From: Gammaproteobacteria bacterium
GTDB taxonomy: Bacteria; Pseudomonadota; Gammaproteobacteria; Steroidobacterales; GCA-2729495
Reading direction: 5' to 3'
NCBI GenBank assembly: GCA_030746435.1
Contig: JASLMV010000006.1
Coordinates: 1-64,000, forward strand
Length of the DNA stretch: 64,000 bases
A program made the position numbers and the translations under genes. Positions 1-64,000 of the stretch are shown piece after piece. Numbering within the stretch: position 1 is the first letter of the stretch; the number at the start of each line of letters is the position of its first letter. Under the pieces are notes generated by a model. That model was not told the DNA's origin, searched no databases, and worked only from the letters and a program-made list of their open reading frames with translations.

Positions 1-920
1 AGACATTAGGCCCCGACGTGGTCTACACGGTTTTTGGTCCTACCTATGTGCGCTTTTCCGCGCCACACCTGTGCGGTGTTGCGGTCGGTTGGGTTACTCA
101 TTCCACCCGGCTCGCATATTCGACCCTGCCCGGCGGGTTGAGCCGGTTACGAACTTTTCTCAAGTGCATTTATAAGGGCTTCTGGCTGCGCTTTGCCGAC
201 CGTTGGGTTGTTGAGGCCGACACGGCCAGGCAGGGCATGCACAGGCGGTTACGGATACCGCCAGCAAAGGTGAGCATCATCCCCAACTCCTGCGCGGCAG
301 TTTTCAACAGCGCGCAGCTCGATCCGGTCAGCCGGCCGCGAAGCACCGATACGCTAAGGCTGCTTTATGTATCTGCTTATTACCCGCATAAACACATAGA
401 GTTTATCCCCGAGGTTGCGGCCGCACTTACGGATATTGCGCCGGGCAGAGACTTCGAGTTTATTCTGACACTGCCGGAGGACGATGAGGAAACGGTGCGG
501 ATACTGCAAAAGGCTGCCGATCTCGGCGTCCGCCAGAGGCTGAAGAATGCGGGCAGGGTATCGCTTAATGGCGTCATCGAACTCTATCGTGATGTGCATA
601 TATGTTTCATGCCGTCATTGCTCGAAACTTTCAGTGCGACTTATCCGGAGGCAATGGCCATGGGGCGCCCGATAGTGACAACCGACCTGGGATTTGCCCG
701 TGCTGTCTGTGGCGATGCTGCTGAGTACTATTCGCCGCTCGATGCAGAAGATGCAGCACGGGCGATCCTGCGGCTCACCGACAGTGCTGAGGTCTGGGAT
801 GCCAGGCAGCAGGCGGGCGCCCGCGTTCTGGCCGATCTGCCGACGGCACGGCAGAAATATGAGCTTTACGTGGACGCGATCCGTGTCGCCGCAGGGCTTC
901 CGGAGGCGCAGGTTGGCTAA
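1..920 (+). CDS. Glycosyltransferase family 4, 5' end outside window
   Basis: GT-B retaining glycosyltransferase, expected to transfer a sugar from a nucleotide-sugar donor to a lipid-linked glycan at the cytoplasmic face of the inner membrane. The frame is open to the left edge: the codons before the first GTG at 18 read TLGPD and continue smoothly into VVYTVFGPTYV, so the true start lies upstream and this entry is partial. The C-terminal Glycos_transf_1 region begins near LLYVSAYYPHKH, and MPSLLETFSATYPEAMAMGRPIV is the usual nucleotide-sugar-binding E-x7-E-like segment. It heads the plus-strand polysaccharide cluster, 83 bp before the bi-domain oxidoreductase. The exact sugar cannot be read from the sequence. 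Confidence 0.85.
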   Translation, partial: TLGPDVVYTVFGPTYVRFSAPHLCGVAVGWVTHSTRLAYSTLPGGLSRLRTFLKCIYKGFWLRFADRWVVEADTARQGMHRRLRIPPAKVSIIPNSCAAVFNSAQLDPVSRPRSTDTLRLLYVSAYYPHKHIEFIPEVAAALTDIAPGRDFEFILTLPEDDEETVRILQKAADLGVRQRLKNAGRVSLNGVIELYRDVHICFMPSLLETFSATYPEAMAMGRPIVTTDLGFARAVCGDAAEYYSPLDAEDAARAILRLTDSAEVWDARQQAGARVLADLPTARQKYELYVDAIRVAAGLPEAQVG

Positions 921-1003
921 AATGTGATGGAAAGTCGGCCAAACCTGCACATTAATCTATATAGTCGCCGTAGCCTGAATAAGCCGGGCGGAACAGGGAA
1001 ACG

Positions 1004-3145
1004 ATGAAACAAATTCTTCAGGACCTGAAAGACGGAGGCACACACGTTGTCGATGTGCCTGCGCCTGCTGTCCGGCCTGGCCATGTGCTGGTGCGCTCGG
1101 CGGTGTCGCTGATTTCGGCGGGGACCGAAAGAATGCTCGTGGAATTTGGACGATCGAATATGCTAGCCAAGGCCCGGCAGCAGCCGGACAAGGTTCGCAT
1201 GGTCCTGGACAAGGTGAAGACCGACGGCCTCGCGCCGACGATAAAGGCGGTCCGGTCGAAACTGGATCAGCCACTGCCGCTTGGTTACAGCAACGTGGGA
1301 ATCATCCTGGAGGTTGGGGAAGATATTACCGATCTTGCGGTGGGCGACCTGATCGTTTCGAATGGCCCGCATGCGGAAATTGTCTGCGTGCCGCGCAACC
1401 TTTGCGCGAAAGTGCCTGAAGGAGTCAGCGAAGAATCTGCGGCATTCACAGTTCTGGCCGCAATTGCTTTACAGGGTATACGCCTGATTAATCCCTCGCT
1501 CGGCGAGAACATTGTTGTTACAGGACTCGGGCTTATTGGCCTGGTAGCCGTCCAGTTGTTGCGTGCAAATGGCTGCAATGTGATGGGTATAGATACCGAC
1601 TCCGGCCGTGTTGCGATGGCTGCGCAGCTCGGTGCCCGGGCCGTGGACTTGTCGGCGGGAGAAGACCCGCTGGAAAGTGCCGCCGTATTTTCCAACGGCA
1701 GGGGCGTAGATGCTGTATTGCTGACGGCGTCTACCAAGAGCGATGAACCCGTGCACCAGGCTGCTGAAATGTGCCGCAAGCGCGGCCGTATAGTGCTCGT
1801 CGGTGTTACCGGCCTAAAACTTTCCCGCGCCGATTTTTATGAGAAAGAAATCAGTTTCCAGGTTTCGTGTTCTTATGGTCCTGGTCGCTACGACCCGGCC
1901 TACGAAGATCAGGGTCAGGACTATCCTTTCGGCCTCGTACGCTGGACTGAACAGCGCAACTTCGAGGCAGTGCTCGATTTGATGGCAGCCGGCTCGTTGA
2001 GTGTCGACAGCCTGATCTCACACCGCTTCCCTATAGATGCTGCCGGGCAGGCTTACGATTTGCTGGCAAGCGAATCGCCATTGGGCATTGTGTTGGAGTA
2101 TCCGGTGGATGATTCGGCCGACAGGCTCGCCAGTAGCGACCGTGTTGTGGTTCTCAACGACGGCCAGGCGCGTAAGGCAGGCAAAGGCATCATCGGTATG
2201 ATCGGCTCGGGAAATTACGCGAGCGGAACCCTGATACCGGCATTCCGCGATGCGGGGGCAACGCTCGGGATTATCGTAAGTGCCGGTGGCGTAAGCAGTG
2301 TCCATTCGGGCAAAAAATTCGGGTTCGAAAGCGCAACAACCGATGCCGATACAGTGCCGGCCAGCGAGTCTGTCGACACGGTGGTGGTAGCGACGCGCCA
2401 CGATACTCATGCCCGGTACGCTGTGCCTGCGTTGCAATCCGGCAAGCACGTGTTTGTCGAAAAGCCTCTGGCTATTAACCGCGCGGAGCTTGACCAGATA
2501 GAAGCGGCTTATGCGACGGCCAGCGGGCAACCGATACTGATGGTTGGTTTTAACCGCCGTTTTTCGCCGTTGACGGAAAAGCTAAAAGCGCTACTGGATA
2601 CGAAGTCAGAACCTAAGTCTTTCATCATGACCGTTAACGCGGGAGCGGTACCGGACGATCACTGGGTCCAGGATCCGGTGCAGGGCGGCGGCAGGATTAT
2701 CGGCGAAGCCTGCCACTTTATAGACCTGCTCAGGTTTCTTGCCGCGAGTCCCATCGTCAGTGTCAGCAGCATGCAAATGGGTGTCGCCCCCGGCATCAAC
2801 ATCAGGGATGACAAGGCGAGTATCAGCCTCGCATTTGCCGATGGATCATTTGGAACGGTGCACTACCTGGCAAATGGCCACCGTTCTTTCCCGAAAGAAC
2901 GGCTGGAAGTTTTCTGTGGTGGCGCCGTGCTCCAACTCGATAACTTCCGTAGCTTGCTGGGTTTCGGGTGGCCCGGCTTTGCCAGGATGAAACTGCGCCG
3001 CCAGGATAAGGGAAATGCAGCCTGTGTCGCCGCATTTATCAAAGCGGTTAGAGAGGGTAGTGCCGCACCTATCCCTGCAGAGGAAATTTTTGAAGTCAGC
3101 CGCGCTACCTTCGATGCGGTTGATGGCTTTTCGGCTTCCGGGTGA
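1004..3145 (+). CDS. Bi-domain oxidoreductase (MDR dehydrogenase + Gfo/Idh/MocA)
   Basis: Fusion of two NAD(P)-dependent oxidoreductase modules, a known type in exopolysaccharide clusters, probably oxidising or epimerising a sugar nucleotide. Residues about 1-365 are a medium-chain alcohol-dehydrogenase-like unit with a Rossmann motif TGLGLIG at about 173-179. From about residue 394 a Gfo/Idh/MocA unit starts with a second nucleotide-binding motif (GMIGSGNYASG), and the family's EKP motif lies at about 486-488. The 713-residue length fits the fused family. The start is supported by an AGGGAA ribosome site 4-9 bases before ATG 1004. It sits between glycosyltransferase and heparinase genes. The substrate is not predictable; the fusion itself is plain from the reading frame. 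Confidence 0.88.
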   Translation: MKQILQDLKDGGTHVVDVPAPAVRPGHVLVRSAVSLISAGTERMLVEFGRSNMLAKARQQPDKVRMVLDKVKTDGLAPTIKAVRSKLDQPLPLGYSNVGIILEVGEDITDLAVGDLIVSNGPHAEIVCVPRNLCAKVPEGVSEESAAFTVLAAIALQGIRLINPSLGENIVVTGLGLIGLVAVQLLRANGCNVMGIDTDSGRVAMAAQLGARAVDLSAGEDPLESAAVFSNGRGVDAVLLTASTKSDEPVHQAAEMCRKRGRIVLVGVTGLKLSRADFYEKEISFQVSCSYGPGRYDPAYEDQGQDYPFGLVRWTEQRNFEAVLDLMAAGSLSVDSLISHRFPIDAAGQAYDLLASESPLGIVLEYPVDDSADRLASSDRVVVLNDGQARKAGKGIIGMIGSGNYASGTLIPAFRDAGATLGIIVSAGGVSSVHSGKKFGFESATTDADTVPASESVDTVVVATRHDTHARYAVPALQSGKHVFVEKPLAINRAELDQIEAAYATASGQPILMVGFNRRFSPLTEKLKALLDTKSEPKSFIMTVNAGAVPDDHWVQDPVQGGGRIIGEACHFIDLLRFLAASPIVSVSSMQMGVAPGINIRDDKASISLAFADGSFGTVHYLANGHRSFPKERLEVFCGGAVLQLDNFRSLLGFGWPGFARMKLRRQDKGNAACVAAFIKAVREGSAAPIPAEEIFEVSRATFDAVDGFSASG

Positions 3146-3169
3146 GCCGGGGCACAGGCGACTAGCTTT

Positions 3170-4849
3170 GTGACCGGACCGATGAGGCGCCTTGGCCTTT
3201 ACCTGAATACGGTGCGCTGGCTGCGGTTGTCGCAGTTAGTGTGGTTCGTATACCGGCGGCTGCGGCCGGTAATCAACCCGGCCGCCATTGACCTTGAAGA
3301 GTCACGTAGTTCGATTGCAGGTGTTGCTTTTGTCAAAGGTCCGCAGCCCCAGGTAAACGAACTGCGTTTCCTGAATGTGAGCCGGCCGGCAGATCCGGCA
3401 ACGATTGACTGGCATCCGGCCGACGTATCGCGTCTATGGCTTTACAACCTGCATTACTTCGATTATCTCCAGTGGCAGGCTATTCCGGGAGCCGATAAAT
3501 CTGCCTATATAGAGAGCTGGATCGGTGCAAACCCGATGGGGACGGAAGGCGCCTGGGAGCCGTACACCGTCTCGCTGCGTATCGTTAACTGGATCAGGTA
3601 TTTTAGTAAATATCCGGGCAAGGTCCCGCGGGAATGGCAGCTTAGCCTTATCAACCAGGTAAACTGGCTGGGTAAGAATATGGAAAACCATATTCTTGCC
3701 AATCACTTGTTAAAAAATGCGAAGGCCCTGGTAATTGCCGGCGCGTGGTTCAAGGGGCCGCGGGGCAAAAGTTTTTTCAAGCAGGGCCTGGATATTTTTC
3801 TCAACCAGATCGGTGAGCAGTTTCTTGCCGATGGTGGGCACTTCGAGCGCAGCCCTATGTATCACAATATCGCGCTGGAGGACTGCCTGGATGTATACAA
3901 CGTATTAGTTGCCCTGCCGGAACTCGCGGGAGCGCAATCACTGGCAAGAATCCGCGACATCAGCCTGCGGGCCCTGCGTTTTCTCGACGATACCCTGGCA
4001 GCCGATGGTTGCATCTACTTGTTTAACGATGCCGCCCATGACATTGCCCCTGATCCGGGTTTGCTCATCGACTATGGTCAGTGTCTGGTGGAATACGAGC
4101 GCGCCCCGACAGCCGCCAGGCCGGTGCGGATCAGCAAACCGGATTCCGGTTACTACGGCTACAGGCATGGCAATGACAGTTTGCTGATAGATGCGGGACA
4201 CATTGGGCCAAACTATCAACCGGGCCATGCTCACTGCGATACCCTGAGTTATGAATACTGTATAAACGGCCGCCGCCTGATCGTGGACTCCGGCGTTTAC
4301 GGATACGAAGACGATGCCGCACGCAACGAGCTGCGTGGTACGGCGGCACACAATACACTCATGGTTGACGGCGAGGAACAATCCGAGATCTGGAGCACCT
4401 TCCGGGTTGCCCGCCGCGCACGCCCACATCACGTAGAACTTTCGCAGATTGATGCCAACCGGATCATATTTTCCGGAAGCCATGACGGCTATCGACGGCT
4501 GCCGGCCCGCATCACGCATACCCGTTCCATAGAGGCTCGTATCGCGCAGGGGCTGTCTGTCAGCGATTCGCTAACCGGTAGCGGTTCCTGCCAGGCGGAA
4601 AGCTACATCCATTTTCATCCGGATGCGGAGCTTATCGGGTGTGGACCGCACGAATGGGCGGTCATCTTTAATGGCGAAGAGCAGGCGGTACTCACGGTGT
4701 CCGAAGACTGTTCTGTCAGGCTTGATCGCGCGGCTTACTGCCCGCGCTTCGGTGTGCGGCTTGCCGGCCCGGTGCTGGTGTTGTCCGGCGAGGGGCCGCT
4801 GCCGCTGGTGCTGGGTTACCGCCTGGACCGGCGTATGACGGATGCCTGA
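3170..4849 (+). CDS. Heparinase II/III family protein
   Basis: Alginate-lyase/heparinase II-III-like polysaccharide lyase, which in this family cleaves uronic-acid polymers by beta-elimination; in biosynthetic clusters such proteins are thought to edit or clear the polymer. An N-terminal all-alpha toroid region is followed by a beta-sandwich. Candidate catalytic positions are Tyr231-His232 (in SPMYHNIAL) and His353/His355 in PGHAHCDTLSYEY. The start is GTG at 3170; ATG at 3182 is an alternative, giving a protein four residues shorter. No signal peptide is evident, so export is unclear. It lies 24 bp after the bi-domain oxidoreductase, so the two are probably co-transcribed. Family assignment is firm; activity on the local polymer is inference. 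Confidence 0.85.
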   Translation: MTGPMRRLGLYLNTVRWLRLSQLVWFVYRRLRPVINPAAIDLEESRSSIAGVAFVKGPQPQVNELRFLNVSRPADPATIDWHPADVSRLWLYNLHYFDYLQWQAIPGADKSAYIESWIGANPMGTEGAWEPYTVSLRIVNWIRYFSKYPGKVPREWQLSLINQVNWLGKNMENHILANHLLKNAKALVIAGAWFKGPRGKSFFKQGLDIFLNQIGEQFLADGGHFERSPMYHNIALEDCLDVYNVLVALPELAGAQSLARIRDISLRALRFLDDTLAADGCIYLFNDAAHDIAPDPGLLIDYGQCLVEYERAPTAARPVRISKPDSGYYGYRHGNDSLLIDAGHIGPNYQPGHAHCDTLSYEYCINGRRLIVDSGVYGYEDDAARNELRGTAAHNTLMVDGEEQSEIWSTFRVARRARPHHVELSQIDANRIIFSGSHDGYRRLPARITHTRSIEARIAQGLSVSDSLTGSGSCQAESYIHFHPDAELIGCGPHEWAVIFNGEEQAVLTVSEDCSVRLDRAAYCPRFGVRLAGPVLVLSGEGPLPLVLGYRLDRRMTDA

Positions 4850-4947
4850 ATGCACCGCCGGTGGCAAACAAGCCGGAAAAGGCCCCGGCAGAGCTAAACC
4901 ATTGACATAATTACAGGGTTTGGCGGCCCAAAGCTGCTGCAAGCCAC

Positions 4948-4953
4948 TATAAT
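4948..4953 (+). promoter_or_regulatory. Candidate -10 box (TATAAT) upstream of exosortase operon
   Basis: A perfect TATAAT lies 46 bases before the short ORF at 4999 and 213 bases before the exosortase start. The hexamer 17 bases upstream (GGCCCA) does not resemble a -35 box, and the TTGACA at 4902-4907 is 40 bases away, too far to pair with it. If real, the promoter would need an activator. Confidence 0.35.
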
Positions 4954-4998
4954 TGCAGGTCGGGCGGCCTGTGCCGGGCTGTTTGAGACAAGGACTAA

Positions 4999-5073
4999 AT
5001 GTGGATGAATTTGCTTAACTTCCGGAACAGGGGCGGCTCGTATCTGGTGATCGTTAACCCAGGGTGTTACTAA
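4999..5073 (+). CDS. Possible 24-residue leader peptide ORF
   Basis: Short ORF, too small to be sure of, starting MWMNLLNFRNRGG and ending NPGCY. It has an AAGGA ribosome site five bases before its ATG and lies downstream of the TATAAT box at 4948. It could be a translated leader of the exosortase transcript or a chance ORF. No homology is recognised. Confidence 0.25.
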   Translation: MWMNLLNFRNRGGSYLVIVNPGCY

Positions 5074-5165
5074 CGGAGCCCCAACGGCAAAAAAACAAGA
5101 ACAAGAACCACAGTCTGGTAGCACCCGAATGTACCTGGAATTAGCAACACAGTCAGGATGACCTG

Positions 5166-6761
5166 ATGGCGAACGGCGAACAAAACACAGTCAATCTGTC
5201 CCGACAAAATTGGTCGTGGCTGTTGCTGCCGGCCCTTATTTTGGTAGCCATGCTGGTGCTTTTCCGTGACGGGCTGGGGCTCATGGTGTCCTGGTGGGAA
5301 GCCAAGCCCGAGTATAACCACGGGTACCTTATACCCGTAGTCGCTGCATATCTGCTCTTGTTGCGAGCGGACGCTTTTCGCGCAGCCGACATACGCGGCT
5401 CCTGGAGTGGGCTGGTGCTGCTGATTTTCGGACTCATATTCCTTGTGTTGGGTAATTTGAGCGCCGTCTACGTCATCACCCAGTACGCCTTCCTGATTAC
5501 CCTCATGGGCCTCGTGGTGATTGCGTATGGCTGGAAGGGTGCGATTATCCTGTGGGCGCCGATTGCTTATCTCTTCTTCATGATCCCGCTGCCCAACTTC
5601 CTGTACGACAACCTGTCAAATGAATTGCAGTTGATGTCCTCGGAAACCGGCGTGTCCTTTCTACGTATGGCGGGTGTATCTGTCTTTCTCGAGGGTAACG
5701 TAATCGATCTGGGCGAATTCAAACTGCAGGTAGCTGAGGCCTGCAGCGGTTTACGATACCTGTTTCCGCTAATGAGTTTTGGCTTCCTTTGCGCATTTCT
5801 GTTCCGGGGTGCGGTCTGGCAGAAAGTAATTATTTTTCTGTCCAGCGTTCCGATTACGCTTTTAATGAATAGTTTTCGGATTGGCGTGATCGGCCTTCTT
5901 GTCGAACACTATGGCATTTCGATGGCTCGGGGGTTCCTGCATGATTTCGAGGGCTGGATTATCTTCATGGCCTGCGTTGGCATACTATTTTTTGAGATGT
6001 GGTTATTGGCCCTGTTAAGCAGACGGCCGCTTGCCGATATTTTTGATGTCCGGGTTCCGCCGATGTCCGATTTTGCGGTATTCATGCCGCGCATCCGTCC
6101 CTCGAATTACAATGCGGGGCTACTTGGCCTGTTCCTGGCCCTCAGCATTTTTACGTTTACCTACCAGTCACGTGAAGAATTCATTCCCGAGCGCAGCCTG
6201 CTAAGCACTTTCCCCCTTGTGCTGAATGAATGGCGCGGGCAGGAACAGGGGATGGAGCAGCGGTTGGTCGAAAACCTGGAGCTCGATGATTATCTGATGG
6301 CCAGGTTTGTGCGCGACGGTGACCAGACTTCGGTTGAGCTCTATATCGCCTACTACAGTTCGCAACGCAAAGGCGCTTCCGTTCATTCACCGCGTGCTTG
6401 TTTGCCGGGCGGGGGCTGGACTATCGAAAGTTTTGACGAGTATCCCGTCAGCAACGTGGGCCCGGAGTTAGCAACGGTAAACGTCAACCGTGCAGTTATC
6501 TCTTTGGGCGCCAGCCGCCAGCTCGTTTACTACTGGTTTCAGCAGCGCGGCCGGAATATCACCAATGAGTACCTCGTTAAATGGTTCATATTCTGGGATT
6601 CGCTGACCAGGAACCGGACGGACGGTGCGTTGGTACGCCTTGTAACACCAGTGCCGGAGTCGATGGATATAGGTGAGGCGGACATTCGCATGCAGGAATT
6701 TATCCGGGATATTGACCCCACCCTCGCGTTTTATATACCGCGTGGCATAGAGGAAAGCTGA
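5166..6761 (+). CDS. Exosortase fused to EpsI domain (XrtD-like)
   Basis: Multi-pass inner-membrane cysteine transpeptidase that recognises PEP-CTERM-type C-terminal sorting signals, fused to the EpsI partner. Residues about 1-295 carry eight or so membrane segments with the exosortase triad: Cys193 in EACSGLR, Arg238 in SFRIG and His259 in HDFEGW. The C-terminal part (about 315-525) has the EpsI signature HSPRACLPGGGW. The fused layout matches the exosortase D/VPLPA-CTERM type known from family descriptions. The ATG at 5166 has AGGA eight bases upstream. It is followed within 10 bp by the epimerase, then PrsT, as in other EPS/exosortase loci. No protein with a PEP-CTERM or VPLPA tail is encoded in this window, so its substrates lie elsewhere. 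Confidence 0.92.
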   Translation: MANGEQNTVNLSRQNWSWLLLPALILVAMLVLFRDGLGLMVSWWEAKPEYNHGYLIPVVAAYLLLLRADAFRAADIRGSWSGLVLLIFGLIFLVLGNLSAVYVITQYAFLITLMGLVVIAYGWKGAIILWAPIAYLFFMIPLPNFLYDNLSNELQLMSSETGVSFLRMAGVSVFLEGNVIDLGEFKLQVAEACSGLRYLFPLMSFGFLCAFLFRGAVWQKVIIFLSSVPITLLMNSFRIGVIGLLVEHYGISMARGFLHDFEGWIIFMACVGILFFEMWLLALLSRRPLADIFDVRVPPMSDFAVFMPRIRPSNYNAGLLGLFLALSIFTFTYQSREEFIPERSLLSTFPLVLNEWRGQEQGMEQRLVENLELDDYLMARFVRDGDQTSVELYIAYYSSQRKGASVHSPRACLPGGGWTIESFDEYPVSNVGPELATVNVNRAVISLGASRQLVYYWFQQRGRNITNEYLVKWFIFWDSLTRNRTDGALVRLVTPVPESMDIGEADIRMQEFIRDIDPTLAFYIPRGIEES

Positions 6762-6771
6762 GGCCCGGACT

Positions 6772-7887
6772 ATGTCGGAAGAAACCCTGGTACACCTGAT
6801 AGCGGCAGCCCGGCCTAATTTTATGAAGGTTGCGCCTCTTTACCATGCGTTATCCGCGAATGACAGATTCAATGTACGGCTGGTACATACGGGCCAGCAC
6901 TACGATGCGAATATGTCGCAGGCATTTTTCGACGATCTCGGATTGCCTCAGCCGCATCACTACCTTGAAGTAGGCAGCGGCACACATGCCGAACAAACCG
7001 CTAAAGTCATGATGCGCTACGAGGAGACAGTCACGCAGGAGCTTCCCGACTGGACGGTCGTTGTAGGTGATGTCAATTCCACAGCAGCGGTGGCCATGGT
7101 ATGTGCAAAATTACTTATACCGGTCGTACACCTGGAGGCGGGGCTGCGCAGCGGTGACCGGTCCATGCCTGAGGAGATTAACAGGCTTATAACGGATACG
7201 ATTGCTGACCTGTTATGGACGCCGTCACCCGACGCGGATGAAAACCTGCTGAAGGAAGGTGTGGCGGCGGCGCGCATCGAACTTGTCGGCAACATCATGA
7301 TCGATTCTTACGAACTCATGCGCGAGCGCATAGAGGCTGCCGATACGGGTGCCAAGCTGGGTGTCGCGGGTGATCAATTTGGCGTCGTTACGCTGCACCG
7401 GCCGGCAAATGTTGATGCGCGTGCTTCGCTTGAATTACTGGTAAATCAGCTCCTGTGCGCATCCGAGCAGTTGAAACTGGTGTTTCCGGTACACCCGCGC
7501 ACCCGCAAATCGCTGGAGAGCCATGGCCTGCTGGACAGGCTGGCGTCGAGCTCCCGGATTCAGCTCATAGAGCCACTCAGTTACATAGAGTTTATGAGCC
7601 TGGTTAACGGCGCCATGCTGGCGGTTACCGATTCCGGGGGTATACAGGAAGAAACGACTTATCTGGACATCCCCTGCCTGACCCTGCGTCCGAATACCGA
7701 GCGGCCAATAACTGTGACCCAGGGCAGCAATCGCCTGGTCAAGCCGGCGGAGTTGCTTGATAACATAGAAAAGGTACTGGCCGGGGACTGGCCGGCAAGC
7801 CGCTGTCCTGACCTGTGGGACGGGCGGACGGCACCGCGATGCGTAAAGAGTCTGGAAACATATTTGGATGCTGCGTCGGCAGCCTGA
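6772..7887 (+). CDS. wecB: UDP-N-acetylglucosamine 2-epimerase (non-hydrolysing)
   Basis: Cytoplasmic enzyme interconverting UDP-GlcNAc and UDP-ManNAc, supplying an amino sugar for the local polysaccharide. Family residues are in place: Asp100 in VGDVNST, Glu122 in HLEAGLRSGD, Glu134/Glu135 in MPEEINR, and His209 in LHRPANVD. The C-terminal SGGIQEE motif binds the UDP part. The 371-residue length is normal. It starts 10 bp after the exosortase stop and ends 10 bp before the preferred start of prsT, so the three genes form a tight unit. No UDP-ManNAc dehydrogenase (WecC) is found in the window. Confidence 0.95.
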   Translation: MSEETLVHLIAAARPNFMKVAPLYHALSANDRFNVRLVHTGQHYDANMSQAFFDDLGLPQPHHYLEVGSGTHAEQTAKVMMRYEETVTQELPDWTVVVGDVNSTAAVAMVCAKLLIPVVHLEAGLRSGDRSMPEEINRLITDTIADLLWTPSPDADENLLKEGVAAARIELVGNIMIDSYELMRERIEAADTGAKLGVAGDQFGVVTLHRPANVDARASLELLVNQLLCASEQLKLVFPVHPRTRKSLESHGLLDRLASSSRIQLIEPLSYIEFMSLVNGAMLAVTDSGGIQEETTYLDIPCLTLRPNTERPITVTQGSNRLVKPAELLDNIEKVLAGDWPASRCPDLWDGRTAPRCVKSLETYLDAASAA

Positions 7888-7897
7888 AGGGTCACTT

Positions 7898-10321
7898 ATG
7901 GGGAAGGTATTGGTTTCTAAAGAAGTTTTACAGCACGTATTCAGGGTGCTGGCACTATTGCTTGTGGGTATATGCGCCGCTGCGCTACTGGCCGGTTGTG
8001 AAAGCTCCGCTGAGCGGGCGGCCGGTTACCTTGCGAAGGCGGAACAGTTTTACGAGGATAAAAACTTCGTCAAGGCAGAGCTCGAAGTTCGCAATGCTTT
8101 GCAGATCGAACCGAAGAATGCGGATGCACGCTTTTTGCTGGCACAAATTGCCGAGTCCCGTCAGGACTATGCCGAGATGGCGACGCAGTTACGGGCTGCG
8201 GTCGAATCCCGGCCCGACTTCCTGGAAGCACGCCTGAAACTGGGGACCCTGTACGTCCTGGGCCAAGCCATTGGGCCGGCCGAAGACCAGCTGGCTGTGG
8301 CGGCCAACCAGGCGCCGGACGACCCGGGTGTGCGCGTGCTGCGGGCGGGGTTACTGGCGGCCAAGGGTGAGCTGGAGGCCGCAAGCACTGAATTGAAAGC
8401 CGCACTTGAGCAAGATCCGGGTAATACCCAGGCACTGGGCCCGCTGGCCAGCGTAGTTGCAGTCGATGACCCTGAGGCGGCGTTAGTGCTTGTCGACCGG
8501 GGTATTGCGTCGAGCGACGACGACAGTCCTTTACGCCTCCTGAAGATCCAGTTACTGCAAAGGGCCGGGCGCAATGCTGACGTGGTCGCGGAATACCGTG
8601 CTCTCATAAGTGAGTTTCCCGACCAGGATGTCTATAGCTACCAGCTCGCACGCTTCCTGGTTGGTGTTGGACGTGTGGACGAAGTAGAAGCTGTCCTGCA
8701 GGACCTGATACGCAGCCGGCCTGATGACAACCAGGCCAAGCTGGCGCTGGTGCAGTTTATCAGTGGTATGCAAGGTGCTGAGCCGGCCCGGGCGCTGTTG
8801 CAGGAATTTGTAGATGCCGAGCCGGACGAACACAAGCTGCGGCTCGCACTGGGGGCGGTATTGCAGTCGACCGGGCAGGAAGACAAGGCAATCGGCGAAT
8901 ACGAATATATTACTAATGCTGCTGGTAATGACGACGAGGCGTTAACGGCAAAGGGCAGGCTGGCGGCTTTGCGTCTGGCGAAGGGTGACGAGGAAGCGGG
9001 CGAAGCGTTGATTGAAGAAGTACTGGCTGTCGATTCTTTGAACTCGCAAGCATTGCTGCTCAGAGGCGCGCTTCATTCCAACCGCAAAGAGTTTGGTGCC
9101 GCCGTTTCCGATCTGCGTAATTTACTCCGCAATGACAGCGAAAATGTGCGCGCACAATTGCTGCTTGCCCAGACGCATACAAGGGCGGGCGACGATATGC
9201 TGGCCAAAGATGCCTATCGCCGGGTGATTGAAATGAGCCCGAATAATGCAATTGCACCCATTGAACTGGTGCGGTTGCTTGTAAAAGAAAAAGAGCTCGA
9301 GCAGGCAGAGGAAATCCTGAAGACCCGGCTCAAACAGGCTCCCAGCGATATAACAGCATCGCGGTCGCTTATCGCATTACTTTTACGACGAGAGCGTTAT
9401 ACGGATGCCGAGGAAGAGGCTGTGCGCCTGGCGAGTATTCCGGAAACTCAGGCCGTGGGTGAATATCTGCGGGGCAGCATTTATCAGGTCCGTGAGCAGC
9501 ACGAGCGGGCACTGAGTGCATTCGGCATTGCACTTGAACTGGAGCCAAATGCTCGTGAGCCGCTGCAGGGGACAATTGCCAGCCTGATTCAACTCGAACG
9601 AAATGATGAAGCTGTTGCAATGCTCGAATCGATAATGGAACAGTACCCGGACAATCTTTATGCGCAAACGCTGCTCAGCCAGGTTCTTGCCGGCTCCGGC
9701 GATGTAACTGCGGCTAAAGACCTTATAGAAAACACCCTGAGCAGCAACGAAGAGTGGCTGCCTGCCTATACGGCACTTGCGGGTATGCAGGGTGGCGACG
9801 TCGATGCACAAATCAGCATTTATAAGCGCGGTCTGGAGGCCATGCCAGCCAGCCAGGAACTGGCCCTGTTGCTGGGTACCGCTTACGAGCGGGAAGGCAA
9901 ATACGAAGACGCCATTGCCGCCTACGAAAAAGTTCTCGAAGTGGATTCTGAACTGCTTGCGGTCAGAAATAACCTTGCTGCACTGCTTGCCGACTTCCGG
10001 AAGGACAGGGGGAGCCTGGAAAGGGCTCTGGAGCTTGCGGAAGGTCTGGAAGATACCGGTAATCCCGCATTTGTCGATACACTTGGCTGGGTGCACTACA
10101 GGTTGGGAAACTTTGAGGAAGCTGTTCCATTGCTTGAGGAAGCAGTTGAGCAGGCCGGTCAGATACCGGTGCTTCGTTATCATCTTGGGATGGCTTATCT
10201 TGCAGATGGTAAAAATATACTTGCGGAAGAGCAGCTTGCGCTGGCAACCGCCGATGCCGATCTGGATTTTATAGGCCGCCGCGAAGCGCAGAATGCGCTT
10301 AACGAATTGCGTAGCCGCTAG
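7898..10321 (+). CDS. prsT: PEP-CTERM-system TPR lipoprotein PrsT
   Basis: Large envelope lipoprotein built of tetratricopeptide repeats and found with exosortase/EPS loci; it presumably scaffolds polymer export or assembly. An N-terminal signal segment (VFRVLALLLVGICAAALLAGCES) ends in an LAGC lipobox, followed by about 20 TPR-like repeats such as NFVKAELEVRNALQIEP up to the C-terminus. I chose ATG 7898 because GAAGGG lies seven bases before it; an in-frame ATG at 7868 would overlap wecB by 20 bp and add 10 residues with no clear role. The protein is 807 residues, within the broad family range. The assignment rests on lipobox, repeats and neighbourhood. Confidence 0.88.
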   Translation: MGKVLVSKEVLQHVFRVLALLLVGICAAALLAGCESSAERAAGYLAKAEQFYEDKNFVKAELEVRNALQIEPKNADARFLLAQIAESRQDYAEMATQLRAAVESRPDFLEARLKLGTLYVLGQAIGPAEDQLAVAANQAPDDPGVRVLRAGLLAAKGELEAASTELKAALEQDPGNTQALGPLASVVAVDDPEAALVLVDRGIASSDDDSPLRLLKIQLLQRAGRNADVVAEYRALISEFPDQDVYSYQLARFLVGVGRVDEVEAVLQDLIRSRPDDNQAKLALVQFISGMQGAEPARALLQEFVDAEPDEHKLRLALGAVLQSTGQEDKAIGEYEYITNAAGNDDEALTAKGRLAALRLAKGDEEAGEALIEEVLAVDSLNSQALLLRGALHSNRKEFGAAVSDLRNLLRNDSENVRAQLLLAQTHTRAGDDMLAKDAYRRVIEMSPNNAIAPIELVRLLVKEKELEQAEEILKTRLKQAPSDITASRSLIALLLRRERYTDAEEEAVRLASIPETQAVGEYLRGSIYQVREQHERALSAFGIALELEPNAREPLQGTIASLIQLERNDEAVAMLESIMEQYPDNLYAQTLLSQVLAGSGDVTAAKDLIENTLSSNEEWLPAYTALAGMQGGDVDAQISIYKRGLEAMPASQELALLLGTAYEREGKYEDAIAAYEKVLEVDSELLAVRNNLAALLADFRKDRGSLERALELAEGLEDTGNPAFVDTLGWVHYRLGNFEEAVPLLEEAVEQAGQIPVLRYHLGMAYLADGKNILAEEQLALATADADLDFIGRREAQNALNELRSR

Positions 10322-10332
10322 ACTGGAAGCAA

Positions 10333-11292
10333 ATGGATTATAACCAGACTACAGATCCTCTCGTTACGGTCATTATTCCGACCTATAACCGTGCCAGTGT
10401 TCTTTATTACGCTCTGCACAGCGTAATTAACCAGACAGTTAAAGATATAGAAATCTATGTCGTTGACGATGCTTCGACAGATTCGACTGCCCAATTGGTT
10501 AAGAGCTTTGGCGATCCAAGGATTCACTATATCCAGTTCGATACTAACAAGAAGGCGGCAGCCGCCCGTAACGCGGGTATGGAGCAGGCCAGGGGAAAAT
10601 ATATTGCTTTCCTCGACAGTGACGACGAATGGCTGCCCACCAAGCTCGAGAAACAAATCAAATGCATGGAGGCCCTGTCTGATGACTGGGGCTGTTGTTA
10701 CACCGGCGCCTATGTAAGCAAGATGGGTGGATTGACGCGACATCGTGTGTATGAGCCGCGAAAGTTAGGGAATCTGGTTAAGGACCTGTTGATGGGGCGG
10801 TTTGTTATCTGGACACCCACATTCATGTTCCGACGCCAGTGCCTCGATGAAGTGGGGCTGATGGACGTTAAGCTTGTCCGCAGCCAGGACGTCGACTTTT
10901 ATATCCGGCTGCTAAGCAAGTACAAGATCATGAGTATCGAAGAGCCCCTGGTTAATATCTATCTTGCGCTGAATAAGAACCTTGCACGTGTTGCGGCGGA
11001 GTCAAGGTGCATACTGTTGGCCAAACACAAAGAACTCATCGATTCTTTCGGGGTGATGCCTTCCCGATATGTCTATTCCATATCGGATATGATTCAGGCC
11101 GAGGCATTTCTCTCGGAAGGCGAACTTGTAAAGGGTTTGACATACTTCAAGCAAGCCGTAGTTCGGAACCCCTTCCTTCCGATAAGGCGTTACCTGGCTA
11201 TTTCCCGGCATATTGCGTCGGCCTTGTTTTCCGAGCGTTACGAAGAACCGGCAGCAGTCGATGGTCGGGATATGAGCAGCCGTGACGCGTAA
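10333..11292 (+). CDS. Glycosyltransferase family 2
   Basis: GT-A inverting glycosyltransferase acting on the cytoplasmic side of the membrane. The N-terminus has the classic VTVIIPTYNRASVL start, a VVDDAS acidic pair near residue 47, and the metal-binding D95-x-D97 in FLDSDDEW. No membrane span is visible, so it is soluble or peripheral. It lies 11 bp after prsT and its stop overlaps the next start by one base (TAATG), which indicates translational coupling to the sulfotransferase. Donor and acceptor sugars cannot be predicted. Confidence 0.92.
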   Translation: MDYNQTTDPLVTVIIPTYNRASVLYYALHSVINQTVKDIEIYVVDDASTDSTAQLVKSFGDPRIHYIQFDTNKKAAAARNAGMEQARGKYIAFLDSDDEWLPTKLEKQIKCMEALSDDWGCCYTGAYVSKMGGLTRHRVYEPRKLGNLVKDLLMGRFVIWTPTFMFRRQCLDEVGLMDVKLVRSQDVDFYIRLLSKYKIMSIEEPLVNIYLALNKNLARVAAESRCILLAKHKELIDSFGVMPSRYVYSISDMIQAEAFLSEGELVKGLTYFKQAVVRNPFLPIRRYLAISRHIASALFSERYEEPAAVDGRDMSSRDA

Positions 11293-12158
11293 TGATTGAT
11301 CGTCCAGTCTTTCTGCTAGGTTCAGGCCGGTCAGGAACAACCGTTCTGTACCATCTTCTCTCGGTGCATCCTGAGTTGTGCTGGTTTTCCAATATCAGTA
11401 ACCGGGCTCCCTGGATCCCGTTCATGCCCCTTGCCCACAGAATTCTGGACTCCGGGACCAGGGGAGGCCGGGTCAAGCGAAATATCATCAATCGCAAGGG
11501 TGGGAAGCTTCATATACGTCCCGTTGAGGCCGAAACGCTTTACGATCGGGCTGGCTTTCGCCACGATATAAAAACGACCGAGGACGATTACGATCCCGAA
11601 GTAGATCGCCGGTTCCGCAAGACGGTCGAAAACCATCTCCGCTGGGCGCGCCGGCCCCGCTTCGTTAGCAAGCAGACGGCCAATAACCAGCGCTACAGGC
11701 TGCTCAACCGTATGTTCCCGGATGCGCTGTTTATCCACCTGATCCGGGACGGTCGTGCGGTAGCAAATTCGATCCGGGGCCAGCGTTGGCTTGATGTCAT
11801 CGACCTGTGGTGGCTCGAAGAAAAGGCTACCCGGCATGTTGACCAGTATGAAGAGCCTATCGAACTGTGTGGCCTGCATTGGCAACGTAATCTTGAAGAG
11901 TTGTTACTGGCGAAGGACCTTCTGGGTGAGCGCTATCTGGAAATCCGTTATGAGGATCTTATCGATGATGTTCACAGAATTGTAAAACAGGTGCTCAAAT
12001 TCGGCGACCTCGATACTTCTGCGACATATTTTGATTTCTTGCCTCAGAAGTTACCTAATATGAACAACAAGTGGCGCGATGATCTTTCCCAGAAACAGAT
12101 AGATGCTCTGCAACGGGTGATCGGGCCTTCCCTGCAGATGCTCGGTTACTCTGTCTGA
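11292..12158 (+). CDS. Sulfotransferase family protein
   Basis: PAPS-dependent sulfotransferase, likely sulfating a sugar hydroxyl or amine of the polysaccharide. The 5'-phosphosulfate loop is VFLLGSGRSGTTVLYHLLS at residues about 6-24, and the 3'-phosphate-binding segment is FIHLIRDGRAVANSIRG near residue 150. At 288 residues it matches the Sulfotransfer_1/3 families. Its ATG overlaps the glycosyltransferase stop. A second, distinct sulfotransferase closes the cluster at 15609. No PAPS-synthesis genes are present in the window. Confidence 0.9.
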   Translation: MIDRPVFLLGSGRSGTTVLYHLLSVHPELCWFSNISNRAPWIPFMPLAHRILDSGTRGGRVKRNIINRKGGKLHIRPVEAETLYDRAGFRHDIKTTEDDYDPEVDRRFRKTVENHLRWARRPRFVSKQTANNQRYRLLNRMFPDALFIHLIRDGRAVANSIRGQRWLDVIDLWWLEEKATRHVDQYEEPIELCGLHWQRNLEELLLAKDLLGERYLEIRYEDLIDDVHRIVKQVLKFGDLDTSATYFDFLPQKLPNMNNKWRDDLSQKQIDALQRVIGPSLQMLGYSV

Positions 12159-12186
12159 TTCTGCGCCGTAGGGATATTTGCAACCC

Positions 12187-13659
12187 ATGATCAGGGCGTC
12201 CGGCAGTCTGGCCCAGAAAGTGAGCACCTTTTTTCGCTCTCGAAGTAACTTTTTTCGCGACGTAGTCACCATCCTGACCGGCACTGTAGCGTCGCGCATC
12301 ATTGTGCTATTTGCCCTGCCTTTCCTGGCCCGGATTTACACGCCAGCTGAGTTTGGTGGGCTGGCGCTCTTTATGACTATCAACAACATCATCACTTCGG
12401 TGGCGATGGGTCGCTACGAGATGGCGGTGGTATTGCCGCGGGAGGACCGGGACTCGGCGCACTTGCTGCTGGCCTGTATTGGTTTGACTACGGTTACCAG
12501 CATGCTGACTTCCGTGGCATTCTGGCTCTGGGCGGGTGACCTGACCCACTTCCTTGGCAGCCCGGGTCTGGTCGAGTGGCTTTGGCTAAGCCCGGCTGTT
12601 ATCTGGTCTGTCAGCATGTTCAACGTGTTGCGCTCCTGGGCGTCACGTATGGGCGTATTCGGTGGAATAAGCCGTGCGAACGTCGGCGGAACGGCGACAA
12701 CAGTGACCGTTCAACTCACACTTGGTTTTTTGCAAAAGCTTGGCGCCGGCGGGCTGATCATCGGCCAGGCTGTCGGCCAGGCAGCCCATTTCGTGATACT
12801 GCTTAGGGAAGTTGCGCGAGGAATCTTTGCAAGTATCGGGCGTAGCCCGAGTTTTTCGCGGGTGCTCAGTTTATTGGGCCGGTATCGTCGTTTCCCGATT
12901 TACGATTGTGGTGCGAGCCTGCTAAATGCATGTTCGCGCGAGTTACCGGTTCTTATGCTTGGAGCATTCTTTTCGGCAACGATCGTCGGTTATTACTCGA
13001 TGGGTCGCCGGACGCTGGCGATGCCGCTTCAGGTTTTTGGTAATTCCATAGCCCAGGTATTTTTCCCCAAGGCCAAGCAGCAACTCGATAAGGGTAAACT
13101 TGACAAGCTTGCCAGCTCAGTTGTCTGGAAACTTTCTGTGGTGGGCATGACGCCGATGTTGCTGATCACGGTTGCCGCGCCGGAGATAATTACCATCGTA
13201 CTCGGAAAAACCTGGATCCCGTCGGGTATTTATTTCCAGTGGATTAGCATCTGGTTGCTGTCCGTTTTTATCACTGCACCGCTGGTGCAGCTGTTTAGCG
13301 TGCTGGAGCGGCAAAAGGAACGACTGGTATACCAGTCCGTCCAGATGGCGGGCCGGGCAGTATCACTCGGCTACGGCGGGCTGCAGGGTGATCCGGTGCT
13401 CGCCGTCGCATTGTTCTGCCTGTCCAGCGCAGCCGTGCACTACGCCAACTGTGTCTGGATACTGCATCGCACAGGGGTCAGGCCGCTGTCGACCGCAGGA
13501 ATATTGCTGGGTGAATTTGCCAAGGCAATCCCGTTCATTGCTATCGTTTGGTTTATTAAATGGTATTGGGGTGGCGAGTGGTTGGTTATAGCAGCGTTCA
13601 CTATTGCGGGATTTTGCTTTATGGGGCTTCGTTTCAGAGATTTATTCAGCCGCACCTGA
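12187..13659 (+). CDS. Polysaccharide flippase (Wzx/MATE-like)
   Basis: Inner-membrane oligosaccharide exporter that would flip lipid-linked repeat units to the periplasm. About 12-14 hydrophobic segments are visible, starting with IVLFALPFLARIYTPAEFGG, the hallmark of the polysaccharide synthesis (PST) flippase family. ATG 12187 is preferred over TTG 12178. The protein is 490 residues, normal for the family. No obvious Wzy polymerase accompanies it in the window. Confidence 0.88.
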   Translation: MIRASGSLAQKVSTFFRSRSNFFRDVVTILTGTVASRIIVLFALPFLARIYTPAEFGGLALFMTINNIITSVAMGRYEMAVVLPREDRDSAHLLLACIGLTTVTSMLTSVAFWLWAGDLTHFLGSPGLVEWLWLSPAVIWSVSMFNVLRSWASRMGVFGGISRANVGGTATTVTVQLTLGFLQKLGAGGLIIGQAVGQAAHFVILLREVARGIFASIGRSPSFSRVLSLLGRYRRFPIYDCGASLLNACSRELPVLMLGAFFSATIVGYYSMGRRTLAMPLQVFGNSIAQVFFPKAKQQLDKGKLDKLASSVVWKLSVVGMTPMLLITVAAPEIITIVLGKTWIPSGIYFQWISIWLLSVFITAPLVQLFSVLERQKERLVYQSVQMAGRAVSLGYGGLQGDPVLAVALFCLSSAAVHYANCVWILHRTGVRPLSTAGILLGEFAKAIPFIAIVWFIKWYWGGEWLVIAAFTIAGFCFMGLRFRDLFSRT

Positions 13660-13711
13660 TAGAAGTGGGTGTGCAGGGAATAACGGTCAGCGTTTCAGGC
13701 AGCTTTCATAC

Positions 13712-15604
13712 GTGAGTGGTTGGTTCTACATAGGCAGATCGGATAATTGTGCAGAGCGCGTGGCAGCCTTGCGCTCGCGTTTTTCGATTGCCGGGGTACC
13801 CGGGTTTAATATCAGGCAGGTTTGTGATGAACCGGATGCAGCCGTTTACTGCTGGATGTGGAAAGACAATCCGGATTGGGCGGATTTTGATGCGGCAACA
13901 GATGCAGAAAAACAGACCACATTGATACTGGACGGCTACATAAGTGATACAGGATGCTATGAGCTTAACCACGACCCTGATCAGGGCATAGCAGCCGGCT
14001 TATTGCACCTTTGGCTGCAGCATGGCGAGCGGCTGATACCGGAGCTTAATGGTTCGTTTTCGCTGACCCTGATAGATCACCGCGCAGGCAGTACAAGTGT
14101 TATCACGGATCGCTGGTGTTCCCGGCCTGTCTGGCACGGCACCGACAACGGGTGCCTGCTGCTGGGTAACTTCAGCTCGGTTGTTGCGACTCTTTTTACC
14201 GGTTCGTTACACATCGATAAAGCGGGATTGTGGTCGCTGCTTGCCGGTCACCGGCTGGTTGCCGAGAAAAGTCTGTACAGGGAAATAAGTCGCATAGGGT
14301 CAGGCCAGCTGCTTAATTTTGCCGATATTGCCAGTCCGCGTTCCCGGCGCTGGTTTGACCTGGATTACAGGCCAGATGCACAGCCTTCTGCAGACGACTG
14401 GGGTGTTGAAATTGCTGCCGCAATGCGGGCTTCAGCATCGAACCTGGCGTCTACACGGACTACTAACCTGTTTCTTAGTGGCGGCCTTGATTCACGAATA
14501 GCGGCAGGAGCCCTGGGGGAGGGTACACGTACCACAACAATTATTTCACAGGCTAACCTGAGTTCCGAGATTGCAGAACGGGTTGCGACAACGGTTGGCA
14601 GTCAGCACAGAACCCTGTACCGGGATGACAACTGGTACCTGTCGGCGTTCAATGCAGCGGCGCTGATAGCTGGTGGAAACTACAACGTTCACCACGGGCA
14701 TTTTTTCCAGGCTGTACCAAGACTGGATACGGTCCCCGGTGAAACATTCATTCTCGGAGACCTGGCAGAAAACTTTAATACTCATTACTGCCAGTTAGGT
14801 CGGGCAGTAGTCAGTAAGCTAAAGCCAGGCGAAGTTGCCGGTTACTACGCAACAATGGACAAGTACACACACAAGAAACCTGAGCAACTAAAACAAGTCT
14901 TTCGCCCCGCAGTTGCAGATGATCTGCAGGCTAGCTGGAAGGAGGAGTTCGATAAAGTTGCTGTTGCAAGTTTCCGGGTAGCAGACGATCCACGTGATGC
15001 AATGGATGCCCTGTTTCGCTGGTATGACAACTGTTTCTGCCCTACCAACATGATGCTGGAGTGTATTCGTCCGGTCGCAGGCCATGCCAACATCATGTTC
15101 GACAATGCCCTGTTTGACCTGGTGCAGCGCGTACCTGCAGATATCAAGGGCCGCGGTATCCTGCATCGCAAGATTCTCAAGCATCTTGACCGGCGTTTGC
15201 TCTGGATACCGAATTCAAATTTCTGGTTACCGCCGGGTTTCCCGCGCTGGATGGAGAAGGCCAATGTTCAGGTACGCAGGAGGCTTCGTCCGGCGGTACA
15301 TGGTTTAAGGAAGATCAGGCCGCGCCGGGGGCAGCAACAGGGTGGCGGCATAAATACGAGCAGCCCGGGTTCATGGCATGTTATGCATAAGTGGTACTGG
15401 CATGACCCGGCACACGTGAACTTTCTGGACGAACTTATTAGCGATGAGTCTGCTTTCCCTGCCGGGATATTTGACCGGTCGGCGCTCCGTGCCAGCGTAG
15501 ATGCCTTCCGGGCGGGTGATGTTAATAGGCATTTTGAGCTCTATCCCCTTATTTCCTTAGGGCTGCTGAACCAACAGATTCCTACCGCCGGAATTGAGGA
15601 CTAG
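13712..15604 (+). CDS. Asparagine synthase-related protein lacking Cys2
   Basis: ATP-pyrophosphatase-type amidotransferase of the asparagine synthetase B superfamily, of the sort found in glycan clusters where it may amidate a uronic acid. An N-terminal Ntn-like domain (about 1-200) is followed by a synthetase domain with the PP-loop SGGLDS at residues 256-261. The nearest plausible start is GTG 13712 (VSGWFYIGRSDN), 52 bases after the flippase stop; an in-frame ATG at 13604 lies inside the flippase gene. Neither start puts a cysteine at position 2, so the glutaminase nucleophile is missing and the N-terminal domain is probably non-catalytic. It would then use free ammonia or perform a different adenylation. 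Family is firm; product is unknown. Confidence 0.82.
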   Translation: MSGWFYIGRSDNCAERVAALRSRFSIAGVPGFNIRQVCDEPDAAVYCWMWKDNPDWADFDAATDAEKQTTLILDGYISDTGCYELNHDPDQGIAAGLLHLWLQHGERLIPELNGSFSLTLIDHRAGSTSVITDRWCSRPVWHGTDNGCLLLGNFSSVVATLFTGSLHIDKAGLWSLLAGHRLVAEKSLYREISRIGSGQLLNFADIASPRSRRWFDLDYRPDAQPSADDWGVEIAAAMRASASNLASTRTTNLFLSGGLDSRIAAGALGEGTRTTTIISQANLSSEIAERVATTVGSQHRTLYRDDNWYLSAFNAAALIAGGNYNVHHGHFFQAVPRLDTVPGETFILGDLAENFNTHYCQLGRAVVSKLKPGEVAGYYATMDKYTHKKPEQLKQVFRPAVADDLQASWKEEFDKVAVASFRVADDPRDAMDALFRWYDNCFCPTNMMLECIRPVAGHANIMFDNALFDLVQRVPADIKGRGILHRKILKHLDRRLLWIPNSNFWLPPGFPRWMEKANVQVRRRLRPAVHGLRKIRPRRGQQQGGGINTSSPGSWHVMHKWYWHDPAHVNFLDELISDESAFPAGIFDRSALRASVDAFRAGDVNRHFELYPLISLGLLNQQIPTAGIED

Positions 15605-15608
15605 CGGC

Positions 15609-16565
15609 ATGCCGGTCCCGAATTTTTTTCTTGTCGGTGGCCCACGATGTGGTTCGACCTTCCTGTATCACTATCTGGAGCAGCACCCGGATATATTCTT
15701 CTCGGCCCGAAAAGAAACCCATTTTTTCTCAAAAGACTTCCATGCTGAATGCGATGAATTACAAGGGGAACGCGGGAAGGAAATGACAATATTCAGCATA
15801 CGGGATGAGCAGGAATACCTGGATCAGTATGCTGATTGTGGAGCGGCCACAACCATAGGAGATGCTTCTACGAGTCATCTTTATTCAAGGGTAGCAGCGC
15901 AGGGTATCGCCGAATTCAATCCGGAAGCCAAAATCCTGATCAGCATCCGCAACCCGGTAGATCAAATGCGATCATGGCACTCCTACCTGGTGCGACACCG
16001 TGAAGAACCCGTCACAAATTTTGCAGAAGCAGTAAGGCGAAATGCCATGGGCCTGGCTGCTGGCGACTATTCTAATGCTCTTCGGCATGCGACCAGGATT
16101 AACTACCGTTACATTACTGACTACGGTATGCACCTGGAACGGTTCCGACAGTATTTTTCTGATGATCAAATCCTGGTCGTCGTCTTTGATGATTTCATGG
16201 TGAACCCTGCCCGGGAGTTCCGGCAGATTATGGAGTTCCTGGGTGTCGACCCGAACATTGCCGACGAGCTGAACTATGAGAAGCGTAATACCAATAAGCA
16301 GCTCATGTTTGCCAGTTTATTCGGGCGCCTGGTCAACCGTGACTCGTTTCTCCGCAAGATCGGGGATGCAATACTGCCACGTAGTTTCGCGAAGACGATA
16401 CATTCCCGCCTGATTACGGCCTTTACCACCTCTCATGAACGGCCGGATGACAACCGGGAAGCTGTCTCAGAACTGCGGGAAGAACTACGTCCCCGCATAG
16501 CCCGCCTGGGGAGTCTTATTGACCGGGACCTGGTCAGTCTCTGGGGCTTTGACGGCGACCACTGA
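15609..16565 (+). CDS. Sulfotransferase (heparan N-sulfotransferase-like)
   Basis: Second PAPS-dependent sulfotransferase of the cluster. The 5'-phosphosulfate loop is FLVGGPRCGSTFLYHYLEQHP near the N-terminus, ending in KETHFFS, a combination seen in the heparan/NDST-like bacterial family. ISIRNPVDQMRSWHSYL is the 3'-phosphate-binding segment. ATG 15609 is chosen because GAGGA lies eight bases upstream, four bases after the previous stop; a TTG at 15594 would overlap that gene. The protein is 318 residues. It differs clearly from the sulfotransferase at 11292, so two positions may be sulfated. It is the last gene of the polysaccharide cluster. Confidence 0.9.
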   Translation: MPVPNFFLVGGPRCGSTFLYHYLEQHPDIFFSARKETHFFSKDFHAECDELQGERGKEMTIFSIRDEQEYLDQYADCGAATTIGDASTSHLYSRVAAQGIAEFNPEAKILISIRNPVDQMRSWHSYLVRHREEPVTNFAEAVRRNAMGLAAGDYSNALRHATRINYRYITDYGMHLERFRQYFSDDQILVVVFDDFMVNPAREFRQIMEFLGVDPNIADELNYEKRNTNKQLMFASLFGRLVNRDSFLRKIGDAILPRSFAKTIHSRLITAFTTSHERPDDNREAVSELREELRPRIARLGSLIDRDLVSLWGFDGDH

Positions 16566-16652
16566 CTGGTATCATGGCCACGTCCTGCGTGCCCTGGCTC
16601 GCTTCCAGTCTCCACAGTCACTTACACTAGCCTTGAGCTTAAGGTATCCCGC

Positions 16653-18245
16653 ATGTCTACAGAACAATTAGAAGAGCCGCAGAACAGTCACGTACCTCAG
16701 CAGCTGGCAAATGTGGTCGGCGCTGAACATGTTCTGCTGGATGATGAATCACGTACTTTCTACTCGACTGATGTTTACCGTCAGGCCGATATCCTGACAA
16801 CCGCAGTTGTACGTCCCGGGAGCGTCGAGGAACTGCAGGAGATTGTGCGGGTCTGCGCGGCCGCGAACTGCCCGATGGTTGTTCGTGGCGGCGGGGCATC
16901 CTATACCGACGGTTACCTGCCCGTGCGCGACAACACGGTCAGTATAGATACGGTCCGGCTCAAGCAGATCACTATCAACGAGCAGGATATGTATGTCACG
17001 GCGGAAGCCGGTGTGACATGGGCGGAACTGTATACGGCCCTTAAAGAAAAAGGTCTGCGTACTCCGTTCTGGGGGCCTTTTTCCGGCCTTGCAGCGACAG
17101 TCGGCGGCTCCATGTCGCATTACGCCGTCAATTACGGTTCGGGCTTGTATGGCATATCGGCCGAGTCTCTGACCGGAATGGATATAGTACTGGCCAGCGG
17201 TGAACTACTATCAACCGGTTCTGCAGGCGGTAAAGACAACACGCCGTATTATCGTTTTTACGGACCTGATCTGACGGGTATGTTCGTCGGCGATGCCGGT
17301 GCGCTTGGTATTAAGGCGCGCGTGAGTATGCGCCTGATGAATCGACCCGAAGGTTTTGCAGCCTGTTCGTTTGGTTTTGCCGATGGTGAAAGTACGCTCA
17401 AAGCGATGGTCGAAATCGCCCGGCTGGGCGTCGTGTCCCAGAACTTCGGCCTGGACCCCCGGCAGCAAAAAACGGCATTGACCCGAATGGAGTCAGCCGA
17501 TCCCCTTGATGCAGCGAAATCTGTTTTTCTGTCGGCGCGCAATCCGCTCGATGGGTTTATTCAGATAGCGAAAATGGGCCTGGCTGGCCGTAACTTTCTG
17601 AAAAATGCCAGTTACTCGGCACATTTCAGCGCCGAGGGCGTGACCAATGCCGAGGCCAGGGCCAAAATCGCAGAAGTACGCGCAATAGCCCGTAAATACG
17701 GGGCAGAAGTCGCCAATTCAATCCCTGTTTACTTTAATGCCGAGCCGTTCATGGAGCTGCTACCTATATTGGGCCCCAGTGGCGAACGCTGGAAGCCCAC
17801 GCACGGCATCATTGCTTTTTCGAGGCTTTTGCAGCATCACGCCGATTTCGAGGCGATGCTGGATGAGTACCGTGAGCGGATGGCGGCAGCCGGCGTGCAG
17901 CTAACCCGCATGCTGATGTTCTTCAGCACGAATGCTTTTATATATGAACCGACTTTCCTGTGGGATGATTCACAGACCATCTATCACAAGCACGTTTATC
18001 CACCGAAACTTTTGCCCGATGTGCCGACGCATCCGGATAACCCTGAGGGTCGTGCGCTGGTGAAAGAGATTAAACAGCGGATACAGGAATTGTGTATCAA
18101 GAACGGCGCATGCCACATGCAGATCGGTAAAGACTATCCGTACCTGGAAACGCGTAAACCTGAAATGGCAGGGTTGGTCAGAAACCTGAAACACACACTC
18201 GATCCGAAGGGATTAATGAATCCGGGAGCACTCGGCCTGGACTGA
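16653..18245 (+). CDS. FAD-binding oxidoreductase (GlcD/vanillyl-alcohol oxidase type)
   Basis: Flavin-dependent dehydrogenase or oxidase of the PCMH-fold superfamily. Residues about 50-230 form the FAD-binding PCMH domain (VVRPGSVEELQEIVRVCAAANCPMVVRGGG is typical). The C-terminal half is the substrate cap and FAD_oxidase_C-like region, and the protein ends DPKGLMNPGALGLD, the family's usual tail. No signal peptide is present. It is monocistronic: 87 bp after the sulfotransferase and convergent with the gene at 18262. The substrate (hydroxy acid, cresol-like phenol or other) cannot be told from the sequence. Confidence 0.85.
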   Translation: MSTEQLEEPQNSHVPQQLANVVGAEHVLLDDESRTFYSTDVYRQADILTTAVVRPGSVEELQEIVRVCAAANCPMVVRGGGASYTDGYLPVRDNTVSIDTVRLKQITINEQDMYVTAEAGVTWAELYTALKEKGLRTPFWGPFSGLAATVGGSMSHYAVNYGSGLYGISAESLTGMDIVLASGELLSTGSAGGKDNTPYYRFYGPDLTGMFVGDAGALGIKARVSMRLMNRPEGFAACSFGFADGESTLKAMVEIARLGVVSQNFGLDPRQQKTALTRMESADPLDAAKSVFLSARNPLDGFIQIAKMGLAGRNFLKNASYSAHFSAEGVTNAEARAKIAEVRAIARKYGAEVANSIPVYFNAEPFMELLPILGPSGERWKPTHGIIAFSRLLQHHADFEAMLDEYRERMAAAGVQLTRMLMFFSTNAFIYEPTFLWDDSQTIYHKHVYPPKLLPDVPTHPDNPEGRALVKEIKQRIQELCIKNGACHMQIGKDYPYLETRKPEMAGLVRNLKHTLDPKGLMNPGALGLD

Positions 18246-18261
18246 TCGCCGGATATCCCGG

Positions 18262-18651
18262 CTAGTTGAGCAAATGATCGGCTTCCAGGCTGGTTTCGAT
18301 TTCCGTATCGAGCTTTGAATTCTTTGTCGTGTCTGGGCCCCGCTTCTGAATAGCGTACTTTATGCGCAGGATTTCTCCCAGCATACGCACGATCAAAGCC
18401 TTATAACGTGTCGCCTGGCTCGCGGACATCTTGCGGATGGACGCCTGGGGTCCGGTTTCCTGGGGCATCGGTTTATACCGGTACATTGCCTGCCGGAGGC
18501 TGGCAAATTCTGCGCGCAGGTGAGTCGGTAATTCGCCGGGTTCGATCTCATCGAGCTGCGTCAGCCAGGCATCGGTCAGCCGCTGTTTCACCGGGCCTGA
18601 ACCCGTGCACAGACGAACAGCGGCGATAAAACGATCGGATAGATGACGCAT
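18262..18651 (-). CDS. Hypothetical protein, helical, 129 aa
   Basis: I do not recognise this protein. It is predicted to be mostly alpha-helical, basic in its C-terminal half, with no membrane segment or signal. ATG 18651 is preferred because AAGAG lies upstream at ribosome-site distance and the protein then begins MRHLSDRFIAAVRLC; an upstream in-frame ATG at 18714 lacks a ribosome site and would add 21 residues running through an inverted repeat. It stands alone, convergent with the FAD oxidoreductase, with a short GCCGG/CCGGC hairpin between the stops. The inverted repeat at 18691-18710 lies 40-60 bases before its start. Confidence 0.6.
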   Translation of the reverse strand: MRHLSDRFIAAVRLCTGSGPVKQRLTDAWLTQLDEIEPGELPTHLRAEFASLRQAMYRYKPMPQETGPQASIRKMSASQATRYKALIVRMLGEILRIKYAIQKRGPDTTKNSKLDTEIETSLEADHLLN

Positions 18652-18690
18652 CAGATGCTCTTTATTATTGTTCTTGTTGTCGATGCCTTG

Positions 18691-18710
18691 CAGCATACGG
18701 GGGTATGCTG
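18691..18710 (-). promoter_or_regulatory. Inverted repeat upstream of the 129-aa gene
   Basis: Perfect palindrome with 8-bp arms CAGCATAC and GTATGCTG around GGGG. It lies just upstream of the preferred start of the minus-strand gene and is well placed to be an operator or a 5'-leader hairpin. No regulator is known for it. Confidence 0.4.
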
Positions 18711-18714
18711 ACAT

Positions 18715-19076
18715 GTTAAAGCATTATGTGAAATTTTGACCCTAAATCAAGCGCTGCAGCAGTGGTATGGCCGGTGGCCGCTGCCGGGCGGGGTACGGTT
18801 GGCCTCCGGCAGCGGTCCCGGACCCGTCCTGCCCGCCGGCCGGGATCGCCCCCTTAGGGAAGGGAGCTCTCCAGGAGGCCGGATAAGCACCTTGCAGGCG
18901 CTGTGACGGGCGCCGCTGTAGCACCGTTCGGCATCCCGAAGGCTGCGGCTGCGACAGCCCGGCCCGGGATGAGGGGGGTCCGGGCTCCATGTCCTGTCGC
19001 GTTGCGTAATCCGACTATAATGCGCCTCTTTTGTGCGTCCTGATCATCAGGCCTTGGCGCCGGCAGGGAGTCCCTT
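18715..19076. other. 362-bp GC-rich intergenic region between divergent genes
   Basis: Separates the minus-strand hypothetical gene from the plus-strand MFS gene. The middle (18760-18990) is very GC-rich with several short complementary stretches such as GCCGGCCGGG and CCCGGCCCGGG, but I could not assign a named RNA. Its right end holds a promoter-like TATAAT at 19016. No ORF with a convincing start was found. Confidence 0.4.
19016..19021 (+). promoter_or_regulatory. -10 box with GC-rich discriminator before MFS-glnS
   Basis: TATAAT followed directly by GCGCC, the discriminator arrangement of growth-rate-controlled promoters such as rRNA P1. The upstream element at 17 bp spacing (CCTGTC) is a poor -35. 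It lies 56 bases before the MFS start codon and would drive the MFS-glnS pair. Confidence 0.4.
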
Positions 19077-20285
19077 TTGTTCGTATTGTTTCTTATCGTC
19101 TTTATCGGCCTCGCGGGTTTCGGGATCACGCTGCCGTTGTTTCCGTTCTATGCGGATCGCCTTGGCGCGTCACCGGAAATTATTACGCTGACCGTATCTG
19201 CATATTCCCTGGGCCAGTTTGTGGCGGCTCCGGTATGGGGGCGACTGAGTGATTCCTGGGGCCGCAAATGGGTGCTCGTGCTAACGATGCTCGGCTCGGC
19301 AGTTTCGTACCTGATGCTGGGTTACGCTGACGAACTCTGGATACTGCTCGCCAGCCGGGTATTCGGCGGTCTGATGGCCGGCAATATCGCCGCCGCTTTC
19401 GCCTACGTTACCGATATTTCCGATGAGAAAAGCCGTGGCGGTGCCATGGGCATCATCAGTGCTGCGCTGGGTCTCGGTTTCATGCTCGGGCCGGCAATCG
19501 GCGGTTTCCTGGCGGGCAGTGACATGGAGACTGCCAATTTTATGGCGCCGGCAGTCGCTGCCGCAGTGGCCAGCATTATCGCAATGCTGGGTGCCATGTT
19601 TCTGTTGCCCGAAAGCCTGCCCGAAGAGAATCGCAAGCCGCTATTCGGGTCCACAGGCGAGGTCACGGAATCCACGCCCCTGTTTGCCCGGCTGCGTTCC
19701 CGGCCGGTATTGCTGAAGCTGATCATTGTGGCTTTCCTGTTCTATGTATCGATGGCGATGATGGAGGGCATATACCCGCTTTGGGTATACCAGCTTTTTG
19801 CAGTGGGACCGGTGGAAATCGGCTACATGTTTCTGATGATGGGGACGATCTCGGTCTTCGTGCAGGGTTTCCTGATGCGCAAACTGACACCGGTGTTCGG
19901 CGAGAAGACTCTGGTTATTTTTGCGAGCAGCGCCTTTATGCTCGGCATGATCGGTTTTGCTGCCTCGACGAGTACCTGGCATGCCTATTTGGCACTGGCG
20001 GTATTTTCTGTCGGCACGGGTTTCATGAACCCCTGCCTGTCCAGCCTGGTTTCGATGACCGCCGCCACGGACGAGCGCGGTACCGTTATGGGTTGGTTCC
20101 AGTCCGCAAGTGCATTGGGCCGGGTCGTCGGTCCCGCAATGGCCGGCCCCCTTTATGCGCAGGTTGCTTTCGGCGCGCCCTATGTAGTTGGCGCAATCAT
20201 TATTGTTCCCGTTATCCTGTTGCTGGTGACCGTGCCGATAAAGGGCGCGTCTGCAGAAAGTCATGGTGGAGCACACCAGCCCTAA
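19077..20285 (+). CDS. MFS transporter (TetA/DHA1-like)
   Basis: Twelve-span inner-membrane secondary transporter, probably a drug or metabolite exporter. The motif A loop between TM2 and TM3 is GRLSDSWGRKWVL, and a weaker repeat occurs between TM8 and TM9. The start is TTG 19077 with a GGGAG ribosome site upstream; the protein then begins directly in TM1 (MFVLFLIVFIGLAGFG). It ends three bases before glnS, so the two genes are almost certainly co-transcribed, an unusual pairing. The substrate is unknown. Confidence 0.88.
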   Translation: MFVLFLIVFIGLAGFGITLPLFPFYADRLGASPEIITLTVSAYSLGQFVAAPVWGRLSDSWGRKWVLVLTMLGSAVSYLMLGYADELWILLASRVFGGLMAGNIAAAFAYVTDISDEKSRGGAMGIISAALGLGFMLGPAIGGFLAGSDMETANFMAPAVAAAVASIIAMLGAMFLLPESLPEENRKPLFGSTGEVTESTPLFARLRSRPVLLKLIIVAFLFYVSMAMMEGIYPLWVYQLFAVGPVEIGYMFLMMGTISVFVQGFLMRKLTPVFGEKTLVIFASSAFMLGMIGFAASTSTWHAYLALAVFSVGTGFMNPCLSSLVSMTAATDERGTVMGWFQSASALGRVVGPAMAGPLYAQVAFGAPYVVGAIIIVPVILLLVTVPIKGASAESHGGAHQP

Positions 20286-20288
20286 AAG

Positions 20289-21989
20289 ATGAACGATACG
20301 AGTGAAAGCAGTGGTCAGGACTTCATCCGGCAGATTGTCCGTTCCTATCTGCAGGATGCCGGCACGGACGCAAAAGTTGTAACGCGTTTCCCGCCGGAGC
20401 CGAACGGCTTCCTCCACATAGGCCATGCCAAATCGATATGCCTGAACTTCGGCATTGCCGAAGAGTTTGGCGGGCCGTGCTATCTGCGCTTCGATGACAC
20501 CAACCCATTGAAAGAAGACCAGTCCTACGTCGACGCGATTATCGAGGACGTGCGCTGGCTCGGTTTCGACTGGGGTGGACGGCTGACCTATGCGTCGGAT
20601 TACTACCCTGTTTTTTATGACAGTGCGCTTAAGCTGATCCGTGACGGTAACGCCTATGTCGAAAGCCTGAGTGCAGACGAAATTAGGGCCTACCGAGGCA
20701 CGTTGACCGAATCAGGCAGGAACAGCCCGCACCGGGATCGCGGTATTGAGGAAAATATCGATCTGTTCGAGCGCATGAAAGCTGGCGAATTCGAGGAAGG
20801 GGAGCACGCGTTGCGGGCTAAAATAGATATGGCGTCGCCCAACCTAAATATGCGTGATCCAACGCTATACAGGATTCGCAAGGCCCATCATCAGCGCACG
20901 GGTGACGACTGGTGCATATACCCCATGTATGATTTCGCGCATCCCATCTCGGATGCGCTGGAAAATATTACCCACTCGTTGTGTACGCTTGAATTTGAGG
21001 ACCACCGGCCGCTTTACGACTGGGTGATCGAGCATCTGGATTTGCCCGGCAAGCCCCGGCAGATCGAGTTTTCACGGTTAAACCTGGCATATACGGTTAC
21101 GAGCAAGCGTAAGCTGGCCGCGCTGATAGAAGACGGGCACGTTGAGGGCTGGGATGACCCGCGTATGCCCACGATCGCCGGGCTGCGACGCCGTGGCTAC
21201 ACGCCACAGTCCGTGCATGATTTTTGTGCTCGTATCGGCATAACCAAGAAAGAAAATATAATCCAGATGGGCGTGCTGGAGAATTCGGTGCGTGAAGATC
21301 TCGACAGTAAAGCTCCGCGTGTCATGGCGGTCCTCCGGCCACTAAAGCTTACGCTGACCAACTGGCCCGAAGGCAAGACTGAAGTACTGGTGGCGCAGAA
21401 CCATCCAAATAAACCGGAGATGGGTGAACGCAATATTACTTTCGGTCGCGAGTTATACATAGAGCGCGATGATTTTATGGAGGACCCACCGAAGAAGTTT
21501 TTCCGGCTGCGCCCGGGCGGCGAAGTCCGGTTGCGTTACGGCTACATTATCAAGTGCGAGGAAGTTATCAAGGACAGCGAGGGTAATGTTACCGAACTGT
21601 TATGCACTTACGATCCGGATACACGCAGCGGCACAACGTCTGCCCAGCGCAAGGTAAAAGGCACCATTCACTGGGTAAGCGCCGCAGATTCGATAGGTGC
21701 CGAAGTCCGTTTATACGATCGCCTGTTCACAGCGCCGGCCCCCGATCAGGATAATTATGGTAATAAACTCAATGAGTTACTGAATAAAGAATCACTCCTG
21801 TGCCTGGAAGAATGCCGGGTCGAGCCGGGGCTGGCACAGAGATCCGGTGAAGCGGTGCAGTTTGAACGCACGGGGTATTTTGTCACGGACTCAAAGGACT
21901 CGACGCCGGAACGGCTGGTGTTCAACCGGGTAGTTACCCTGCGGGATTCCTGGGCGAAAATCGAAAAGGCCCAGGTACCACCGGGCTGA
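20289..21989 (+). CDS. glnS: Glutaminyl-tRNA synthetase
   Basis: Class I aminoacyl-tRNA synthetase charging tRNA-Gln with glutamine in the cytoplasm. The HIGH signature is in [14 protein letters not shown] near residue 43, and the KMSKS-equivalent is VTSKRKL near residue 271. The full catalytic, tRNA-binding and two C-terminal anticodon-binding beta-barrel domains are present; 566 residues is the normal length. It begins three bases after the MFS gene. Presence of glnS points to a gammaproteobacterium-like translation system rather than the indirect transamidation route. Confidence 0.98.
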
Positions 21990-22022
21990 TACCCATTTCT
22001 TTAATTCTCTCAGGAGCACCGG

Positions 22023-22817
22023 TTATCTCGCTTCCCTGAGCAGGACCGGTGCGCCCCGGCCTAGTCCGAGCGATTCGGCCGCGCTGCTTTCCACGCGTGA
22101 AATCTCGACTACACCGAAGGAATTTATCAGCGCCATGAATTCACCCGGCTTGCGTTGCCCATAGGTGCGGTGGAAAGTGAATCGCTTGCCGCCAGCCTGG
22201 GCTTCCGGTGTATTGAACGATCCCAGCAACCGCTCATCTATATTGGTTATCAGGTTTCCAAAATGGTCGATAGCGATGACGGTGCCCTGGATGCTGTTGC
22301 CGGATTTCACGGGTTCTTCCAGCAGGCAGGGCACAAGTTCGTCTACGGCAGGGCCGATATCAGCCAGGCTTATGCTGCCTGCCGCGATCCCGGCCGCGAG
22401 CGGGGCAAATATATCGCGGCCGTGAAAGGTGGGGCTAAGGGGCAGCCAGTCCTGTTGCTCCAGCCACATCATGTCCAGGCGATGGATACGCTCAACTTTG
22501 TCTGTCAGGACGAGCGGTAACAAACCGTTGTCGGGCGCAAGAAAAGTATGCCCCTCCATTTCCGCGGCCACGATGTCGCGTGCTGTGCCGACACCCGGGT
22601 CGACCACGGCGACATGCACGGTTCCTTCCGGAAAATAAGACCAGGAACGCGAGAGCCAGAAACCGGCCTCTGCAGGCCAGTGCGCATGGATCGCATGGGT
22701 CAGGTCGACGATTTGCGCCTCGGGCAGCCGCGCAAGGATGACACCTTTCATTACGCCGACGAATGGTCCTTCCTGCCCGAAATCGGTTGTGAGGGTGATC
22801 GTGGGCGTGCCTGTCAT
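22023..22817 (-). CDS. SAM hydrolase (SAM-dependent halogenase family, DUF62)
   Basis: Member of the S-adenosylmethionine hydroxide adenosyltransferase/chlorinase-fluorinase superfamily; the housekeeping members hydrolyse SAM to adenosine and methionine. The N-terminal TLTTDFGQEGPFVGVMKG carries the conserved aspartate, VDPGVGT forms part of the SAM pocket, and APDNGLL is a family motif. It has 264 residues, as usual. Its ATG overlaps the stop of the upstream transporter by one base (TGATG), so the two are translationally coupled. Halogenase activity is not suggested by anything visible. Confidence 0.88.
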   Translation of the reverse strand: MTGTPTITLTTDFGQEGPFVGVMKGVILARLPEAQIVDLTHAIHAHWPAEAGFWLSRSWSYFPEGTVHVAVVDPGVGTARDIVAAEMEGHTFLAPDNGLLPLVLTDKVERIHRLDMMWLEQQDWLPLSPTFHGRDIFAPLAAGIAAGSISLADIGPAVDELVPCLLEEPVKSGNSIQGTVIAIDHFGNLITNIDERLLGSFNTPEAQAGGKRFTFHRTYGQRKPGEFMALINSFGVVEISRVESSAAESLGLGRGAPVLLREAR

Positions 22818-23566
22818 CAGGCTGTCCCGTCCCGGAGCTCCGAATGCGTTTTCCAGCTACGAGCCCAGTAGATAAACGGTGTATCGAACATCGCAATTGC
22901 CACCTTGAACCCGTACTTGACGACGCCTAACTGAATAGCCGTTTGCAGATCGACGACGCCCCACCATACAACAAGGGAGTAGATCAATGTGTCCACGGCC
23001 TGGGACGTCATCGTTGAGAGGTTATTGCGCAGCCACAGGGCGCGGCCGCCGGTTTTCTCCTTGATGTAGTGGAACGACCAGACATCGAGCCGCTGGCTGA
23101 TCAGGTATGCAAACAGGGACCCAAAAACAAAGCGTGGAGTGAAATCCAGGATATTTTCGAAAGAGCTCTGGATGCGCTGCGAGAATTCCGCGGTTTCAGG
23201 ACGGTCAGTTGGGGCAAACAGTAGCGCCATGCTCATCATGAGTACAATGATGCAACTAACGGAGAACCCAATCATGACGGCACGGTTTGCCGCCGCACGA
23301 CCGTAACGTTCGCTCAGCAAGTCCGTCGCAAAAAAAATACCTGAATAGAAAATTACGCCCAGGCTGGTCTGAAAACCAAGAATGACCGTAAGCTTTGGCC
23401 CCTGCAGGTTCGCCAGCAGGATTGCGAGCGCAATGCAGGCAAGCAAACCTTCCTTACCGAACAGGCGGTACATGAGCACCGTCAGGCCCAGGTCAAGAAA
23501 TAGCGTGCACAACCAGAGCAGGTTCTGGTTGGACTCAAAAAATACCTGTACTGATTCAGGAAACAT
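22817..23566 (-). CDS. yhhQ: Queuosine precursor transporter (YhhQ/VUT family)
   Basis: Inner-membrane energy-independent importer related to E. coli YhhQ, which takes up queuosine precursors. Six or so membrane spans are visible. Characteristic stretches are NLQGPKLTVILGFQTSLGVIFY and ATDLLSERYG, and the C-terminal VKYGFKVAIAMFDTPFIY. It has 249 residues. It is first in a two-gene minus-strand unit with the SAM hydrolase. The 44-base gap to the RND permease end suggests a separate transcript from the efflux genes. Confidence 0.88.
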   Translation of the reverse strand: MFPESVQVFFESNQNLLWLCTLFLDLGLTVLMYRLFGKEGLLACIALAILLANLQGPKLTVILGFQTSLGVIFYSGIFFATDLLSERYGRAAANRAVMIGFSVSCIIVLMMSMALLFAPTDRPETAEFSQRIQSSFENILDFTPRFVFGSLFAYLISQRLDVWSFHYIKEKTGGRALWLRNNLSTMTSQAVDTLIYSLVVWWGVVDLQTAIQLGVVKYGFKVAIAMFDTPFIYWARSWKTHSELRDGTA

Positions 23567-23610
23567 CCACGGTGCCGGGTTTGCTGGCTGACACCGCCGA
23601 TTCTAGTGAC

Positions 23611-26600
23611 TTACGCTGTGGCAGTCTTCTGGCGTTTCAGCTTGCGCCGTTTACGCCGTTCGCGCAGGCGCTCCGAAGCATTTGCCTGGATTTTAAGCAG
23701 GCTGGGCGTGAGGACCAGGGTCAGGATGGTTGCGAACACGAGGCCGCCGGCAATGGTGGAAGCCATTTGCTTCCACCATTGCGTGGTGGGTCCGCCGAAG
23801 TAAATCTCGCGGTGGATGATGTCTATATTCAGCGCCATCGCCATCGGCATCAGGCCCAGCACTGTAGTCACAGTAGTAAGCATTACCGGACGCATGCGTT
23901 GTGCGCAGGTACGCAGGATCGCTTCCTTGGTGTCTGAGACAGTCTCACGCACCTTGTTGAAGGTGTCTATCAGCACGATATTGTTGTTAACGACAATACC
24001 GGCCAGGGCGATTGCGCCGATGCCGCAGTTAACCAGGCTGAAGGCCTGGTTAGTAACAAGCAGACCGAGCAGGACGCCACCCGTCGAGAACACGACCGCT
24101 GTAAGTATCAGGAAAGCCTGGAACAGGCTGTTGAACTGGGTAACCAGGATCATGGCCATCATAGCCAGTGCCAGGCCGAATGCCTTCAGCAAAAATGCCT
24201 GGGTCTCCTCCTGGTCGCGGGCGCCGCCTTTAAACCGGAAGCTAACCGAGGGGTCGATATTTAACGCCGGCAGTTTGGCCTTGAGCTGCTCCAGCACCGG
24301 TGCAATGAACACGCCTTTATCCAGATCTGATTGGACCAGTAATGTCCGGCGCATATCCGTACGCATGATCGTGCGGGTTGCATTGGCCGGGTCCCGGGAT
24401 ACAAAGGTACTGATAGGTACGCTGCCGCGCTGGGTCGGTATTCGCAGTTCTCCGAGCCGGTCGAGACTGCGTTTATCTTTCGGGAACCGGATGCGAATAT
24501 CCATTTCTTCATCCGCATCGTCGGGGCGATACTCGCCGACCTTAATGCCGGTTGTTACAAGCTGGATAATGTTGCCGACCAGGCTCACGTCAGCCCCGAA
24601 CCGGGCGGCCTCGGTACGGTCGACCTGCAGGCGCCATTCGATGCCCGGCATCGGCCGCGTGTCTTCGGCATTGATGACGCCCGGTATGGTTTCGAGTGCC
24701 TGGCGGACCTTGTTCGCGGCATCCTTGAGAGCCTCGAGATTCGGTGACGACAGTTCGATATCGATGGGCTTACCTTCCTGGCGTCCCTCCATCTGCATGC
24801 GCGGCTCGATTATGATGCCGCCTATATCAGCCGTACGTTCGTTGATTTCTGCAATGATCTCTGTAGACGAACGCCTCGTGCGCCAGTTAGCCAGGTTAAG
24901 CCGCAGCGAACCAATCAGGTCCGGTGCCGACCCGCGGTTCGATGCACCGCTCTTGACGTATATGTAATCGATGCCCTCGACCCCGTACACGCGTTCTTCG
25001 ACCTGGCGGACAATCTGGTCTTTTTCCTGCACGGAGAGATCGCCTCGCGCGCGTATATCGACGCTGCCGCTGTTGGGTTCGATATCGGGGAACATGATGA
25101 TCCCCTTGCCAAACATCGTGTATGCCGCGAACAGGCCGATCAGCATGAGCGTAATGATGCCGAGAGACCGCCACGGCCGCTCCAGCGCCCGGTCGAGGAA
25201 CCGGATGTATTTGCCGGTGTAACCACCGATGCTGTACATGTCGCCGGTTTCAGCCGCAAGGAGGTCGTGGCGAATCCGCTCGTTATAAAGCCCCGGCCTG
25301 CCCATCACTGTGCCCATCGTAGGGACGAACACCAGGGCCATCAGCAGCGATGCCGTGAGCGTGTACATAAGGGTAAGCGGCAAGAACTGCAGGAACTTGC
25401 CCGTAAAACCCGGCCAGAAGATGAGCGGCAGGAACGCGACCAGCGTTGTGCCCGTCGAGGCGATTATTGGCCAGGCCATACGTTGGGCCGCGGCGGTATA
25501 GGCAACCCGCCTGTGTATGCCCTCGGCCATTTTCCTGTCCGCCAGTTCCGTTACCACGATGGCACCGTCGACCAGCATGCCGACAGCCATAATCATGGCG
25601 AACAGCACGACCATGTTCATCGTGTTGCCGGTCAGGTTCAAAAGGAAAAAAGCGGCACAGAACGAACCCGGAATGGCGATCCCCACCAGCAGTGCGTTCT
25701 GTATTCCCAGTATGCCGATGAGGACGATAAAAACGAGAATAATGGCGGTTGCAACGTTGTTGACCAGCGTCGATATATTCTTCTTGATGAAATAAGACTT
25801 ATCCCTCGAGTATGTCAGCGTAACTCCGGGAGGCCAGTACTGCGCAGCCTCGCTGACAAGTGCCTTAACGTCTTCGATAGTCAGTACTACGTTAGACTTG
25901 TTCCTGTGAACGACTTCGATAGCGACGGCCGGTGTGCCGTTCAGCCGCGCGAAGCCCGCGGTATCCTTGAAAGTACGGCGCACCGATGCGATATCCCGGA
26001 AGCGTACCACCCGGCCCTGATCGACCTTGATGGGTAGCGTAAGTACATCTTCGGGCGTTTCGATTACGCCGGGCACTTTAACGGCGAAGCGGCCCTGTTC
26101 GCCCTCCAGGGATCCGGCCGCCACAAGCCGGTTATTGCGGTCGACGAAATTCAGCACATCTGTGGGTGACAGGCCATAACTTTCGATCGCCAGTGGATCG
26201 ATGATGACTTCGAGCAGTTCCTCGCGGGTACCGACGACGCTGACTTCCATAACGCCGGTTAATGCCTCGATGCGGTCTTTCAGGTCCCAGCTAATCTTGT
26301 GCAGCGTGCGCTCGGGTACGTTGCCGCCGACCAGCATGACCAGCATCGGGTCGAAGCGCGAGAACTTGACCTGCATGACCCGCGGTTCTTCGGCGGTGGT
26401 CGGGAGTTTGGCTTTGGCCAGGTCGACTTTCTCGCGGACATCCGTCAGCGCCTTGTCGACATCGGCTTCGGCTTCGAATTCAAGCGTAACGGTCGCGCGG
26501 TTCTCGCCGCCGGAGGCGACCATCTCCTTGAGCCCTTCGACCGTTCTTAATTCCTGCTCGAGTGGCCGGACGAGGAGTCGTTCTGAGTCTTCCGGCGATA

Positions 26601-26763
26601 CGCCCTCCAGCGTGACCTCGACATAGATAAAGGGAATATCGATTTCAGGCTCGGATTCCTTGGGTATGGAAATATAGGAAATAATGCCGGCCCCGAAGAT
26701 CACCATAAAGGCAATCATAATTGTCCGGCTGCGGCTCGTAGCCGTTTCGATGATGCTTATCAT
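23611..26763 (-). CDS. RND efflux transporter, permease subunit
   Basis: Proton-driven inner-membrane pump of the AcrB/MexB superfamily, working as a trimer with a periplasmic adaptor and an outer-membrane channel. At 1050 residues it has the usual two repeats: TM1, a large periplasmic porter loop, TM2-6, then the same again. Aspartate in MAVGMLVDGAIVVTELADRK (TM4) is the proton-relay region, and the C-terminal TM11 segment reads GIGAIALAGIVVNNNIVLIDT. It follows the adaptor gene with a one-base overlap (TAATG). No outer-membrane partner is adjacent, so a TolC-like protein from elsewhere is needed. The sequence resembles the uncharacterised heavy-metal/hydrophobe pumps more than AcrB itself; substrate unknown. 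Confidence 0.95.
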   Translation of the reverse strand: MISIIETATSRSRTIMIAFMVIFGAGIISYISIPKESEPEIDIPFIYVEVTLEGVSPEDSERLLVRPLEQELRTVEGLKEMVASGGENRATVTLEFEAEADVDKALTDVREKVDLAKAKLPTTAEEPRVMQVKFSRFDPMLVMLVGGNVPERTLHKISWDLKDRIEALTGVMEVSVVGTREELLEVIIDPLAIESYGLSPTDVLNFVDRNNRLVAAGSLEGEQGRFAVKVPGVIETPEDVLTLPIKVDQGRVVRFRDIASVRRTFKDTAGFARLNGTPAVAIEVVHRNKSNVVLTIEDVKALVSEAAQYWPPGVTLTYSRDKSYFIKKNISTLVNNVATAIILVFIVLIGILGIQNALLVGIAIPGSFCAAFFLLNLTGNTMNMVVLFAMIMAVGMLVDGAIVVTELADRKMAEGIHRRVAYTAAAQRMAWPIIASTGTTLVAFLPLIFWPGFTGKFLQFLPLTLMYTLTASLLMALVFVPTMGTVMGRPGLYNERIRHDLLAAETGDMYSIGGYTGKYIRFLDRALERPWRSLGIITLMLIGLFAAYTMFGKGIIMFPDIEPNSGSVDIRARGDLSVQEKDQIVRQVEERVYGVEGIDYIYVKSGASNRGSAPDLIGSLRLNLANWRTRRSSTEIIAEINERTADIGGIIIEPRMQMEGRQEGKPIDIELSSPNLEALKDAANKVRQALETIPGVINAEDTRPMPGIEWRLQVDRTEAARFGADVSLVGNIIQLVTTGIKVGEYRPDDADEEMDIRIRFPKDKRSLDRLGELRIPTQRGSVPISTFVSRDPANATRTIMRTDMRRTLLVQSDLDKGVFIAPVLEQLKAKLPALNIDPSVSFRFKGGARDQEETQAFLLKAFGLALAMMAMILVTQFNSLFQAFLILTAVVFSTGGVLLGLLVTNQAFSLVNCGIGAIALAGIVVNNNIVLIDTFNKVRETVSDTKEAILRTCAQRMRPVMLTTVTTVLGLMPMAMALNIDIIHREIYFGGPTTQWWKQMASTIAGGLVFATILTLVLTPSLLKIQANASERLRERRKRRKLKRQKTATA

Positions 26764-27884
26764 TAAAGCGCGGGGCCGGCGGCCACGGCAGTTTCGGTCG
26801 GACCTTCCACCGGATTGACGCGCTGGCCGGGATTTACATAGCCCTGGCCGACGGTAATTACGTCCGCGACTTCAGGCAGTCCCGAAACCCATACACCGTC
26901 GGTACCGGAACGTTCGATCGTTACCGGGACGAAGTTCGCACGCTGGAATTCATCGACGATGAAGATGCCGAGCTGGCCGTCGGAATCCAGCGTAAGCAGC
27001 GCAGGCGAAAGTTTTTGTGCAAGCGCTTCGCTGCCCTCGAGCTGCATTTCTGCGGTTACTCCGGCCGGGATCGTTCCGTCCGGGTTATCGATTTCCAGCT
27101 CCACGTTAAAGGTGCGTGTGGCTTCATCCGCCACGGGAGCCAGGTAGCGGACCCGGCCTTCCACCTGATGTCCGGTCACCAGGCTCGCCGTCGCAGATTC
27201 ACCCACCTGGATATGCGCAATTTCCTGCTCCGCCAGCGTGCCCGTCACAATTAAAGTGGTGTTGTCGACGAAGGTAGCTACCGGGTCTCCCGAGCGCACA
27301 AAATCACCAATTTCTACTTCACGTTCCTGCAGGAGGCCATTGAACGGTGCCCTGATGATCATGTTGTCCAGGTCCAGTTCGGCCCTCACCAGTTCGGCTT
27401 TGGCAGCTTCGAGTTTTGCCAGTGTTTCGGCAATCTGGGTGTCGGACACGTAGCCTTCTTCCTTAAGGCTTTTCTGGGCGTCATAGGATGTCCGGTGTTC
27501 ATGCACGCTGGCTTTGGATTGCTCGACCCGGGCGCGCCGGTCCCGCAGGTCGAGGCGAATGATTACGGCGCCTGCTGGAACGTGCTTGCCACGAACGGCT
27601 TCAATAGCCTCAACCCGGCCTTCTGTCTCCGCGCTGATTTCAACGGTTCTGGCCGGCGCTGTGCGGCCATACACACTCACAATTCGCGTGATGAGTTGTG
27701 CATGTAGCGTGGCGACCTGAACCTTCAGCTCGGCTCCGGCCTCGCCCGGCGCGCTGACCTCCGAAGTCGCTTTGGTTATTTCATGCTCTTCGAGCATGCC
27801 AGACAGCATCCACGCCGCGACAACCGAAGCTGCAATTACCGCAAGTATCCATGGCCGCTTTGCAATGGTCGCTTTTATATTCAT
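26763..27884 (-). CDS. RND efflux periplasmic adaptor subunit
   Basis: Membrane-fusion protein linking the RND pump to an outer-membrane channel. An N-terminal membrane anchor (PWILAVIAASVVAAWMLSG) is followed by a lipoyl/barrel-sandwich half, an alpha-hairpin (RVEQSKASVHEHRTSYDAQKS), and beta-barrel and membrane-proximal regions with MIIRAPFNGLLQEREVEIGDFV, the typical HlyD-family segment. It has 373 residues. No lipobox cysteine is evident. It starts 17 bases after the PadR stop and overlaps the permease by one base, so PadR-adaptor-permease form an operon. Confidence 0.93.
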   Translation of the reverse strand: MNIKATIAKRPWILAVIAASVVAAWMLSGMLEEHEITKATSEVSAPGEAGAELKVQVATLHAQLITRIVSVYGRTAPARTVEISAETEGRVEAIEAVRGKHVPAGAVIIRLDLRDRRARVEQSKASVHEHRTSYDAQKSLKEEGYVSDTQIAETLAKLEAAKAELVRAELDLDNMIIRAPFNGLLQEREVEIGDFVRSGDPVATFVDNTTLIVTGTLAEQEIAHIQVGESATASLVTGHQVEGRVRYLAPVADEATRTFNVELEIDNPDGTIPAGVTAEMQLEGSEALAQKLSPALLTLDSDGQLGIFIVDEFQRANFVPVTIERSGTDGVWVSGLPEVADVITVGQGYVNPGQRVNPVEGPTETAVAAGPAL

Positions 27885-27901
27885 TAGTAGTGCGGTTCCT
27901 T

Positions 27902-28450
27902 TCAGCCGGTTGCGACCTTGATGTGCATATCCTTATCGTGATTATCTGAACCTATTAGCAAATGCCGATTGGATTCGATATATTTTGCTGCAGCCTCTGC
28001 GACGACCGCGCCAAACCCGGCGACAAAACTTGCACCTGGGGATTCGGTATCCATACATGCAGAAATATCTGCTATGGATTCGCGCAGCCTCTCGACACGG
28101 GCATCCAGCAAGTCTGCAAGGCGTTCGTCGTCGATGCGATCAGCAAAATAAATTGTTGCCAGGAACTCGGACCTCAATTTGTGCTGGGGGTCGGTTCTGT
28201 TCAATGCCTTAATAAAGGCCTGCTCACCGGCTTCTGTTATTCGATAGACTTTCCGATCCGGTTTCCCTATCTGGGGTATTTCGCGGCAACTAACGAGTCC
28301 GGCTTCCGCGAGGTCTGCAAGTGCCGGGTAAATTGAGCCATAACCGGCCGGGAAGAAATGCTTGAACGATGACTCGAAGGTTTTCTTCAGGTCATATCCG
28401 CAAGCTTCGTGTACCGTCAATAGTCCGAGACAAAGTGTTTTAACATCCAT
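27902..28450 (-). CDS. PadR family transcriptional regulator
   Basis: Cytoplasmic repressor with an N-terminal winged helix (residues about 1-85: MDVKTLCLGLLTVHEACGYDLKKTFE ... GSIYPALADLAEAGLVSC) and a C-terminal helical dimerisation region of the PadR_C type. PadR proteins usually repress detoxification or efflux genes and release DNA on ligand binding. Position at the head of the RND operon implies that it controls the pump and itself. A 12-bp perfect palindrome lies 18 bases before its start. The ribosome site is weak, which may keep its level low. Confidence 0.9.
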   Translation of the reverse strand: MDVKTLCLGLLTVHEACGYDLKKTFESSFKHFFPAGYGSIYPALADLAEAGLVSCREIPQIGKPDRKVYRITEAGEQAFIKALNRTDPQHKLRSEFLATIYFADRIDDERLADLLDARVERLRESIADISACMDTESPGASFVAGFGAVVAEAAAKYIESNRHLLIGSDNHDKDMHIKVATG

Positions 28451-28467
28451 AATATTTTTAAAAACAA

Positions 28468-28479
28468 TAACTTAAGTTA
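28468..28479 (-). promoter_or_regulatory. Candidate PadR operator (palindrome)
   Basis: TAACTTAAGTTA, a perfect 12-bp palindrome 18 bases upstream of the PadR start codon, in an AT-rich stretch well placed to block transcription of the padR-RND operon. It is a good candidate for autoregulation; binding is inferred. Confidence 0.5.
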
Positions 28480-28736
28480 ATGATCACCCTGATATATATC
28501 AATCCGAGCGTACTGAATGGTATGGGATTTCCGTACCCCCCATCTACCGAACCGGCCCCCGATGATGCGAATTAGCGGCGGGAGCCGCATGGGATAGCAC
28601 CGGTTTCGAGGCGTGCATACCCCAGTAATTCAACAACATACAGTCGATCTTCCGAGGATTCTCCGCACCCAGGTAACACCTTGTAACTTTTTGTAACTTC
28701 GTGCCTTCTGCACGTCTGCGTGCCCCGGGAAAGCAG

Positions 28737-28757
28737 CCTGCCGCGCAGGCAGGTTTT
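28737..28757 (+). terminator. Hairpin with T-run, plus orientation
   Basis: CCTGCC and GGCAGG arms around GCGCA, followed by TTTT on the plus strand. No plus-strand gene ends just before it, so it may only act as a barrier to transcription entering from the padR side. In the minus orientation, downstream of the diguanylate cyclase, it lacks a T-run. Confidence 0.3.
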
Positions 28758-28824
28758 CAGCGTGAAAAATGGAAACAGGCGAGTCCGCGAACGGCTGTTG
28801 CGGTTCCCGCGCGGTCAGATTCAA

Positions 28825-29925
28825 TCAGTATTGAGCAACAGGGGGACTGGTTATTTTTTGCGTCAGTTCGAAACGGTCGGTCGTGTCAAAATGTCGGCCG
28901 GCGGGGTTGCTGCACACGCGGTTGCGGCCGCCTTCTTTAGAGGAATAGCAGGCAGCATCCGCCGCTTTGAGCATGCTGGCTGCAGTATCGATACCGGTCC
29001 GGCCATAGGACACGCCGATGCTGGCGCTGATTCCGTAGGTACCGGCTTCATATTCGACCTGCATGTCCGCGATATCCCGACGGATTTCCTCTGCGATTTC
29101 GAGGGCTCGACTCTGCGGACAGCCGTCCAGGAGCAAAGCGAATTCATCGCCCCCGACTCTTGCGGCTGTGTCGCTTGAGCGGATGTACTGCACAAGGATT
29201 TCTGCAATACCTTTCAAAATAAGGTCACCTGCTGCGTGTCCACCTTCATCGTTTACCTCTTTGAAGAGATCGAGGTCGACAAATATCAGCGAGTATTCGT
29301 TGCCTTCGCGCCTGTTTTCGCTGGCCAGTTTTTCTAAGCGGCGGTTGAATTCACCGTGGTTCACCAGGTCTACCAGCGAGTCGTGTGTGGCACGGTAATG
29401 AAGGGCGCGAGTCAACCCCGCATTCCGCACCTGCAGATTAAGCACGTCCTCGATATTTTTCTGTGATTGCCGTGCAGAGCGAACCAGGATAAGCAGGAAG
29501 GCGCAGACCAGCGCGGCCATCAGGAGTCCTTCAGAATTCCCCATAGTCCAGACAGCTAGCGCGTACGGGACAAGTACCGGCACCGCAAAAGCCGGAAAAG
29601 CACCGCGCAGTGGCGAGTAGACGGATACGGCGCTGGCACATATGCCGCCCAGGATGAAGGTCATATAAGCCTGGTGCAATATTGAATCCGCGGGGAATAG
29701 AAAAGTCGGCAGTACACCCCAGATGCAACCCGACGCAAAAGCGCTCGCGACAAAGTACCCGTGCCAACCTTGATAGGAGTCCAAAGTCTGATCGGTCTGT
29801 GTGAACCGTTGCTGCATTACCAGTCGCAGCATCGTAATACCCGAAATTGCGCCGAGCCAGAGGATGAGGGTGCGATTGTCGGCAATGGGCCAGAACAGTG
29901 AAACAATAATAAACGCGCAGAACAC
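28825..29925 (-). CDS. Membrane-bound diguanylate cyclase (GGDEF)
   Basis: Makes cyclic di-GMP from two GTP. About five or six membrane segments occupy the N-terminal half, followed by a coiled linker and a GGDEF domain with the intact active-site motif VGGDEFALLLDG. The RxxD inhibitory site is not obvious upstream of the motif. The first ordinary start codon in frame is GTG 29925, but the frame stays open upstream and encodes a family-like stretch (QQLRIAFENSILSLTVS) preceding it, with no ATG, GTG or TTG back to the stop near 30124. The true N-terminus may therefore be longer, with a start in another frame beyond the 9-C tract at 30061. Monocistronic. Confidence 0.85.
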   Translation of the reverse strand: MFCAFIIVSLFWPIADNRTLILWLGAISGITMLRLVMQQRFTQTDQTLDSYQGWHGYFVASAFASGCIWGVLPTFLFPADSILHQAYMTFILGGICASAVSVYSPLRGAFPAFAVPVLVPYALAVWTMGNSEGLLMAALVCAFLLILVRSARQSQKNIEDVLNLQVRNAGLTRALHYRATHDSLVDLVNHGEFNRRLEKLASENRREGNEYSLIFVDLDLFKEVNDEGGHAAGDLILKGIAEILVQYIRSSDTAARVGGDEFALLLDGCPQSRALEIAEEIRRDIADMQVEYEAGTYGISASIGVSYGRTGIDTAASMLKAADAACYSSKEGGRNRVCSNPAGRHFDTTDRFELTQKITSPPVAQY

Positions 29926-30341
29926 GCTGACGGTAAGCGACAGAATGGAATTCTCAAACGCAATACGGAGCTGCTGACCACCCGCCCAGTTGGGGCTGTC
30001 GGCAACGTCTTTGAGCGCTATGATCTGAGTTTCGCCGTCCGTAATAATAACAATACTCCACCCCCCCCCGTACTGAGGGAGAATTGCTCCCGCAAAGGGT
30101 TTTCGGGCCTGTTTCCACTGCAGCTAATGTCGTCCAACGGCCGCTATATTTCTGTGACCAAAGACACAGATTATGGTTATCCACGTGTCGGATAACTGGC
30201 CAGAGAATACCGCCTGACTTTTGTTTAAGTAGGTTCCTGACGTTGAGCCTTATTGGTAGTATTGCGGCTGGCTCGGGAAGGGCCCCGTTAAAATCAGTGT
30301 TCGAGGCCGCATCTGTGGCGGCAAGGAAAAAGGACCACAAA
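29926..30341. other. Region between diguanylate cyclase and HiPIP with 9-C tract
   Basis: The left part (29926-30124) is open in the diguanylate cyclase frame and probably codes for its N-terminus. It contains nine consecutive C at 30061-30069 (nine G in the gene's sense). The right part (30125-30341) would hold the promoter of the HiPIP gene; no strong -35/-10 pair stands out. Confidence 0.45.
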
Positions 30342-30665
30342 ATGAGAGACAACCATCTGACCCGCAGGCGCTTCCTGCGTAATTTAGCCGTGGCCGCCCC
30401 GGCGGGATCCGTATTGATGATCGACCCGGCAATGGGACAGGATCTGCCCCGCCTGGCACTCGACGACCCACTGGCAGTAGGTCTGCAGTATGTGGAGGAC
30501 GCAGCTCAGTCCAAGGCCCCGAATTATAAGGCGGGCCAGACCTGTGATAATTGCCTGCAGATTCAGGGTAACGAAGGCGATGCCTGGCGGCCGTGTGCCA
30601 TCGTGCCCGGTAAGTCCGTTGCCGCAGCCGGCTGGTGTGCTGTCTGGGTCGCGAAACCGGCCTGA
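30342..30665 (+). CDS. High-potential iron-sulfur protein (HiPIP), Tat-exported
   Basis: Small periplasmic one-electron carrier with a [4Fe-4S] cluster. A Tat signal is visible at the N-terminus (TRRRFLRNLAVAAPAGSVLM). The four cluster cysteines are at 68, 71, 85 and 99 in the normal HiPIP spacing (C-x2-C-x13-C-x13-C), with the usual GWCAVW ending. ATG 30342 is chosen because AAGGA precedes it by nine bases and the Tat signal then starts properly. It has 107 residues. It is followed by a strong terminator. It probably feeds electrons to a terminal oxidase or a periplasmic reductase; the partner is not adjacent. Confidence 0.92.
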   Translation: MRDNHLTRRRFLRNLAVAAPAGSVLMIDPAMGQDLPRLALDDPLAVGLQYVEDAAQSKAPNYKAGQTCDNCLQIQGNEGDAWRPCAIVPGKSVAAAGWCAVWVAKPA

Positions 30666-30683
30666 TTACCCGCTATGCTCTGT

Positions 30684-30708
30684 CCGCTGGTGACTAGATC
30701 ACCAGCGG
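30684..30708 (+). terminator. Terminator between HiPIP and SirB2 genes
   Basis: Perfect 10-bp stem (CCGCTGGTGA with TCACCAGCGG) and a five-base loop, followed by ATTTCTT. It ends the HiPIP transcript; the stop codon of the converging SirB2 gene falls in the loop, so it may serve both directions. Confidence 0.75.
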
Positions 30709-31083
30709 ATTTCTTGTTGCGGCAACGAGTACCACGTAGCTGAAGCACAGCAGTGCGCCGACAAAGGCACGAATGCGTATTTGCCGGGTCCGTCCATAGG
30801 AAAGGGCAATAGCGCCCAGTACGATATAGGCAAGCAAGCCCAGCATTTTGGCCGTCAGCCACCCGTTTACCAACGGGTACTGTTCGACAAATGTGGCGGT
30901 CCACACTGCGCTGATCAGCAGGATGGTGTCGTTCACATGGGGCAATATGCGCACGGGCAACGCCTTGAGTAACGGCGATCCCTTTAGCATCCAGATGCCG
31001 CGCAGCACGAAACCGCAAATCGTTACCGTTATTGTGATCAGATGAACTGTTCTCACGATGATAAAAAGCTGGGCGTCAGGCAT
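30694..31083 (-). CDS. SirB2 family membrane protein
   Basis: Small integral membrane protein of the SirB2 (invasion gene expression up-regulator) family, whose biochemical role is unknown. Four hydrophobic segments are visible in 129 residues (FIIVRTVHLITITVTICGFVLRG; ILPHVNDTILLISAVWTATFV; MLGLLAYIVLGAIALSYGR; FVGALLCFSYVVLVAATRN). Conserved His (VHLI, PHVND) might bind a metal or haem. It is convergent with the HiPIP gene and divergent from mobB, 74 bases away. Confidence 0.85.
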   Translation of the reverse strand: MPDAQLFIIVRTVHLITITVTICGFVLRGIWMLKGSPLLKALPVRILPHVNDTILLISAVWTATFVEQYPLVNGWLTAKMLGLLAYIVLGAIALSYGRTRQIRIRAFVGALLCFSYVVLVAATRNPLVI

Positions 31084-31157
31084 GGTGTTCCTCGATAATT
31101 AGCGGCTTGCGGATTGTTACAGAAATATGCCGACCATAGAAATAATTCCGGACGATC

Positions 31158-31658
31158 ATGAAGATTTTTGGCATCGCAGGTTTTAAAAATGTGGGCAAGA
31201 CCACGCTGATCGTCGACCTTATCAGGGTGCTGCGGGCCAGGGGTCTGCGCGTGGCGACGATTAAGCACGCCCATCACGAATTTGATATAGATCACCCCGA
31301 TAAAGACAGCTTTAAGCATCGCGAGGCCGGGGCAGAGGAGGTCATCGTGTCCTCAAGCCGGCGCTGGGCCCATATACGAGAGTTGGGTGCAGGCGAGGAG
31401 CCTGGCCTGCAGGAATTGCTCGGGCACCTGGCTGACGTAGATCTGGCCCTGGTAGAAGGTTACAAGCATGGTGATCATCCAAAGCTCGAGCTACGCCGTG
31501 CCGGCATCGATGCGCATAAGCTCGCCGAGCTGGACGAAAATATCGTGGCGATTGTTAGCGACGAAGAACTCCGTGATGAAGTTGTTGCGGTGATCGACAG
31601 GGCGGATATCGAGGCGATTGCCGATTCCGTTACTGCAAACGCTGTCGACGTGCAGTGA
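31158..31658 (+). CDS. mobB: Molybdopterin-guanine dinucleotide biosynthesis protein B
   Basis: GTP-binding adaptor that assists MobA in attaching GMP to molybdopterin for DMSO-reductase-family enzymes. The Walker A motif GFKNVGKTTL is at residues about 8-17; KHAHHEFDIDHPDKDS and ALVEGYKHGDHPKLEL are family signatures. It has 166 residues, as usual. It stands alone between divergent sirB2 and the convergent oxygenase gene, two bases from the latter's stop. Together with moeA at 47385 and the molybdoenzyme parts at 49076-50801 it shows that the organism makes MGD cofactor. Confidence 0.93.
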   Translation: MKIFGIAGFKNVGKTTLIVDLIRVLRARGLRVATIKHAHHEFDIDHPDKDSFKHREAGAEEVIVSSSRRWAHIRELGAGEEPGLQELLGHLADVDLALVEGYKHGDHPKLELRRAGIDAHKLAELDENIVAIVSDEELRDEVVAVIDRADIEAIADSVTANAVDVQ

Positions 31659-31659
31659 T

Positions 31660-32340
31660 TCAGGACTGGACGCTGTCGTCCTCTTTCGGGACCACGAAGG
31701 CCTGCAGCGAAATACGTTCTACCGCGAGCTTCGAGCTGTAAGTCACCTTGTGATAGACAGTATGCTTGTTGATGACGAGCCGATTGGCGATCGGTGAGAC
31801 AGCGTGTCCGATACCCCTTAGCCTGTCTTCTTTTGATTCGTAATAAATCAGGTCGCCAAACCAGTTGGGTTTCCAGACATCGTTTAAATAGAATGTTATG
31901 GCTGTATGCGTGTGGGCATCGCTGTGTTCGCCTATGCCGGAACTTGGCTGCCATCGATAGACACCGAGCAGGATACTGGCGTCATCATCCACCAGATCCA
32001 ATTCCCGTACCCGGTCCACAAAGAGCTGCGCTTCCGGCGGCAAGTCATCGTCGTCTGTCAGCCACATGCGGCTCATGAGGCATTCGCCAAAATCGAGTGT
32101 TATATAGACACTCCAGTCCCTGTCTTCACGTGTGACATCGGTGGGCAGGCTAAGCGCCCAGTGCTGGACTTTCAGGAACTCTTCGGGACTAAGGAAGTCG
32201 TCGAACAGGACAGGGGTCCTGCCGGTGTCGCTGCTCTCCTGGGCCTCGCCTGAGCCACCCAGAATAAGGCGCTTTAGCATTTTCCTGGCAGGGGCGGGCA
32301 CAAAAGATTTCAGCCCTGATCCGGTATTACTCATTGACAC
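31660..32340 (-). CDS. 2-oxoglutarate/Fe(II) oxygenase family protein
   Basis: Non-haem iron dioxygenase-like protein, related to prolyl-hydroxylase-type bacterial proteins. The iron triad is recognisable: His-x-Asp in GEHSDAHTHTAITFYLND, and the distal His in the HTVYHKVTYSSK region, with an Arg (NRLVI or ERISL) positioned to bind 2-oxoglutarate. It has about 226 residues. GTG 32340 has GAGG five bases upstream; ATG 32334 is an alternative. It stands alone, facing away from the acyltransferase gene. The substrate (protein residue or small molecule) is unknown. Confidence 0.75.
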   Translation of the reverse strand: MSMSNTGSGLKSFVPAPARKMLKRLILGGSGEAQESSDTGRTPVLFDDFLSPEEFLKVQHWALSLPTDVTREDRDWSVYITLDFGECLMSRMWLTDDDDLPPEAQLFVDRVRELDLVDDDASILLGVYRWQPSSGIGEHSDAHTHTAITFYLNDVWKPNWFGDLIYYESKEDRLRGIGHAVSPIANRLVINKHTVYHKVTYSSKLAVERISLQAFVVPKEDDSVQS

Positions 32341-32529
32341 TCAAACCTCGAATTAGGAGACGACAATATACCAGAGTGGGGCAGGCAGTAGTTGTCGGTG
32401 CTTTTACGTATATTGGCAATTAGCCGTATTCCGGGCGAAAGTCTGGCAGACATTAGGGGATGTGACCCGGGTTGCAGTGTCTGACCGGCGGTGTGCTATT
32501 TTTTGCCTGTGTATTGATCCGAGCGGATT

Positions 32530-33561
32530 ATGTTTGGTAGCTACAGAACTATTCTGGCGCTGTTAGTGTTGTGCATGCACCTCTTTGAGCTGCCAATGCT
32601 CGGTAGCTATGCGGTGTTCGCATTTTATATTCTTAGCGGTTACCTGATGACGCTGATCATGCACGGTACGTATGGGTACACGTGGGTCGGGTTGAAGAAA
32701 TATGCGATTAACCGCTTCCTGCGGCTGTATCCAATGTACTTCGCAGTGCTGTTCTTTGCGATCGCACTCGTGTGGGCGCTGCCCGATATCTGGGTCATCC
32801 GGTATTTCAAAGTCCTGTACATACCAGAGGATCTGGAAGGCTGGTTTGCGAACCTGACCTTCATTTTTCCCATGTTTAACCCGGCGTACTACGAACCGCG
32901 CCTGGTTCCCACGACCTGGGCACTCACGGTTGAAATGTTTAACTATTTCCTCGTGGCCATCGGGTTTTCCCGTACGGCGAAAGCCAGCTTTATCTGGCTG
33001 GGGCTGAGCCTGGTTTACGTTGGCTGGACCTTTGCCAACGGCCTGAACTATGAGTGGCGTTACCACACGATTTTTGCCGGCTGTTTGCCGTTTGCCGTGG
33101 GTTCGCTCATCTATCATTATCGTGACAGCCGGTTGGGTGATTACCTGGGTGACAAGTACCTCGTGATCCTGCCCATTGCGTTCTTTGCCAACGCCTATGT
33201 CGCCCATCGGGTCGATGCCCTGTTTGCGGTGTGCTGGTATATCAACGTGGTCCTGAACGCAGCGTTCATCTTCAAGCTGCTCGGCATGGGCCGTTCGAGT
33301 CCTTATCGCAAGCTGGACACTGCGATCGGCAAGTACAGCTATCCCATCTATCTCCTGCACTGGCCGGTTGGGTTGATCGTCTGTTACACGCTGTGGGATC
33401 GGCCGGCTACAGGTGCCTATTTTTCGATTACCTCGAGCCACTCGCTTATATCGGGCGCAGTATCTTTACTGGTAGTTTTTGCGCTGTCGTTCGTCCTTAT
33501 CAAACTGATAGATGAGAAGGTCGATAAGGTACGCGCTTCGGTAAAACTGCGCAAAAGCTGA
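32530..33561 (+). CDS. Acyltransferase family 3 membrane protein
   Basis: Multi-span inner-membrane O-acyltransferase (OafA/NodX superfamily) that decorates sugars of surface glycans with acetyl or other acyl groups. About ten spans. The family's catalytic-loop region near the N-terminus is present but short: VLCMHLFELPMLGSYAVFAFYILSGYLM, followed by NRFLRLYPMYF, the classic R-x-x-R-x-x-P motif. It has 343 residues. No SGNH domain is attached. It stands alone, so its glycan target, perhaps the polymer of the upstream cluster, is inference. Confidence 0.88.
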   Translation: MFGSYRTILALLVLCMHLFELPMLGSYAVFAFYILSGYLMTLIMHGTYGYTWVGLKKYAINRFLRLYPMYFAVLFFAIALVWALPDIWVIRYFKVLYIPEDLEGWFANLTFIFPMFNPAYYEPRLVPTTWALTVEMFNYFLVAIGFSRTAKASFIWLGLSLVYVGWTFANGLNYEWRYHTIFAGCLPFAVGSLIYHYRDSRLGDYLGDKYLVILPIAFFANAYVAHRVDALFAVCWYINVVLNAAFIFKLLGMGRSSPYRKLDTAIGKYSYPIYLLHWPVGLIVCYTLWDRPATGAYFSITSSHSLISGAVSLLVVFALSFVLIKLIDEKVDKVRASVKLRKS

Positions 33562-33665
33562 CGTCTTCTCCTGCCGCAAATCCGGACAGCGGTTTCCGGC
33601 TACCTTATGTGGACGAGGCAACACAGGTCGGTTACCCTGCGCAACTCTTACGGAGGTTAGGACAG

Positions 33666-34529
33666 ATGGCGGATTCTTTTGTTAACAGTCCCATGCGGGA
33701 CAACTGGTACCAGCGAAGTTCATTTTACGGTGCATCATTCGCGCTCATTACTACAGTAAGTGAGTCTGGTCAAACGAATATAGGTCCGTACCAGTTGAGT
33801 GCTCCCTTCGAAGTGATCGACCGCCGCTCGTGGATGGTTATCAGCCGCCCCACGTCGAATACCGCCACGAACGTGAAGCGTACGCTCAAGTGTGCGATGA
33901 ACTTTGTCGAATACGATGAAGAAAGTATCAAGACGGTGCTGGAGTTTGGCTATCCAGGGCAGACAACCGAAGAGAAGATGGAGTACAACACTTTTGAGCT
34001 TATCGACAGCCCGACACCCGGCCGTGAATCGAACGATATCTATCCAAAGATTATCAAGGATGCTTTCCAGGTATATGAGTGCACACTGGATGTGGAACGC
34101 ATAAATGAGAATCCAATATTGCGGGACTCGGCATCCGCGCACCTGTTGCTGAACATCGATAACATCCTTCTCAAAGAAAGCTGGGTGAAGATGCTGGACG
34201 GTAGTGGCGATAAGATGCCCAATATCCCGCTGACCTACGGGTTTCGTGGTGCAAGCACATTCTGGTTCGGCGACAGCAAGCCCGCATACAAGTTGCCGAT
34301 TCCCGAACGCGGACCGAAAGTCGAGGTTGTGATGTACGAAGCCAACCGCCTGGATGACGAGGTGCGGTTCACCCAGGAGGCATGCGAGCAACTGGTCGGA
34401 ATTCCACCGGCATTTATGGTTACCGTGCTGGAAGGCATAGTTAAAGTTGCCAAAGAGCGTGATGTTTTAGAAATCGACGAAGCCTTCGTTATCCAGGTCA
34501 ACAAGGAACGTGAAGAAGCAGGTTATTAG
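33666..34529 (+). CDS. Flavin reductase-like domain protein
   Basis: FMN-binding split-barrel protein of the flavin reductase-like family (PF01613 type). It begins MADSFVNSPMRDNWYQ and contains SFALITTVSESGQTNIGPYQLSAPFEVIDRRSWMVIS, the usual flavin-site layout (T/S-N-x-x-P-Y-x). I prefer ATG 33666, which follows GGAGGTTAGGACAG, over an upstream in-frame codon at 33609 that adds 19 residues. The protein is 287 residues, longer than simple reductases, with an extra C-terminal segment of about 70 residues. It may reduce flavin for a partner monooxygenase or act on a substrate itself. The UbiD gene begins 133 bases downstream in the same direction. Confidence 0.8.
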   Translation: MADSFVNSPMRDNWYQRSSFYGASFALITTVSESGQTNIGPYQLSAPFEVIDRRSWMVISRPTSNTATNVKRTLKCAMNFVEYDEESIKTVLEFGYPGQTTEEKMEYNTFELIDSPTPGRESNDIYPKIIKDAFQVYECTLDVERINENPILRDSASAHLLLNIDNILLKESWVKMLDGSGDKMPNIPLTYGFRGASTFWFGDSKPAYKLPIPERGPKVEVVMYEANRLDDEVRFTQEACEQLVGIPPAFMVTVLEGIVKVAKERDVLEIDEAFVIQVNKEREEAGY

Positions 34530-34662
34530 CTGCTGCCCGGGTACACCGGTGACCATGCACCACTCACTGAACATAGGCTGAATCCACCCTGGCCAAAACC
34601 GGTGCTTTGACCCGGACTTCTGCTAGGGTGGCAGAATCACAATAAGCGGGCTGCGCAGCCAG

Positions 34663-36321
34663 ATGGCCCATAACGACAAGAATTCAGAACGGACCAGTCC
34701 TTCGGACTACCTGACGCGGCGAGGGTTTCTCGCAACGAGTGGCGGGCTCGCGTCGCTGGGACTGGCAGCGCTTGCGCATCCCGGGACCCCTGTACGCGCC
34801 AAATCACCCGAAGCAGGGGTCGCAGGACCTCCGTTTAACAGCATACGTGACTGGGTCGCCGCGCTGGATGCGCACGGATTATTGCTGCGAATCCCGGAGG
34901 TCGATCAGGACGCTTATCACGCAACAGGTTTTTTTTACGAGATGACCGACCGGTTTACCTGGTGGGGTGCGCCGGCACTACTCTTCGACCGGGTAAAGAT
35001 CGAAGGTAAGTGGGTGGAAGGGCCGCTGCTCGCCAACCTGCAGGGCCATATGAGTGCAGATGCAATTATCTGGGGACTCGAAGTCACCGGTGATTACAAG
35101 GTCGATTTTCGGCATGCGCGCAACTATATGCGCAAGTTTTACAAGGATAATAGCCACCGCTGGCCCACGATTCCGCCATCGGTAATAGATAGTGAGGCCG
35201 CTGCATGCAAGCAGGTTGTGTTGCGCGGTAATGATATAGATTTGCGCCGCTTTCCATTTGTACAAACCAATCCAGGTGATGGTGGGCGCTACGTAAATTC
35301 CGGCTCGGTCGTAACCCAGGATGCAGGCGGGCGTATTAATCTCGGCACCTATCGATGCCAGATCAAGGGGCCGCGCAAAATCGCCCTGAACCCCGAAACC
35401 ACGCAGACGGGTTACCGGATGATTACCGAGGCGCGCGAACGGGGCGCTAAAAGCTATCCGGTTGCAGTAGTTGTGGGCCAGGATCCGCTGGTATTCATGA
35501 TCAGCAGTACCAAGTTATCCGGTTTCCCGCGCCCGGGAGCGAAGATCCTCGACGAGTTATCGCTGGCGGGTGGCTTGCGAGGCGAGCCGCTCGAGGTAGT
35601 GAAATGTGAAACGAATGACATGCTGGTGCCGGCTCATGCGGAAATGGTTATCGAGGGTGAAGTCCTGTTCGATGAACCGCTGGAGCCGGAGGGTCCGTTT
35701 GGGGAAATGTATGGTTATCTCGGTCCCCGTGACCCGGAAAAATTCTGGATGCATGTGACAGCGGTGACACACCGTGAAAAACCCTGGATTACGAACATGT
35801 TTACCGGGTTGGAGCGCGGCATGGTTGCTGCGCCCTTCTACACGCTGATCGAACATGAACTGCAAGAGAGGTTTCCCTATGTCACCGAGTATTACCAGCC
35901 AACCGATACGATGGGCATCACCTACCTCACGATAAAGAAAACGAAAGCGGGGCAGGGGTTGGAAGTAGGCAAGGCAGTTGCGCGGACCGATCCCATGGCC
36001 AAGATAACCGTAGTACTCGACGACGATGTCGACCTGTTAGATCAGCAGGCTATCCTTCGCGCCATAGTGGCGCGCTGGCAGCCGCATCCGGCGACGCACA
36101 TCGTCGAAGACGGCCGGGGCATCATCATTGATCCCAGCCAGCGCGCGCCCCGCAAGACCAGCAAGATTGCCATCGATGCCACCCGTCAGTTTCCGGAAGA
36201 AGGGGGCCCTGCAGTTTTTGCGGCCAACAGTCGCGACCTCCTGAACGAGCTTCAACCTGATGCGATTGACCAGGCTGCAGCACTGTACGGCAAGTTGCTG
36301 AGCAAGTGGGCCGAGGGTTAG
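34663..36321 (+). CDS. UbiD family decarboxylase with Tat signal
   Basis: Prenylated-FMN-dependent (de)carboxylase homologue acting on aromatic or unsaturated acids. The body shows UbiD features: RLPFVQTNPGDGGRYVNSG-like cofactor segment, ARERGAKSYPVAVVVGQDP, and the ExxPFGEMYGYLG motif, in which the catalytic glutamate lies (EPEGPFGEMYGY). Unusually the N-terminus has a twin-arginine signal: SDYLTRRGFLATSGGLASLGLAALAHPG, then an Ala-x-Ala-like region. Known UbiD enzymes are cytoplasmic, so export of a folded, prFMN-loaded enzyme is implied if the signal works. It has 552 residues against about 490 for a plain UbiD. No ubiX (prFMN synthase) is nearby. It follows the flavin reductase-like gene in the same direction. 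Confidence 0.87.
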   Translation: MAHNDKNSERTSPSDYLTRRGFLATSGGLASLGLAALAHPGTPVRAKSPEAGVAGPPFNSIRDWVAALDAHGLLLRIPEVDQDAYHATGFFYEMTDRFTWWGAPALLFDRVKIEGKWVEGPLLANLQGHMSADAIIWGLEVTGDYKVDFRHARNYMRKFYKDNSHRWPTIPPSVIDSEAAACKQVVLRGNDIDLRRFPFVQTNPGDGGRYVNSGSVVTQDAGGRINLGTYRCQIKGPRKIALNPETTQTGYRMITEARERGAKSYPVAVVVGQDPLVFMISSTKLSGFPRPGAKILDELSLAGGLRGEPLEVVKCETNDMLVPAHAEMVIEGEVLFDEPLEPEGPFGEMYGYLGPRDPEKFWMHVTAVTHREKPWITNMFTGLERGMVAAPFYTLIEHELQERFPYVTEYYQPTDTMGITYLTIKKTKAGQGLEVGKAVARTDPMAKITVVLDDDVDLLDQQAILRAIVARWQPHPATHIVEDGRGIIIDPSQRAPRKTSKIAIDATRQFPEEGGPAVFAANSRDLLNELQPDAIDQAAALYGKLLSKWAEG

Positions 36322-36453
36322 TGCCCGAACTGCGCTATACAGCAACGCCCCGATCCTGACACGCGTTATGTGAACAACAACCGGGGGCAGAAACGGCGTT
36401 TCCCGGTGTGCCAAAAGACTCCGGACCAATGCCGGGGGCGCGAAGCCGTTCCG

Positions 36454-36482
36454 TTGATACAACCTATTGATTCCGCTACCAT
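36454..36482 (+). promoter_or_regulatory. Sigma-70-like promoter before methyltransferase gene
   Basis: TTGATA and TACCAT hexamers with a 17-bp spacer, about 79 bases before the preferred ATG at 36561. This is the best -35/-10 pair seen in the window. Confidence 0.5.
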
Positions 36483-36560
36483 CACGGCCTGATTAGCGCT
36501 CCGCATGGCCCATCGCTGCTCGTGCTCATGGAGTAGCATTCTTAAAGTATGGAGAAAAAT

Positions 36561-37907
36561 ATGTCGGACGCGACAGAGCCGCAAGGTCGATCCGCACCTG
36601 CGGTCAACCAGAAAAGCTCCCTGCCGGCCAAGCTCGCCAAGAAAAGTATAGCTGCGATCGATGCCGTGTTTCCCGGTGCGGAGAAGCACCTGTTGCCGAT
36701 GTTCCGGTCCTACAAGCTGCGGCTCAGGAGGGCTCTCTGGTCGATGCGTACGGGTCAGGGCAAGGTCGATTCCGCCAGGGCGGGCAAGGCGCTGATTACT
36801 GTCGATCCACGTTCGATCGAGCATTGCTCGAACAAGGAGTTCTCCTACGGTTATTTCCAGGGCGCCATCATGGATGGGGACTGGGACCTGTCGACCAAGC
36901 GTTTTGAGGACCTCGATGTCTATAAAGCCTTTGAGGCAGTGTGCAAGAACAAGACCTCCGACTGGCCTGAGACCTCTTTTTACCAGCGAGCCATAAAACG
37001 GATTAATGAGGGCGGGAAGCCCTGGAAATGCGCGACCGAGGAAGAGTTTTACAAGCGTTGCGAATCCCTGGCGGAGCTTTACAACACGATAGAGCGCGAT
37101 GGCTACCAGCCGCACTCGGAACGTAGTGCCGACGTCGAAGCCAACGAGGACCGCCTGGACGAAATATCGGTAGCGATCGGGCGTACGGGTGAATTACTGT
37201 TTTCGGATGGCGCCCACCGGCTTGCTGTCGCGAAGCTCTTGGGAATAAAAGAAATTCCGGTAACTGTCCCGGTGCGGCACAAGGAATGGGACAAGTTTCG
37301 CGGCGAATTACTGGAACTGGCAAACCTGCAGAATAAGGGCCTTCTGTACCAGCCGTGCACCCATCCTGACCTGGTCGATATTCCGGCAACCCATTCATGC
37401 GACGACCGCTTCGATGCGATCAGGAAGCATCTGCCCGGTTCTTCCGGCGCGTTGCTGGATATAGGCTGCAACATGTCCTATTTCACCCACCGGTTCGAGG
37501 ATGAGGGCTTCGACTGTATCGCATCGGAGAATGCCGATATACATTTATACTTTATTAACAAGTTCAAAAAGGCAAATAACAAGAAATTTGAATTGCGCTC
37601 AGGCTCCGTACTGGAAGATGAAGTAATCATGAGCCGGGAGTACGAGGCCGTGCTCGCCCTGAATATTTTTCATCACTTCCTCAAGACCGAGAAACTTTTT
37701 ATCCAGCTGACGAATTTTCTGGATAACCTGAAAACCAGATATATTTTTCTCGAAACACATCTGCATGAAGAGATCCAGATGGAAGAAGCGTACAAGAAGT
37801 TCACGCCGGAGGAACTCTGCCAGTTTGTGGCCGACCACACCGGCCTGGGCGGGTATACGCTAATTCATACGGCAGACGACGGACGGCCCCTGTACGTACT
37901 GAAGTAG
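36561..37907 (+). CDS. ParB-like domain/SAM-dependent methyltransferase fusion
   Basis: Two-part protein of 448 residues. The middle (about 150-250) has a ParB/Srx-like segment: ERSADVEANEDRLDEISVAIGRTGELLFSDGAHRLAVAKLLGIKEIPV, the type that in ParB-like nucleases binds nucleotide. From about 285 a class I methyltransferase begins with the SAM-binding motif LLDIGCNMSYFTHRF. The N-terminal 60 residues are basic and of no known fold. ATG 36561 is preferred because GGAGA lies six bases upstream; ATG 36549 lacks one. Such fusions occur beside glycan genes and may modify nucleotide sugars or small metabolites. It stands alone. Target unknown. Confidence 0.75.
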   Translation: MSDATEPQGRSAPAVNQKSSLPAKLAKKSIAAIDAVFPGAEKHLLPMFRSYKLRLRRALWSMRTGQGKVDSARAGKALITVDPRSIEHCSNKEFSYGYFQGAIMDGDWDLSTKRFEDLDVYKAFEAVCKNKTSDWPETSFYQRAIKRINEGGKPWKCATEEEFYKRCESLAELYNTIERDGYQPHSERSADVEANEDRLDEISVAIGRTGELLFSDGAHRLAVAKLLGIKEIPVTVPVRHKEWDKFRGELLELANLQNKGLLYQPCTHPDLVDIPATHSCDDRFDAIRKHLPGSSGALLDIGCNMSYFTHRFEDEGFDCIASENADIHLYFINKFKKANNKKFELRSGSVLEDEVIMSREYEAVLALNIFHHFLKTEKLFIQLTNFLDNLKTRYIFLETHLHEEIQMEEAYKKFTPEELCQFVADHTGLGGYTLIHTADDGRPLYVLK

Positions 37908-37947
37908 AATCCTGAGTATCTGTCCGTAGCCACTTGAACGGACACTG

Positions 37948-38811
37948 CTATCCAAGTTCGAGACCGGTGATGCAGGCCTGTTCGTTGGCCGTACCGTATA
38001 GTCCACGCTCATCCTGTACCGGTGTCGCAAGCGATACCTCAGGATCGTGGGTAAAGAACAGGCGGATATTGCGGTCTATCAATTCGCGTAGGAACTGTTC
38101 TTTTTCATCAATGAGTTTCTCGGGGTAGCGGTCGAAGCCCATCGTTACCGGCAGGTGTACCCATACTCGCCCGGGCATCAGGTCCGAGCAGAATGCGACC
38201 CCGCCGTCGCCGCCGACGATAGCGATCATAAGCCCCGGCGTGTGGCCGTCGCTGTACCAGAAGCGCACGCTGTCGCCCAAAGCAACGGCTGTATCGCCGG
38301 CCACAAGCTCAAGGCGGCCGCTGTCCTCCAGCAGGGGCTGCAGTTCGGGGATAAAGGACGCGCGGTCCCGTGGATGTGGGTTGCAGGCCCTCTCCCAGGC
38401 CAGCTCGCCTACTATGTAGGTGGCGTGCGGAAAGCGGAGCGACATTTCCAGGCCTTCCTGCCAGTCGGAGAGCAGACCGCCCGCATGATCGAAGTGCAGG
38501 TGGCTGAGCACGACTGCGTCGATGTCGTTTTCAGACAGTCCGTGCTCCTCGAGCGAATCGATGATCCGGTTACGGTCGCCTTCGATACCAAAGCGTACGC
38601 GTAGCTTGGGCTCGAAGAATGCACCTGTACCGGTCTCGAACAAGACGTTCTTGCCGCCCAGATCTTTGATGAGCAAACCGCGGCAACTCAGGCGGATAAG
38701 ACTCGCTTCGTCGGGCTTTACCCACTTCTTCCAGAGCGCGCGCGGCACGTTGCCGAACATCGCGCCGGCATCGATATTCTGGTAGTTGCCTTCGACGGAA
38801 AAAAGCTGCAT
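37948..38811 (-). CDS. MBL-fold metallohydrolase
   Basis: Metallo-beta-lactamase-fold hydrolase binding two metals. The motif HLHFDHAGG supplies the first metal ligands; further ligands are in YSDGHTPG (His) and FTHDPEVSLA near the C-terminus, a set seen in the lactonase/glyoxalase-like and sulfur-metabolism branches. It has 287 residues, no signal peptide. It is the third gene of a minus-strand unit, 29 bases after the DoxX gene. The substrate (lactone, thioester or persulfide) is not predictable. Confidence 0.88.
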   Translation of the reverse strand: MQLFSVEGNYQNIDAGAMFGNVPRALWKKWVKPDEASLIRLSCRGLLIKDLGGKNVLFETGTGAFFEPKLRVRFGIEGDRNRIIDSLEEHGLSENDIDAVVLSHLHFDHAGGLLSDWQEGLEMSLRFPHATYIVGELAWERACNPHPRDRASFIPELQPLLEDSGRLELVAGDTAVALGDSVRFWYSDGHTPGLMIAIVGGDGGVAFCSDLMPGRVWVHLPVTMGFDRYPEKLIDEKEQFLRELIDRNIRLFFTHDPEVSLATPVQDERGLYGTANEQACITGLELG

Positions 38812-38840
38812 TTAGTCTGCCTTCGAAGTCCTGGCGAGCC

Positions 38841-39359
38841 TTATCGGAACCAGCGCGAACCCGGGTAGCGCTTCACCAGCATACGGTCCAGCCCGAGCCA
38901 CTGTCCCGAGGGCCAGGCAAGGAAAATTGCATTCAGGATAAAGAAAGGGATAAGCGATGCATCGTAGTAACCGCCAATAGCGAAATTAACAAGTATGAAA
39001 AAACTTATGCCGGCGGCCCAGCGGGTCGTGCAGCCCAGTAACAAGCCGAGGGCCGAGTAAAGTTCTCCAAATGTTACGAAGTAGGCTACGGGTATGTAGA
39101 GTGGTATCGCGAATAACTGCAGGTACATAACTGCGAAACTGTCGGGCGGCATTTCGGTCAGCCGGTCGAGGAATACTTCCCTGAGCATGTCTGTATTCAG
39201 CCAGCCGGTGTTGAGTTTGTTGATCCCGGCCGCAAGCCAGAAAATGGCGAACAGGGTGCGCAACAGCAGGTGCATAATGATGCCCGTAAACCGTATCGGG
39301 TTCTGGCGAATCCACTGCCAGGACCAAATACTCACTAAAGCACTTGCCGCCTGCATCAT
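38841..39359 (-). CDS. DoxX family membrane protein
   Basis: Small integral membrane protein of the DoxX/TQO-subunit family, linked in some organisms to thiol/sulfur redox balance and quinones. Four spans in 172 residues, with LFAIFWLAAGINKLNTGWL near the N-terminus and YLQLFAIPLYIPVAYFVTFGELYSALGLLLG typical of DoxX. The start is at the ATGATG pair (39357-39359 is first), overlapping the upstream gene's stop by four bases (ATGA), so the two are translationally coupled. A longer frame upstream has no merit because it runs back through the upstream gene. Confidence 0.85.
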   Translation of the reverse strand: MMQAASALVSIWSWQWIRQNPIRFTGIIMHLLLRTLFAIFWLAAGINKLNTGWLNTDMLREVFLDRLTEMPPDSFAVMYLQLFAIPLYIPVAYFVTFGELYSALGLLLGCTTRWAAGISFFILVNFAIGGYYDASLIPFFILNAIFLAWPSGQWLGLDRMLVKRYPGSRWFR

Positions 39360-39919
39360 GAGGTGTCGCCCGCCGGTTGATGACGGTTGATAATTTCCAG
39401 CGATTCCCAAAGTGGCATACGCTGGCAATAGCCTGTCGGTGTGCTTGCCGTGCTGTCGAGCCAGGCCCTCTCTACCCTGTCTATCGTATACCTGCCGATT
39501 TCGATGATCGCAGGCTCCAATGCGATATGTGCTTCGAGCGCTTCCGGCCCTGACCATAGTCCACCGGTGATTTCGTATACGTTGACGGGGCGGGTGTGAC
39601 CGGATTGTGCGAGCGAGTTCGAGTCAAAGTTTCTGACAAACCATTCCCAGATCGTAGCAACCTGCGACCAGAAGGTGCGGGTTTGCAAATGATAAATCGT
39701 GAAATCGCCGGCTTCCGGTACGCGCTCGTATTGCTTAGCCTGTACTCCGGTTTCGCATAGAACGATCGCTTCACACATCGTGCATATTTCACCGAAGCGT
39801 CCCACAAGGAAGTAGTCGGCGTAGGCGGGGTTGTTGACCTGGCTGATGACCGGGATCGGTGTGCAGCCCAGGATAAGCAGCAAGCAAACTGCAAGCCTGT
39901 GATTAAAATATTTGCTCAT
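39356..39919 (-). CDS. Secreted hypothetical protein with CxxC cluster
   Basis: I do not recognise this family. With ATG 39919 it begins MSKYFNHRLAVCLLLILGCTPIPVISQ, a signal peptide (the Cys in ILGCTP could also be a lipobox, not a perfect one). The mature protein has a cysteine group GEICTMCEAIVLC near its start and a further Cys in TGYCQRMPLW near the end, so it may bind a metal or take part in thiol redox chemistry. It has 187 residues. An upstream in-frame ATG at 39991 would add 24 residues with no signal-like character. It is the first gene of the unit with DoxX and the MBL-fold hydrolase. Confidence 0.65.
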   Translation of the reverse strand: MSKYFNHRLAVCLLLILGCTPIPVISQVNNPAYADYFLVGRFGEICTMCEAIVLCETGVQAKQYERVPEAGDFTIYHLQTRTFWSQVATIWEWFVRNFDSNSLAQSGHTRPVNVYEITGGLWSGPEALEAHIALEPAIIEIGRYTIDRVERAWLDSTASTPTGYCQRMPLWESLEIINRHQPAGDTS

Positions 39920-40135
39920 TCGTTGGGTATCGGCCACTGCCCGAAAAGCTTTTGATTGGGCTATAGTGCCGGATTGAAAGCAGCGCTTCATCCCCGCGAC
40001 CGGCCATTTCGTTCCACTTGCCGGTCAGACCGTGTTTTTGGGCGCTGAAACGTCCGGAATCGCCCTATTATTGCTGCCCCCGGCGCGGCCAGCATCGCAT
40101 CGGAAGTCAAAAAAAACTAAAAACAGGGAATACCA

Positions 40136-40972
40136 ATGGCTGAGCAGAGTACTGTAAAAACTATCCACGAGTTTCTCGAGGACAACCCGAACGTAGATGT
40201 TTCCAAACAGTGGGAGCGTTGCTGGAACATACACGGCAAAATAGCTGACCGAATCCTGGGTTACTTCAGCGATGCCCAACTGCATCCTATTTCCGAGGGC
40301 GCCGACTACTACACATCCCCCGACGGCCAGATGGAAGGAGCCTTTTTCGGCTACACAGGCGGTGGTATTGACTGGTTCGTGCGCTCGTGGCTGGGCAACC
40401 GCAAAGCCAGCATTATCGACATGAATATCAACGTTACGCTGGGGCAGGAAACCAGGGTGCCTAACCTGATGATTATCTTTGGTACCGTACCAAACTTGCT
40501 GTTTTACGCGGATTACGTGGCGCGAGCTGATGTGAAGGTCAGCGAAGATTACGTCAGGAAGTATTACGAGGGTGAGGCTAACCAGGACTATCTCGAATTT
40601 CGCTCTAATACAGATTTCGTCTGGTCCGCAAGCCATGGCCCGGCTATACGCGGGATGCAGTCACCGGTGTGCTCGAGTTACATCACCGAGCTAAGCGACG
40701 AGCATATTGATGTGTGCGAGGCTTACCTCGAGAAATTTGTCGACCGCTGGTTCCGCTGGCTGGACGAGGCTGAAGAAGTACCGCTCGACGAGCGGGATAC
40801 TCTGCAGAACTATGATTTCACCTATCGTGAATACACAAACCGTTCCGATCCCATGAATGTGCTGGCGGAGAGAGTATTTACCCCGGAGAAAGCCAAATTT
40901 ATGTTGGACCGTCGTGCCGGAATCGTGCAGATGGATGCCGATCGCGGCAAGTGGCGTAAATCAGCTGCATAA
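40136..40972 (+). CDS. RCC reductase-like protein (ferredoxin-dependent bilin reductase fold)
   Basis: Resembles red chlorophyll catabolite reductase of plants, of the ferredoxin-dependent bilin reductase superfamily. Points of likeness from memory of the plant protein: IDWFVRSWLGN near residue 80, VPNLMIIFGTV, the YADYVARADVKVSEDYVRKYY block near residue 120-140 (plant: a similar D-Y-L-x-x-Y-Y block), and AIRGMQSPVCSSY followed by a helical C-terminus rich in Arg and Glu. It has 278 residues, close to the mature plant enzyme. No signal peptide is present, so it is cytoplasmic. It stands alone with its own terminator; no haem oxygenase or ferredoxin gene is adjacent. A tetrapyrrole or bilin substrate is inference. 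Confidence 0.55.
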   Translation: MAEQSTVKTIHEFLEDNPNVDVSKQWERCWNIHGKIADRILGYFSDAQLHPISEGADYYTSPDGQMEGAFFGYTGGGIDWFVRSWLGNRKASIIDMNINVTLGQETRVPNLMIIFGTVPNLLFYADYVARADVKVSEDYVRKYYEGEANQDYLEFRSNTDFVWSASHGPAIRGMQSPVCSSYITELSDEHIDVCEAYLEKFVDRWFRWLDEAEEVPLDERDTLQNYDFTYREYTNRSDPMNVLAERVFTPEKAKFMLDRRAGIVQMDADRGKWRKSAA

Positions 40973-41017
40973 AAACCTAAGCAGCTAGAAATCCCAGTCA
41001 TAAAGCCCAATCGTAAA

Positions 41018-41040
41018 AAGGGCCGGCATTGCCGGCCCTT
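41018..41040 (-). terminator. Bidirectional terminator between convergent genes
   Basis: Perfect 10-bp stem (AAGGGCCGGC with GCCGGCCCTT) with an ATT loop. On the minus strand it is followed by TTTTT, so it terminates the small secreted-protein gene well; on the plus strand the T-run is short (CTTATC) but it probably also ends the RCCR-like transcript. Confidence 0.8.
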
Positions 41041-41061
41041 ATCGTGCTCGCCCCGCTGCTA

Positions 41062-41412
41062 TTAAAGCTGCGAGACCCGGGAGGCCGGGGCGACTTCAAT
41101 CGCACTGACAAGCGTCTCTTCGTTGAAGCGATTGGCGATGCACTCGGTGGTCGCGATTTCAGTAGTAATGTCACCAGCTACAGCCTGGGTTTCGATCACG
41201 AAGGTGTACCGGGAACGGTCCTTGCGGATGTCTGTAACCAGGTGGCGCAGCCTGCGCTCTATGCCGGCCCCGAGCATGGTGTCGATCTCTGCGACGCAGC
41301 GATCCAGTTCGTTGCTGTAGTTGCTCCGCGAAATCAGATCATTGGCCAGGGCCGCGGGGGCCGTTGAAGCGATAAGTATCAGGGCGCCTGTGATGGTAAT
41401 AAGCTTGTTCAT
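41062..41412 (-). CDS. Small secreted hypothetical protein, 116 aa
   Basis: Unrecognised exported protein. It begins MNKLITITGALILIASTAPAALANDL, a clear Sec signal peptide with an Ala-x-Ala cleavage site, leaving a mature protein of about 92 residues with two cysteines (DRCVAEID, TTECIANRF) that could form a disulfide. The start at ATG 41412 is preferred; the frame continues upstream but only into the opposite gene. It lies divergently from the winged-helix/hydrolase fusion with 181 bases between their starts. Confidence 0.7.
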   Translation of the reverse strand: MNKLITITGALILIASTAPAALANDLISRSNYSNELDRCVAEIDTMLGAGIERRLRHLVTDIRKDRSRYTFVIETQAVAGDITTEIATTECIANRFNEETLVSAIEVAPASRVSQL

Positions 41413-41593
41413 GACGTACTCCCGTTTTCTGAATAGCCTGTCTGTCAGGCCGATGGCCACAGACTGCCGCCTCCGCGTTAGCCTTTCTTGACCGTATCCG
41501 AACGAAACTCTGACCTTTTTGTGACCATGCCCGGAAGCTTGTCGCATAAGGTCTGCGGCAAGATAGGGCGCGTCGCGGTATCCTTCAGGCTCT

Positions 41594-42781
41594 ATGCATA
41601 AGCCGAGCGCAACCAGCTTCCGATTCGCAGGCCGTAGCCTCGATCCTGTATTGCGGGAACTGCGACTCAGTGATGAATTGCGGGAGGTCGAGCCCAAGGT
41701 ATTCGACCTGATCGAGTATCTGCTCAGGAACCGGGAGCGGGTAGTCAGCAAGGACGAGTTGCAGGACAAGCTCTGGCCCGATGTAGTAGTTACCGAGGCG
41801 TCGCTTTCCCGCGCGATAATGAAGGCCCGGAAGGCGCTGGATGACCACGCTCAGGAGGCGGAGGTTATCAGGACCGTGCCACGCAAAGGATTCCGCTTTG
41901 TAGCGGATGTGCGGGAACCGGCCGGTAGTGTGTTCCTGGCAGAGGGATTATCGGATGTGCATTTTGTCGAGAATGACGGCACTCATATCGCATGGCGTAC
42001 GCTGGGAGAAGGGCCGACTGACGTGTTCTTTGCCCCGGGCTTCGTTTCACACCTTGATACCCGTTATCGCATTCGCGAGGTCACGGAATTCGATACGCAG
42101 CTCGCAAAGGGGAGGAGACTGATTGCCTATGACAAGCGCAGCGTAGGACTTTCAGAGCGCATTGGTGAGCGCCCGACCCTGGAGCAAAACGTGTCGGATA
42201 TGCTTGCCGTGCTTGATGCGGCAAAGAGCAAACGTACGGTCATTTTCGCGGTTTCCGAAAGCGGGCCGGTGGCCTGCAAGTTTGCGGCCAAATATCCCGA
42301 CCGGGTCACGGCACTGATTCTTTACGGCACCTTTGCGCGCGGACTCAAGGATGACGACTATCCGCACATGTGGAGCCATAAAACCTATGACACCTGGGTG
42401 GACAGCCTTATCTCTCAATGGGGCGGAGCGGCATCACTGGAATTGTTTGCTCCGTCGATCGCTAACGATCCGGTCGCACAGGACGGCTGGGCACGCTATC
42501 TGCGCTCGGCCGCAACGCCCGGCGTTATCCGTGGCATCTTCGAAGTGCTGCGCGATATCGATGTGCGCGACGAACTCGACCAGATTCGCTGTCCGGCACT
42601 GGTACTGCACCGCAAGGGCGACAAGTTGGTGCAGTGCTCGGCGGGGCGGGATCTGGCGGAGCGTATCCCGGGGGCTAAATTTGTCGAACTGCCGGGCCAG
42701 GACCACTGGTGGTTCATCGGCGACCAGCAACCCATGCTGCAGGCGATGCAGCCATACCTGCAGCCGGCCTCTGATACTTAG
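41594..42781 (+). CDS. Winged-helix regulator fused to alpha/beta hydrolase
   Basis: Cytoplasmic protein with an N-terminal OmpR/PhoB-type winged helix (residues about 1-107: LRLSDELREVEPKVFDLIEYLLRNRERVVSKDELQDKLWPDVVVTEASLSRAI ... RTVPRKGFRFVADV) joined directly to an alpha/beta-hydrolase domain (about 130-390). The hydrolase has the nucleophile elbow FAVSESGPV, an acid in HRKGDKLVQ and a histidine in PGQDHWWF, so the triad looks intact. There is no membrane span, unlike CadC. The hydrolase domain may serve as a ligand sensor or destroy the inducer. It faces the small secreted protein, a likely target; its stop overlaps that of the hydantoinase-like gene. Confidence 0.85.
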   Translation: MHKPSATSFRFAGRSLDPVLRELRLSDELREVEPKVFDLIEYLLRNRERVVSKDELQDKLWPDVVVTEASLSRAIMKARKALDDHAQEAEVIRTVPRKGFRFVADVREPAGSVFLAEGLSDVHFVENDGTHIAWRTLGEGPTDVFFAPGFVSHLDTRYRIREVTEFDTQLAKGRRLIAYDKRSVGLSERIGERPTLEQNVSDMLAVLDAAKSKRTVIFAVSESGPVACKFAAKYPDRVTALILYGTFARGLKDDDYPHMWSHKTYDTWVDSLISQWGGAASLELFAPSIANDPVAQDGWARYLRSAATPGVIRGIFEVLRDIDVRDELDQIRCPALVLHRKGDKLVQCSAGRDLAERIPGAKFVELPGQDHWWFIGDQQPMLQAMQPYLQPASDT

Positions 42782-44250
42782 TAAGGGCGTTTCAGGTATT
42801 TGCCCGCAGGTTTACCGATAATCCTGCCTTCGTCGTACACGCGTTCGCCACGGAGGAAAGTGGTTTTGACCTTCGCGGTCAGTTCCATACCTTCGAACGG
42901 TGTATGGCCCTGGCTGGACTCCGACTTGCCGGAGTCAACGGTCCAGGTTTCGTTAGGGTCGAGGATGGCGAGGTCGGCATCGAGGCCCTCGGCGATATCA
43001 CCCTTGCTGCGTAACCCGAAGCGCTCGGCGGCGTTGTAGCTCGTGAGTCGCGCCATGTCATTCCAGCTTAAACCGCGCTTGCGGCCTTCGGTCGCAAGTG
43101 CTGCGAGCATGTACTCGGTGCCTCCGAAGCCCGACTTGGCCAGCCAGATATCGCCGGGTTTGCGCTTATCGACTTTCTGCTCATATTTGCAGCAGGCGTG
43201 ATCCGAGCAAACCCAGTCGATTTCACCGGCGATCAGTGCTTCCCACAGGAATTCCACATCTTCGCGCGGGCGTATCGGCGGGTTTACCTTGGCGAGGCAC
43301 CTGGTCTTGGCATCGACATCCAGCATCAGGTGGCCGATCGTGACTTCGCGGCGGAAATTAATATGCGGGAACACATCTGCCATCTGCAGCGCCGCCACCA
43401 CGGCCTTGCGTGAAGTGAGGTGCAGCAGGTTGATGTTCGGAAGATCCGTCTCATTTGCGAGGTACGATGCGATAAAGATCGCCAGCCCTTCCGAGTGCGG
43501 TGGCCGGGCGGCGCTGTAGGCGCGCAGGCCCTTGAGCTTGCCTTGTTTTTCCACCATCTTCGTGTAAGCGGCCATAATCTCGGCAGTTTCACAGTGCAGG
43601 CTTAGCGAGATCTCGTTCGCCTTGTCCGGGTTGCGTTCTATCGCTTTCTTGACGCCACGCATAACGAACTCGAAATGCGCATAGTCATACTTCTCGTCAC
43701 TGCCGATCATCAGGAACTCCGACTGGTTGTCGGATGCGCCGTGTAGTCCGTGACCGCCGTAGAACATAAATATTTTGAATGAGGTCACGCCATGTTTTTC
43801 CACCAGCATCGGGATCTCACGGATATGCTGGCCGGACATCGGTGCGAGGTGATACACGTAATCTACGTGGAAGTTATTCTTCGAAAGTTTCAGTACTTCC
43901 GGGAAGAAATCTTTGTAGGGGCCGCCTTTGTTGAGGTAGTAGCCACCGGTACGTATGTAGTTCAGGCTCGAGGTGACGCCGCCCTGTGCTGCTGCCCGGC
44001 TTTCGGTCACGGCATCTTCGTCTAACGGTGCGTAGATGCCGGTATGCATGTGTGGATCGACAAGACCGGGAAAGGCCAGCCGGCCTTTGCCGTCGAAGGA
44101 CTTTTTCGCCTTGCTCCTCGCAATACCGGGAGCAATCCTGGCGAATTTACCGTTCTTGATAGCGATATCGACTGCATCGACGATCGATGCATGCGGACGA
44201 ACGACGCCAACATTTTTTATTACGAGATCATATTCTTTTGCTGCGGCCAT
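42778..44250 (-). CDS. Dihydropyrimidinase/hydantoinase-like amidohydrolase
   Basis: Cytoplasmic metal-dependent amidohydrolase that would open a cyclic amide (hydantoin, dihydropyrimidine, allantoin or similar). Metal ligands: His-x-His in GLVDPHMHTG, the carboxylated Lys candidate in SFKIFMFYGG, later His in LHCETAE and HLTSRKA, and Asp in CSDHACC. The end carries the usual ADLAILDPN segment. It has 490 residues, as in the dihydroorotase/hydantoinase group. It lies 44 bases after the luciferase-like monooxygenase, in the same direction, suggesting a two-gene catabolic unit. The exact substrate is not predictable. Confidence 0.85.
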   Translation of the reverse strand: MAAAKEYDLVIKNVGVVRPHASIVDAVDIAIKNGKFARIAPGIARSKAKKSFDGKGRLAFPGLVDPHMHTGIYAPLDEDAVTESRAAAQGGVTSSLNYIRTGGYYLNKGGPYKDFFPEVLKLSKNNFHVDYVYHLAPMSGQHIREIPMLVEKHGVTSFKIFMFYGGHGLHGASDNQSEFLMIGSDEKYDYAHFEFVMRGVKKAIERNPDKANEISLSLHCETAEIMAAYTKMVEKQGKLKGLRAYSAARPPHSEGLAIFIASYLANETDLPNINLLHLTSRKAVVAALQMADVFPHINFRREVTIGHLMLDVDAKTRCLAKVNPPIRPREDVEFLWEALIAGEIDWVCSDHACCKYEQKVDKRKPGDIWLAKSGFGGTEYMLAALATEGRKRGLSWNDMARLTSYNAAERFGLRSKGDIAEGLDADLAILDPNETWTVDSGKSESSQGHTPFEGMELTAKVKTTFLRGERVYDEGRIIGKPAGKYLKRPY

Positions 44251-44294
44251 GCTTTCCCCCTCGCGTTGGTGCTCCTTTCTTTCACATACTCCAA

Positions 44295-45383
44295 CTAGCT
44301 AAATCTAGGCATCACGTGTTCACCGATCAGTTTCAACCCATCCATCGGGTCGTCGAACAGCCTGACGGACAGCTCAGTAAGCCCCGAAGTCGAAAAGGCT
44401 TCGAAGCGTTCCAACTCGCGGTCGATATCGCTGACATCACCCGCAGAAGACATGCCGGCGATAAGCTTATTAATTGTTGCTTCCGGCACGTTGTCAATCT
44501 CGCCGGAGCGTGACCAGTAGGCCTTGAAGAAGCTGTCCCAGTTGTCGACAACTACCTGCACTTCTTCGTCACTGTCGACATGTTCCCGGATATAGTGTTT
44601 GTACTTGGCTGCGATTGCGCCGCGCCAGATCAACTCCCGGCGTGCCTCATACATCGATTTCTCTTTATCTTCCTTAATGTGCCAGGCCCAGAAGTTGCCG
44701 ATGCGAAAATTGTCTGCGGGCCATTCGCGTTTCTCGAAACCCTGGCCCACGTTCTCCATGGCTTCCGGCATCATGTCAACGGTGAAGTCGCTTAGCTGTA
44801 TACCGTCTGCGATGCGCGCGCCCATGCGGACCATCATCGGACCGCTGCAGCAGCCGATGATGAGGGGACCGTTTTCAGCCTTCGCCCAGTCTTGCTGGAA
44901 CGGGCGGGTAATCTGGAAGATCTCCCCTTCATAGGAAAAGTTCATCTTGCCGCTGCGGGCCAGGTTCAGGACTTCGATACATTCCTGCACGCCGCGGACG
45001 CGGCGTTCGGGGTAACGGTTTCCTGAAACAGGATGTTTAACGGGCCATACCGGGGCGTCCTTGTGGATCTTCCAGCCCAGACCGCCCAGCACTCCGCCGC
45101 CGCCGCTGATGCCCACCATGCCGCGGCCGTTCGATGCTTCGTTCAATGTGAGCAGCGCGTTTGCCATTTTCAGCGGGTGTAACTCCCAGGGACTGACAGC
45201 CAGCGGCCCGAGAATAATTTTTGAAGTAACCATGGCGGCCGGCATTAGCGTCATAAAGCCGTCAAAGTTCTGGTGGTAATTCGAAGTCCAGAGTGCCCGA
45301 ACGCCCAGTTTCTCCGCTTCGACGGCCAGTTCGACCACCTGCGACGGGGTGGCGTCACATTCCAGAATGATATCGATATCCAT
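44295..45383 (-). CDS. LLM-class flavin-dependent oxidoreductase
   Basis: Luciferase-like monooxygenase or F420/FMN-dependent reductase of the TIM-barrel family. The start MDIDIILECDATPSQVVELAVEAEKLGVRALWTSN and the glycine-rich stretch GRGMVGISGGGGVLGGLGW match the family. It has 362 residues. It leads a two-gene minus-strand unit with the hydantoinase-like enzyme. In RutA-type systems a luciferase-like monooxygenase opens a pyrimidine ring; the pairing here resembles that idea but the other rut genes are absent. FMN versus F420 use cannot be decided from sequence alone. Confidence 0.85.
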   Translation of the reverse strand: MDIDIILECDATPSQVVELAVEAEKLGVRALWTSNYHQNFDGFMTLMPAAMVTSKIILGPLAVSPWELHPLKMANALLTLNEASNGRGMVGISGGGGVLGGLGWKIHKDAPVWPVKHPVSGNRYPERRVRGVQECIEVLNLARSGKMNFSYEGEIFQITRPFQQDWAKAENGPLIIGCCSGPMMVRMGARIADGIQLSDFTVDMMPEAMENVGQGFEKREWPADNFRIGNFWAWHIKEDKEKSMYEARRELIWRGAIAAKYKHYIREHVDSDEEVQVVVDNWDSFFKAYWSRSGEIDNVPEATINKLIAGMSSAGDVSDIDRELERFEAFSTSGLTELSVRLFDDPMDGLKLIGEHVMPRFS

Positions 45384-45651
45384 TAGTTTTCCTGTTATTG
45401 GTTCTTGTGATTAGGCGCTGCACGCTCGACGGGCGAACAAGATTATCAGAAGCGTGTGTGTTTGTGGCGCTCCCCGCAGGTTTTAGTGCCGAATTCCTGC
45501 AGACACTGTAGAATGCGTGCCACTTTTCGAGGGGATTCATAAAGCAGCGAGTCGGCTCGGGGGCCGGTTAAGCTCTTTTCATTGACCGACCCGGACCGCT
45601 TGTCCTGCAGGGCTTGCGGCATCGGATCGGTAGGGGAAAAAGATCGGCCCG

Positions 45652-46884
45652 ATGGAAGACACACAACCCGCACAGGCTGGTGCAGGCAGCGGTAAAGCTC
45701 GAACGATCCTGCTTGCCGGGCTGATTACCTACGGAATCGGCCAGTCGTTGCTTTACATCATATTCGCGCCGCTGGTTCGCGAGATTGGCCTTCCTGAATG
45801 GCAGATTGGCGTGCTCATATCAGCGTCCAATGTCGCCATTCTTTTTTCAGCCCCGCTCTGGGGTAAGACCAGCGATCGTATCGGGCGGCGTACCGTTTTC
45901 GTCATCGGCCTGCTGGGCTATGCGGCCGGCTATGGCGGTCTCGCGTTTGGTGTGCAGGCCGGAATCTGGGGCGTGATTGTCGCAACTCCGCTGTTCCTTA
46001 CGCTGCTGGCGGCACGCCTGGTCTATGGCGTTTTCGCCGGGGGTGTGCAGCCGGCTGCGCAGGCGTATATAGCCGATACGACTGATGAAAGTTCACGGGC
46101 GCAGGGAATGGCCCTCGTCGCTGCATCCGGTGGGATAGGAACGATTATCGGGCCCATATTCGGCGGGCTGCTTGCCGAAATCAGTTCGTTATTTCCAATG
46201 TATGCTGCCGCAGCACTCGGTCTGGGCTCTGCACTGTGGGCACAGTTTGGTTTGATCGAGCCGGAAACTCATGCGAGCAATGAAAACCGTGAAGGCATGT
46301 TCAAAGTATTCGGACGTATCTTTCCATACTTGCTGGGCTGGTTCGTGATCTTCATGGTATTCACATCCATTCAGATCGTGGCAACATTTTTTGTTAGTGA
46401 CCAGATTGGAATCGATACGACGCCGGGTATTATCCGGGTAACAAGTACTGCATTTTTCTGCATGGCTATAGTTACCGTCATCATGCAGGTGCTGGTCATG
46501 CAGGTATGGAAGATGCAGCCAAAAATCCTGTTGCGCAGCGCCTTTATTATATTTGGACTGGTTTTACTGGGCATGACGCAGGTTGAGGGTTTATTCGGTC
46601 TGTATCTCGTGTTTGCGGGTATGGGATTTGCCGTCAGCCTGGCGATGCCCAGCCTTAGTGCCGCTGCAAGCCTGTCGGTGGGGCCGCAGGAGCAGGGTGC
46701 AGCAGCGGGCCTGCTCGCCGCTGCGCCGACCTTCGGTATGGTGTTTGGCCCCGCGACCGGTGCATTGATGTACGAAATCGATACACTCTTGCCTATGCAG
46801 GTGGGCGCTGTTATGACGATTCTGACCGGTATCTATTTCTGGTTTGTGCGCATACCATCTACGGCGAAGGAGGACCGAACATGA
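45652..46884 (+). CDS. MFS transporter
   Basis: Twelve-span inner-membrane transporter. Motif A is GKTSDRIGRRTVFV between TM2 and TM3, and the protein begins with about 15 polar residues before TM1 (ARTILLAGLITYGIGQSLLY). It has 410 residues. Its stop overlaps the ATG of the DUF411 gene (ATGA, four bases), so the two are translationally coupled and presumably work together. The substrate is unknown; a metal or metal-chelate link is suggested by the DUF411 partner. Confidence 0.88.
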   Translation: MEDTQPAQAGAGSGKARTILLAGLITYGIGQSLLYIIFAPLVREIGLPEWQIGVLISASNVAILFSAPLWGKTSDRIGRRTVFVIGLLGYAAGYGGLAFGVQAGIWGVIVATPLFLTLLAARLVYGVFAGGVQPAAQAYIADTTDESSRAQGMALVAASGGIGTIIGPIFGGLLAEISSLFPMYAAAALGLGSALWAQFGLIEPETHASNENREGMFKVFGRIFPYLLGWFVIFMVFTSIQIVATFFVSDQIGIDTTPGIIRVTSTAFFCMAIVTVIMQVLVMQVWKMQPKILLRSAFIIFGLVLLGMTQVEGLFGLYLVFAGMGFAVSLAMPSLSAAASLSVGPQEQGAAAGLLAAAPTFGMVFGPATGALMYEIDTLLPMQVGAVMTILTGIYFWFVRIPSTAKEDRT

Positions 46885-47342
46885 TCGGTCGCAGAAAACT
46901 TCTGAGACAACTGGCTCTTATTCTGGGTACGACGCCCATTATCGGGATCGCAGAAACGGGCGCCGGCCCGCATGTGCAGGTATACAAGTCCCGGACCTGT
47001 GGTTGTTGTAATAAATGGATTGACCATTTGCGGGCCGCAGGTTTTGCCGTCGAAGCCAGCAATGTCGAGGATGTGGATGTCTATAAACGCGAGCACGGCG
47101 TGCCGGTACAACTGAGTGCGTGTCATACGGCGCTTGTGGACGGTTATGTCGTTGAAGGCCATGTGCCGGCAGAAGATGTCATACGCATGTTGCGGCAAAA
47201 ACCGGATATTGCCGGAATTGCAGTGCCGGGCATGCCGCTTGGTTCACCCGGCATGGAAGTGCCGAACCCGGTTCGTTACGAGACCCTGTCATTTGACCGG
47301 GATGGCAATACCGAAGTATTTGCCGTCCACGAACCTGACTAG
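46881..47342 (+). CDS. DUF411 family metal-binding protein
   Basis: Small exported protein of the DUF411 family, often found with copper-resistance genes. A signal sequence with a basic start (IGRRKLLRQLALILGTTPIIGIAE) is followed by a thioredoxin-like domain with the metal-binding motif SRTCGCCNKWIDHL and a further Cys/His in SACHTALVDGYVVEGHVP, the family's signature. It has 153 residues. It is coupled to the MFS gene by a four-base overlap and is followed by a hairpin terminator. Confidence 0.9.
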   Translation: MIGRRKLLRQLALILGTTPIIGIAETGAGPHVQVYKSRTCGCCNKWIDHLRAAGFAVEASNVEDVDVYKREHGVPVQLSACHTALVDGYVVEGHVPAEDVIRMLRQKPDIAGIAVPGMPLGSPGMEVPNPVRYETLSFDRDGNTEVFAVHEPD

Positions 47343-47373
47343 CAGCCAGCTGAGGCTCCTCACTCGGCTGCTA
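47340..47373 (+). terminator. Hairpin between DUF411 and moeA genes
   Basis: Outer arms TAGCAGCC and GGCTGCTA (8 bp) enclose a small inner GAGG/CCTC stem. It begins in the DUF411 stop codon and lies 12 bases before the moeA stop. The T-run is poor, so it is a moderate candidate for either direction. Confidence 0.5.
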
Positions 47374-47384
47374 GACAAATGGCA

Positions 47385-48629
47385 CTAAATTAATGTACCC
47401 GGCTTTGTGGGCGCGACGCGCACGGCGGTCCCTTCCGGAATTTCATCCGCCTCTTCCGGCGCGATAACCCAGCAGTTCGATTGCATCAGCGGGCTGATCT
47501 TGAAGGATTCCTGTCCCGGCAATACGCGGGCTACCAGGTTGCCTGAATCGTCGGTGCCCGCGCTGGCTTTGCCAAAGAACCGCAGACCGGGTTTTTTACG
47601 CATTGGCTCCGTGAGTTTTGCGGACAGGTAGCGTTCGTCCGGCAACCCGAGCATCGTGCGCAGTGCGGGGACCACGAAGAACCTCAGCCCGACGGCGACG
47701 GCGATAGGGTTGCCGGGTAAACCAAATACACGGGTCCCGTCGGGCAACAATGCGAACAACAGCGGCTTGCCGGGCCGGATTGCGACCCGGTGAAACAGTA
47801 TGTCGGCACCCATCTGTTCCAGTGCAGCCGGCACGAAGTCCATGCGACCCGCCGATACTCCGCCGGTTGTTACGATCATATCCACATCCGGTTGCAGCGA
47901 CTCGATGCGTTCTATCAGTTCATCGGCCGAATCACCCGTACGAAAGACGCCCGCATTTTTTGCCCCATACTCGTCCAATGCTGTCTGCAGATACGGCCCG
48001 TTGGCATCATGGATCATTCCCGGCTGCAATTCGCTTTGCTCGTCACCCAGTTCATTCCCGGTCGTGACGGCCGCAATACGCGGCAGGCACCGCACACTGA
48101 TGCTGGTTGTGCCCGTGGCTGCCAGGCCCATAACCTGGTTTGCGCCGATAACCTGGCCTGCATCCAGCAATAGTGAGCCCTGCGCGAAGTCTTCCCCGGT
48201 CCGGCGCAGGTTCCGGCCACTGGCAACAGATTGCGTCAGTTCGATCGATACCGGCATTCCATCGCTATCGCGTTGCACCTGTACCTGTTCTACAGGAATT
48301 ACTCCGTCATAGCCCGGGGGAAGTGCGGCGCCCGTCATGATTTCCCATGCGGTTCCTGCTTCGGCCTGTGCTGATCCGGTTTTTTCTCCAGCGGTTACTA
48401 CACCCGTAACGGTTAAAACCAGCGGGTTGGTGTCGCTTGCGTCCCCGGTGTCCGCAGCACGCACTGCGTAACCGTCCATCGCAGAATTATCAAAAGGCGG
48501 AACTGCCATCGCAGACTCCAGCTTCACGGCGCTGACGTGGCCGACTGCGTCCGCCGGTGCAAGTTCGATGGTCGGCAGCGGCCCGGTATGGTCCGCAATA
48601 ATCTTCAGTGCCTGGGCGTATTTCAGCAT
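47385..48629 (-). CDS. moeA: Molybdopterin molybdenumtransferase MoeA
   Basis: Inserts molybdate into adenylylated molybdopterin. Motifs: VPPFDNSAMDGYAVRA near the N-terminus, MTGAALPPGYDGVIPVEQV, TTGGVSAGRMDFV and FGLPGNPIAVAVG, all standard for MoeA, with the C-terminal domain present. ATG 48629 (MLKYAQALKII) is preferred; the frame runs on upstream to 48773 but that part is Lys/Arg-rich and unlike the family. The protein is 414 residues. It is convergent with the MFS-DUF411 pair and divergent from the molybdoenzyme genes at 49076. Confidence 0.95.
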   Translation of the reverse strand: MLKYAQALKIIADHTGPLPTIELAPADAVGHVSAVKLESAMAVPPFDNSAMDGYAVRAADTGDASDTNPLVLTVTGVVTAGEKTGSAQAEAGTAWEIMTGAALPPGYDGVIPVEQVQVQRDSDGMPVSIELTQSVASGRNLRRTGEDFAQGSLLLDAGQVIGANQVMGLAATGTTSISVRCLPRIAAVTTGNELGDEQSELQPGMIHDANGPYLQTALDEYGAKNAGVFRTGDSADELIERIESLQPDVDMIVTTGGVSAGRMDFVPAALEQMGADILFHRVAIRPGKPLLFALLPDGTRVFGLPGNPIAVAVGLRFFVVPALRTMLGLPDERYLSAKLTEPMRKKPGLRFFGKASAGTDDSGNLVARVLPGQESFKISPLMQSNCWVIAPEEADEIPEGTAVRVAPTKPGTLI

Positions 48630-49075
48630 GACCGGTCGCTCGTTCCGCACAGGGGGAAGCCCATTGCGAGCATGGTTCTGTGCCTTATTGTAAAAATCAT
48701 GTTCTTCATTCTTGTTATTCCGGGGCAATCTCTTACTGTGCTTGCCTTTGCGGGGACTGGGGCATAGCATCACCCCGGCACATTATTAGCATTGATAAAT
48801 CAACGCCCACCGTAAGCGGGTCACTAATCCGGCGCAACTATGCCTGTTTCTACCAATAGACGCACTTTTCTGCAGGAATTCGCCGGTGCCGGGGCGGCGC
48901 CTTTGCCACTAAAATACGGCCCTGTCGCCGATGCCGGGGACTCTGCCTCGAATTCTTGTCATGGGGCCGACTTGGTTAGCGGTCGCCGGGATGTGCACCG
49001 AACCTGATATATAAAGAGGTTCACCCCTGATTTTGAGCTGTCAGAGAATAATAAGGTTAAGGATAAAGCAATAGT
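48630..49075. other. 446-bp region between moeA and TorD-like gene
   Basis: Contains a 55-codon ORF with a Tat-signal-like start (48840-49007), apparently a gene remnant, and an AT-rich stretch (49008-49075) before the TorD-like gene that probably holds its promoter. The upstream continuation of the moeA frame (48630-48773) has no support as coding. Confidence 0.45.
48840..49007 (+). pseudogene. Remnant of a Tat-exported protein gene (55 codons)
   Basis: Short ORF starting MPVSTNRRTFLQEFAGAGAA: this is a good twin-arginine signal start (polar, RRTFL, then small hydrophobic residues), but the remaining 35 codons resemble no protein and end at a stop. The usual neighbour of a TorD-like chaperone and a molybdoenzyme beta subunit is a Tat-exported catalytic subunit, so this may be the decayed 5' end of that gene. 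It could also be a coincidental ORF. Confidence 0.4.
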
Positions 49076-49750
49076 ATGAGTGATTTGGCGAAAACGGTTC
49101 CGGACGGATCCGGGCGCAGTGTGTCGGGCAGGGATGCTGAGGTTACGGCGGCCGGCCGTTGTTTGTTGTATGCGTTGTTTTCTGACCTCGTCGCTTCGCC
49201 TTTCGATTCCGAGCCCGTGGTTGCCGGCGACACATTTAATGTTGCGGATCTGCCACTACCCTACGAGGTAAATGGTCTGGCCGAGTTACTTGCGGAATGG
49301 TTGCAGATCGATCGCGAGGACCTGAAGCGTGAATACAGCGGTCTGTTCGAAGTCGGCAGTAACGGGCCGCCTGTTCCTATACGTGAAGACCTGCACCGTA
49401 ACCAGCCGGCTGGGCTGAGGGAAGACATTATTCGTTTTTATGATTTTTTCAGTTACGGGCTGGATGAGAAATTTGCGTGGGCGCCGGATCATTTGTCGAT
49501 CGAGTTCGAGTTTATGCATTTCCTCTGTTTTCACGAGGCTGAGCAGGCTCAGGAAGAAGATGGCGATGTGCTTTCATTTCAACTTGCGCAGGCTGATTTC
49601 GCAGAGCGCCATCTGTGTAACTGGGTACCGGAACTGGTCGAACGCATTAATCAGCAGCAACCGGATGCGTTCTATGGAAAACTTTTTGAAGTGATTAGCG
49701 AGTGTTTACTGCGTGATTTCGAGTGGCAGGCAGGAACCATAAAAGAGTAG
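49076..49750 (+). CDS. TorD/DmsD-like molybdoenzyme chaperone
   Basis: Cytoplasmic chaperone that binds the Tat leader of an apo-molybdoenzyme and aids cofactor insertion. All-helical; key stretches are REYSGLFEVGSNGPPVPIREDL, FYDFFSYGLDEKFAWAPDHLSIEFEFMHFLC and the C-terminal helices, matching the EbdD/DdhD/SerD-type branch of the TorD family. It has 224 residues. The expected partner beta subunit follows 49 bases later, but no catalytic alpha or haem gamma subunit is found next to them. Confidence 0.82.
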   Translation: MSDLAKTVPDGSGRSVSGRDAEVTAAGRCLLYALFSDLVASPFDSEPVVAGDTFNVADLPLPYEVNGLAELLAEWLQIDREDLKREYSGLFEVGSNGPPVPIREDLHRNQPAGLREDIIRFYDFFSYGLDEKFAWAPDHLSIEFEFMHFLCFHEAEQAQEEDGDVLSFQLAQADFAERHLCNWVPELVERINQQQPDAFYGKLFEVISECLLRDFEWQAGTIKE

Positions 49751-49799
49751 TACGACTGATGATTTACGGAGATGCCCCGGGGCGAGCCAGGAGCGGGAA

Positions 49800-50801
49800 A
49801 TGACGGACAAGCAAGTAGCCATGGTAATAGACCTGAACAAGTGCATTGGTTGCCAGGCGTGCACGGCGGCGTGCAAGAGCCTGTGGACGGACGAGCCGGG
49901 CCAGGAGTACATGCTGTGGAACAATGTGGAGACCAAGCCGGGGCCTGGTTATCCGCGCTACTGGGAAGACGGTGGCGGAGGCTGGAACGAGGCGGGCACG
50001 GGGCTTAAGCCCGGGGTATTGCCGGTGAAGGAAGACCACGGCGAGGAGATAGGCTTAAACCACCGGGCGGTGTACTTCGAGGGCACCGAGACGCGGTTGC
50101 AGCAGGAACGCCCGATGGGCAAGGGGGCCAACTGGGACGAGGACACCTCCAGCGGGGATTACCCGAACAACTACCATTTTTACGTACCCAGGTTGTGTAA
50201 CCACTGCACGAAGCCGGCGTGCCTGGAGGCCTGCCCGGTGCGGGCGATCTACAAGCGCGAGGCTGACGGGGTGGTGCTGGTGGACCAGGACGCGTGCCAG
50301 GGCTTCCGGGAGTGCAACAAGGCCTGCCCGTACGACAAGGTGTACTTCAACTACGTGACGGGCAAGAGCCAGAAGTGCATCTTCTGTTTCCCGCGGCTGG
50401 AGGAGGGTGTGGCGCCGGCCTGTGCCCGGCAATGCCCGGGGCGGCTGCGTTTTGTGGGCTTTTTAGAGGACGCTGACGGGCCGATCGACAAGCTGGTGAA
50501 CCAGTGGCGGGTGGCCTTACCCCTGCACCCGGAGTACGGCACCGAGCCGAATGTCTTTTACGTGCCGCCGATATTGCCGCCGAAGTTTGACGAGCAGGGC
50601 AACTTCGTGGACGAGAGCGATCCCCGGGTGCCGCTGGAGTACCTGCGGAGCCTGTTCGGTACCCGGGTGGATGCAGCACTGATAACGCTGCACGAGGAGC
50701 TGGAGAAGAAGCAGGCGGGGCAGGCCAGTGAGCTGATGGACCTGTTGATTGCGAAAGAGTGGAAGTCACTCTTTGGCATCCCCGATGTCAAGGTCGCCTG
50801 A
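49800..50801 (+). CDS. Molybdoenzyme beta subunit, Fe-S (EbdB/DdhB/SerB-like)
   Basis: Electron-transfer subunit of the type II DMSO-reductase family (ethylbenzene, dimethylsulfide, selenate, chlorate or steroid C25 enzymes). Four cluster motifs are visible: CIGCQACTAACK near residue 15, CNHCTKPACLEACP near 130, CQGFRECNKACP near 160, where Phe replaces the second Cys so that cluster is probably [3Fe-4S], and CIFCFPRLEEGVAPACARQCP. The 333-residue length is normal. There is no signal peptide; such subunits ride out with their Tat-tagged alpha partner, which is missing here. The gene is richer in G/C at third positions than its neighbours, by eye. Confidence 0.9.
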   Translation: MTDKQVAMVIDLNKCIGCQACTAACKSLWTDEPGQEYMLWNNVETKPGPGYPRYWEDGGGGWNEAGTGLKPGVLPVKEDHGEEIGLNHRAVYFEGTETRLQQERPMGKGANWDEDTSSGDYPNNYHFYVPRLCNHCTKPACLEACPVRAIYKREADGVVLVDQDACQGFRECNKACPYDKVYFNYVTGKSQKCIFCFPRLEEGVAPACARQCPGRLRFVGFLEDADGPIDKLVNQWRVALPLHPEYGTEPNVFYVPPILPPKFDEQGNFVDESDPRVPLEYLRSLFGTRVDAALITLHEELEKKQAGQASELMDLLIAKEWKSLFGIPDVKVA

Positions 50802-50808
50802 GGACGTT

Positions 50809-50913
50809 GCCGTTGCCGTCATACGTCGTTGCACGCACGCTCGAAACTGCTCACGTACTTCTGTGTACGCTGCGCGTTTCTCGCGTACGTGCGCCTCGTC
50901 TGACAACAACGGC
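50809..50913. repeat. Structured intergenic element, possible dispersed repeat
   Basis: About 105 bp bounded by the complementary 7-mers GCCGTTG (50809-50815) and CAACGGC (50907-50913), with several CGTAC/GTACG complementary blocks in between. The layout recalls REP-like hairpin elements that occur in many copies in proteobacterial genomes; only one copy is in this window. Confidence 0.4.
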
Positions 50914-51016
50914 TATCGCCCTCAGGAATACATGTGTTGCGATGAGCGGTTTGTAACAGCGGGCCTCAGGAAATATATTTTGAGGATTGGGTAAAAATTG
51001 TACTTACGGCTTTGCT

Positions 51017-51064
51017 GGGCAGGACGCCCGAATGTCGCGGAGGCCATGGATGGCCGAGAGCGAC
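51017..51064 (+). ncRNA. Pair of hairpins with GGA loops (possible CsrA/RsmA target)
   Basis: The first hairpin has arms GGGC/GCCC with loop AGGAC (51017-51029). The second has arms GGCCAT/ATGGCC with loop GG (51042-51055), enclosed by GTCGC/GCGAC (51034-51038 and 51060-51064); loosely folded, its apex reads ATGGAT. GGA in hairpin loops is the recognition feature of CsrA/RsmA proteins. It could be a sponge RNA, the leader of the downstream transcript, or just a repeat. No promoter was identified. Confidence 0.3.
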
Positions 51065-51125
51065 GAGCCGCGAACCCACTGAAGGTTAGACGAACTGCTT
51101 ATTGTGATAGAACCTGGATCGAGTA

Positions 51126-51218
51126 ATGACTGAACAACAGGCCCCGGAAACAACTAATTGCGGAGCTACAAACCAGGATACTTGTCCCACCTGCGGACTA
51201 ATCTGTCTCTGGGCTTAG
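51126..51218 (+). CDS. Candidate 30-residue Cys-rich peptide
   Basis: Short ORF starting MTEQQAPETTNCG and ending CPTCGLICLWA, with four cysteines (12, 20, 23, 27) in the C-terminal two thirds and a polar, Cys-free N-terminal third. This layout recalls precursors of modified peptides (leader plus Cys-rich core) or a tiny metal-binding peptide. No known precursor family is recognised, and no maturase gene lies in the window. The ribosome site is weak. It ends 54 bases before the MFS gene. Confidence 0.35.
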   Translation: MTEQQAPETTNCGATNQDTCPTCGLICLWA

Positions 51219-51272
51219 GCGCCTGAGCCTTTCATGCTGTTATACACCGCGGTTCAGTAAAGGAGAAATCGA

Positions 51273-52601
51273 TTGCCGGAGCCACAGACGGATTCAGCAT
51301 CCTGGCCTAAACCTGCAGTTGCCTGGTTTGCAGTCGGTGTGCTGGTGCTCGCGTTCGTATTCTCCATTGCAGACCGCATCATTATCAGCCTTCTCGTTGA
51401 CCCGATTAAAGCTGATCTGGAACTGAGCGACAGTGATATGGGCCTGATGATGGGCCCTGCCTTTGCACTCTTCTATGCGCTGATGGGTTTGCCGATCGGC
51501 CGGATGGTCGATAAGCGCAGCCGTACCCTGATCGTCAGCGCGGGTATTTTCCTTTGGAGCATCATGACCGCTCTCTGCGGCATGGCCCAGAATTTCCTGC
51601 AGTTGTTCCTGGCGCGCGTCGGTGTCGGTGTGGGCGAGGCGACACTATCGCCGGCAGCCTATTCGATGATCGCAGACCTGTTTCCGAAAGAAAAACTGGG
51701 TCGCGCACTGGGTGTGTATCAGTCCGGGGCGTTCTTCGGAGTGGGGTTTGCATTGATATTCGGCGGCCTGGCAATTCAGTTCGCGAAGGGCGCCGAGTCG
51801 ATTGTGTTGCCCCTGATCGGTAGCGTGAAGCCCTGGCAAATGGCATTTATCGCCATTGGTTTGCCCGGCGTACTGGTCGCTGCATTGATGCTATTGGTTA
51901 AAGAACCCTTACGCCGGGGCATCGCATCGGCTGCAGAAAATGAGATCAGCCTGGGGCAGGCATTTCGCTTCGCATTTAAACGCTGGCGGGTATTTATCGC
52001 GCACTATTCAGGCTTTGCCTTACTCGCGTTGCCAATGACAACACTGGCAACCTGGGTGCCGGCCTATTTCATCAGGGTGCATGGCTATTCTCCCCCCGAA
52101 GTAGGATTGCAGCTTGGTCTCATTGTCCTGATTTGCTCTCCCATCGGCGTGATTGCCGGCGGCTGGTTTGCAGATACGTTGTTTAAAAAAGGCCACACGG
52201 ACGCCGCGCTGCGTGTCGCGGTGATGGCAGCTGTATTTATGATACCGGTCAGCTTTATTGCGACAACGGTCGGCGGCAAGGCTTTAGCGCTTATCCTCGC
52301 TTGTCCTTTTGCATTTGGCGCGAGTATATCTATGGGGCTTGCCCCCACCGCTTTGCAAGTGGTTACACCCAATCGTTTGCGCGGGCAGATCGGCGCTGCC
52401 TGGATGCTGTTCCTGAATATTATTACCGCTGCACTGGGCCCGTGGGCTGTCGGCGTTATTAATGACGCATGGTTTGGCGACCCGCTGGCGGTTGGCCAGT
52501 CGATCGCAGCCGTCAATGTTTTTTCGGTCACTCTTGGGGGTCTCATACTGTGGGCCACCTGGAAACCTTTCCGCCAGGCTGCCGAGGAGCAGTCGGTCTG
52601 A
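51273..52601 (+). CDS. MFS transporter (Spinster-like)
   Basis: Twelve-span inner-membrane transporter of the type annotated as spinster-family MFS, common in sterol- and aromatic-degrading proteobacteria. Features: FSIADRIIISLLVDPIKADLELSDSDMGLMMGPAFALFYALMGLPIGRMVDKRSR, including motif A. It has 442 residues. The start is TTG 51273, with AGGAG about eight bases upstream. An OmpH-like lipoprotein gene follows 38 bases later. The substrate is unknown; a hydrophobic carboxylate is a guess from the family. Confidence 0.88.
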   Translation: MPEPQTDSASWPKPAVAWFAVGVLVLAFVFSIADRIIISLLVDPIKADLELSDSDMGLMMGPAFALFYALMGLPIGRMVDKRSRTLIVSAGIFLWSIMTALCGMAQNFLQLFLARVGVGVGEATLSPAAYSMIADLFPKEKLGRALGVYQSGAFFGVGFALIFGGLAIQFAKGAESIVLPLIGSVKPWQMAFIAIGLPGVLVAALMLLVKEPLRRGIASAAENEISLGQAFRFAFKRWRVFIAHYSGFALLALPMTTLATWVPAYFIRVHGYSPPEVGLQLGLIVLICSPIGVIAGGWFADTLFKKGHTDAALRVAVMAAVFMIPVSFIATTVGGKALALILACPFAFGASISMGLAPTALQVVTPNRLRGQIGAAWMLFLNIITAALGPWAVGVINDAWFGDPLAVGQSIAAVNVFSVTLGGLILWATWKPFRQAAEEQSV

Positions 52602-52639
52602 TTGGGTGGTTGCGATGCCGTTGCCACCGGGAGATATGC

Positions 52640-53308
52640 ATGAAAATTTTTAAAATCCCTGTTTTGCTGGTGAGTGCGTTGCTGTTGGCTGCCTGCGACC
52701 CTGCCGCTCTACAGGGAGGCCCTGATGTGGCAGTAATCGACCTCGCGGCCGTTGCGAAGGCCACCGGACAGGAGGAAGAAATCCGGATTCAGGCTGAGGA
52801 AGCGCGCAATGAGTTGACCAAACAACTGCAGCAACTTGCAGTGAGCCTCGAAGAACAGCTAAAAGCTGAGCGCGACAAAATCGGCATAAATCCGACTGAG
52901 GCCGATGCGCAGCGGCTCCAGACCCTCAGTATCCAGGCGCAGCAGCAGATTAATTCTGCCCAGGCCCAGGCCCAGGCCCAGGCTTCGCTGTTAGAGCAGC
53001 AACTGGTAAACGATTACCGCGATAAAGTCGAACCGCTCGCAAAAGATGTTGCCTCCAAACTTGGCGCCAGTATCGTCGTGACCGCCGATGCCAATGTCGT
53101 CTGGTTCGACCCGGCGGTCGATATTACCGATGAGGTGATCGCAGCCTGGCGCGCGGCGCCCGCCGAGAACGGCATCGACAAAGGCGCACCCGAAGTGGAA
53201 CAGGTGGAAGAGCAGCCCGCAGCGGAATCGGCTGAACAGGCAGTCGAGGAAGAGAGCTCTACAGCCGAAGAGGTTGCGGAAGACACGGTTGATACCCCGA
53301 CCGAGTAG
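52640..53308 (+). CDS. OmpH/Skp-like lipoprotein
   Basis: Periplasmic coiled-coil protein resembling the Skp/OmpH chaperones of outer-membrane proteins, but with a lipobox: signal IPVLLVSALLLAAC, then DPAAL. Next come VAVIDLAAVAKATGQEEEIRIQAEEARNELTKQLQQLAVSLEEQL (OmpH-like start and a long helix) and the OmpH-like ending LGASIVVTADANVVWFDPAVDITDEVI. A very acidic tail of about 55 residues, rich in Glu, Ala and Val, follows. It has 222 residues from ATG 52640, which has GGGAG just upstream. An in-frame hexanucleotide repeat encodes AQAQAQAQ in the coiled coil. Downstream of the MFS gene, probably co-transcribed. Confidence 0.78.
   Translation: MKIFKIPVLLVSALLLAACDPAALQGGPDVAVIDLAAVAKATGQEEEIRIQAEEARNELTKQLQQLAVSLEEQLKAERDKIGINPTEADAQRLQTLSIQAQQQINSAQAQAQAQASLLEQQLVNDYRDKVEPLAKDVASKLGASIVVTADANVVWFDPAVDITDEVIAAWRAAPAENGIDKGAPEVEQVEEQPAAESAEQAVEEESSTAEEVAEDTVDTPTE
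52958..52981 (+). repeat. Hexanucleotide repeat in OmpH-like gene
   Basis: GCCCAG repeated four times in a row, in frame, coding for Ala-Gln pairs in the coiled coil. Copy-number change would add or remove two residues without a frameshift. Confidence 0.8.
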
Positions 53309-53315
53309 TCACTAT

Positions 53316-53380
53316 GGGGACAGTGACTTTAATTTCCGCTGCTGCAATTGGATGCGGCGGCAATTAAAGTCACTGTCCCC
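53316..53380. repeat. RAYT/REP-type long palindrome, also a likely terminator
   Basis: A 19-bp perfect inverted repeat: GGGGACAGTGACTTTAATT at 53316-53334 and its complement at 53362-53380, extended after one mismatch by CCGC/GCGG, around a short loop. The GGGGACAGTGACTT core is familiar from elements moved by REP-associated (Y1) transposases in gammaproteobacteria. It fills the gap between convergent genes, so it probably also stops transcription both ways. No transposase is adjacent, so it is non-autonomous. Confidence 0.75.
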
Positions 53381-53384
53381 AAAT

Positions 53385-54323
53385 TTATATACAGATACGG
53401 TCGATCTCGGCTAACTGCTCGTCAGTCAAGTCAATATTCCCTGCCGCAGCGTTACTGCGCATCTGCTCGGGCTTCGTGACGCCCGCGATCACGCTGCCAA
53501 CAAAGGGACGATTGGTCAGCCCTGCCATGGCCAGGTCCAGCATGCTGTGGTTTATGCTTTTCGCATAGGCAATCAGCGCCTCGAGCTTGTCCATCTTTTC
53601 GTCGGTCTTGAAGGCGCCGCCCCATTTGGCGAGTCGTGAGCCCTCCGGGTCTTCCTGTCCCTTGCGGTACTTGCCGGTCAGCAGGCCGGACTCCAGCGGA
53701 AAGTAGGGGATGACAGATATGTTGTTGGCCTCGGCCACAGGCACGAGGTCGTCTTCAATGCCGCGCGTCAGCAGGCTGTACCAGTTCTGGGCGGATACAT
53801 ACTTGCTCGTACCGATCTCATCCGCGACATCCAGCGCTTCCTGCAGTTGCGCGCCGCTCATGTTGGAACAGCCGATATAGCGAGTTTTGCCCTGTTGCAC
53901 CAGGTCTTCGAGTGCACGCAGGGTTTCTTCGGCGGGCGTGTCAGTATCCGGAAAATGATACTGATAAAGGTCTACGTAGTCCGTACCCAGGTTTTTCAGG
54001 CTTTGTTCAATACAGTCCATGATGTAATCACGGCTGCCGCCACCTTCTGTGCTGCCGCCTCGGCCGCCGCTCTGGGCGCCGAACTTCGTGGTCAGGATGA
54101 TGTCCTTGCGCCTGTCGCCCAGCCCCTTGCCTACAAACTGTTCGGATGTGCCGGGAGGGGCGCCATAGATATTGGCGGTATCGAAAAAATTAACGCCTTC
54201 TTCGAGTGCCGTGTTGATGATTGCAGTGGTCGTTTCCTGGTCACACATCGAGCCAAACATCATGCAGCCGACACCGACGACCGATACTTCGAGATCTGAA
54301 TTACCGAGTTGCTTGGTTTTCAT
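53385..54323 (-). CDS. Aldo/keto reductase
   Basis: NADPH-dependent oxidoreductase of the AKR superfamily (TIM barrel). It begins MKTKQLGNSDLEVSVVGVGCMMFGS, has the catalytic set Asp in FFDTANIYG, Lys in ILTTKFGA and His in YQYHFPDTDTP, and a cofactor-binding end (FVGSVIAGVTKPEQMRSN). It has 312 residues. Its start overlaps the stop of the upstream MFS gene by four bases (ATGA), so the two are coupled. The substrate is unknown. Confidence 0.92.
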   Translation of the reverse strand: MKTKQLGNSDLEVSVVGVGCMMFGSMCDQETTTAIINTALEEGVNFFDTANIYGAPPGTSEQFVGKGLGDRRKDIILTTKFGAQSGGRGGSTEGGGSRDYIMDCIEQSLKNLGTDYVDLYQYHFPDTDTPAEETLRALEDLVQQGKTRYIGCSNMSGAQLQEALDVADEIGTSKYVSAQNWYSLLTRGIEDDLVPVAEANNISVIPYFPLESGLLTGKYRKGQEDPEGSRLAKWGGAFKTDEKMDKLEALIAYAKSINHSMLDLAMAGLTNRPFVGSVIAGVTKPEQMRSNAAAGNIDLTDEQLAEIDRICI

Positions 54324-55648
54324 TCTGTTGTCTCCGGGCTTGTGCCCTGTTGTTCTGGCCCCGGGTTAGTGGAGCGCACATAAAGTGCGGCCACCAGTAG
54401 GGCAAAATTTAACAGTCCCATCATAACGAATGGAGCAGTGCGGCCGAGGCCATCAAACAAATAACCTCCGATCAGCGTAGTGGCCAGTATGCCAAAGCCA
54501 CCCATCTGGCCGAACACCCCAACTATCGAGCCGCGGTATTTACCCGTGGCTTCCTGTCCGATCAATGCTCCAACTGAAACAATAACACTGGTTTCGCCCA
54601 TGCCAAGCAGTACGACTGCCGGGTATATTTCCGAGCTGAACGGATCAGTTACCTGGCTCATGAGCAGGTAGCCGCATCCGGCGACGGTCAGTCCAATGCT
54701 TACCGCCGTCAGGCGGTTCAGGCGATCGGAAATAACCCCCATGACGGGGGCCCAGAGCAACGCGCACAGCTGAATCATCCCGAACAGGGGGCCAGCAATG
54801 GCCAGCGCTTCCGCAGCCGTCATGCCGTTCTCGATCCCCCGCTGGGTCAGCCAGAGTGAGAAAAAAGTGCCGACCACGGCGAAATCGCCCCGGCCGATAA
54901 ACGCGCCGCCAAAGGCGACAGCGAGGCGCGGCCGCGCAAACCCGAGTTTTACACCCTCCGATAACTGCCTTAACAGCGGTTCGGCTTCGGTGTCTTTGTT
55001 GCCGCCCCTGAACAAACCCAGGTACAGAATAATTGCCACAACCAGACTTACGCCGGCGACGGTCCAGAACGAATAGCGACCCGCTGCCAGCGCATCGGCA
55101 CCTGCTTCTTTGTAAAAAACCGGAAGTTTTGATAGCAGGAAGGACATGAGCAATATGCCCAGACCATTAAAAACACTCATCACGCCAACCCATCGGCCGC
55201 GCGAGCGTTCCTGTATGTAGTCGACGATGCAGGCACTGAGCATAATCGCTACGCCGGCAACACCCAGCGCGAACAGACCCCTGATCAGATACAGTTGGCT
55301 GACGGAATCAGCCAGCGGGTAAAGTCCGTAGCCCAGCGATACGAAGATGAAGCCACATGCGTACACCTTTGGCCGGCCCTGCTTGTCCGACAGGGCGCCG
55401 ACGAGGCCGGCGAGAGATATAAATATCACTTCCTGAAATGCATGCAGATTGCCGGTTAAGCTGCCCTGGGTTTCTTCGGGGATGTGGAGGATTTCGGTCA
55501 GCACGTACGGCTGCATAAAGCTCATGAAGCTGACCATGGCCATCGTGCCAAACCCGGCAAAAAACATGGTAGCCAGGTTTATGCCCGTGACGCCCGGCGT
55601 GAACCAGAGAAAACCCAGTTTCAGGTGCTTTGCCGTTGATTCAGTCAT
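54320..55648 (-). CDS. MFS transporter
   Basis: Twelve-span inner-membrane transporter; motif-A-like segments include ALSDKQGRPKVYACG and GVISDRLNRLTAVS. I prefer ATG 55648 (MTESTAKHLKLG) over the in-frame TTG at 55669. The protein is 442 residues. It overlaps the aldo/keto reductase gene by four bases and lies 64 bases after the TetR gene in the same direction. Presumably it moves the substrate or product of the neighbouring enzymes; identity unknown. Confidence 0.88.
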   Translation of the reverse strand: MTESTAKHLKLGFLWFTPGVTGINLATMFFAGFGTMAMVSFMSFMQPYVLTEILHIPEETQGSLTGNLHAFQEVIFISLAGLVGALSDKQGRPKVYACGFIFVSLGYGLYPLADSVSQLYLIRGLFALGVAGVAIMLSACIVDYIQERSRGRWVGVMSVFNGLGILLMSFLLSKLPVFYKEAGADALAAGRYSFWTVAGVSLVVAIILYLGLFRGGNKDTEAEPLLRQLSEGVKLGFARPRLAVAFGGAFIGRGDFAVVGTFFSLWLTQRGIENGMTAAEALAIAGPLFGMIQLCALLWAPVMGVISDRLNRLTAVSIGLTVAGCGYLLMSQVTDPFSSEIYPAVVLLGMGETSVIVSVGALIGQEATGKYRGSIVGVFGQMGGFGILATTLIGGYLFDGLGRTAPFVMMGLLNFALLVAALYVRSTNPGPEQQGTSPETTE

Positions 55649-55712
55649 TATTTTTCTGCTCGAGATCAACCGGCCGATTAAGGTGCCAGCCCTAAAATTA
55701 GTTTATAAGTAG

Positions 55713-56408
55713 TTAACTTGCGTCGCGTGAAATTTGCGCAAGTTCTGCCTGCGTGGTGGCCGAAATTGGTGTTGCCATCGCGCCAGCGACACAATCAACA
55801 AGATTGCTGACGAATACAGCCGAGTTTATTGCAAAATTTCTTTTTGTAGTTTCACGCAGCCTCTCCCGGTCGGCAAGCGAATGCACGATCTGTTCGAAGG
55901 AAAGGCCGAAACGCTGACCAAAAATCGGATCCGGCACATCAGGTAACGCGGCACGCAAAAGAATCAGTGCTTTCCCGAGACCTTCGCCATGCATCTGCCT
56001 CTGTAGCTTATTCAGATCGAGCTGTGGGTGTCCGATGGCTTGCGCCATAAACCGTATATAACTGCCGCCACTTTTATCGGAGTCAATTTCTTCTACTATA
56101 GGATGGATAATGGCCTCGATCAGGCGGCGCACATCTTTTTCGTAACCGCCTGCTTCTATGCGCTCAAGCGCTTTCATTCGCCGTTCATTCACCCGCTCCA
56201 TGCGCTTCTCATAAATCGCGAGTATCAGCGCATCCTTGGAGCCAAAATGGTAGTGAGCGGCGGATGAGTTTTTCTGGCCGGCGGCTACGTTAATCTGCCG
56301 CAGCGAAACGCCGTCTATGCCGGATTCCGCAAACAGTTTCTCGGCTGCATCGATAAGTTGCTTGCGTGTCTGGTCGCGGGTAGGGGACCTGACTGATTTG
56401 GCATTCAT
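55713..56408 (-). CDS. TetR family transcriptional regulator
   Basis: Cytoplasmic one-component repressor. The N-terminal helix-turn-helix region reads TRKQLIDAAEKLFAESGIDGVSLRQINVAAGQKNSSAAHYHFGSKDALI, the typical TetR_N signature; the C-terminal region (about 90-225) is the helical ligand-binding domain. It has 231 residues. It lies between the dehydratase-like gene and the MFS gene, all on the minus strand, and its start codon touches a 24-bp palindrome at 56408-56431 that is a strong operator candidate. Confidence 0.93.
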   Translation of the reverse strand: MNAKSVRSPTRDQTRKQLIDAAEKLFAESGIDGVSLRQINVAAGQKNSSAAHYHFGSKDALILAIYEKRMERVNERRMKALERIEAGGYEKDVRRLIEAIIHPIVEEIDSDKSGGSYIRFMAQAIGHPQLDLNKLQRQMHGEGLGKALILLRAALPDVPDPIFGQRFGLSFEQIVHSLADRERLRETTKRNFAINSAVFVSNLVDCVAGAMATPISATTQAELAQISRDAS

Positions 56409-56431
56409 GATTAAATCATGCGATTTAATCA
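56408..56431 (-). promoter_or_regulatory. TetR operator (10-4-10 palindrome)
   Basis: Arms TGATTAAATC and GATTTAATCA, a perfect 10-bp inverted repeat with a four-base spacer, overlapping the first base of the TetR start codon. Size and placement are typical of TetR autoregulation. It would also control the MFS and aldo/keto reductase genes downstream. Confidence 0.7.
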
Positions 56432-56485
56432 GGGTGCTGTCAAGGAGGCCTTGGGAGTTGAGGTTTTCAGCAGGGTTTTTGGAGG

Positions 56486-58018
56486 TCAGGTACCCGGTGG
56501 GCGAAACACACGCGCGAAATACTCCGAGAGGTCGGCACTGATTTCCTCAACCGTATCGTTGTCTATGCCTGCCAGGTTTTGCGCCAGTTGTTTCTTGATA
56601 TCGAGTTGCATTTGCCTGGCGATCTGAACCCGCTGTGCTTGCGGCGAACCCGCACCGTGCATCGACTCGGTCAGGTAACCGACCGCGTTTCGGCCCATGG
56701 TCATGTTTTCGATAAGCCTGAGTATCCGTATGCGGTCTTCGGTGGAAATATCGTCGCGCCCTTTTAGATATTTCTTAATCAGCGGGCCGACTTCCGGGTG
56801 TTCGTAATCCTGTTCGGAGGGCAGGGTGACCATAAGTCCGCCGGCAAGGTCCTGTGCCAGTCGCCCTATTTCATAAGGCATCTTTGTAACATGATATTTG
56901 CAAACATTTGCAAGCATATCGTCATTAATGAAAACGCCTGATTTTGTTTCAGTTGCCTGGTAGCTCGATGCAATCCCAGTACTGTAAATTGTTTCATTAA
57001 GGTGCGTCATCTCCACGAGCTTATCCTTAATATGCGATGCCTTCTCTACCCCGTTGTACTCGGCGATGGTTGCGGCGGCACCGATAAGTACATCGCCAAC
57101 ACCTGATTTGCATACGTAGCTGCGGCGGTGATAACAGGTAAAGCGTTCGACCAGCATGGATGCAAACTCGTATTCACCGTCCATGAAAACCTTATCGTGC
57201 GGGATAAACACATTGTCGAGGACGATCATGGCTTCCTGGCCGGCAAAGTTCTGGTTGCCGGCGTCCAGACCGTTACCGTCCATCGCACGCGTGTCGCAAG
57301 ACTGGCGCCCGTATATATAGGTTATCCCTTCGGCATCGGCCGGGAATGCTCCGACTATTGCATAGTCCTTGTCGTCCTCGCTGAGCCTCAGGGTTGGCAT
57401 GATGATGATCCAGTGCGAGTTAACGCAACCGGTTTGATGTGCTTTGGCACCGCTGACATAAATCCCTTTATCGGTGCGTTTCGTCACATGCACGTACATA
57501 TCGGGGTCGGTCTGTTCGTGTGGTGCTTTGCCGCGGTCACCCTTGACATCGGTCATTGCGCCGCCAATTACGTAACCGTGCTGCTGCATCTCGGTGATGA
57601 AGGCTTTGAAACGATTGTGATAGTCCGTACTGTGTTGCTCGTCTATCTCGAAACAGACTGAATACAGAGCATTGAAGGCATCCATGCCGACACAGCGCTG
57701 GAAGCAGGTCCCCGTAAGCTGACCCAGGCGACGCTGCATCTTGTTCTGCAGTACCAGGTCTTCCGGGCTTTCCGCTATATGCAGGAAGCGGTTGATCCGT
57801 TGGCCCGTGAACGGGGACACGGCGCTGGCGAGATCGGGGTTGCTAATCGCCAGATCGTAGGTTTTCGCAACAGCATTGATAGAGGGCCGGATTATCGGAT
57901 GGTCTGCCGGCTCTTCGACGCGCTCACCAAAGAGGTAAATGGCCATATCCCGGCCGCGCAGGCTCTTTATATATTCTTCGCCCGATCGGATCGGGGCTAC
58001 AGCAGGGCTGTCCGGCAT
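56486..58018 (-). CDS. 4-hydroxyphenylacetate hydroxylase/4-hydroxybutyryl-CoA dehydratase family
   Basis: Flavoprotein of the HpaB/AbfD superfamily. It looks closer to 4-hydroxybutyryl-CoA dehydratase (an FAD and [4Fe-4S] enzyme) than to the hydroxylase: it has C105-x3-C109 in GTCFQRCVG and His297 plus Cys303 in CYHRRSYVCKSGVGD, the positions corresponding to the Fe-S ligands, and the family stretches AGGLMVTLPSE and SMHGAGSPQAQR. As I recall the characterised enzyme, the His-to-Cys spacing is one residue longer, which needs checking. It has 510 residues. It is first in a minus-strand run with TetR, MFS and aldo/keto reductase genes, so it may be the operon's main catabolic enzyme. Substrate uncertain. 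Confidence 0.82.
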   Translation of the reverse strand: MPDSPAVAPIRSGEEYIKSLRGRDMAIYLFGERVEEPADHPIIRPSINAVAKTYDLAISNPDLASAVSPFTGQRINRFLHIAESPEDLVLQNKMQRRLGQLTGTCFQRCVGMDAFNALYSVCFEIDEQHSTDYHNRFKAFITEMQQHGYVIGGAMTDVKGDRGKAPHEQTDPDMYVHVTKRTDKGIYVSGAKAHQTGCVNSHWIIIMPTLRLSEDDKDYAIVGAFPADAEGITYIYGRQSCDTRAMDGNGLDAGNQNFAGQEAMIVLDNVFIPHDKVFMDGEYEFASMLVERFTCYHRRSYVCKSGVGDVLIGAAATIAEYNGVEKASHIKDKLVEMTHLNETIYSTGIASSYQATETKSGVFINDDMLANVCKYHVTKMPYEIGRLAQDLAGGLMVTLPSEQDYEHPEVGPLIKKYLKGRDDISTEDRIRILRLIENMTMGRNAVGYLTESMHGAGSPQAQRVQIARQMQLDIKKQLAQNLAGIDNDTVEEISADLSEYFARVFRPPGT

Positions 58019-58176
58019 GACTGTTATCGGTTATGCGCGCTATAAAAGGTGCATTTTAGCATGGTGTGGCGACCGGCAATTCACGCTCCGCTTCCTCCCG
58101 CGGGTGGCTGTATCGGGCGCGCGTGTCCGTTTACTATGTGTACCGGTGAAGTGTTGACCAGGAAGATGTCTGAACC

Positions 58177-59580
58177 ATGAGTCAGGAAGCGCCCGCGCCC
58201 TCATCCATGGAGTCGCCGCTCCGTAATACCGAATTCCGCAAACTGTTCAGCGCCCAGGTGATCGCGCTGGTCGGAACCGGGTTAACGACTGTAGCGCTTA
58301 CGCTGCTTGCCTATGACATGGTAGGGGAGAATGCCGGCCTCGTGCTGGGTACGGCTTTGTCGTTCAAGATGGTGGCCTATGTCGTGTTTGCGCCCATAGT
58401 GGGTGGAATGGCGCACCGGTTCCCGCGCAAACCTCTGCTAATCAGCCTCGATGTTGTACGTGCCGCAATTGTTCTGCTCATGCCCTTCGTGACGGCGGTA
58501 TGGCAAATCTATCTCCTGATATTTTTGCTGAACCTGTTCTCGGCAGGCTTCAAACCGGTATTCGCCGCGACTATTCCCGATATACTTCCCGATGAGCGGC
58601 AGTACACGAAGGGCCTGTCCTATTCGCGGCTGGCATACGATCTTGAGAACTTACTGAGTCCGACCTTTGCCGGTATCGCCCTGTTATTTTTCTCTTACAC
58701 CGGTTTGTTTGGCGCGAACTCGGTTGCCTTCCTGGTATCCGCGTGGCTGATTCTGGTCACGGTACTGCCGGAGAGCAAACTGCAGGATCGGCTCGGCGGA
58801 GTATGGGGGGAAATCAGTTTCGGGGTGCGGTCCTACATGAGAACACCCCGGCTGCGGGCGCTGCTTACACTGTATTGTGCGGTAGCCTGTGCCAGCGCGA
58901 TGGTGATCGTGAATACGGTCGTTTACGTCAAGGAATCACTTGGTGGCACCGATTCCGAAGTCGCTGCGGCGTTTGCGGCTGCCGGTTTCGGTTCCATGAT
59001 TGCCGCACTGAGCATGACCCGCATACTTGACCATGTATCTGATCGGCTGGTCATGCTGGTTGGTGCCGTAGGCATGGGTGTCGGTGTTCTGGGAATCTGG
59101 ACCGGGCCTGACCTGACGACCATGCTACCCGTGTGGATGCTGATCGGGCTGGGTTGGTCGCTGGTGCAAACGCCTGCGGGACGCATTGTGAACCGTTCGT
59201 CGTCTGCGGGCGACAGGTCAGCTTATTTTTCTGCACAGTTTGCGCTGTCACATGCGTGCTGGCTGCTGGCTTACCCCATTGCGGGGCAGCTGGGAGCAAC
59301 CTTCGGGATCGAGCAGACCGCTGTTTATATGGGAGTCGCGATACTGATATTCGCGGGCCTGGCTGCCGCGGTGTGGCCCCGGGGCGATGAGGCGGAACTC
59401 GAACATGTGCACGAATCAGTCGATCATGGCCACCTGCACACGCACGGTCCGCATCATCAGCATGCGCATAGCGGCGAAGAAGAGTCGGAACCGCACAGCC
59501 ACTCGCATCGTCATAACGAGCTAAAGCACGCGCACGAGTTTTTTATTGACGACCATCATTTGTACTGGCCGAAAGTGTGA
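58177..59580 (+). CDS. MFS transporter with His-rich C-terminal tail
   Basis: Twelve-span transporter of the enterobactin-exporter/DHA3-like branch (GTALSFKMVAYVVFAPIVGGMAHRFPRKPLLI contains the motif-A region). After the last span the protein has a cytoplasmic tail of about 60 residues (405-467) with roughly 20 histidines, in pieces such as HGHLHTHGPHHQHAHSG and HSHSHRHNELKHAH, of the kind that binds Ni, Zn or Co in metal transporters. It has 467 residues. It stands alone, divergent from the dehydratase-like gene. Metal export or metal-controlled transport is inference. Confidence 0.85.
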   Translation: MSQEAPAPSSMESPLRNTEFRKLFSAQVIALVGTGLTTVALTLLAYDMVGENAGLVLGTALSFKMVAYVVFAPIVGGMAHRFPRKPLLISLDVVRAAIVLLMPFVTAVWQIYLLIFLLNLFSAGFKPVFAATIPDILPDERQYTKGLSYSRLAYDLENLLSPTFAGIALLFFSYTGLFGANSVAFLVSAWLILVTVLPESKLQDRLGGVWGEISFGVRSYMRTPRLRALLTLYCAVACASAMVIVNTVVYVKESLGGTDSEVAAAFAAAGFGSMIAALSMTRILDHVSDRLVMLVGAVGMGVGVLGIWTGPDLTTMLPVWMLIGLGWSLVQTPAGRIVNRSSSAGDRSAYFSAQFALSHACWLLAYPIAGQLGATFGIEQTAVYMGVAILIFAGLAAAVWPRGDEAELEHVHESVDHGHLHTHGPHHQHAHSGEEESEPHSHSHRHNELKHAHEFFIDDHHLYWPKV

Positions 59581-59610
59581 CCTGTCTCTGAATGCATAGC
59601 AGATCCTGCG

Positions 59611-62184
59611 CTACTGCCCGAAGCGGAACAGCAGCTCCACACCCCAGTTCTTGCCGGGTAACGGGCTGGCAGCGTAGCCCGCAGGGAAAGCATCAGGAGA
59701 TCCGGGTACATCGAAATTTACGAAGCGCAGAATTGATGCGGCCGAGTGCTCGTCCAGGATATTATTTACGTAGGCGGTTACTTCCCATTTGTCGGTTTGC
59801 AGACCGGTTCGTGCATTCCAGAAAGTGCGCTCGTCGATTCGAATAAAGTTATCTGCACCCGCGTAGCGCTCGGTTTCATGCACGATATCGGAGCGAATAA
59901 ACCAGTCCGTGTCTCCGGTAAGGTTATCGGCATAATTAGCGCCAAGTACAAAGGAATGCTTGGGGCTGTCGGGTATGCTATGGCCCGCGACGTTGCCATC
60001 GGGATAGAGGTCCGGGTCCGTGTTGCCGTCCCTCCCGGTTTTCTCAGCGAAGAACGGATCGTTGTATTCCTTGTATTCGCCAACGGTCAGTCCATAGGAA
60101 AAATTCATCTGGAAGTTATCGGTAATAAAATAGCTGCTCTCGAATTCCAGCCCATACACTTCGGACTTGCCCGCATTTTCGATTATGGTGTCGTCGATCG
60201 ATGTGTAGGCAAAAAATTCAAATCCCGGGACTACGAATTCTTCTATATAGAGAGAAATCGGCGCTACCTGGAATACGCCCTGGTTTTCCCAGTCGATAAA
60301 AAATACGGCTAGGTTGGCGGTGATACGGTTGTCGAGCCAGTTGGTTTTTGCGCCTATCTCATAAGTCCAGGCTTTTTCCTCGTCGACGGTCGCATCACCG
60401 GTTTCGTGGAAGGCAACCTGGGTCTGGCAACCGTCCCGGTTGGCGTGGTAATAAGGGGTATTAAAGTCGGCAGGTTTATTGCCCTTGGCCGCCTGTACAT
60501 AAAACATGGTGTTATCCGTCGCCTGGTAGCGAAGCGTAAAGCGCGGGGTCAGGCTGTTAGTTGCCATCTTGTGCCCAACGGGTGTATCGGGGTCAATATA
60601 CTTGACGAATTCAGGTTTCCAGTTTGGGTTTGCCGGAGCACCAGGGGGGTTACCCGCATCGGGCAGGCAGCGGCTGTCGCTCACAATGAATTTTTCGTCA
60701 CGTGCAAGCCGTGCTTCGGAGCTGAAAGTCCAGCGATCGTTAAAGTCATAGTCCAGGGATCCGAAGATTGCGACGTTGGTCGTTTCCTGCCATGTCGATG
60801 TACTTAGATTCCCTGCGGCAGGCCCGACATTATGGTGCTGCCTGCTCTCCCAGTCCGAGTTGTAGTAGTAGACGCCGATGGTGCTCCTGAGCTGCCGGTC
60901 GCCGGGGCTGTCGAAACGAACTTCCAGCGATTGATCGCGTACGTTCTGTTCCTGGTATATGGTAAACAGCCCGGTAAAGGGGCGGTCTTCCTTGTGGTCT
61001 AGATCGAATCCCTGCTGCAACTCATCGTTATTACGCGTGCCGCGTACCGTCATCTGCCAGTCGCCTATATCTTTCTGGTACTCGAGCAACAGACGGTACT
61101 GGTCGCGGCGGGTGCCAACGCGTTCGCCTTCTGAAACCAGCGCATCCCAGTCTTCCGGTGCAACAAGCGGGCTACCGTAGAGTGCATGGGTCATGCCCGA
61201 GCGCAGGTCGGGCAGATTAAGCCGGCTCTCCCGATCCGTGCCGTTCAGAGGATCCGATTTAACCCGGGTACGGATTTTTTCCATATCCATGACACCGCAA
61301 TAAGCCTGGTAGAGGCCGCCCTCGTCCGGGTAGCAGTTAAGCTCCTCCTGCTCCATGATCAGTTGTGCGTAGTGACCGTCGTCACCCTCGCCAAAGCTGG
61401 CCTTGAAAGTAAGTTCGGAGGTTTCGTCGATTTGCCACAGGAGCTTGCCCAGCACTTCCTTGGTGGTGGTTGTGTTAAGGCGGCTGTGATCGCCGGACTG
61501 GTTCGGGTCGATGAAGCTTGCGGTATTTTTTGCTTCGCCAGCTTCCAGGTTGTTATGGAATTCTCCGCCACCGACCTTGTCCCAGCCGGCCGAGCCGAAA
61601 AATAATAATTTGTCTTCTATGAGCGGCCCACTGGTCCACCCGGACAGAAGGTAGGTGTCGTCAGTGCCGGCGCGGGTCTGGATCTCGCCCGTCCATTCAT
61701 TAGAAGGTTTGCGGGTTACGTAATTGACGGCGCCGGCAAAGGTAGCGCGACCGAACTGAGCGGACTGGGGGCCACGCAGTATTTCGACACGTTCGACAGG
61801 CCCAAGGGTAGCAGTCGAAATACTGCCGGCTACGTAAGCGCCGTCGATAAAGTAGGAGGCATTCGGTTCACCGCGGTTGGCGGGTGCGGCCATACCACGA
61901 ATGACCGGCCGGTCCTGGCGCCTGCCGGTTTGTTGCAAGGTATTGAAGTTGACGGTTAACAGCGCGACATCGTAGTTATTGACCAGGCCCGATTCACGCA
62001 GTTTGTCGGCGGTGAATGCGGTTATTGAAATCGGTACGTCCTGCAGTGACTCTTCTTTCTTACGGGCGGTCACTATAATTTCTTCCGGCGGTCCGTCAGC
62101 GGCCCGGGAGTTCATGGGAACTGCAATTGTCAATGCGAGTGCGGTGAATACCGGCAATCGTGCCAGTCTCATTTGATAGCTCAA
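59611..62184 (-). CDS. TonB-dependent receptor
   Basis: Outer-membrane 22-strand beta-barrel importer with plug domain, energised by TonB/ExbBD. A signal peptide (LPVFTALALTIAVPMNSRAA) is followed by EEIIVTARKKEESLQDVPISITAFTADKLRESG, the usual plug start of the receptors that handle organic substrates, then the plug (IRGMAAPANRGEPNASYFIDGAYV) and barrel, ending NWGVELLFRFGQ with a terminal aromatic as required. It has 857 residues. It is divergent from the amidohydrolase genes with 200 bases between. The ligand is unknown; no siderophore genes are near. Confidence 0.95.
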   Translation of the reverse strand: MSYQMRLARLPVFTALALTIAVPMNSRAADGPPEEIIVTARKKEESLQDVPISITAFTADKLRESGLVNNYDVALLTVNFNTLQQTGRRQDRPVIRGMAAPANRGEPNASYFIDGAYVAGSISTATLGPVERVEILRGPQSAQFGRATFAGAVNYVTRKPSNEWTGEIQTRAGTDDTYLLSGWTSGPLIEDKLLFFGSAGWDKVGGGEFHNNLEAGEAKNTASFIDPNQSGDHSRLNTTTTKEVLGKLLWQIDETSELTFKASFGEGDDGHYAQLIMEQEELNCYPDEGGLYQAYCGVMDMEKIRTRVKSDPLNGTDRESRLNLPDLRSGMTHALYGSPLVAPEDWDALVSEGERVGTRRDQYRLLLEYQKDIGDWQMTVRGTRNNDELQQGFDLDHKEDRPFTGLFTIYQEQNVRDQSLEVRFDSPGDRQLRSTIGVYYYNSDWESRQHHNVGPAAGNLSTSTWQETTNVAIFGSLDYDFNDRWTFSSEARLARDEKFIVSDSRCLPDAGNPPGAPANPNWKPEFVKYIDPDTPVGHKMATNSLTPRFTLRYQATDNTMFYVQAAKGNKPADFNTPYYHANRDGCQTQVAFHETGDATVDEEKAWTYEIGAKTNWLDNRITANLAVFFIDWENQGVFQVAPISLYIEEFVVPGFEFFAYTSIDDTIIENAGKSEVYGLEFESSYFITDNFQMNFSYGLTVGEYKEYNDPFFAEKTGRDGNTDPDLYPDGNVAGHSIPDSPKHSFVLGANYADNLTGDTDWFIRSDIVHETERYAGADNFIRIDERTFWNARTGLQTDKWEVTAYVNNILDEHSAASILRFVNFDVPGSPDAFPAGYAASPLPGKNWGVELLFRFGQ

Positions 62185-62384
62185 AACTTTTCCCCAAGTT
62201 GGACGAGCATTCGCCTCTTTCTTATTTGTTTGCTGGTATACAGATATTACGTGATACTGGCAATATCGGAAAACCGCCGAACCCCTGCTATTGACACCGA
62301 TTCAACTAACGCACATGATTTAACCGATATAGCCTATCACTACAGGGCCGGCAAGCCACTACAGGACCAAAACAGGAATAACGA

Positions 62385-63779
62385 ATGACCCTGACCTGGC
62401 GCCACCTAGCCATTATTATCACTGTGCTTGCCACCGTACTTGCGGCATCAAGCCGGTTACATGCCGGCGCACATAACAGCGTGCAACAACCGCCAAGCCG
62501 GTATGTAATAACCAGCGACAAATTGCTGATCCATGCCGGGACTCTGCTGGCGGTACCGGGGGAGCCGCCGCTCACAAATCAGTCCGTCGTTATTTGGGGC
62601 GACCGCATCCTCTCGGTAACGGCGGGTTTCAGGGAGCCTTTCTTCAACGAAACGCTGATCGACCTGTCAGATTCCTTTGTTTTGCCGGGCCTCATGGATG
62701 CGCATGTGCATATCATGGCGCAACCCAGTGCGTTCGTTCGCAATGCTCGCAGCGGCGGCGGCCCTATCAGTAATTCTGACCTCGCAATGAATGGCTCCGT
62801 TTATGCGCAGCGGACGCTTGCCGCCGGTTTTACCACGATCCGGGATGTGGGTTCGAACGACGAGTCCGTATTCGCGCTCCGCAAGGCCATTAACCAGGGC
62901 ATGCTGGCGGGGCCATCGATACTGACCGCCGGACCATTGATCTCGCCAACGGGCGGGCACGGCGACCGTGGTTTCGGAGCGAGTGACTCGATGGAAACGG
63001 AGGTGCGTCGCACAGAAGGGGTTTGCGATGGCGCAGACGAGTGTGCGATAGCCGTACGCCATAACATCGGCCTCGGTGCAGACCTAATCAAATTTACCGC
63101 AACCGGCGGCTTCATGTCGGCCACCGGTACGCAGCAGCAATATGAACCCGAAGAAATGCAGGCCATTGTCGAGACGGCACACATGCGGGATCTCAAAGTC
63201 GCTGCACATGCCTATGGCGCCGACGCCGCAAAGCTTGCTATCGAAGCGGGCGTGGATTCGATCGAACATGGCTGGATGCTCGACAAGAGCGCGTTGCGGC
63301 AAATGAAGAAGCAGGGTACTTACCTTGTACCGACGCTACTGATCAGCCGGCCGTCGGCCTGGGCCAATATGGCCGGTACCGCGAAGGGCGCTGCACAGCG
63401 CGATGAATACCGTAGTTTCGAGCAGGCTTATGCAATGGGCGTCAATATCGCATTTGGCACGGACGTCGGTATCTACGACCACGGCCAGAACGCACGCGAA
63501 TTCGCCGTTATGGTTGCGTTCGGGATGTCCGAGGCCGACGCGATTCACTCGGCAACCGTAGCGACGGCCGATCTGTTCGGCTTGAGCGATGATCGGGGCG
63601 TGATCCAGGGTGGCAAGCGTGCCGATATTATCGCCGTGAAGGCTAATCCGCTGGAGGATATCGAGGCGCTGCAGGACGTCAGCTTCGTAATGAAATCGGG
63701 TGCAGTCGTTAAGCTAAACAGCGAATACCTGGGCAGCATAAACACTCGGCCCGTAATAGGCAGCCCGGTGAAATTCTGA
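62385..63779 (+). CDS. Exported amidohydrolase family protein
   Basis: Imidazolonepropionase/prolidase-like amidohydrolase with a signal peptide (LAIIITVLATVLAASSRLHA). Metal ligands: His-x-His in GLMDAHVHIMAQ, Lys candidate in LIKFTATGG, His in VAAHAYGADA and SIEHGWMLD, Asp in FGTDVGIYDHG. It has 464 residues. In this family such periplasmic enzymes hydrolyse peptides or cyclic amides. Its stop overlaps the ATG of a second, similar gene by one base (TGATG), so they form a tandem pair. Ribosome site AGGA precedes ATG 62385. Confidence 0.9.
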   Translation: MTLTWRHLAIIITVLATVLAASSRLHAGAHNSVQQPPSRYVITSDKLLIHAGTLLAVPGEPPLTNQSVVIWGDRILSVTAGFREPFFNETLIDLSDSFVLPGLMDAHVHIMAQPSAFVRNARSGGGPISNSDLAMNGSVYAQRTLAAGFTTIRDVGSNDESVFALRKAINQGMLAGPSILTAGPLISPTGGHGDRGFGASDSMETEVRRTEGVCDGADECAIAVRHNIGLGADLIKFTATGGFMSATGTQQQYEPEEMQAIVETAHMRDLKVAAHAYGADAAKLAIEAGVDSIEHGWMLDKSALRQMKKQGTYLVPTLLISRPSAWANMAGTAKGAAQRDEYRSFEQAYAMGVNIAFGTDVGIYDHGQNAREFAVMVAFGMSEADAIHSATVATADLFGLSDDRGVIQGGKRADIIAVKANPLEDIEALQDVSFVMKSGAVVKLNSEYLGSINTRPVIGSPVKF

Positions 63780-64000
63780 TGCACAGCGTAGTCAGCCGGT
63801 TGCTTATCTTGTTCCTGTGCGCATTCGTGGCACTGCCCGCCTGGTCCCAGGGTATGCCCTTCGGGGACAGGAAGATCAAGAAACCTGAGTCACTATTGAT
63901 CATCCATGCGGGGCGGTTGCTGGCGGTGCCGGGCGAAGCGCCGCTGGCCGAACAAAGCATCGTTGTCCGTAACGACCGCATCGAGGCGGTAGTTGACGGC
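63779..64000 (+). CDS. Second amidohydrolase, 3' end outside window
   Basis: Partial gene, 74 codons present. It begins with a signal peptide (LLILFLCAFVALPAWSQG) and continues LLIIHAGRLLAVPGEAPLAEQSIVVRNDRIEAVVDG, nearly the same as the corresponding stretch of the upstream amidohydrolase (LLIHAGTLLAVPGEPPL), so the two arose by tandem duplication. Its ATG overlaps the upstream stop by one base, so it is translationally coupled. Confidence 0.88.
   Translation, partial: MHSVVSRLLILFLCAFVALPAWSQGMPFGDRKIKKPESLLIIHAGRLLAVPGEAPLAEQSIVVRNDRIEAVVDG

Follow-up and report, generated by a model that had tools for sequence, protein, structure and literature searches.

What might a relative of plant red chlorophyll catabolite reductase (RCCR) do in a non-phototrophic gammaproteobacterium? 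In plants, this enzyme detoxifies chlorophyll whose ring has been opened: with ferredoxin it reduces RCC, a product of PaO, to pFCC. The question is raised by one gene on a stretch of 64,000 nucleotides, the whole of which we call the window. The original prediction saw in its product an RCCR-like protein of the ferredoxin-dependent bilin reductase (FDBR) family that might reduce a linear tetrapyrrole, either taken from algae or made from haem. Profile, fold and tree analyses upheld the RCCR likeness and the FDBR fold; a bilin made from haem became unlikely with the haem oxygenase search described below. The finding is real and wider-spread than a single odd gene.

An RCCR-lineage protein with the FDBR fold

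The reading frame is intact, with 278 codons and no internal stops (Table 1). PF06405 (RCC_reductase) was the sole meaningful Pfam match of the window protein, which on its own scored E=1.8e-5 and 24.5 bits against a curated cut-off of 24.9; in the frame search of the genome, the gene was counted above this cut-off. At E≤1e-3 the profile matched 40/40 aligned family proteins, the window protein counted in, and the homology is thus significant by the very profile that the original prediction had named. NCBIfam profiles gave nothing relevant for the window protein, and a tblastn search of plasmid records at 0.01 returned 0 matches. Among PDB sequences searched with phmmer, the AtRCCR chains were the best matches (E about 5e-5). 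A family profile built from the 40 rows reached AtRCCR at 6e-18 over profile positions 37–258, that is, over the whole domain, followed by GtPEBB (1.2e-5) and phytochromobilin synthase (1.4e-5). The canonical FDBR profile, PF05996, had no match in the window protein and matched 4/40 of the aligned proteins at E≤1e-3. The three blocks that had been named as RCCR-like all align to AtRCCR: HMMER paired IDWFVRSW with IDFVIGSW, YADYVARAD..DYVRKYY with LILDLPHRKD..DYLKEYY, and RGMQSPV with RSAFSPT (RSAVSPT in the F218V chain).

Table 1. Features of the RCCR-lineage gene and its neighbours, in window coordinates.
Feature	Position	Strand	Remarks
UbiD-family decarboxylase	34663..36321	+	40-42% identical to UbiD near R3 paralogue in seven relatives; tentative link
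RCCR-lineage protein, group A, 278 aa	40136..40972	+	Profile, PDB sequence, fold, tree
Block IDWFVRSW, residues 78-85	40367..40390	+	W80, S84 invariant 40/40
Ile114 codon, fifth residue past invariant Pro109	40475..40477	+	I 24, V 9, A 7 of 40; never acidic
Block YADYVARADVKVSEDYVRKYY, residues 124-144	40505..40567	+	R, D, DY, YY placed as in AtRCCR; R130 40/40
Block RGMQSPV, residues 172-178	40649..40669	+	R172, P177 invariant
Asp238 codon, motif R..DPxN	40847..40849	+	D in 40/40
Allantoinase/hydantoinase-like cyclic-amide hydrolase	42778..44250	-	TIGR03178 E 1.2e-63, below equivalog cut-off; tentative
Luciferase-like (LLM) flavin oxidoreductase	44295..45383	-	LLM cluster near group A in 7/18 loci; large family, weak link

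The AlphaFold2 model of the window protein (pLDDT 92.3, pTM 0.90) gave 45 Foldseek matches at E≤0.001, comprising RCCR and bilin reductases, the best being 3agb at 2.1e-12. By VIA-align, phytochromobilin synthase (Z 25.6), GtPEBB (25.4) and RCCR (25.2) are tied. Residues 23 to 267/268 superpose on AtRCCR 56 to 318/319, with an rmsd of 2.5 over 243 for 2zxk and a sequence identity of 16–17% in the structural alignment to RCCR. The predicted structure thus bears out the alpha-beta-alpha sandwich of bilin reductases that had been expected. Coproporphyrinogen oxidase (CPO) was rejected as a closer fold, with Z scores of 11.8–17.0 that lie under those of RCCR, PebB, HY2, PebA, PcyA and PebS among the matches listed; PcyX (5owg, Z 15.1) is the only bilin reductase within the CPO range among these matches. 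A viral structure library yielded two matches below 0.001, one to an unnamed protein (1.8e-8), the other to a phage protein that bears the annotation PcyA (2.7e-4). The FDBR-like fold also occurs in a subunit of the plastid Ycf2-FtsHi (8xqw_H, Z 22.0) and Orf2971-FtsHi (8xks_P, Z 21.3) motors.

The bacterial proteins fall into several types. Group A, the window type, shares 74–84% identity with the window protein, against 47–56% for group B, which is distinct from it; further types are termed R1, R2 and R3. In a tree with long branches and a single plant row, group A has one origin (100/100), A, B and the clustered R1 type come together in one clade (97/96), and AtRCCR joins this A/B/R1 clade (91/84), with seven R2-type and 12 R3-type rows outside. 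Between the window gene and five group A homologues, dN was 0.095–0.175, and dS was 2.5 and 5.5 in two comparisons and, being saturated, not computable in three. It is nearly certain that the window protein belongs to the RCCR lineage and has the FDBR fold.

One of two catalytic acids is kept

Two aspartates of GtPEBB are essential: Asp99, which lies on the sheet, and Asp219, part of a C-terminal loop (PMC6755814). Our family-profile alignment placed them at Ile114 and Asp238 of the window protein, respectively. We take these positions to correspond to Glu154 and Asp291 of AtRCCR, residue numbers that reportedly go back to Sugishima et al. 2010 and that agree with an offset of 43 in the structure chain numbering; the HMMER alignment gaps at Glu154, the position of which was set by the conserved Pro. 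PcyA Asp105 presumably occupies the same place as Ile114. Its role is taken from PMC10151467.

The C-terminal Asp of RCCR was kept in all 40 aligned proteins, and an acid at the first position was found in none of them, a hydrophobic Ile, Val or Ala standing there in place of RCCR Glu154. Of the GtPEBB pair, the second Asp is kept in the window protein and the first replaced, which leaves it with half of the canonical acid pair. With the first acid lost, we claim membership of the RCCR lineage and not RCCR activity. Gln175 stands at the place of AtRCCR Phe218, where the 40 proteins have Q 9, M 15, L 8, I 5, V 2 and T 1. In the 12 R3 rows, the second Asp is kept throughout, and the first-acid place holds Asp in four (L188, L192, L171, L165) and Gln in eight from the window's family, the R3 protein of the window's own genome counted in.

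The replacement of the first acid in 40/40 proteins could mean that the fold was kept and the reaction lost, leaving a non-catalytic protein that binds a tetrapyrrole or other small molecule or is structural, as the FDBR-like subunit of the Ycf2-FtsHi motor would illustrate. We consider this improbable: the polar residues R130, N149, R172, R231, D238 and N241 are each kept 40/40, vascular-plant HY2 is active by way of a different Asp although it, too, is without the first one (PMC6755814), and pre-1 PcyAs are described as lacking Glu76, His88 and Asp105 (PMC10151467). Because HY2 works in this way, reduction by the window protein is still allowed despite the lost acid.

The nearest known protein, both by profile (6e-18) and in the tree, is RCCR/ACD2 (PF06405; 3aga, 3agb, 2zxk). 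It shares fold, length, the three signature blocks and the C-terminal Asp, but has Glu154 where the bacterial proteins have Ile, Val or Ala, and Phe218 where the window protein has Gln. In contrast to plant RCCR, the bacterial proteins are paralogous and have relatives in catabolic clusters, and no PaO partner was found in 24 family genomes. PebB, HY2 and PcyA (PF05996; 6qwq, 6kmd, 2d1e) likewise share the fold (Z 21.4–25.6), PebB the second Asp, and PebB and HY2 match the family profile remotely (E about 1e-5); the window protein differs in having no PF05996 match and no counterpart of the catalytic Asp99/Asp105, and in 24 genomes of its family no haem oxygenase passed the cut-off. The pre-PcyA reductases, as described in PMC10151467, resemble the present case as FDBR-superfamily proteins of non-phototrophs with Fe-S protein genes close by, pre-1 being without Asp105, but they form part of the PcyA branch, and their reported associations are with BBAG globins, V4R proteins and, in some cases, HO. 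Proteins of the RCCR family from Nostoc and Anabaena, those of Nostoc discussed in 2009, are also prokaryotic PF06405 members, two of them adjoining in Nostoc; their description sets them apart as cyanobacterial and plant-symbiotic (PMC2716323). RCCRs "and related sequences" serve as the outgroup in published FDBR trees (PMC10151467, PMC13193486). The open-access literature searched, at partial coverage, yielded neither a functional study of bacterial RCCR-lineage proteins nor a bacterial chlorophyll-catabolic gene cluster.

Paralogues, gene neighbourhoods and catabolic clusters

The original prediction saw one gene, which is there; the genome in fact has three paralogues, the window gene and copies on contigs C8 and C22, with a wider catabolic context outside the window. 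The C8 paralogue scored 41.5 bits with PF06405. The C22 paralogue was found with the profile of the more divergent sister type R3 (2.5e-55); its PF06405 match is below the cut-off (E 0.002), and its model has the FDBR fold (pLDDT 90.5), with RCCR as the top match (3.1e-9). At 1e-3, PF06405 matched in 32/60 relatives, 60/296 genomes of the order, 4/369 of the class and 1/398 of the phylum, the own genome being one of the matching rows at every level, and in 0/14 control genomes. The matches in congeners are not all of group A or B, those at G001:C2 and G003:C109 being R3-type. A scan of named genomes gave 87 relatives, of which 80 were kept; carriers include Rheinheimera, Paraglaciecola, Thalassotalea, Thalassomonas, Microbulbifer, Aestuariicella and Halioglobus.

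We took 82 loci and called genes with weight on homology; one locus, L140, was dropped for want of an anchor. The remaining 81 comprise 18 of group A and 63 of other types, some with R3-type genes only, and since short contigs and gene fragments occur among them, the neighbourhood counts are lower bounds. The 18 group A loci have no well conserved neighbour, the best being the large LLM family. At the 63 other loci, the gene is followed by a response regulator and then a kinase in 27 each. In 24 loci a [2Fe-2S] ferredoxin gene follows, and the strand is shared in every case; an SDR gene lies upstream in 13/63 and an epimerase gene in 13/63. These loci are kin, so the shared order is conserved synteny and not independent evidence. 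The own C8 contig has the same order, RCCR gene, response regulator, kinase and, further on, the [2Fe-2S] ferredoxin (Fer2 E 5.3e-8). At this locus (L032, 9834-14548), the genes after the group B gene encode an OmpR-type regulator, a histidine kinase, a protein resembling outer-membrane proteins, a small protein containing Cys and the ferredoxin; a thioredoxin-like [2Fe-2S] protein is encoded upstream.

In the window itself, the UbiD and allantoinase-like genes lie less than 6 kb from the RCCR gene, a suggestive tie that for the allantoinase-like gene comes from position and chemistry only. Elsewhere in the window, a MoeA-like gene adjoins a gene with ferredoxin-type Cys motifs, by eye a molybdoenzyme electron-transfer subunit (47385-50801), and positions 1004-16565 look by eye like a polysaccharide/exosortase-type export region, with an exosortase-like gene at 5166-6761.

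The C22 paralogue lies among genes for an epimerase, UbiD, two CN-hydrolases, an isochorismatase, a PuuE-like protein, a CoA transferase (CaiB) and an MFS protein. An EAL/GGDEF protein is also encoded between the genes of this cluster (L226, C22:48900-68890, 4379-19705). By gene content, the own genome appears to hold only a reduced version, on C22, of a far larger catabolic cluster. The latter was found in Rheinheimera sp. 1928-s (402886-458245, about 55 kb), where it holds the R1 gene; the majority of its genes are shared with Paraglaciecola hydrolytica, and many are also present in Thalassomonas sp. M1454 and a Nevskiaceae MAG. It has two clear RCCR-like genes and a third, FDBR-like gene below the Pfam cut-offs. 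Pfam and NCBIfam assign its oxidative genes to a Rieske protein (VanA_C), a rubredoxin-rubredoxin reductase fusion, an FAD monooxygenase and an acyl-CoA-dehydrogenase-like protein, and its hydrolases to CN-hydrolase, isochorismatase-like and PuuE-like proteins; LeuC/LeuD-like, PEP mutase/PrpB-like, Amdase/EutA-like, HMGL and CoA transferase III (CaiB-like) genes are also present. One further gene we presume to be DUF1838, the Pfam match itself being on a Halioglobus gene. The superfamilies of these cluster enzymes also include maleamate amidase NicF and maleate isomerase NicE, as well as the dimethylmalate enzymes by which nicotinate is fermented. The cluster Rieske protein was rejected as PaO, being of the VanA_C type with methylxanthine demethylases and SxtT/SxtDIOX as its nearest PDB relatives.

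The chlorophyllase profile PF07224 scored 48.6 bits on a cluster hydrolase, against a cut-off of 26, and passed its cut-off in 6/6 orthologues of this esterase scanned. PAF-acetylhydrolase scores nearly equal those of chlorophyllase on these esterases and are higher in 1/6, and the name chlorophyllase is therefore a hint. LeuC 1 and HMGL 1 pass the NCBIfam cut-offs for 3-isopropylmalate dehydratase and HMG-CoA lyase, and from their sequences may belong to ordinary leucine metabolism; the same genome has further LeuC-like genes, one of them scoring higher. The isomerase, LeuCD, HMGL, CaiB, isochorismatase and PuuE-like modules are doubled, the second copies mostly recognised by homology, and this doubling would fit a need to process two ring types. 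On own contig C11, a set of LeuC-like, CaiB and HMGL-like genes shares 63%, 55% and 64% identity, respectively, with the second of the Rheinheimera sets. In the 20 kb taken there (L185, C11:40000-59990; set at C11 50304-54988), no RCCR gene was noted.

Smaller versions occur in other relatives. Within about 30 kb, a genome of the window's order (G892) combines R1, R3 and a further, divergent RCCR-type gene (36% to R1) with genes for Rieske and flavin oxygenases and hydrolases. Two loci from another family of the class (L170, L171) show the cluster in compact form, with genes of the R2 and R3 types; in L171 the Rieske gene lies at the contig edge. The isomerase of the large cluster was found in 0/5 own-genus genomes and in 1/24 family genomes, that one without a PF06405 match, so by this one marker the full cluster is not in the window's family. 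Links within the clusters are partly inherited synteny.

The same gene content could serve the breakdown of another N-ring compound, one resembling hydantoin, a purine or a lactam, or an N-heterocycle derived from oil, for which FDBR-like reductases would have been recruited. Many N-heterocycles would be suitable targets for the products of PuuE/allantoinase-like, isochorismatase (RutB/BiuH-like), CN-hydrolase and UbiD genes, the lost first catalytic acid suggests altered chemistry, and a genome announcement lists Rheinheimera sp. 1928-s among isolates obtained from oil-sands process water (PMC10720427). We nevertheless find this reading rather unlikely, as the known families sharing the fold (FDBR, RCCR, CPO) bind tetrapyrroles (PMC13193486), the clusters carry the chlorophyllase-family esterase, and some hold a paralogue type keeping both catalytic Asp.

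Substrate supply and proposed function

Haem oxygenase (PF01126) exceeded the cut-off in 0/24 family genomes, the own genome included, with one sub-threshold match (G010, 9.8e-4), in a search positive in 3/14 controls. The haem-oxygenase route is accordingly rejected for the window's family at the Pfam cut-off, and the suggestion of the original prediction that the bilin is made from haem is unlikely. A haem-derived bilin reductase making an intracellular chromophore or antioxidant would have a precedent in the pre-PcyA FDBRs of heterotrophic bacteria, reported as active enzymes (PMC10151467), and would go with the histidine kinase gene beside the C8 paralogue; given the haem oxygenase result, we regard it as very improbable. 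PaO (PF08417) was found in 0/24 family genomes, the own genome again included, with 2/14 controls positive and one of these over the cut-off. Both searches were confined to the 24 genomes of the family. Staygreen gave 0/22 matches, which is uninformative, the control being silent too.

Photo_RC had no match in the own genome and four congeners, in keeping with the earlier description of the host as a non-phototroph. With no haem oxygenase over the cut-off and no PaO found in the 24 family genomes, and no reaction-centre match in the own genus, a bilin would have to be supplied from outside the cell or by a ring-opening enzyme that has escaped recognition; the other earlier suggestion, a tetrapyrrole taken from algae, may hold and is favoured by the catabolic clusters of relatives. 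Reaction-centre genes were present in 2/20 family genomes tested (G026:C24:21096-22763, L245; G028:C24:76858-78531, L244), so that some relatives may be phototrophs; both genomes carry RCCR-lineage genes.

We propose, with about even confidence, that the RCCR-lineage gene may act in the reductive catabolism of an imported open-chain tetrapyrrole, as one step of a catabolic route. Its product would be a cofactor-free, ferredoxin-type reductase of the RCCR lineage, the FDBR pocket of which would hold an opened chlorophyll or phycobilin product from outside; electrons would be added singly, with Asp238 handling protons, and in the wider route oxygenases would carry out the opening of the pigment, the breakdown of the rings being completed by imidases, amidases and lyases. 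The parts of this proposal differ in strength. A reductase with an iron-sulphur donor is likely, and the same-strand [2Fe-2S] ferredoxin gene of the C8-type loci (24/63) points to ferredoxin as that donor. The chances that a tetrapyrrole is the substrate are balanced, such a ligand being favoured by the tetrapyrrole-binding families of this fold. A chlorophyll or phycobilin source within a full degradation route is a tentative suggestion.

The three RCCR relatives may belong to a bacterial route, so far undescribed, that digests chlorophyll-like pigments. In its most extended and somewhat doubtful form, this would mean that Gammaproteobacteria, and perhaps, judging by one MAG titled Anaerolineaceae, others, own a dedicated pathway for mineralising tetrapyrroles. 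A TonB receptor and esterases would admit and dephytylate a chlorophyll-type pigment, Rieske and flavin oxygenases would open it, and two or three RCCR/FDBR-type reductases would tame the coloured chain. The rings would leave as alkyl-maleimides and reach central metabolites through PuuE-like imidases, isochorismatase amidases, and maleate-isomerase-like, LeuCD-like, CaiB and HMGL enzymes. Maleimides and hematinic acid are chlorophyll breakdown products for which reports from senescent leaves and lake sediments are cited in PMC7318184; its own samples contained hematinic acid and no maleimides. According to the same source, about 10^12 kg of chlorophyll is made and degraded each year, and what happens to its breakdown products further on, in herbivory and in abiotic decay, is largely open. 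The cultured strains and about 50 candidate genes, including three RCCR/FDBR-type reductases, make the question of bacterial chlorophyll breakdown testable. The bacterial family also bears on the origin of plant RCCR, which, if such a pathway exists, would be a single offshoot of a more ancient catabolic family of bacteria.

Two records stand apart by their titles. The RCCR gene of CAMCBU010000002.1 (L128), titled Klebsiella pneumoniae, groups in the tree with that of a Steroidobacteraceae MAG (L131), and the title looks wrong. In a MAG titled Anaerolineaceae (Chloroflexota), an R1-type gene (L152; VFJR01000102.1, 7680-8492) adjoins an Amdase-like isomerase gene and occurs with CaiB and Rieske homologues, which suggests horizontal transfer or a mis-binned contig.
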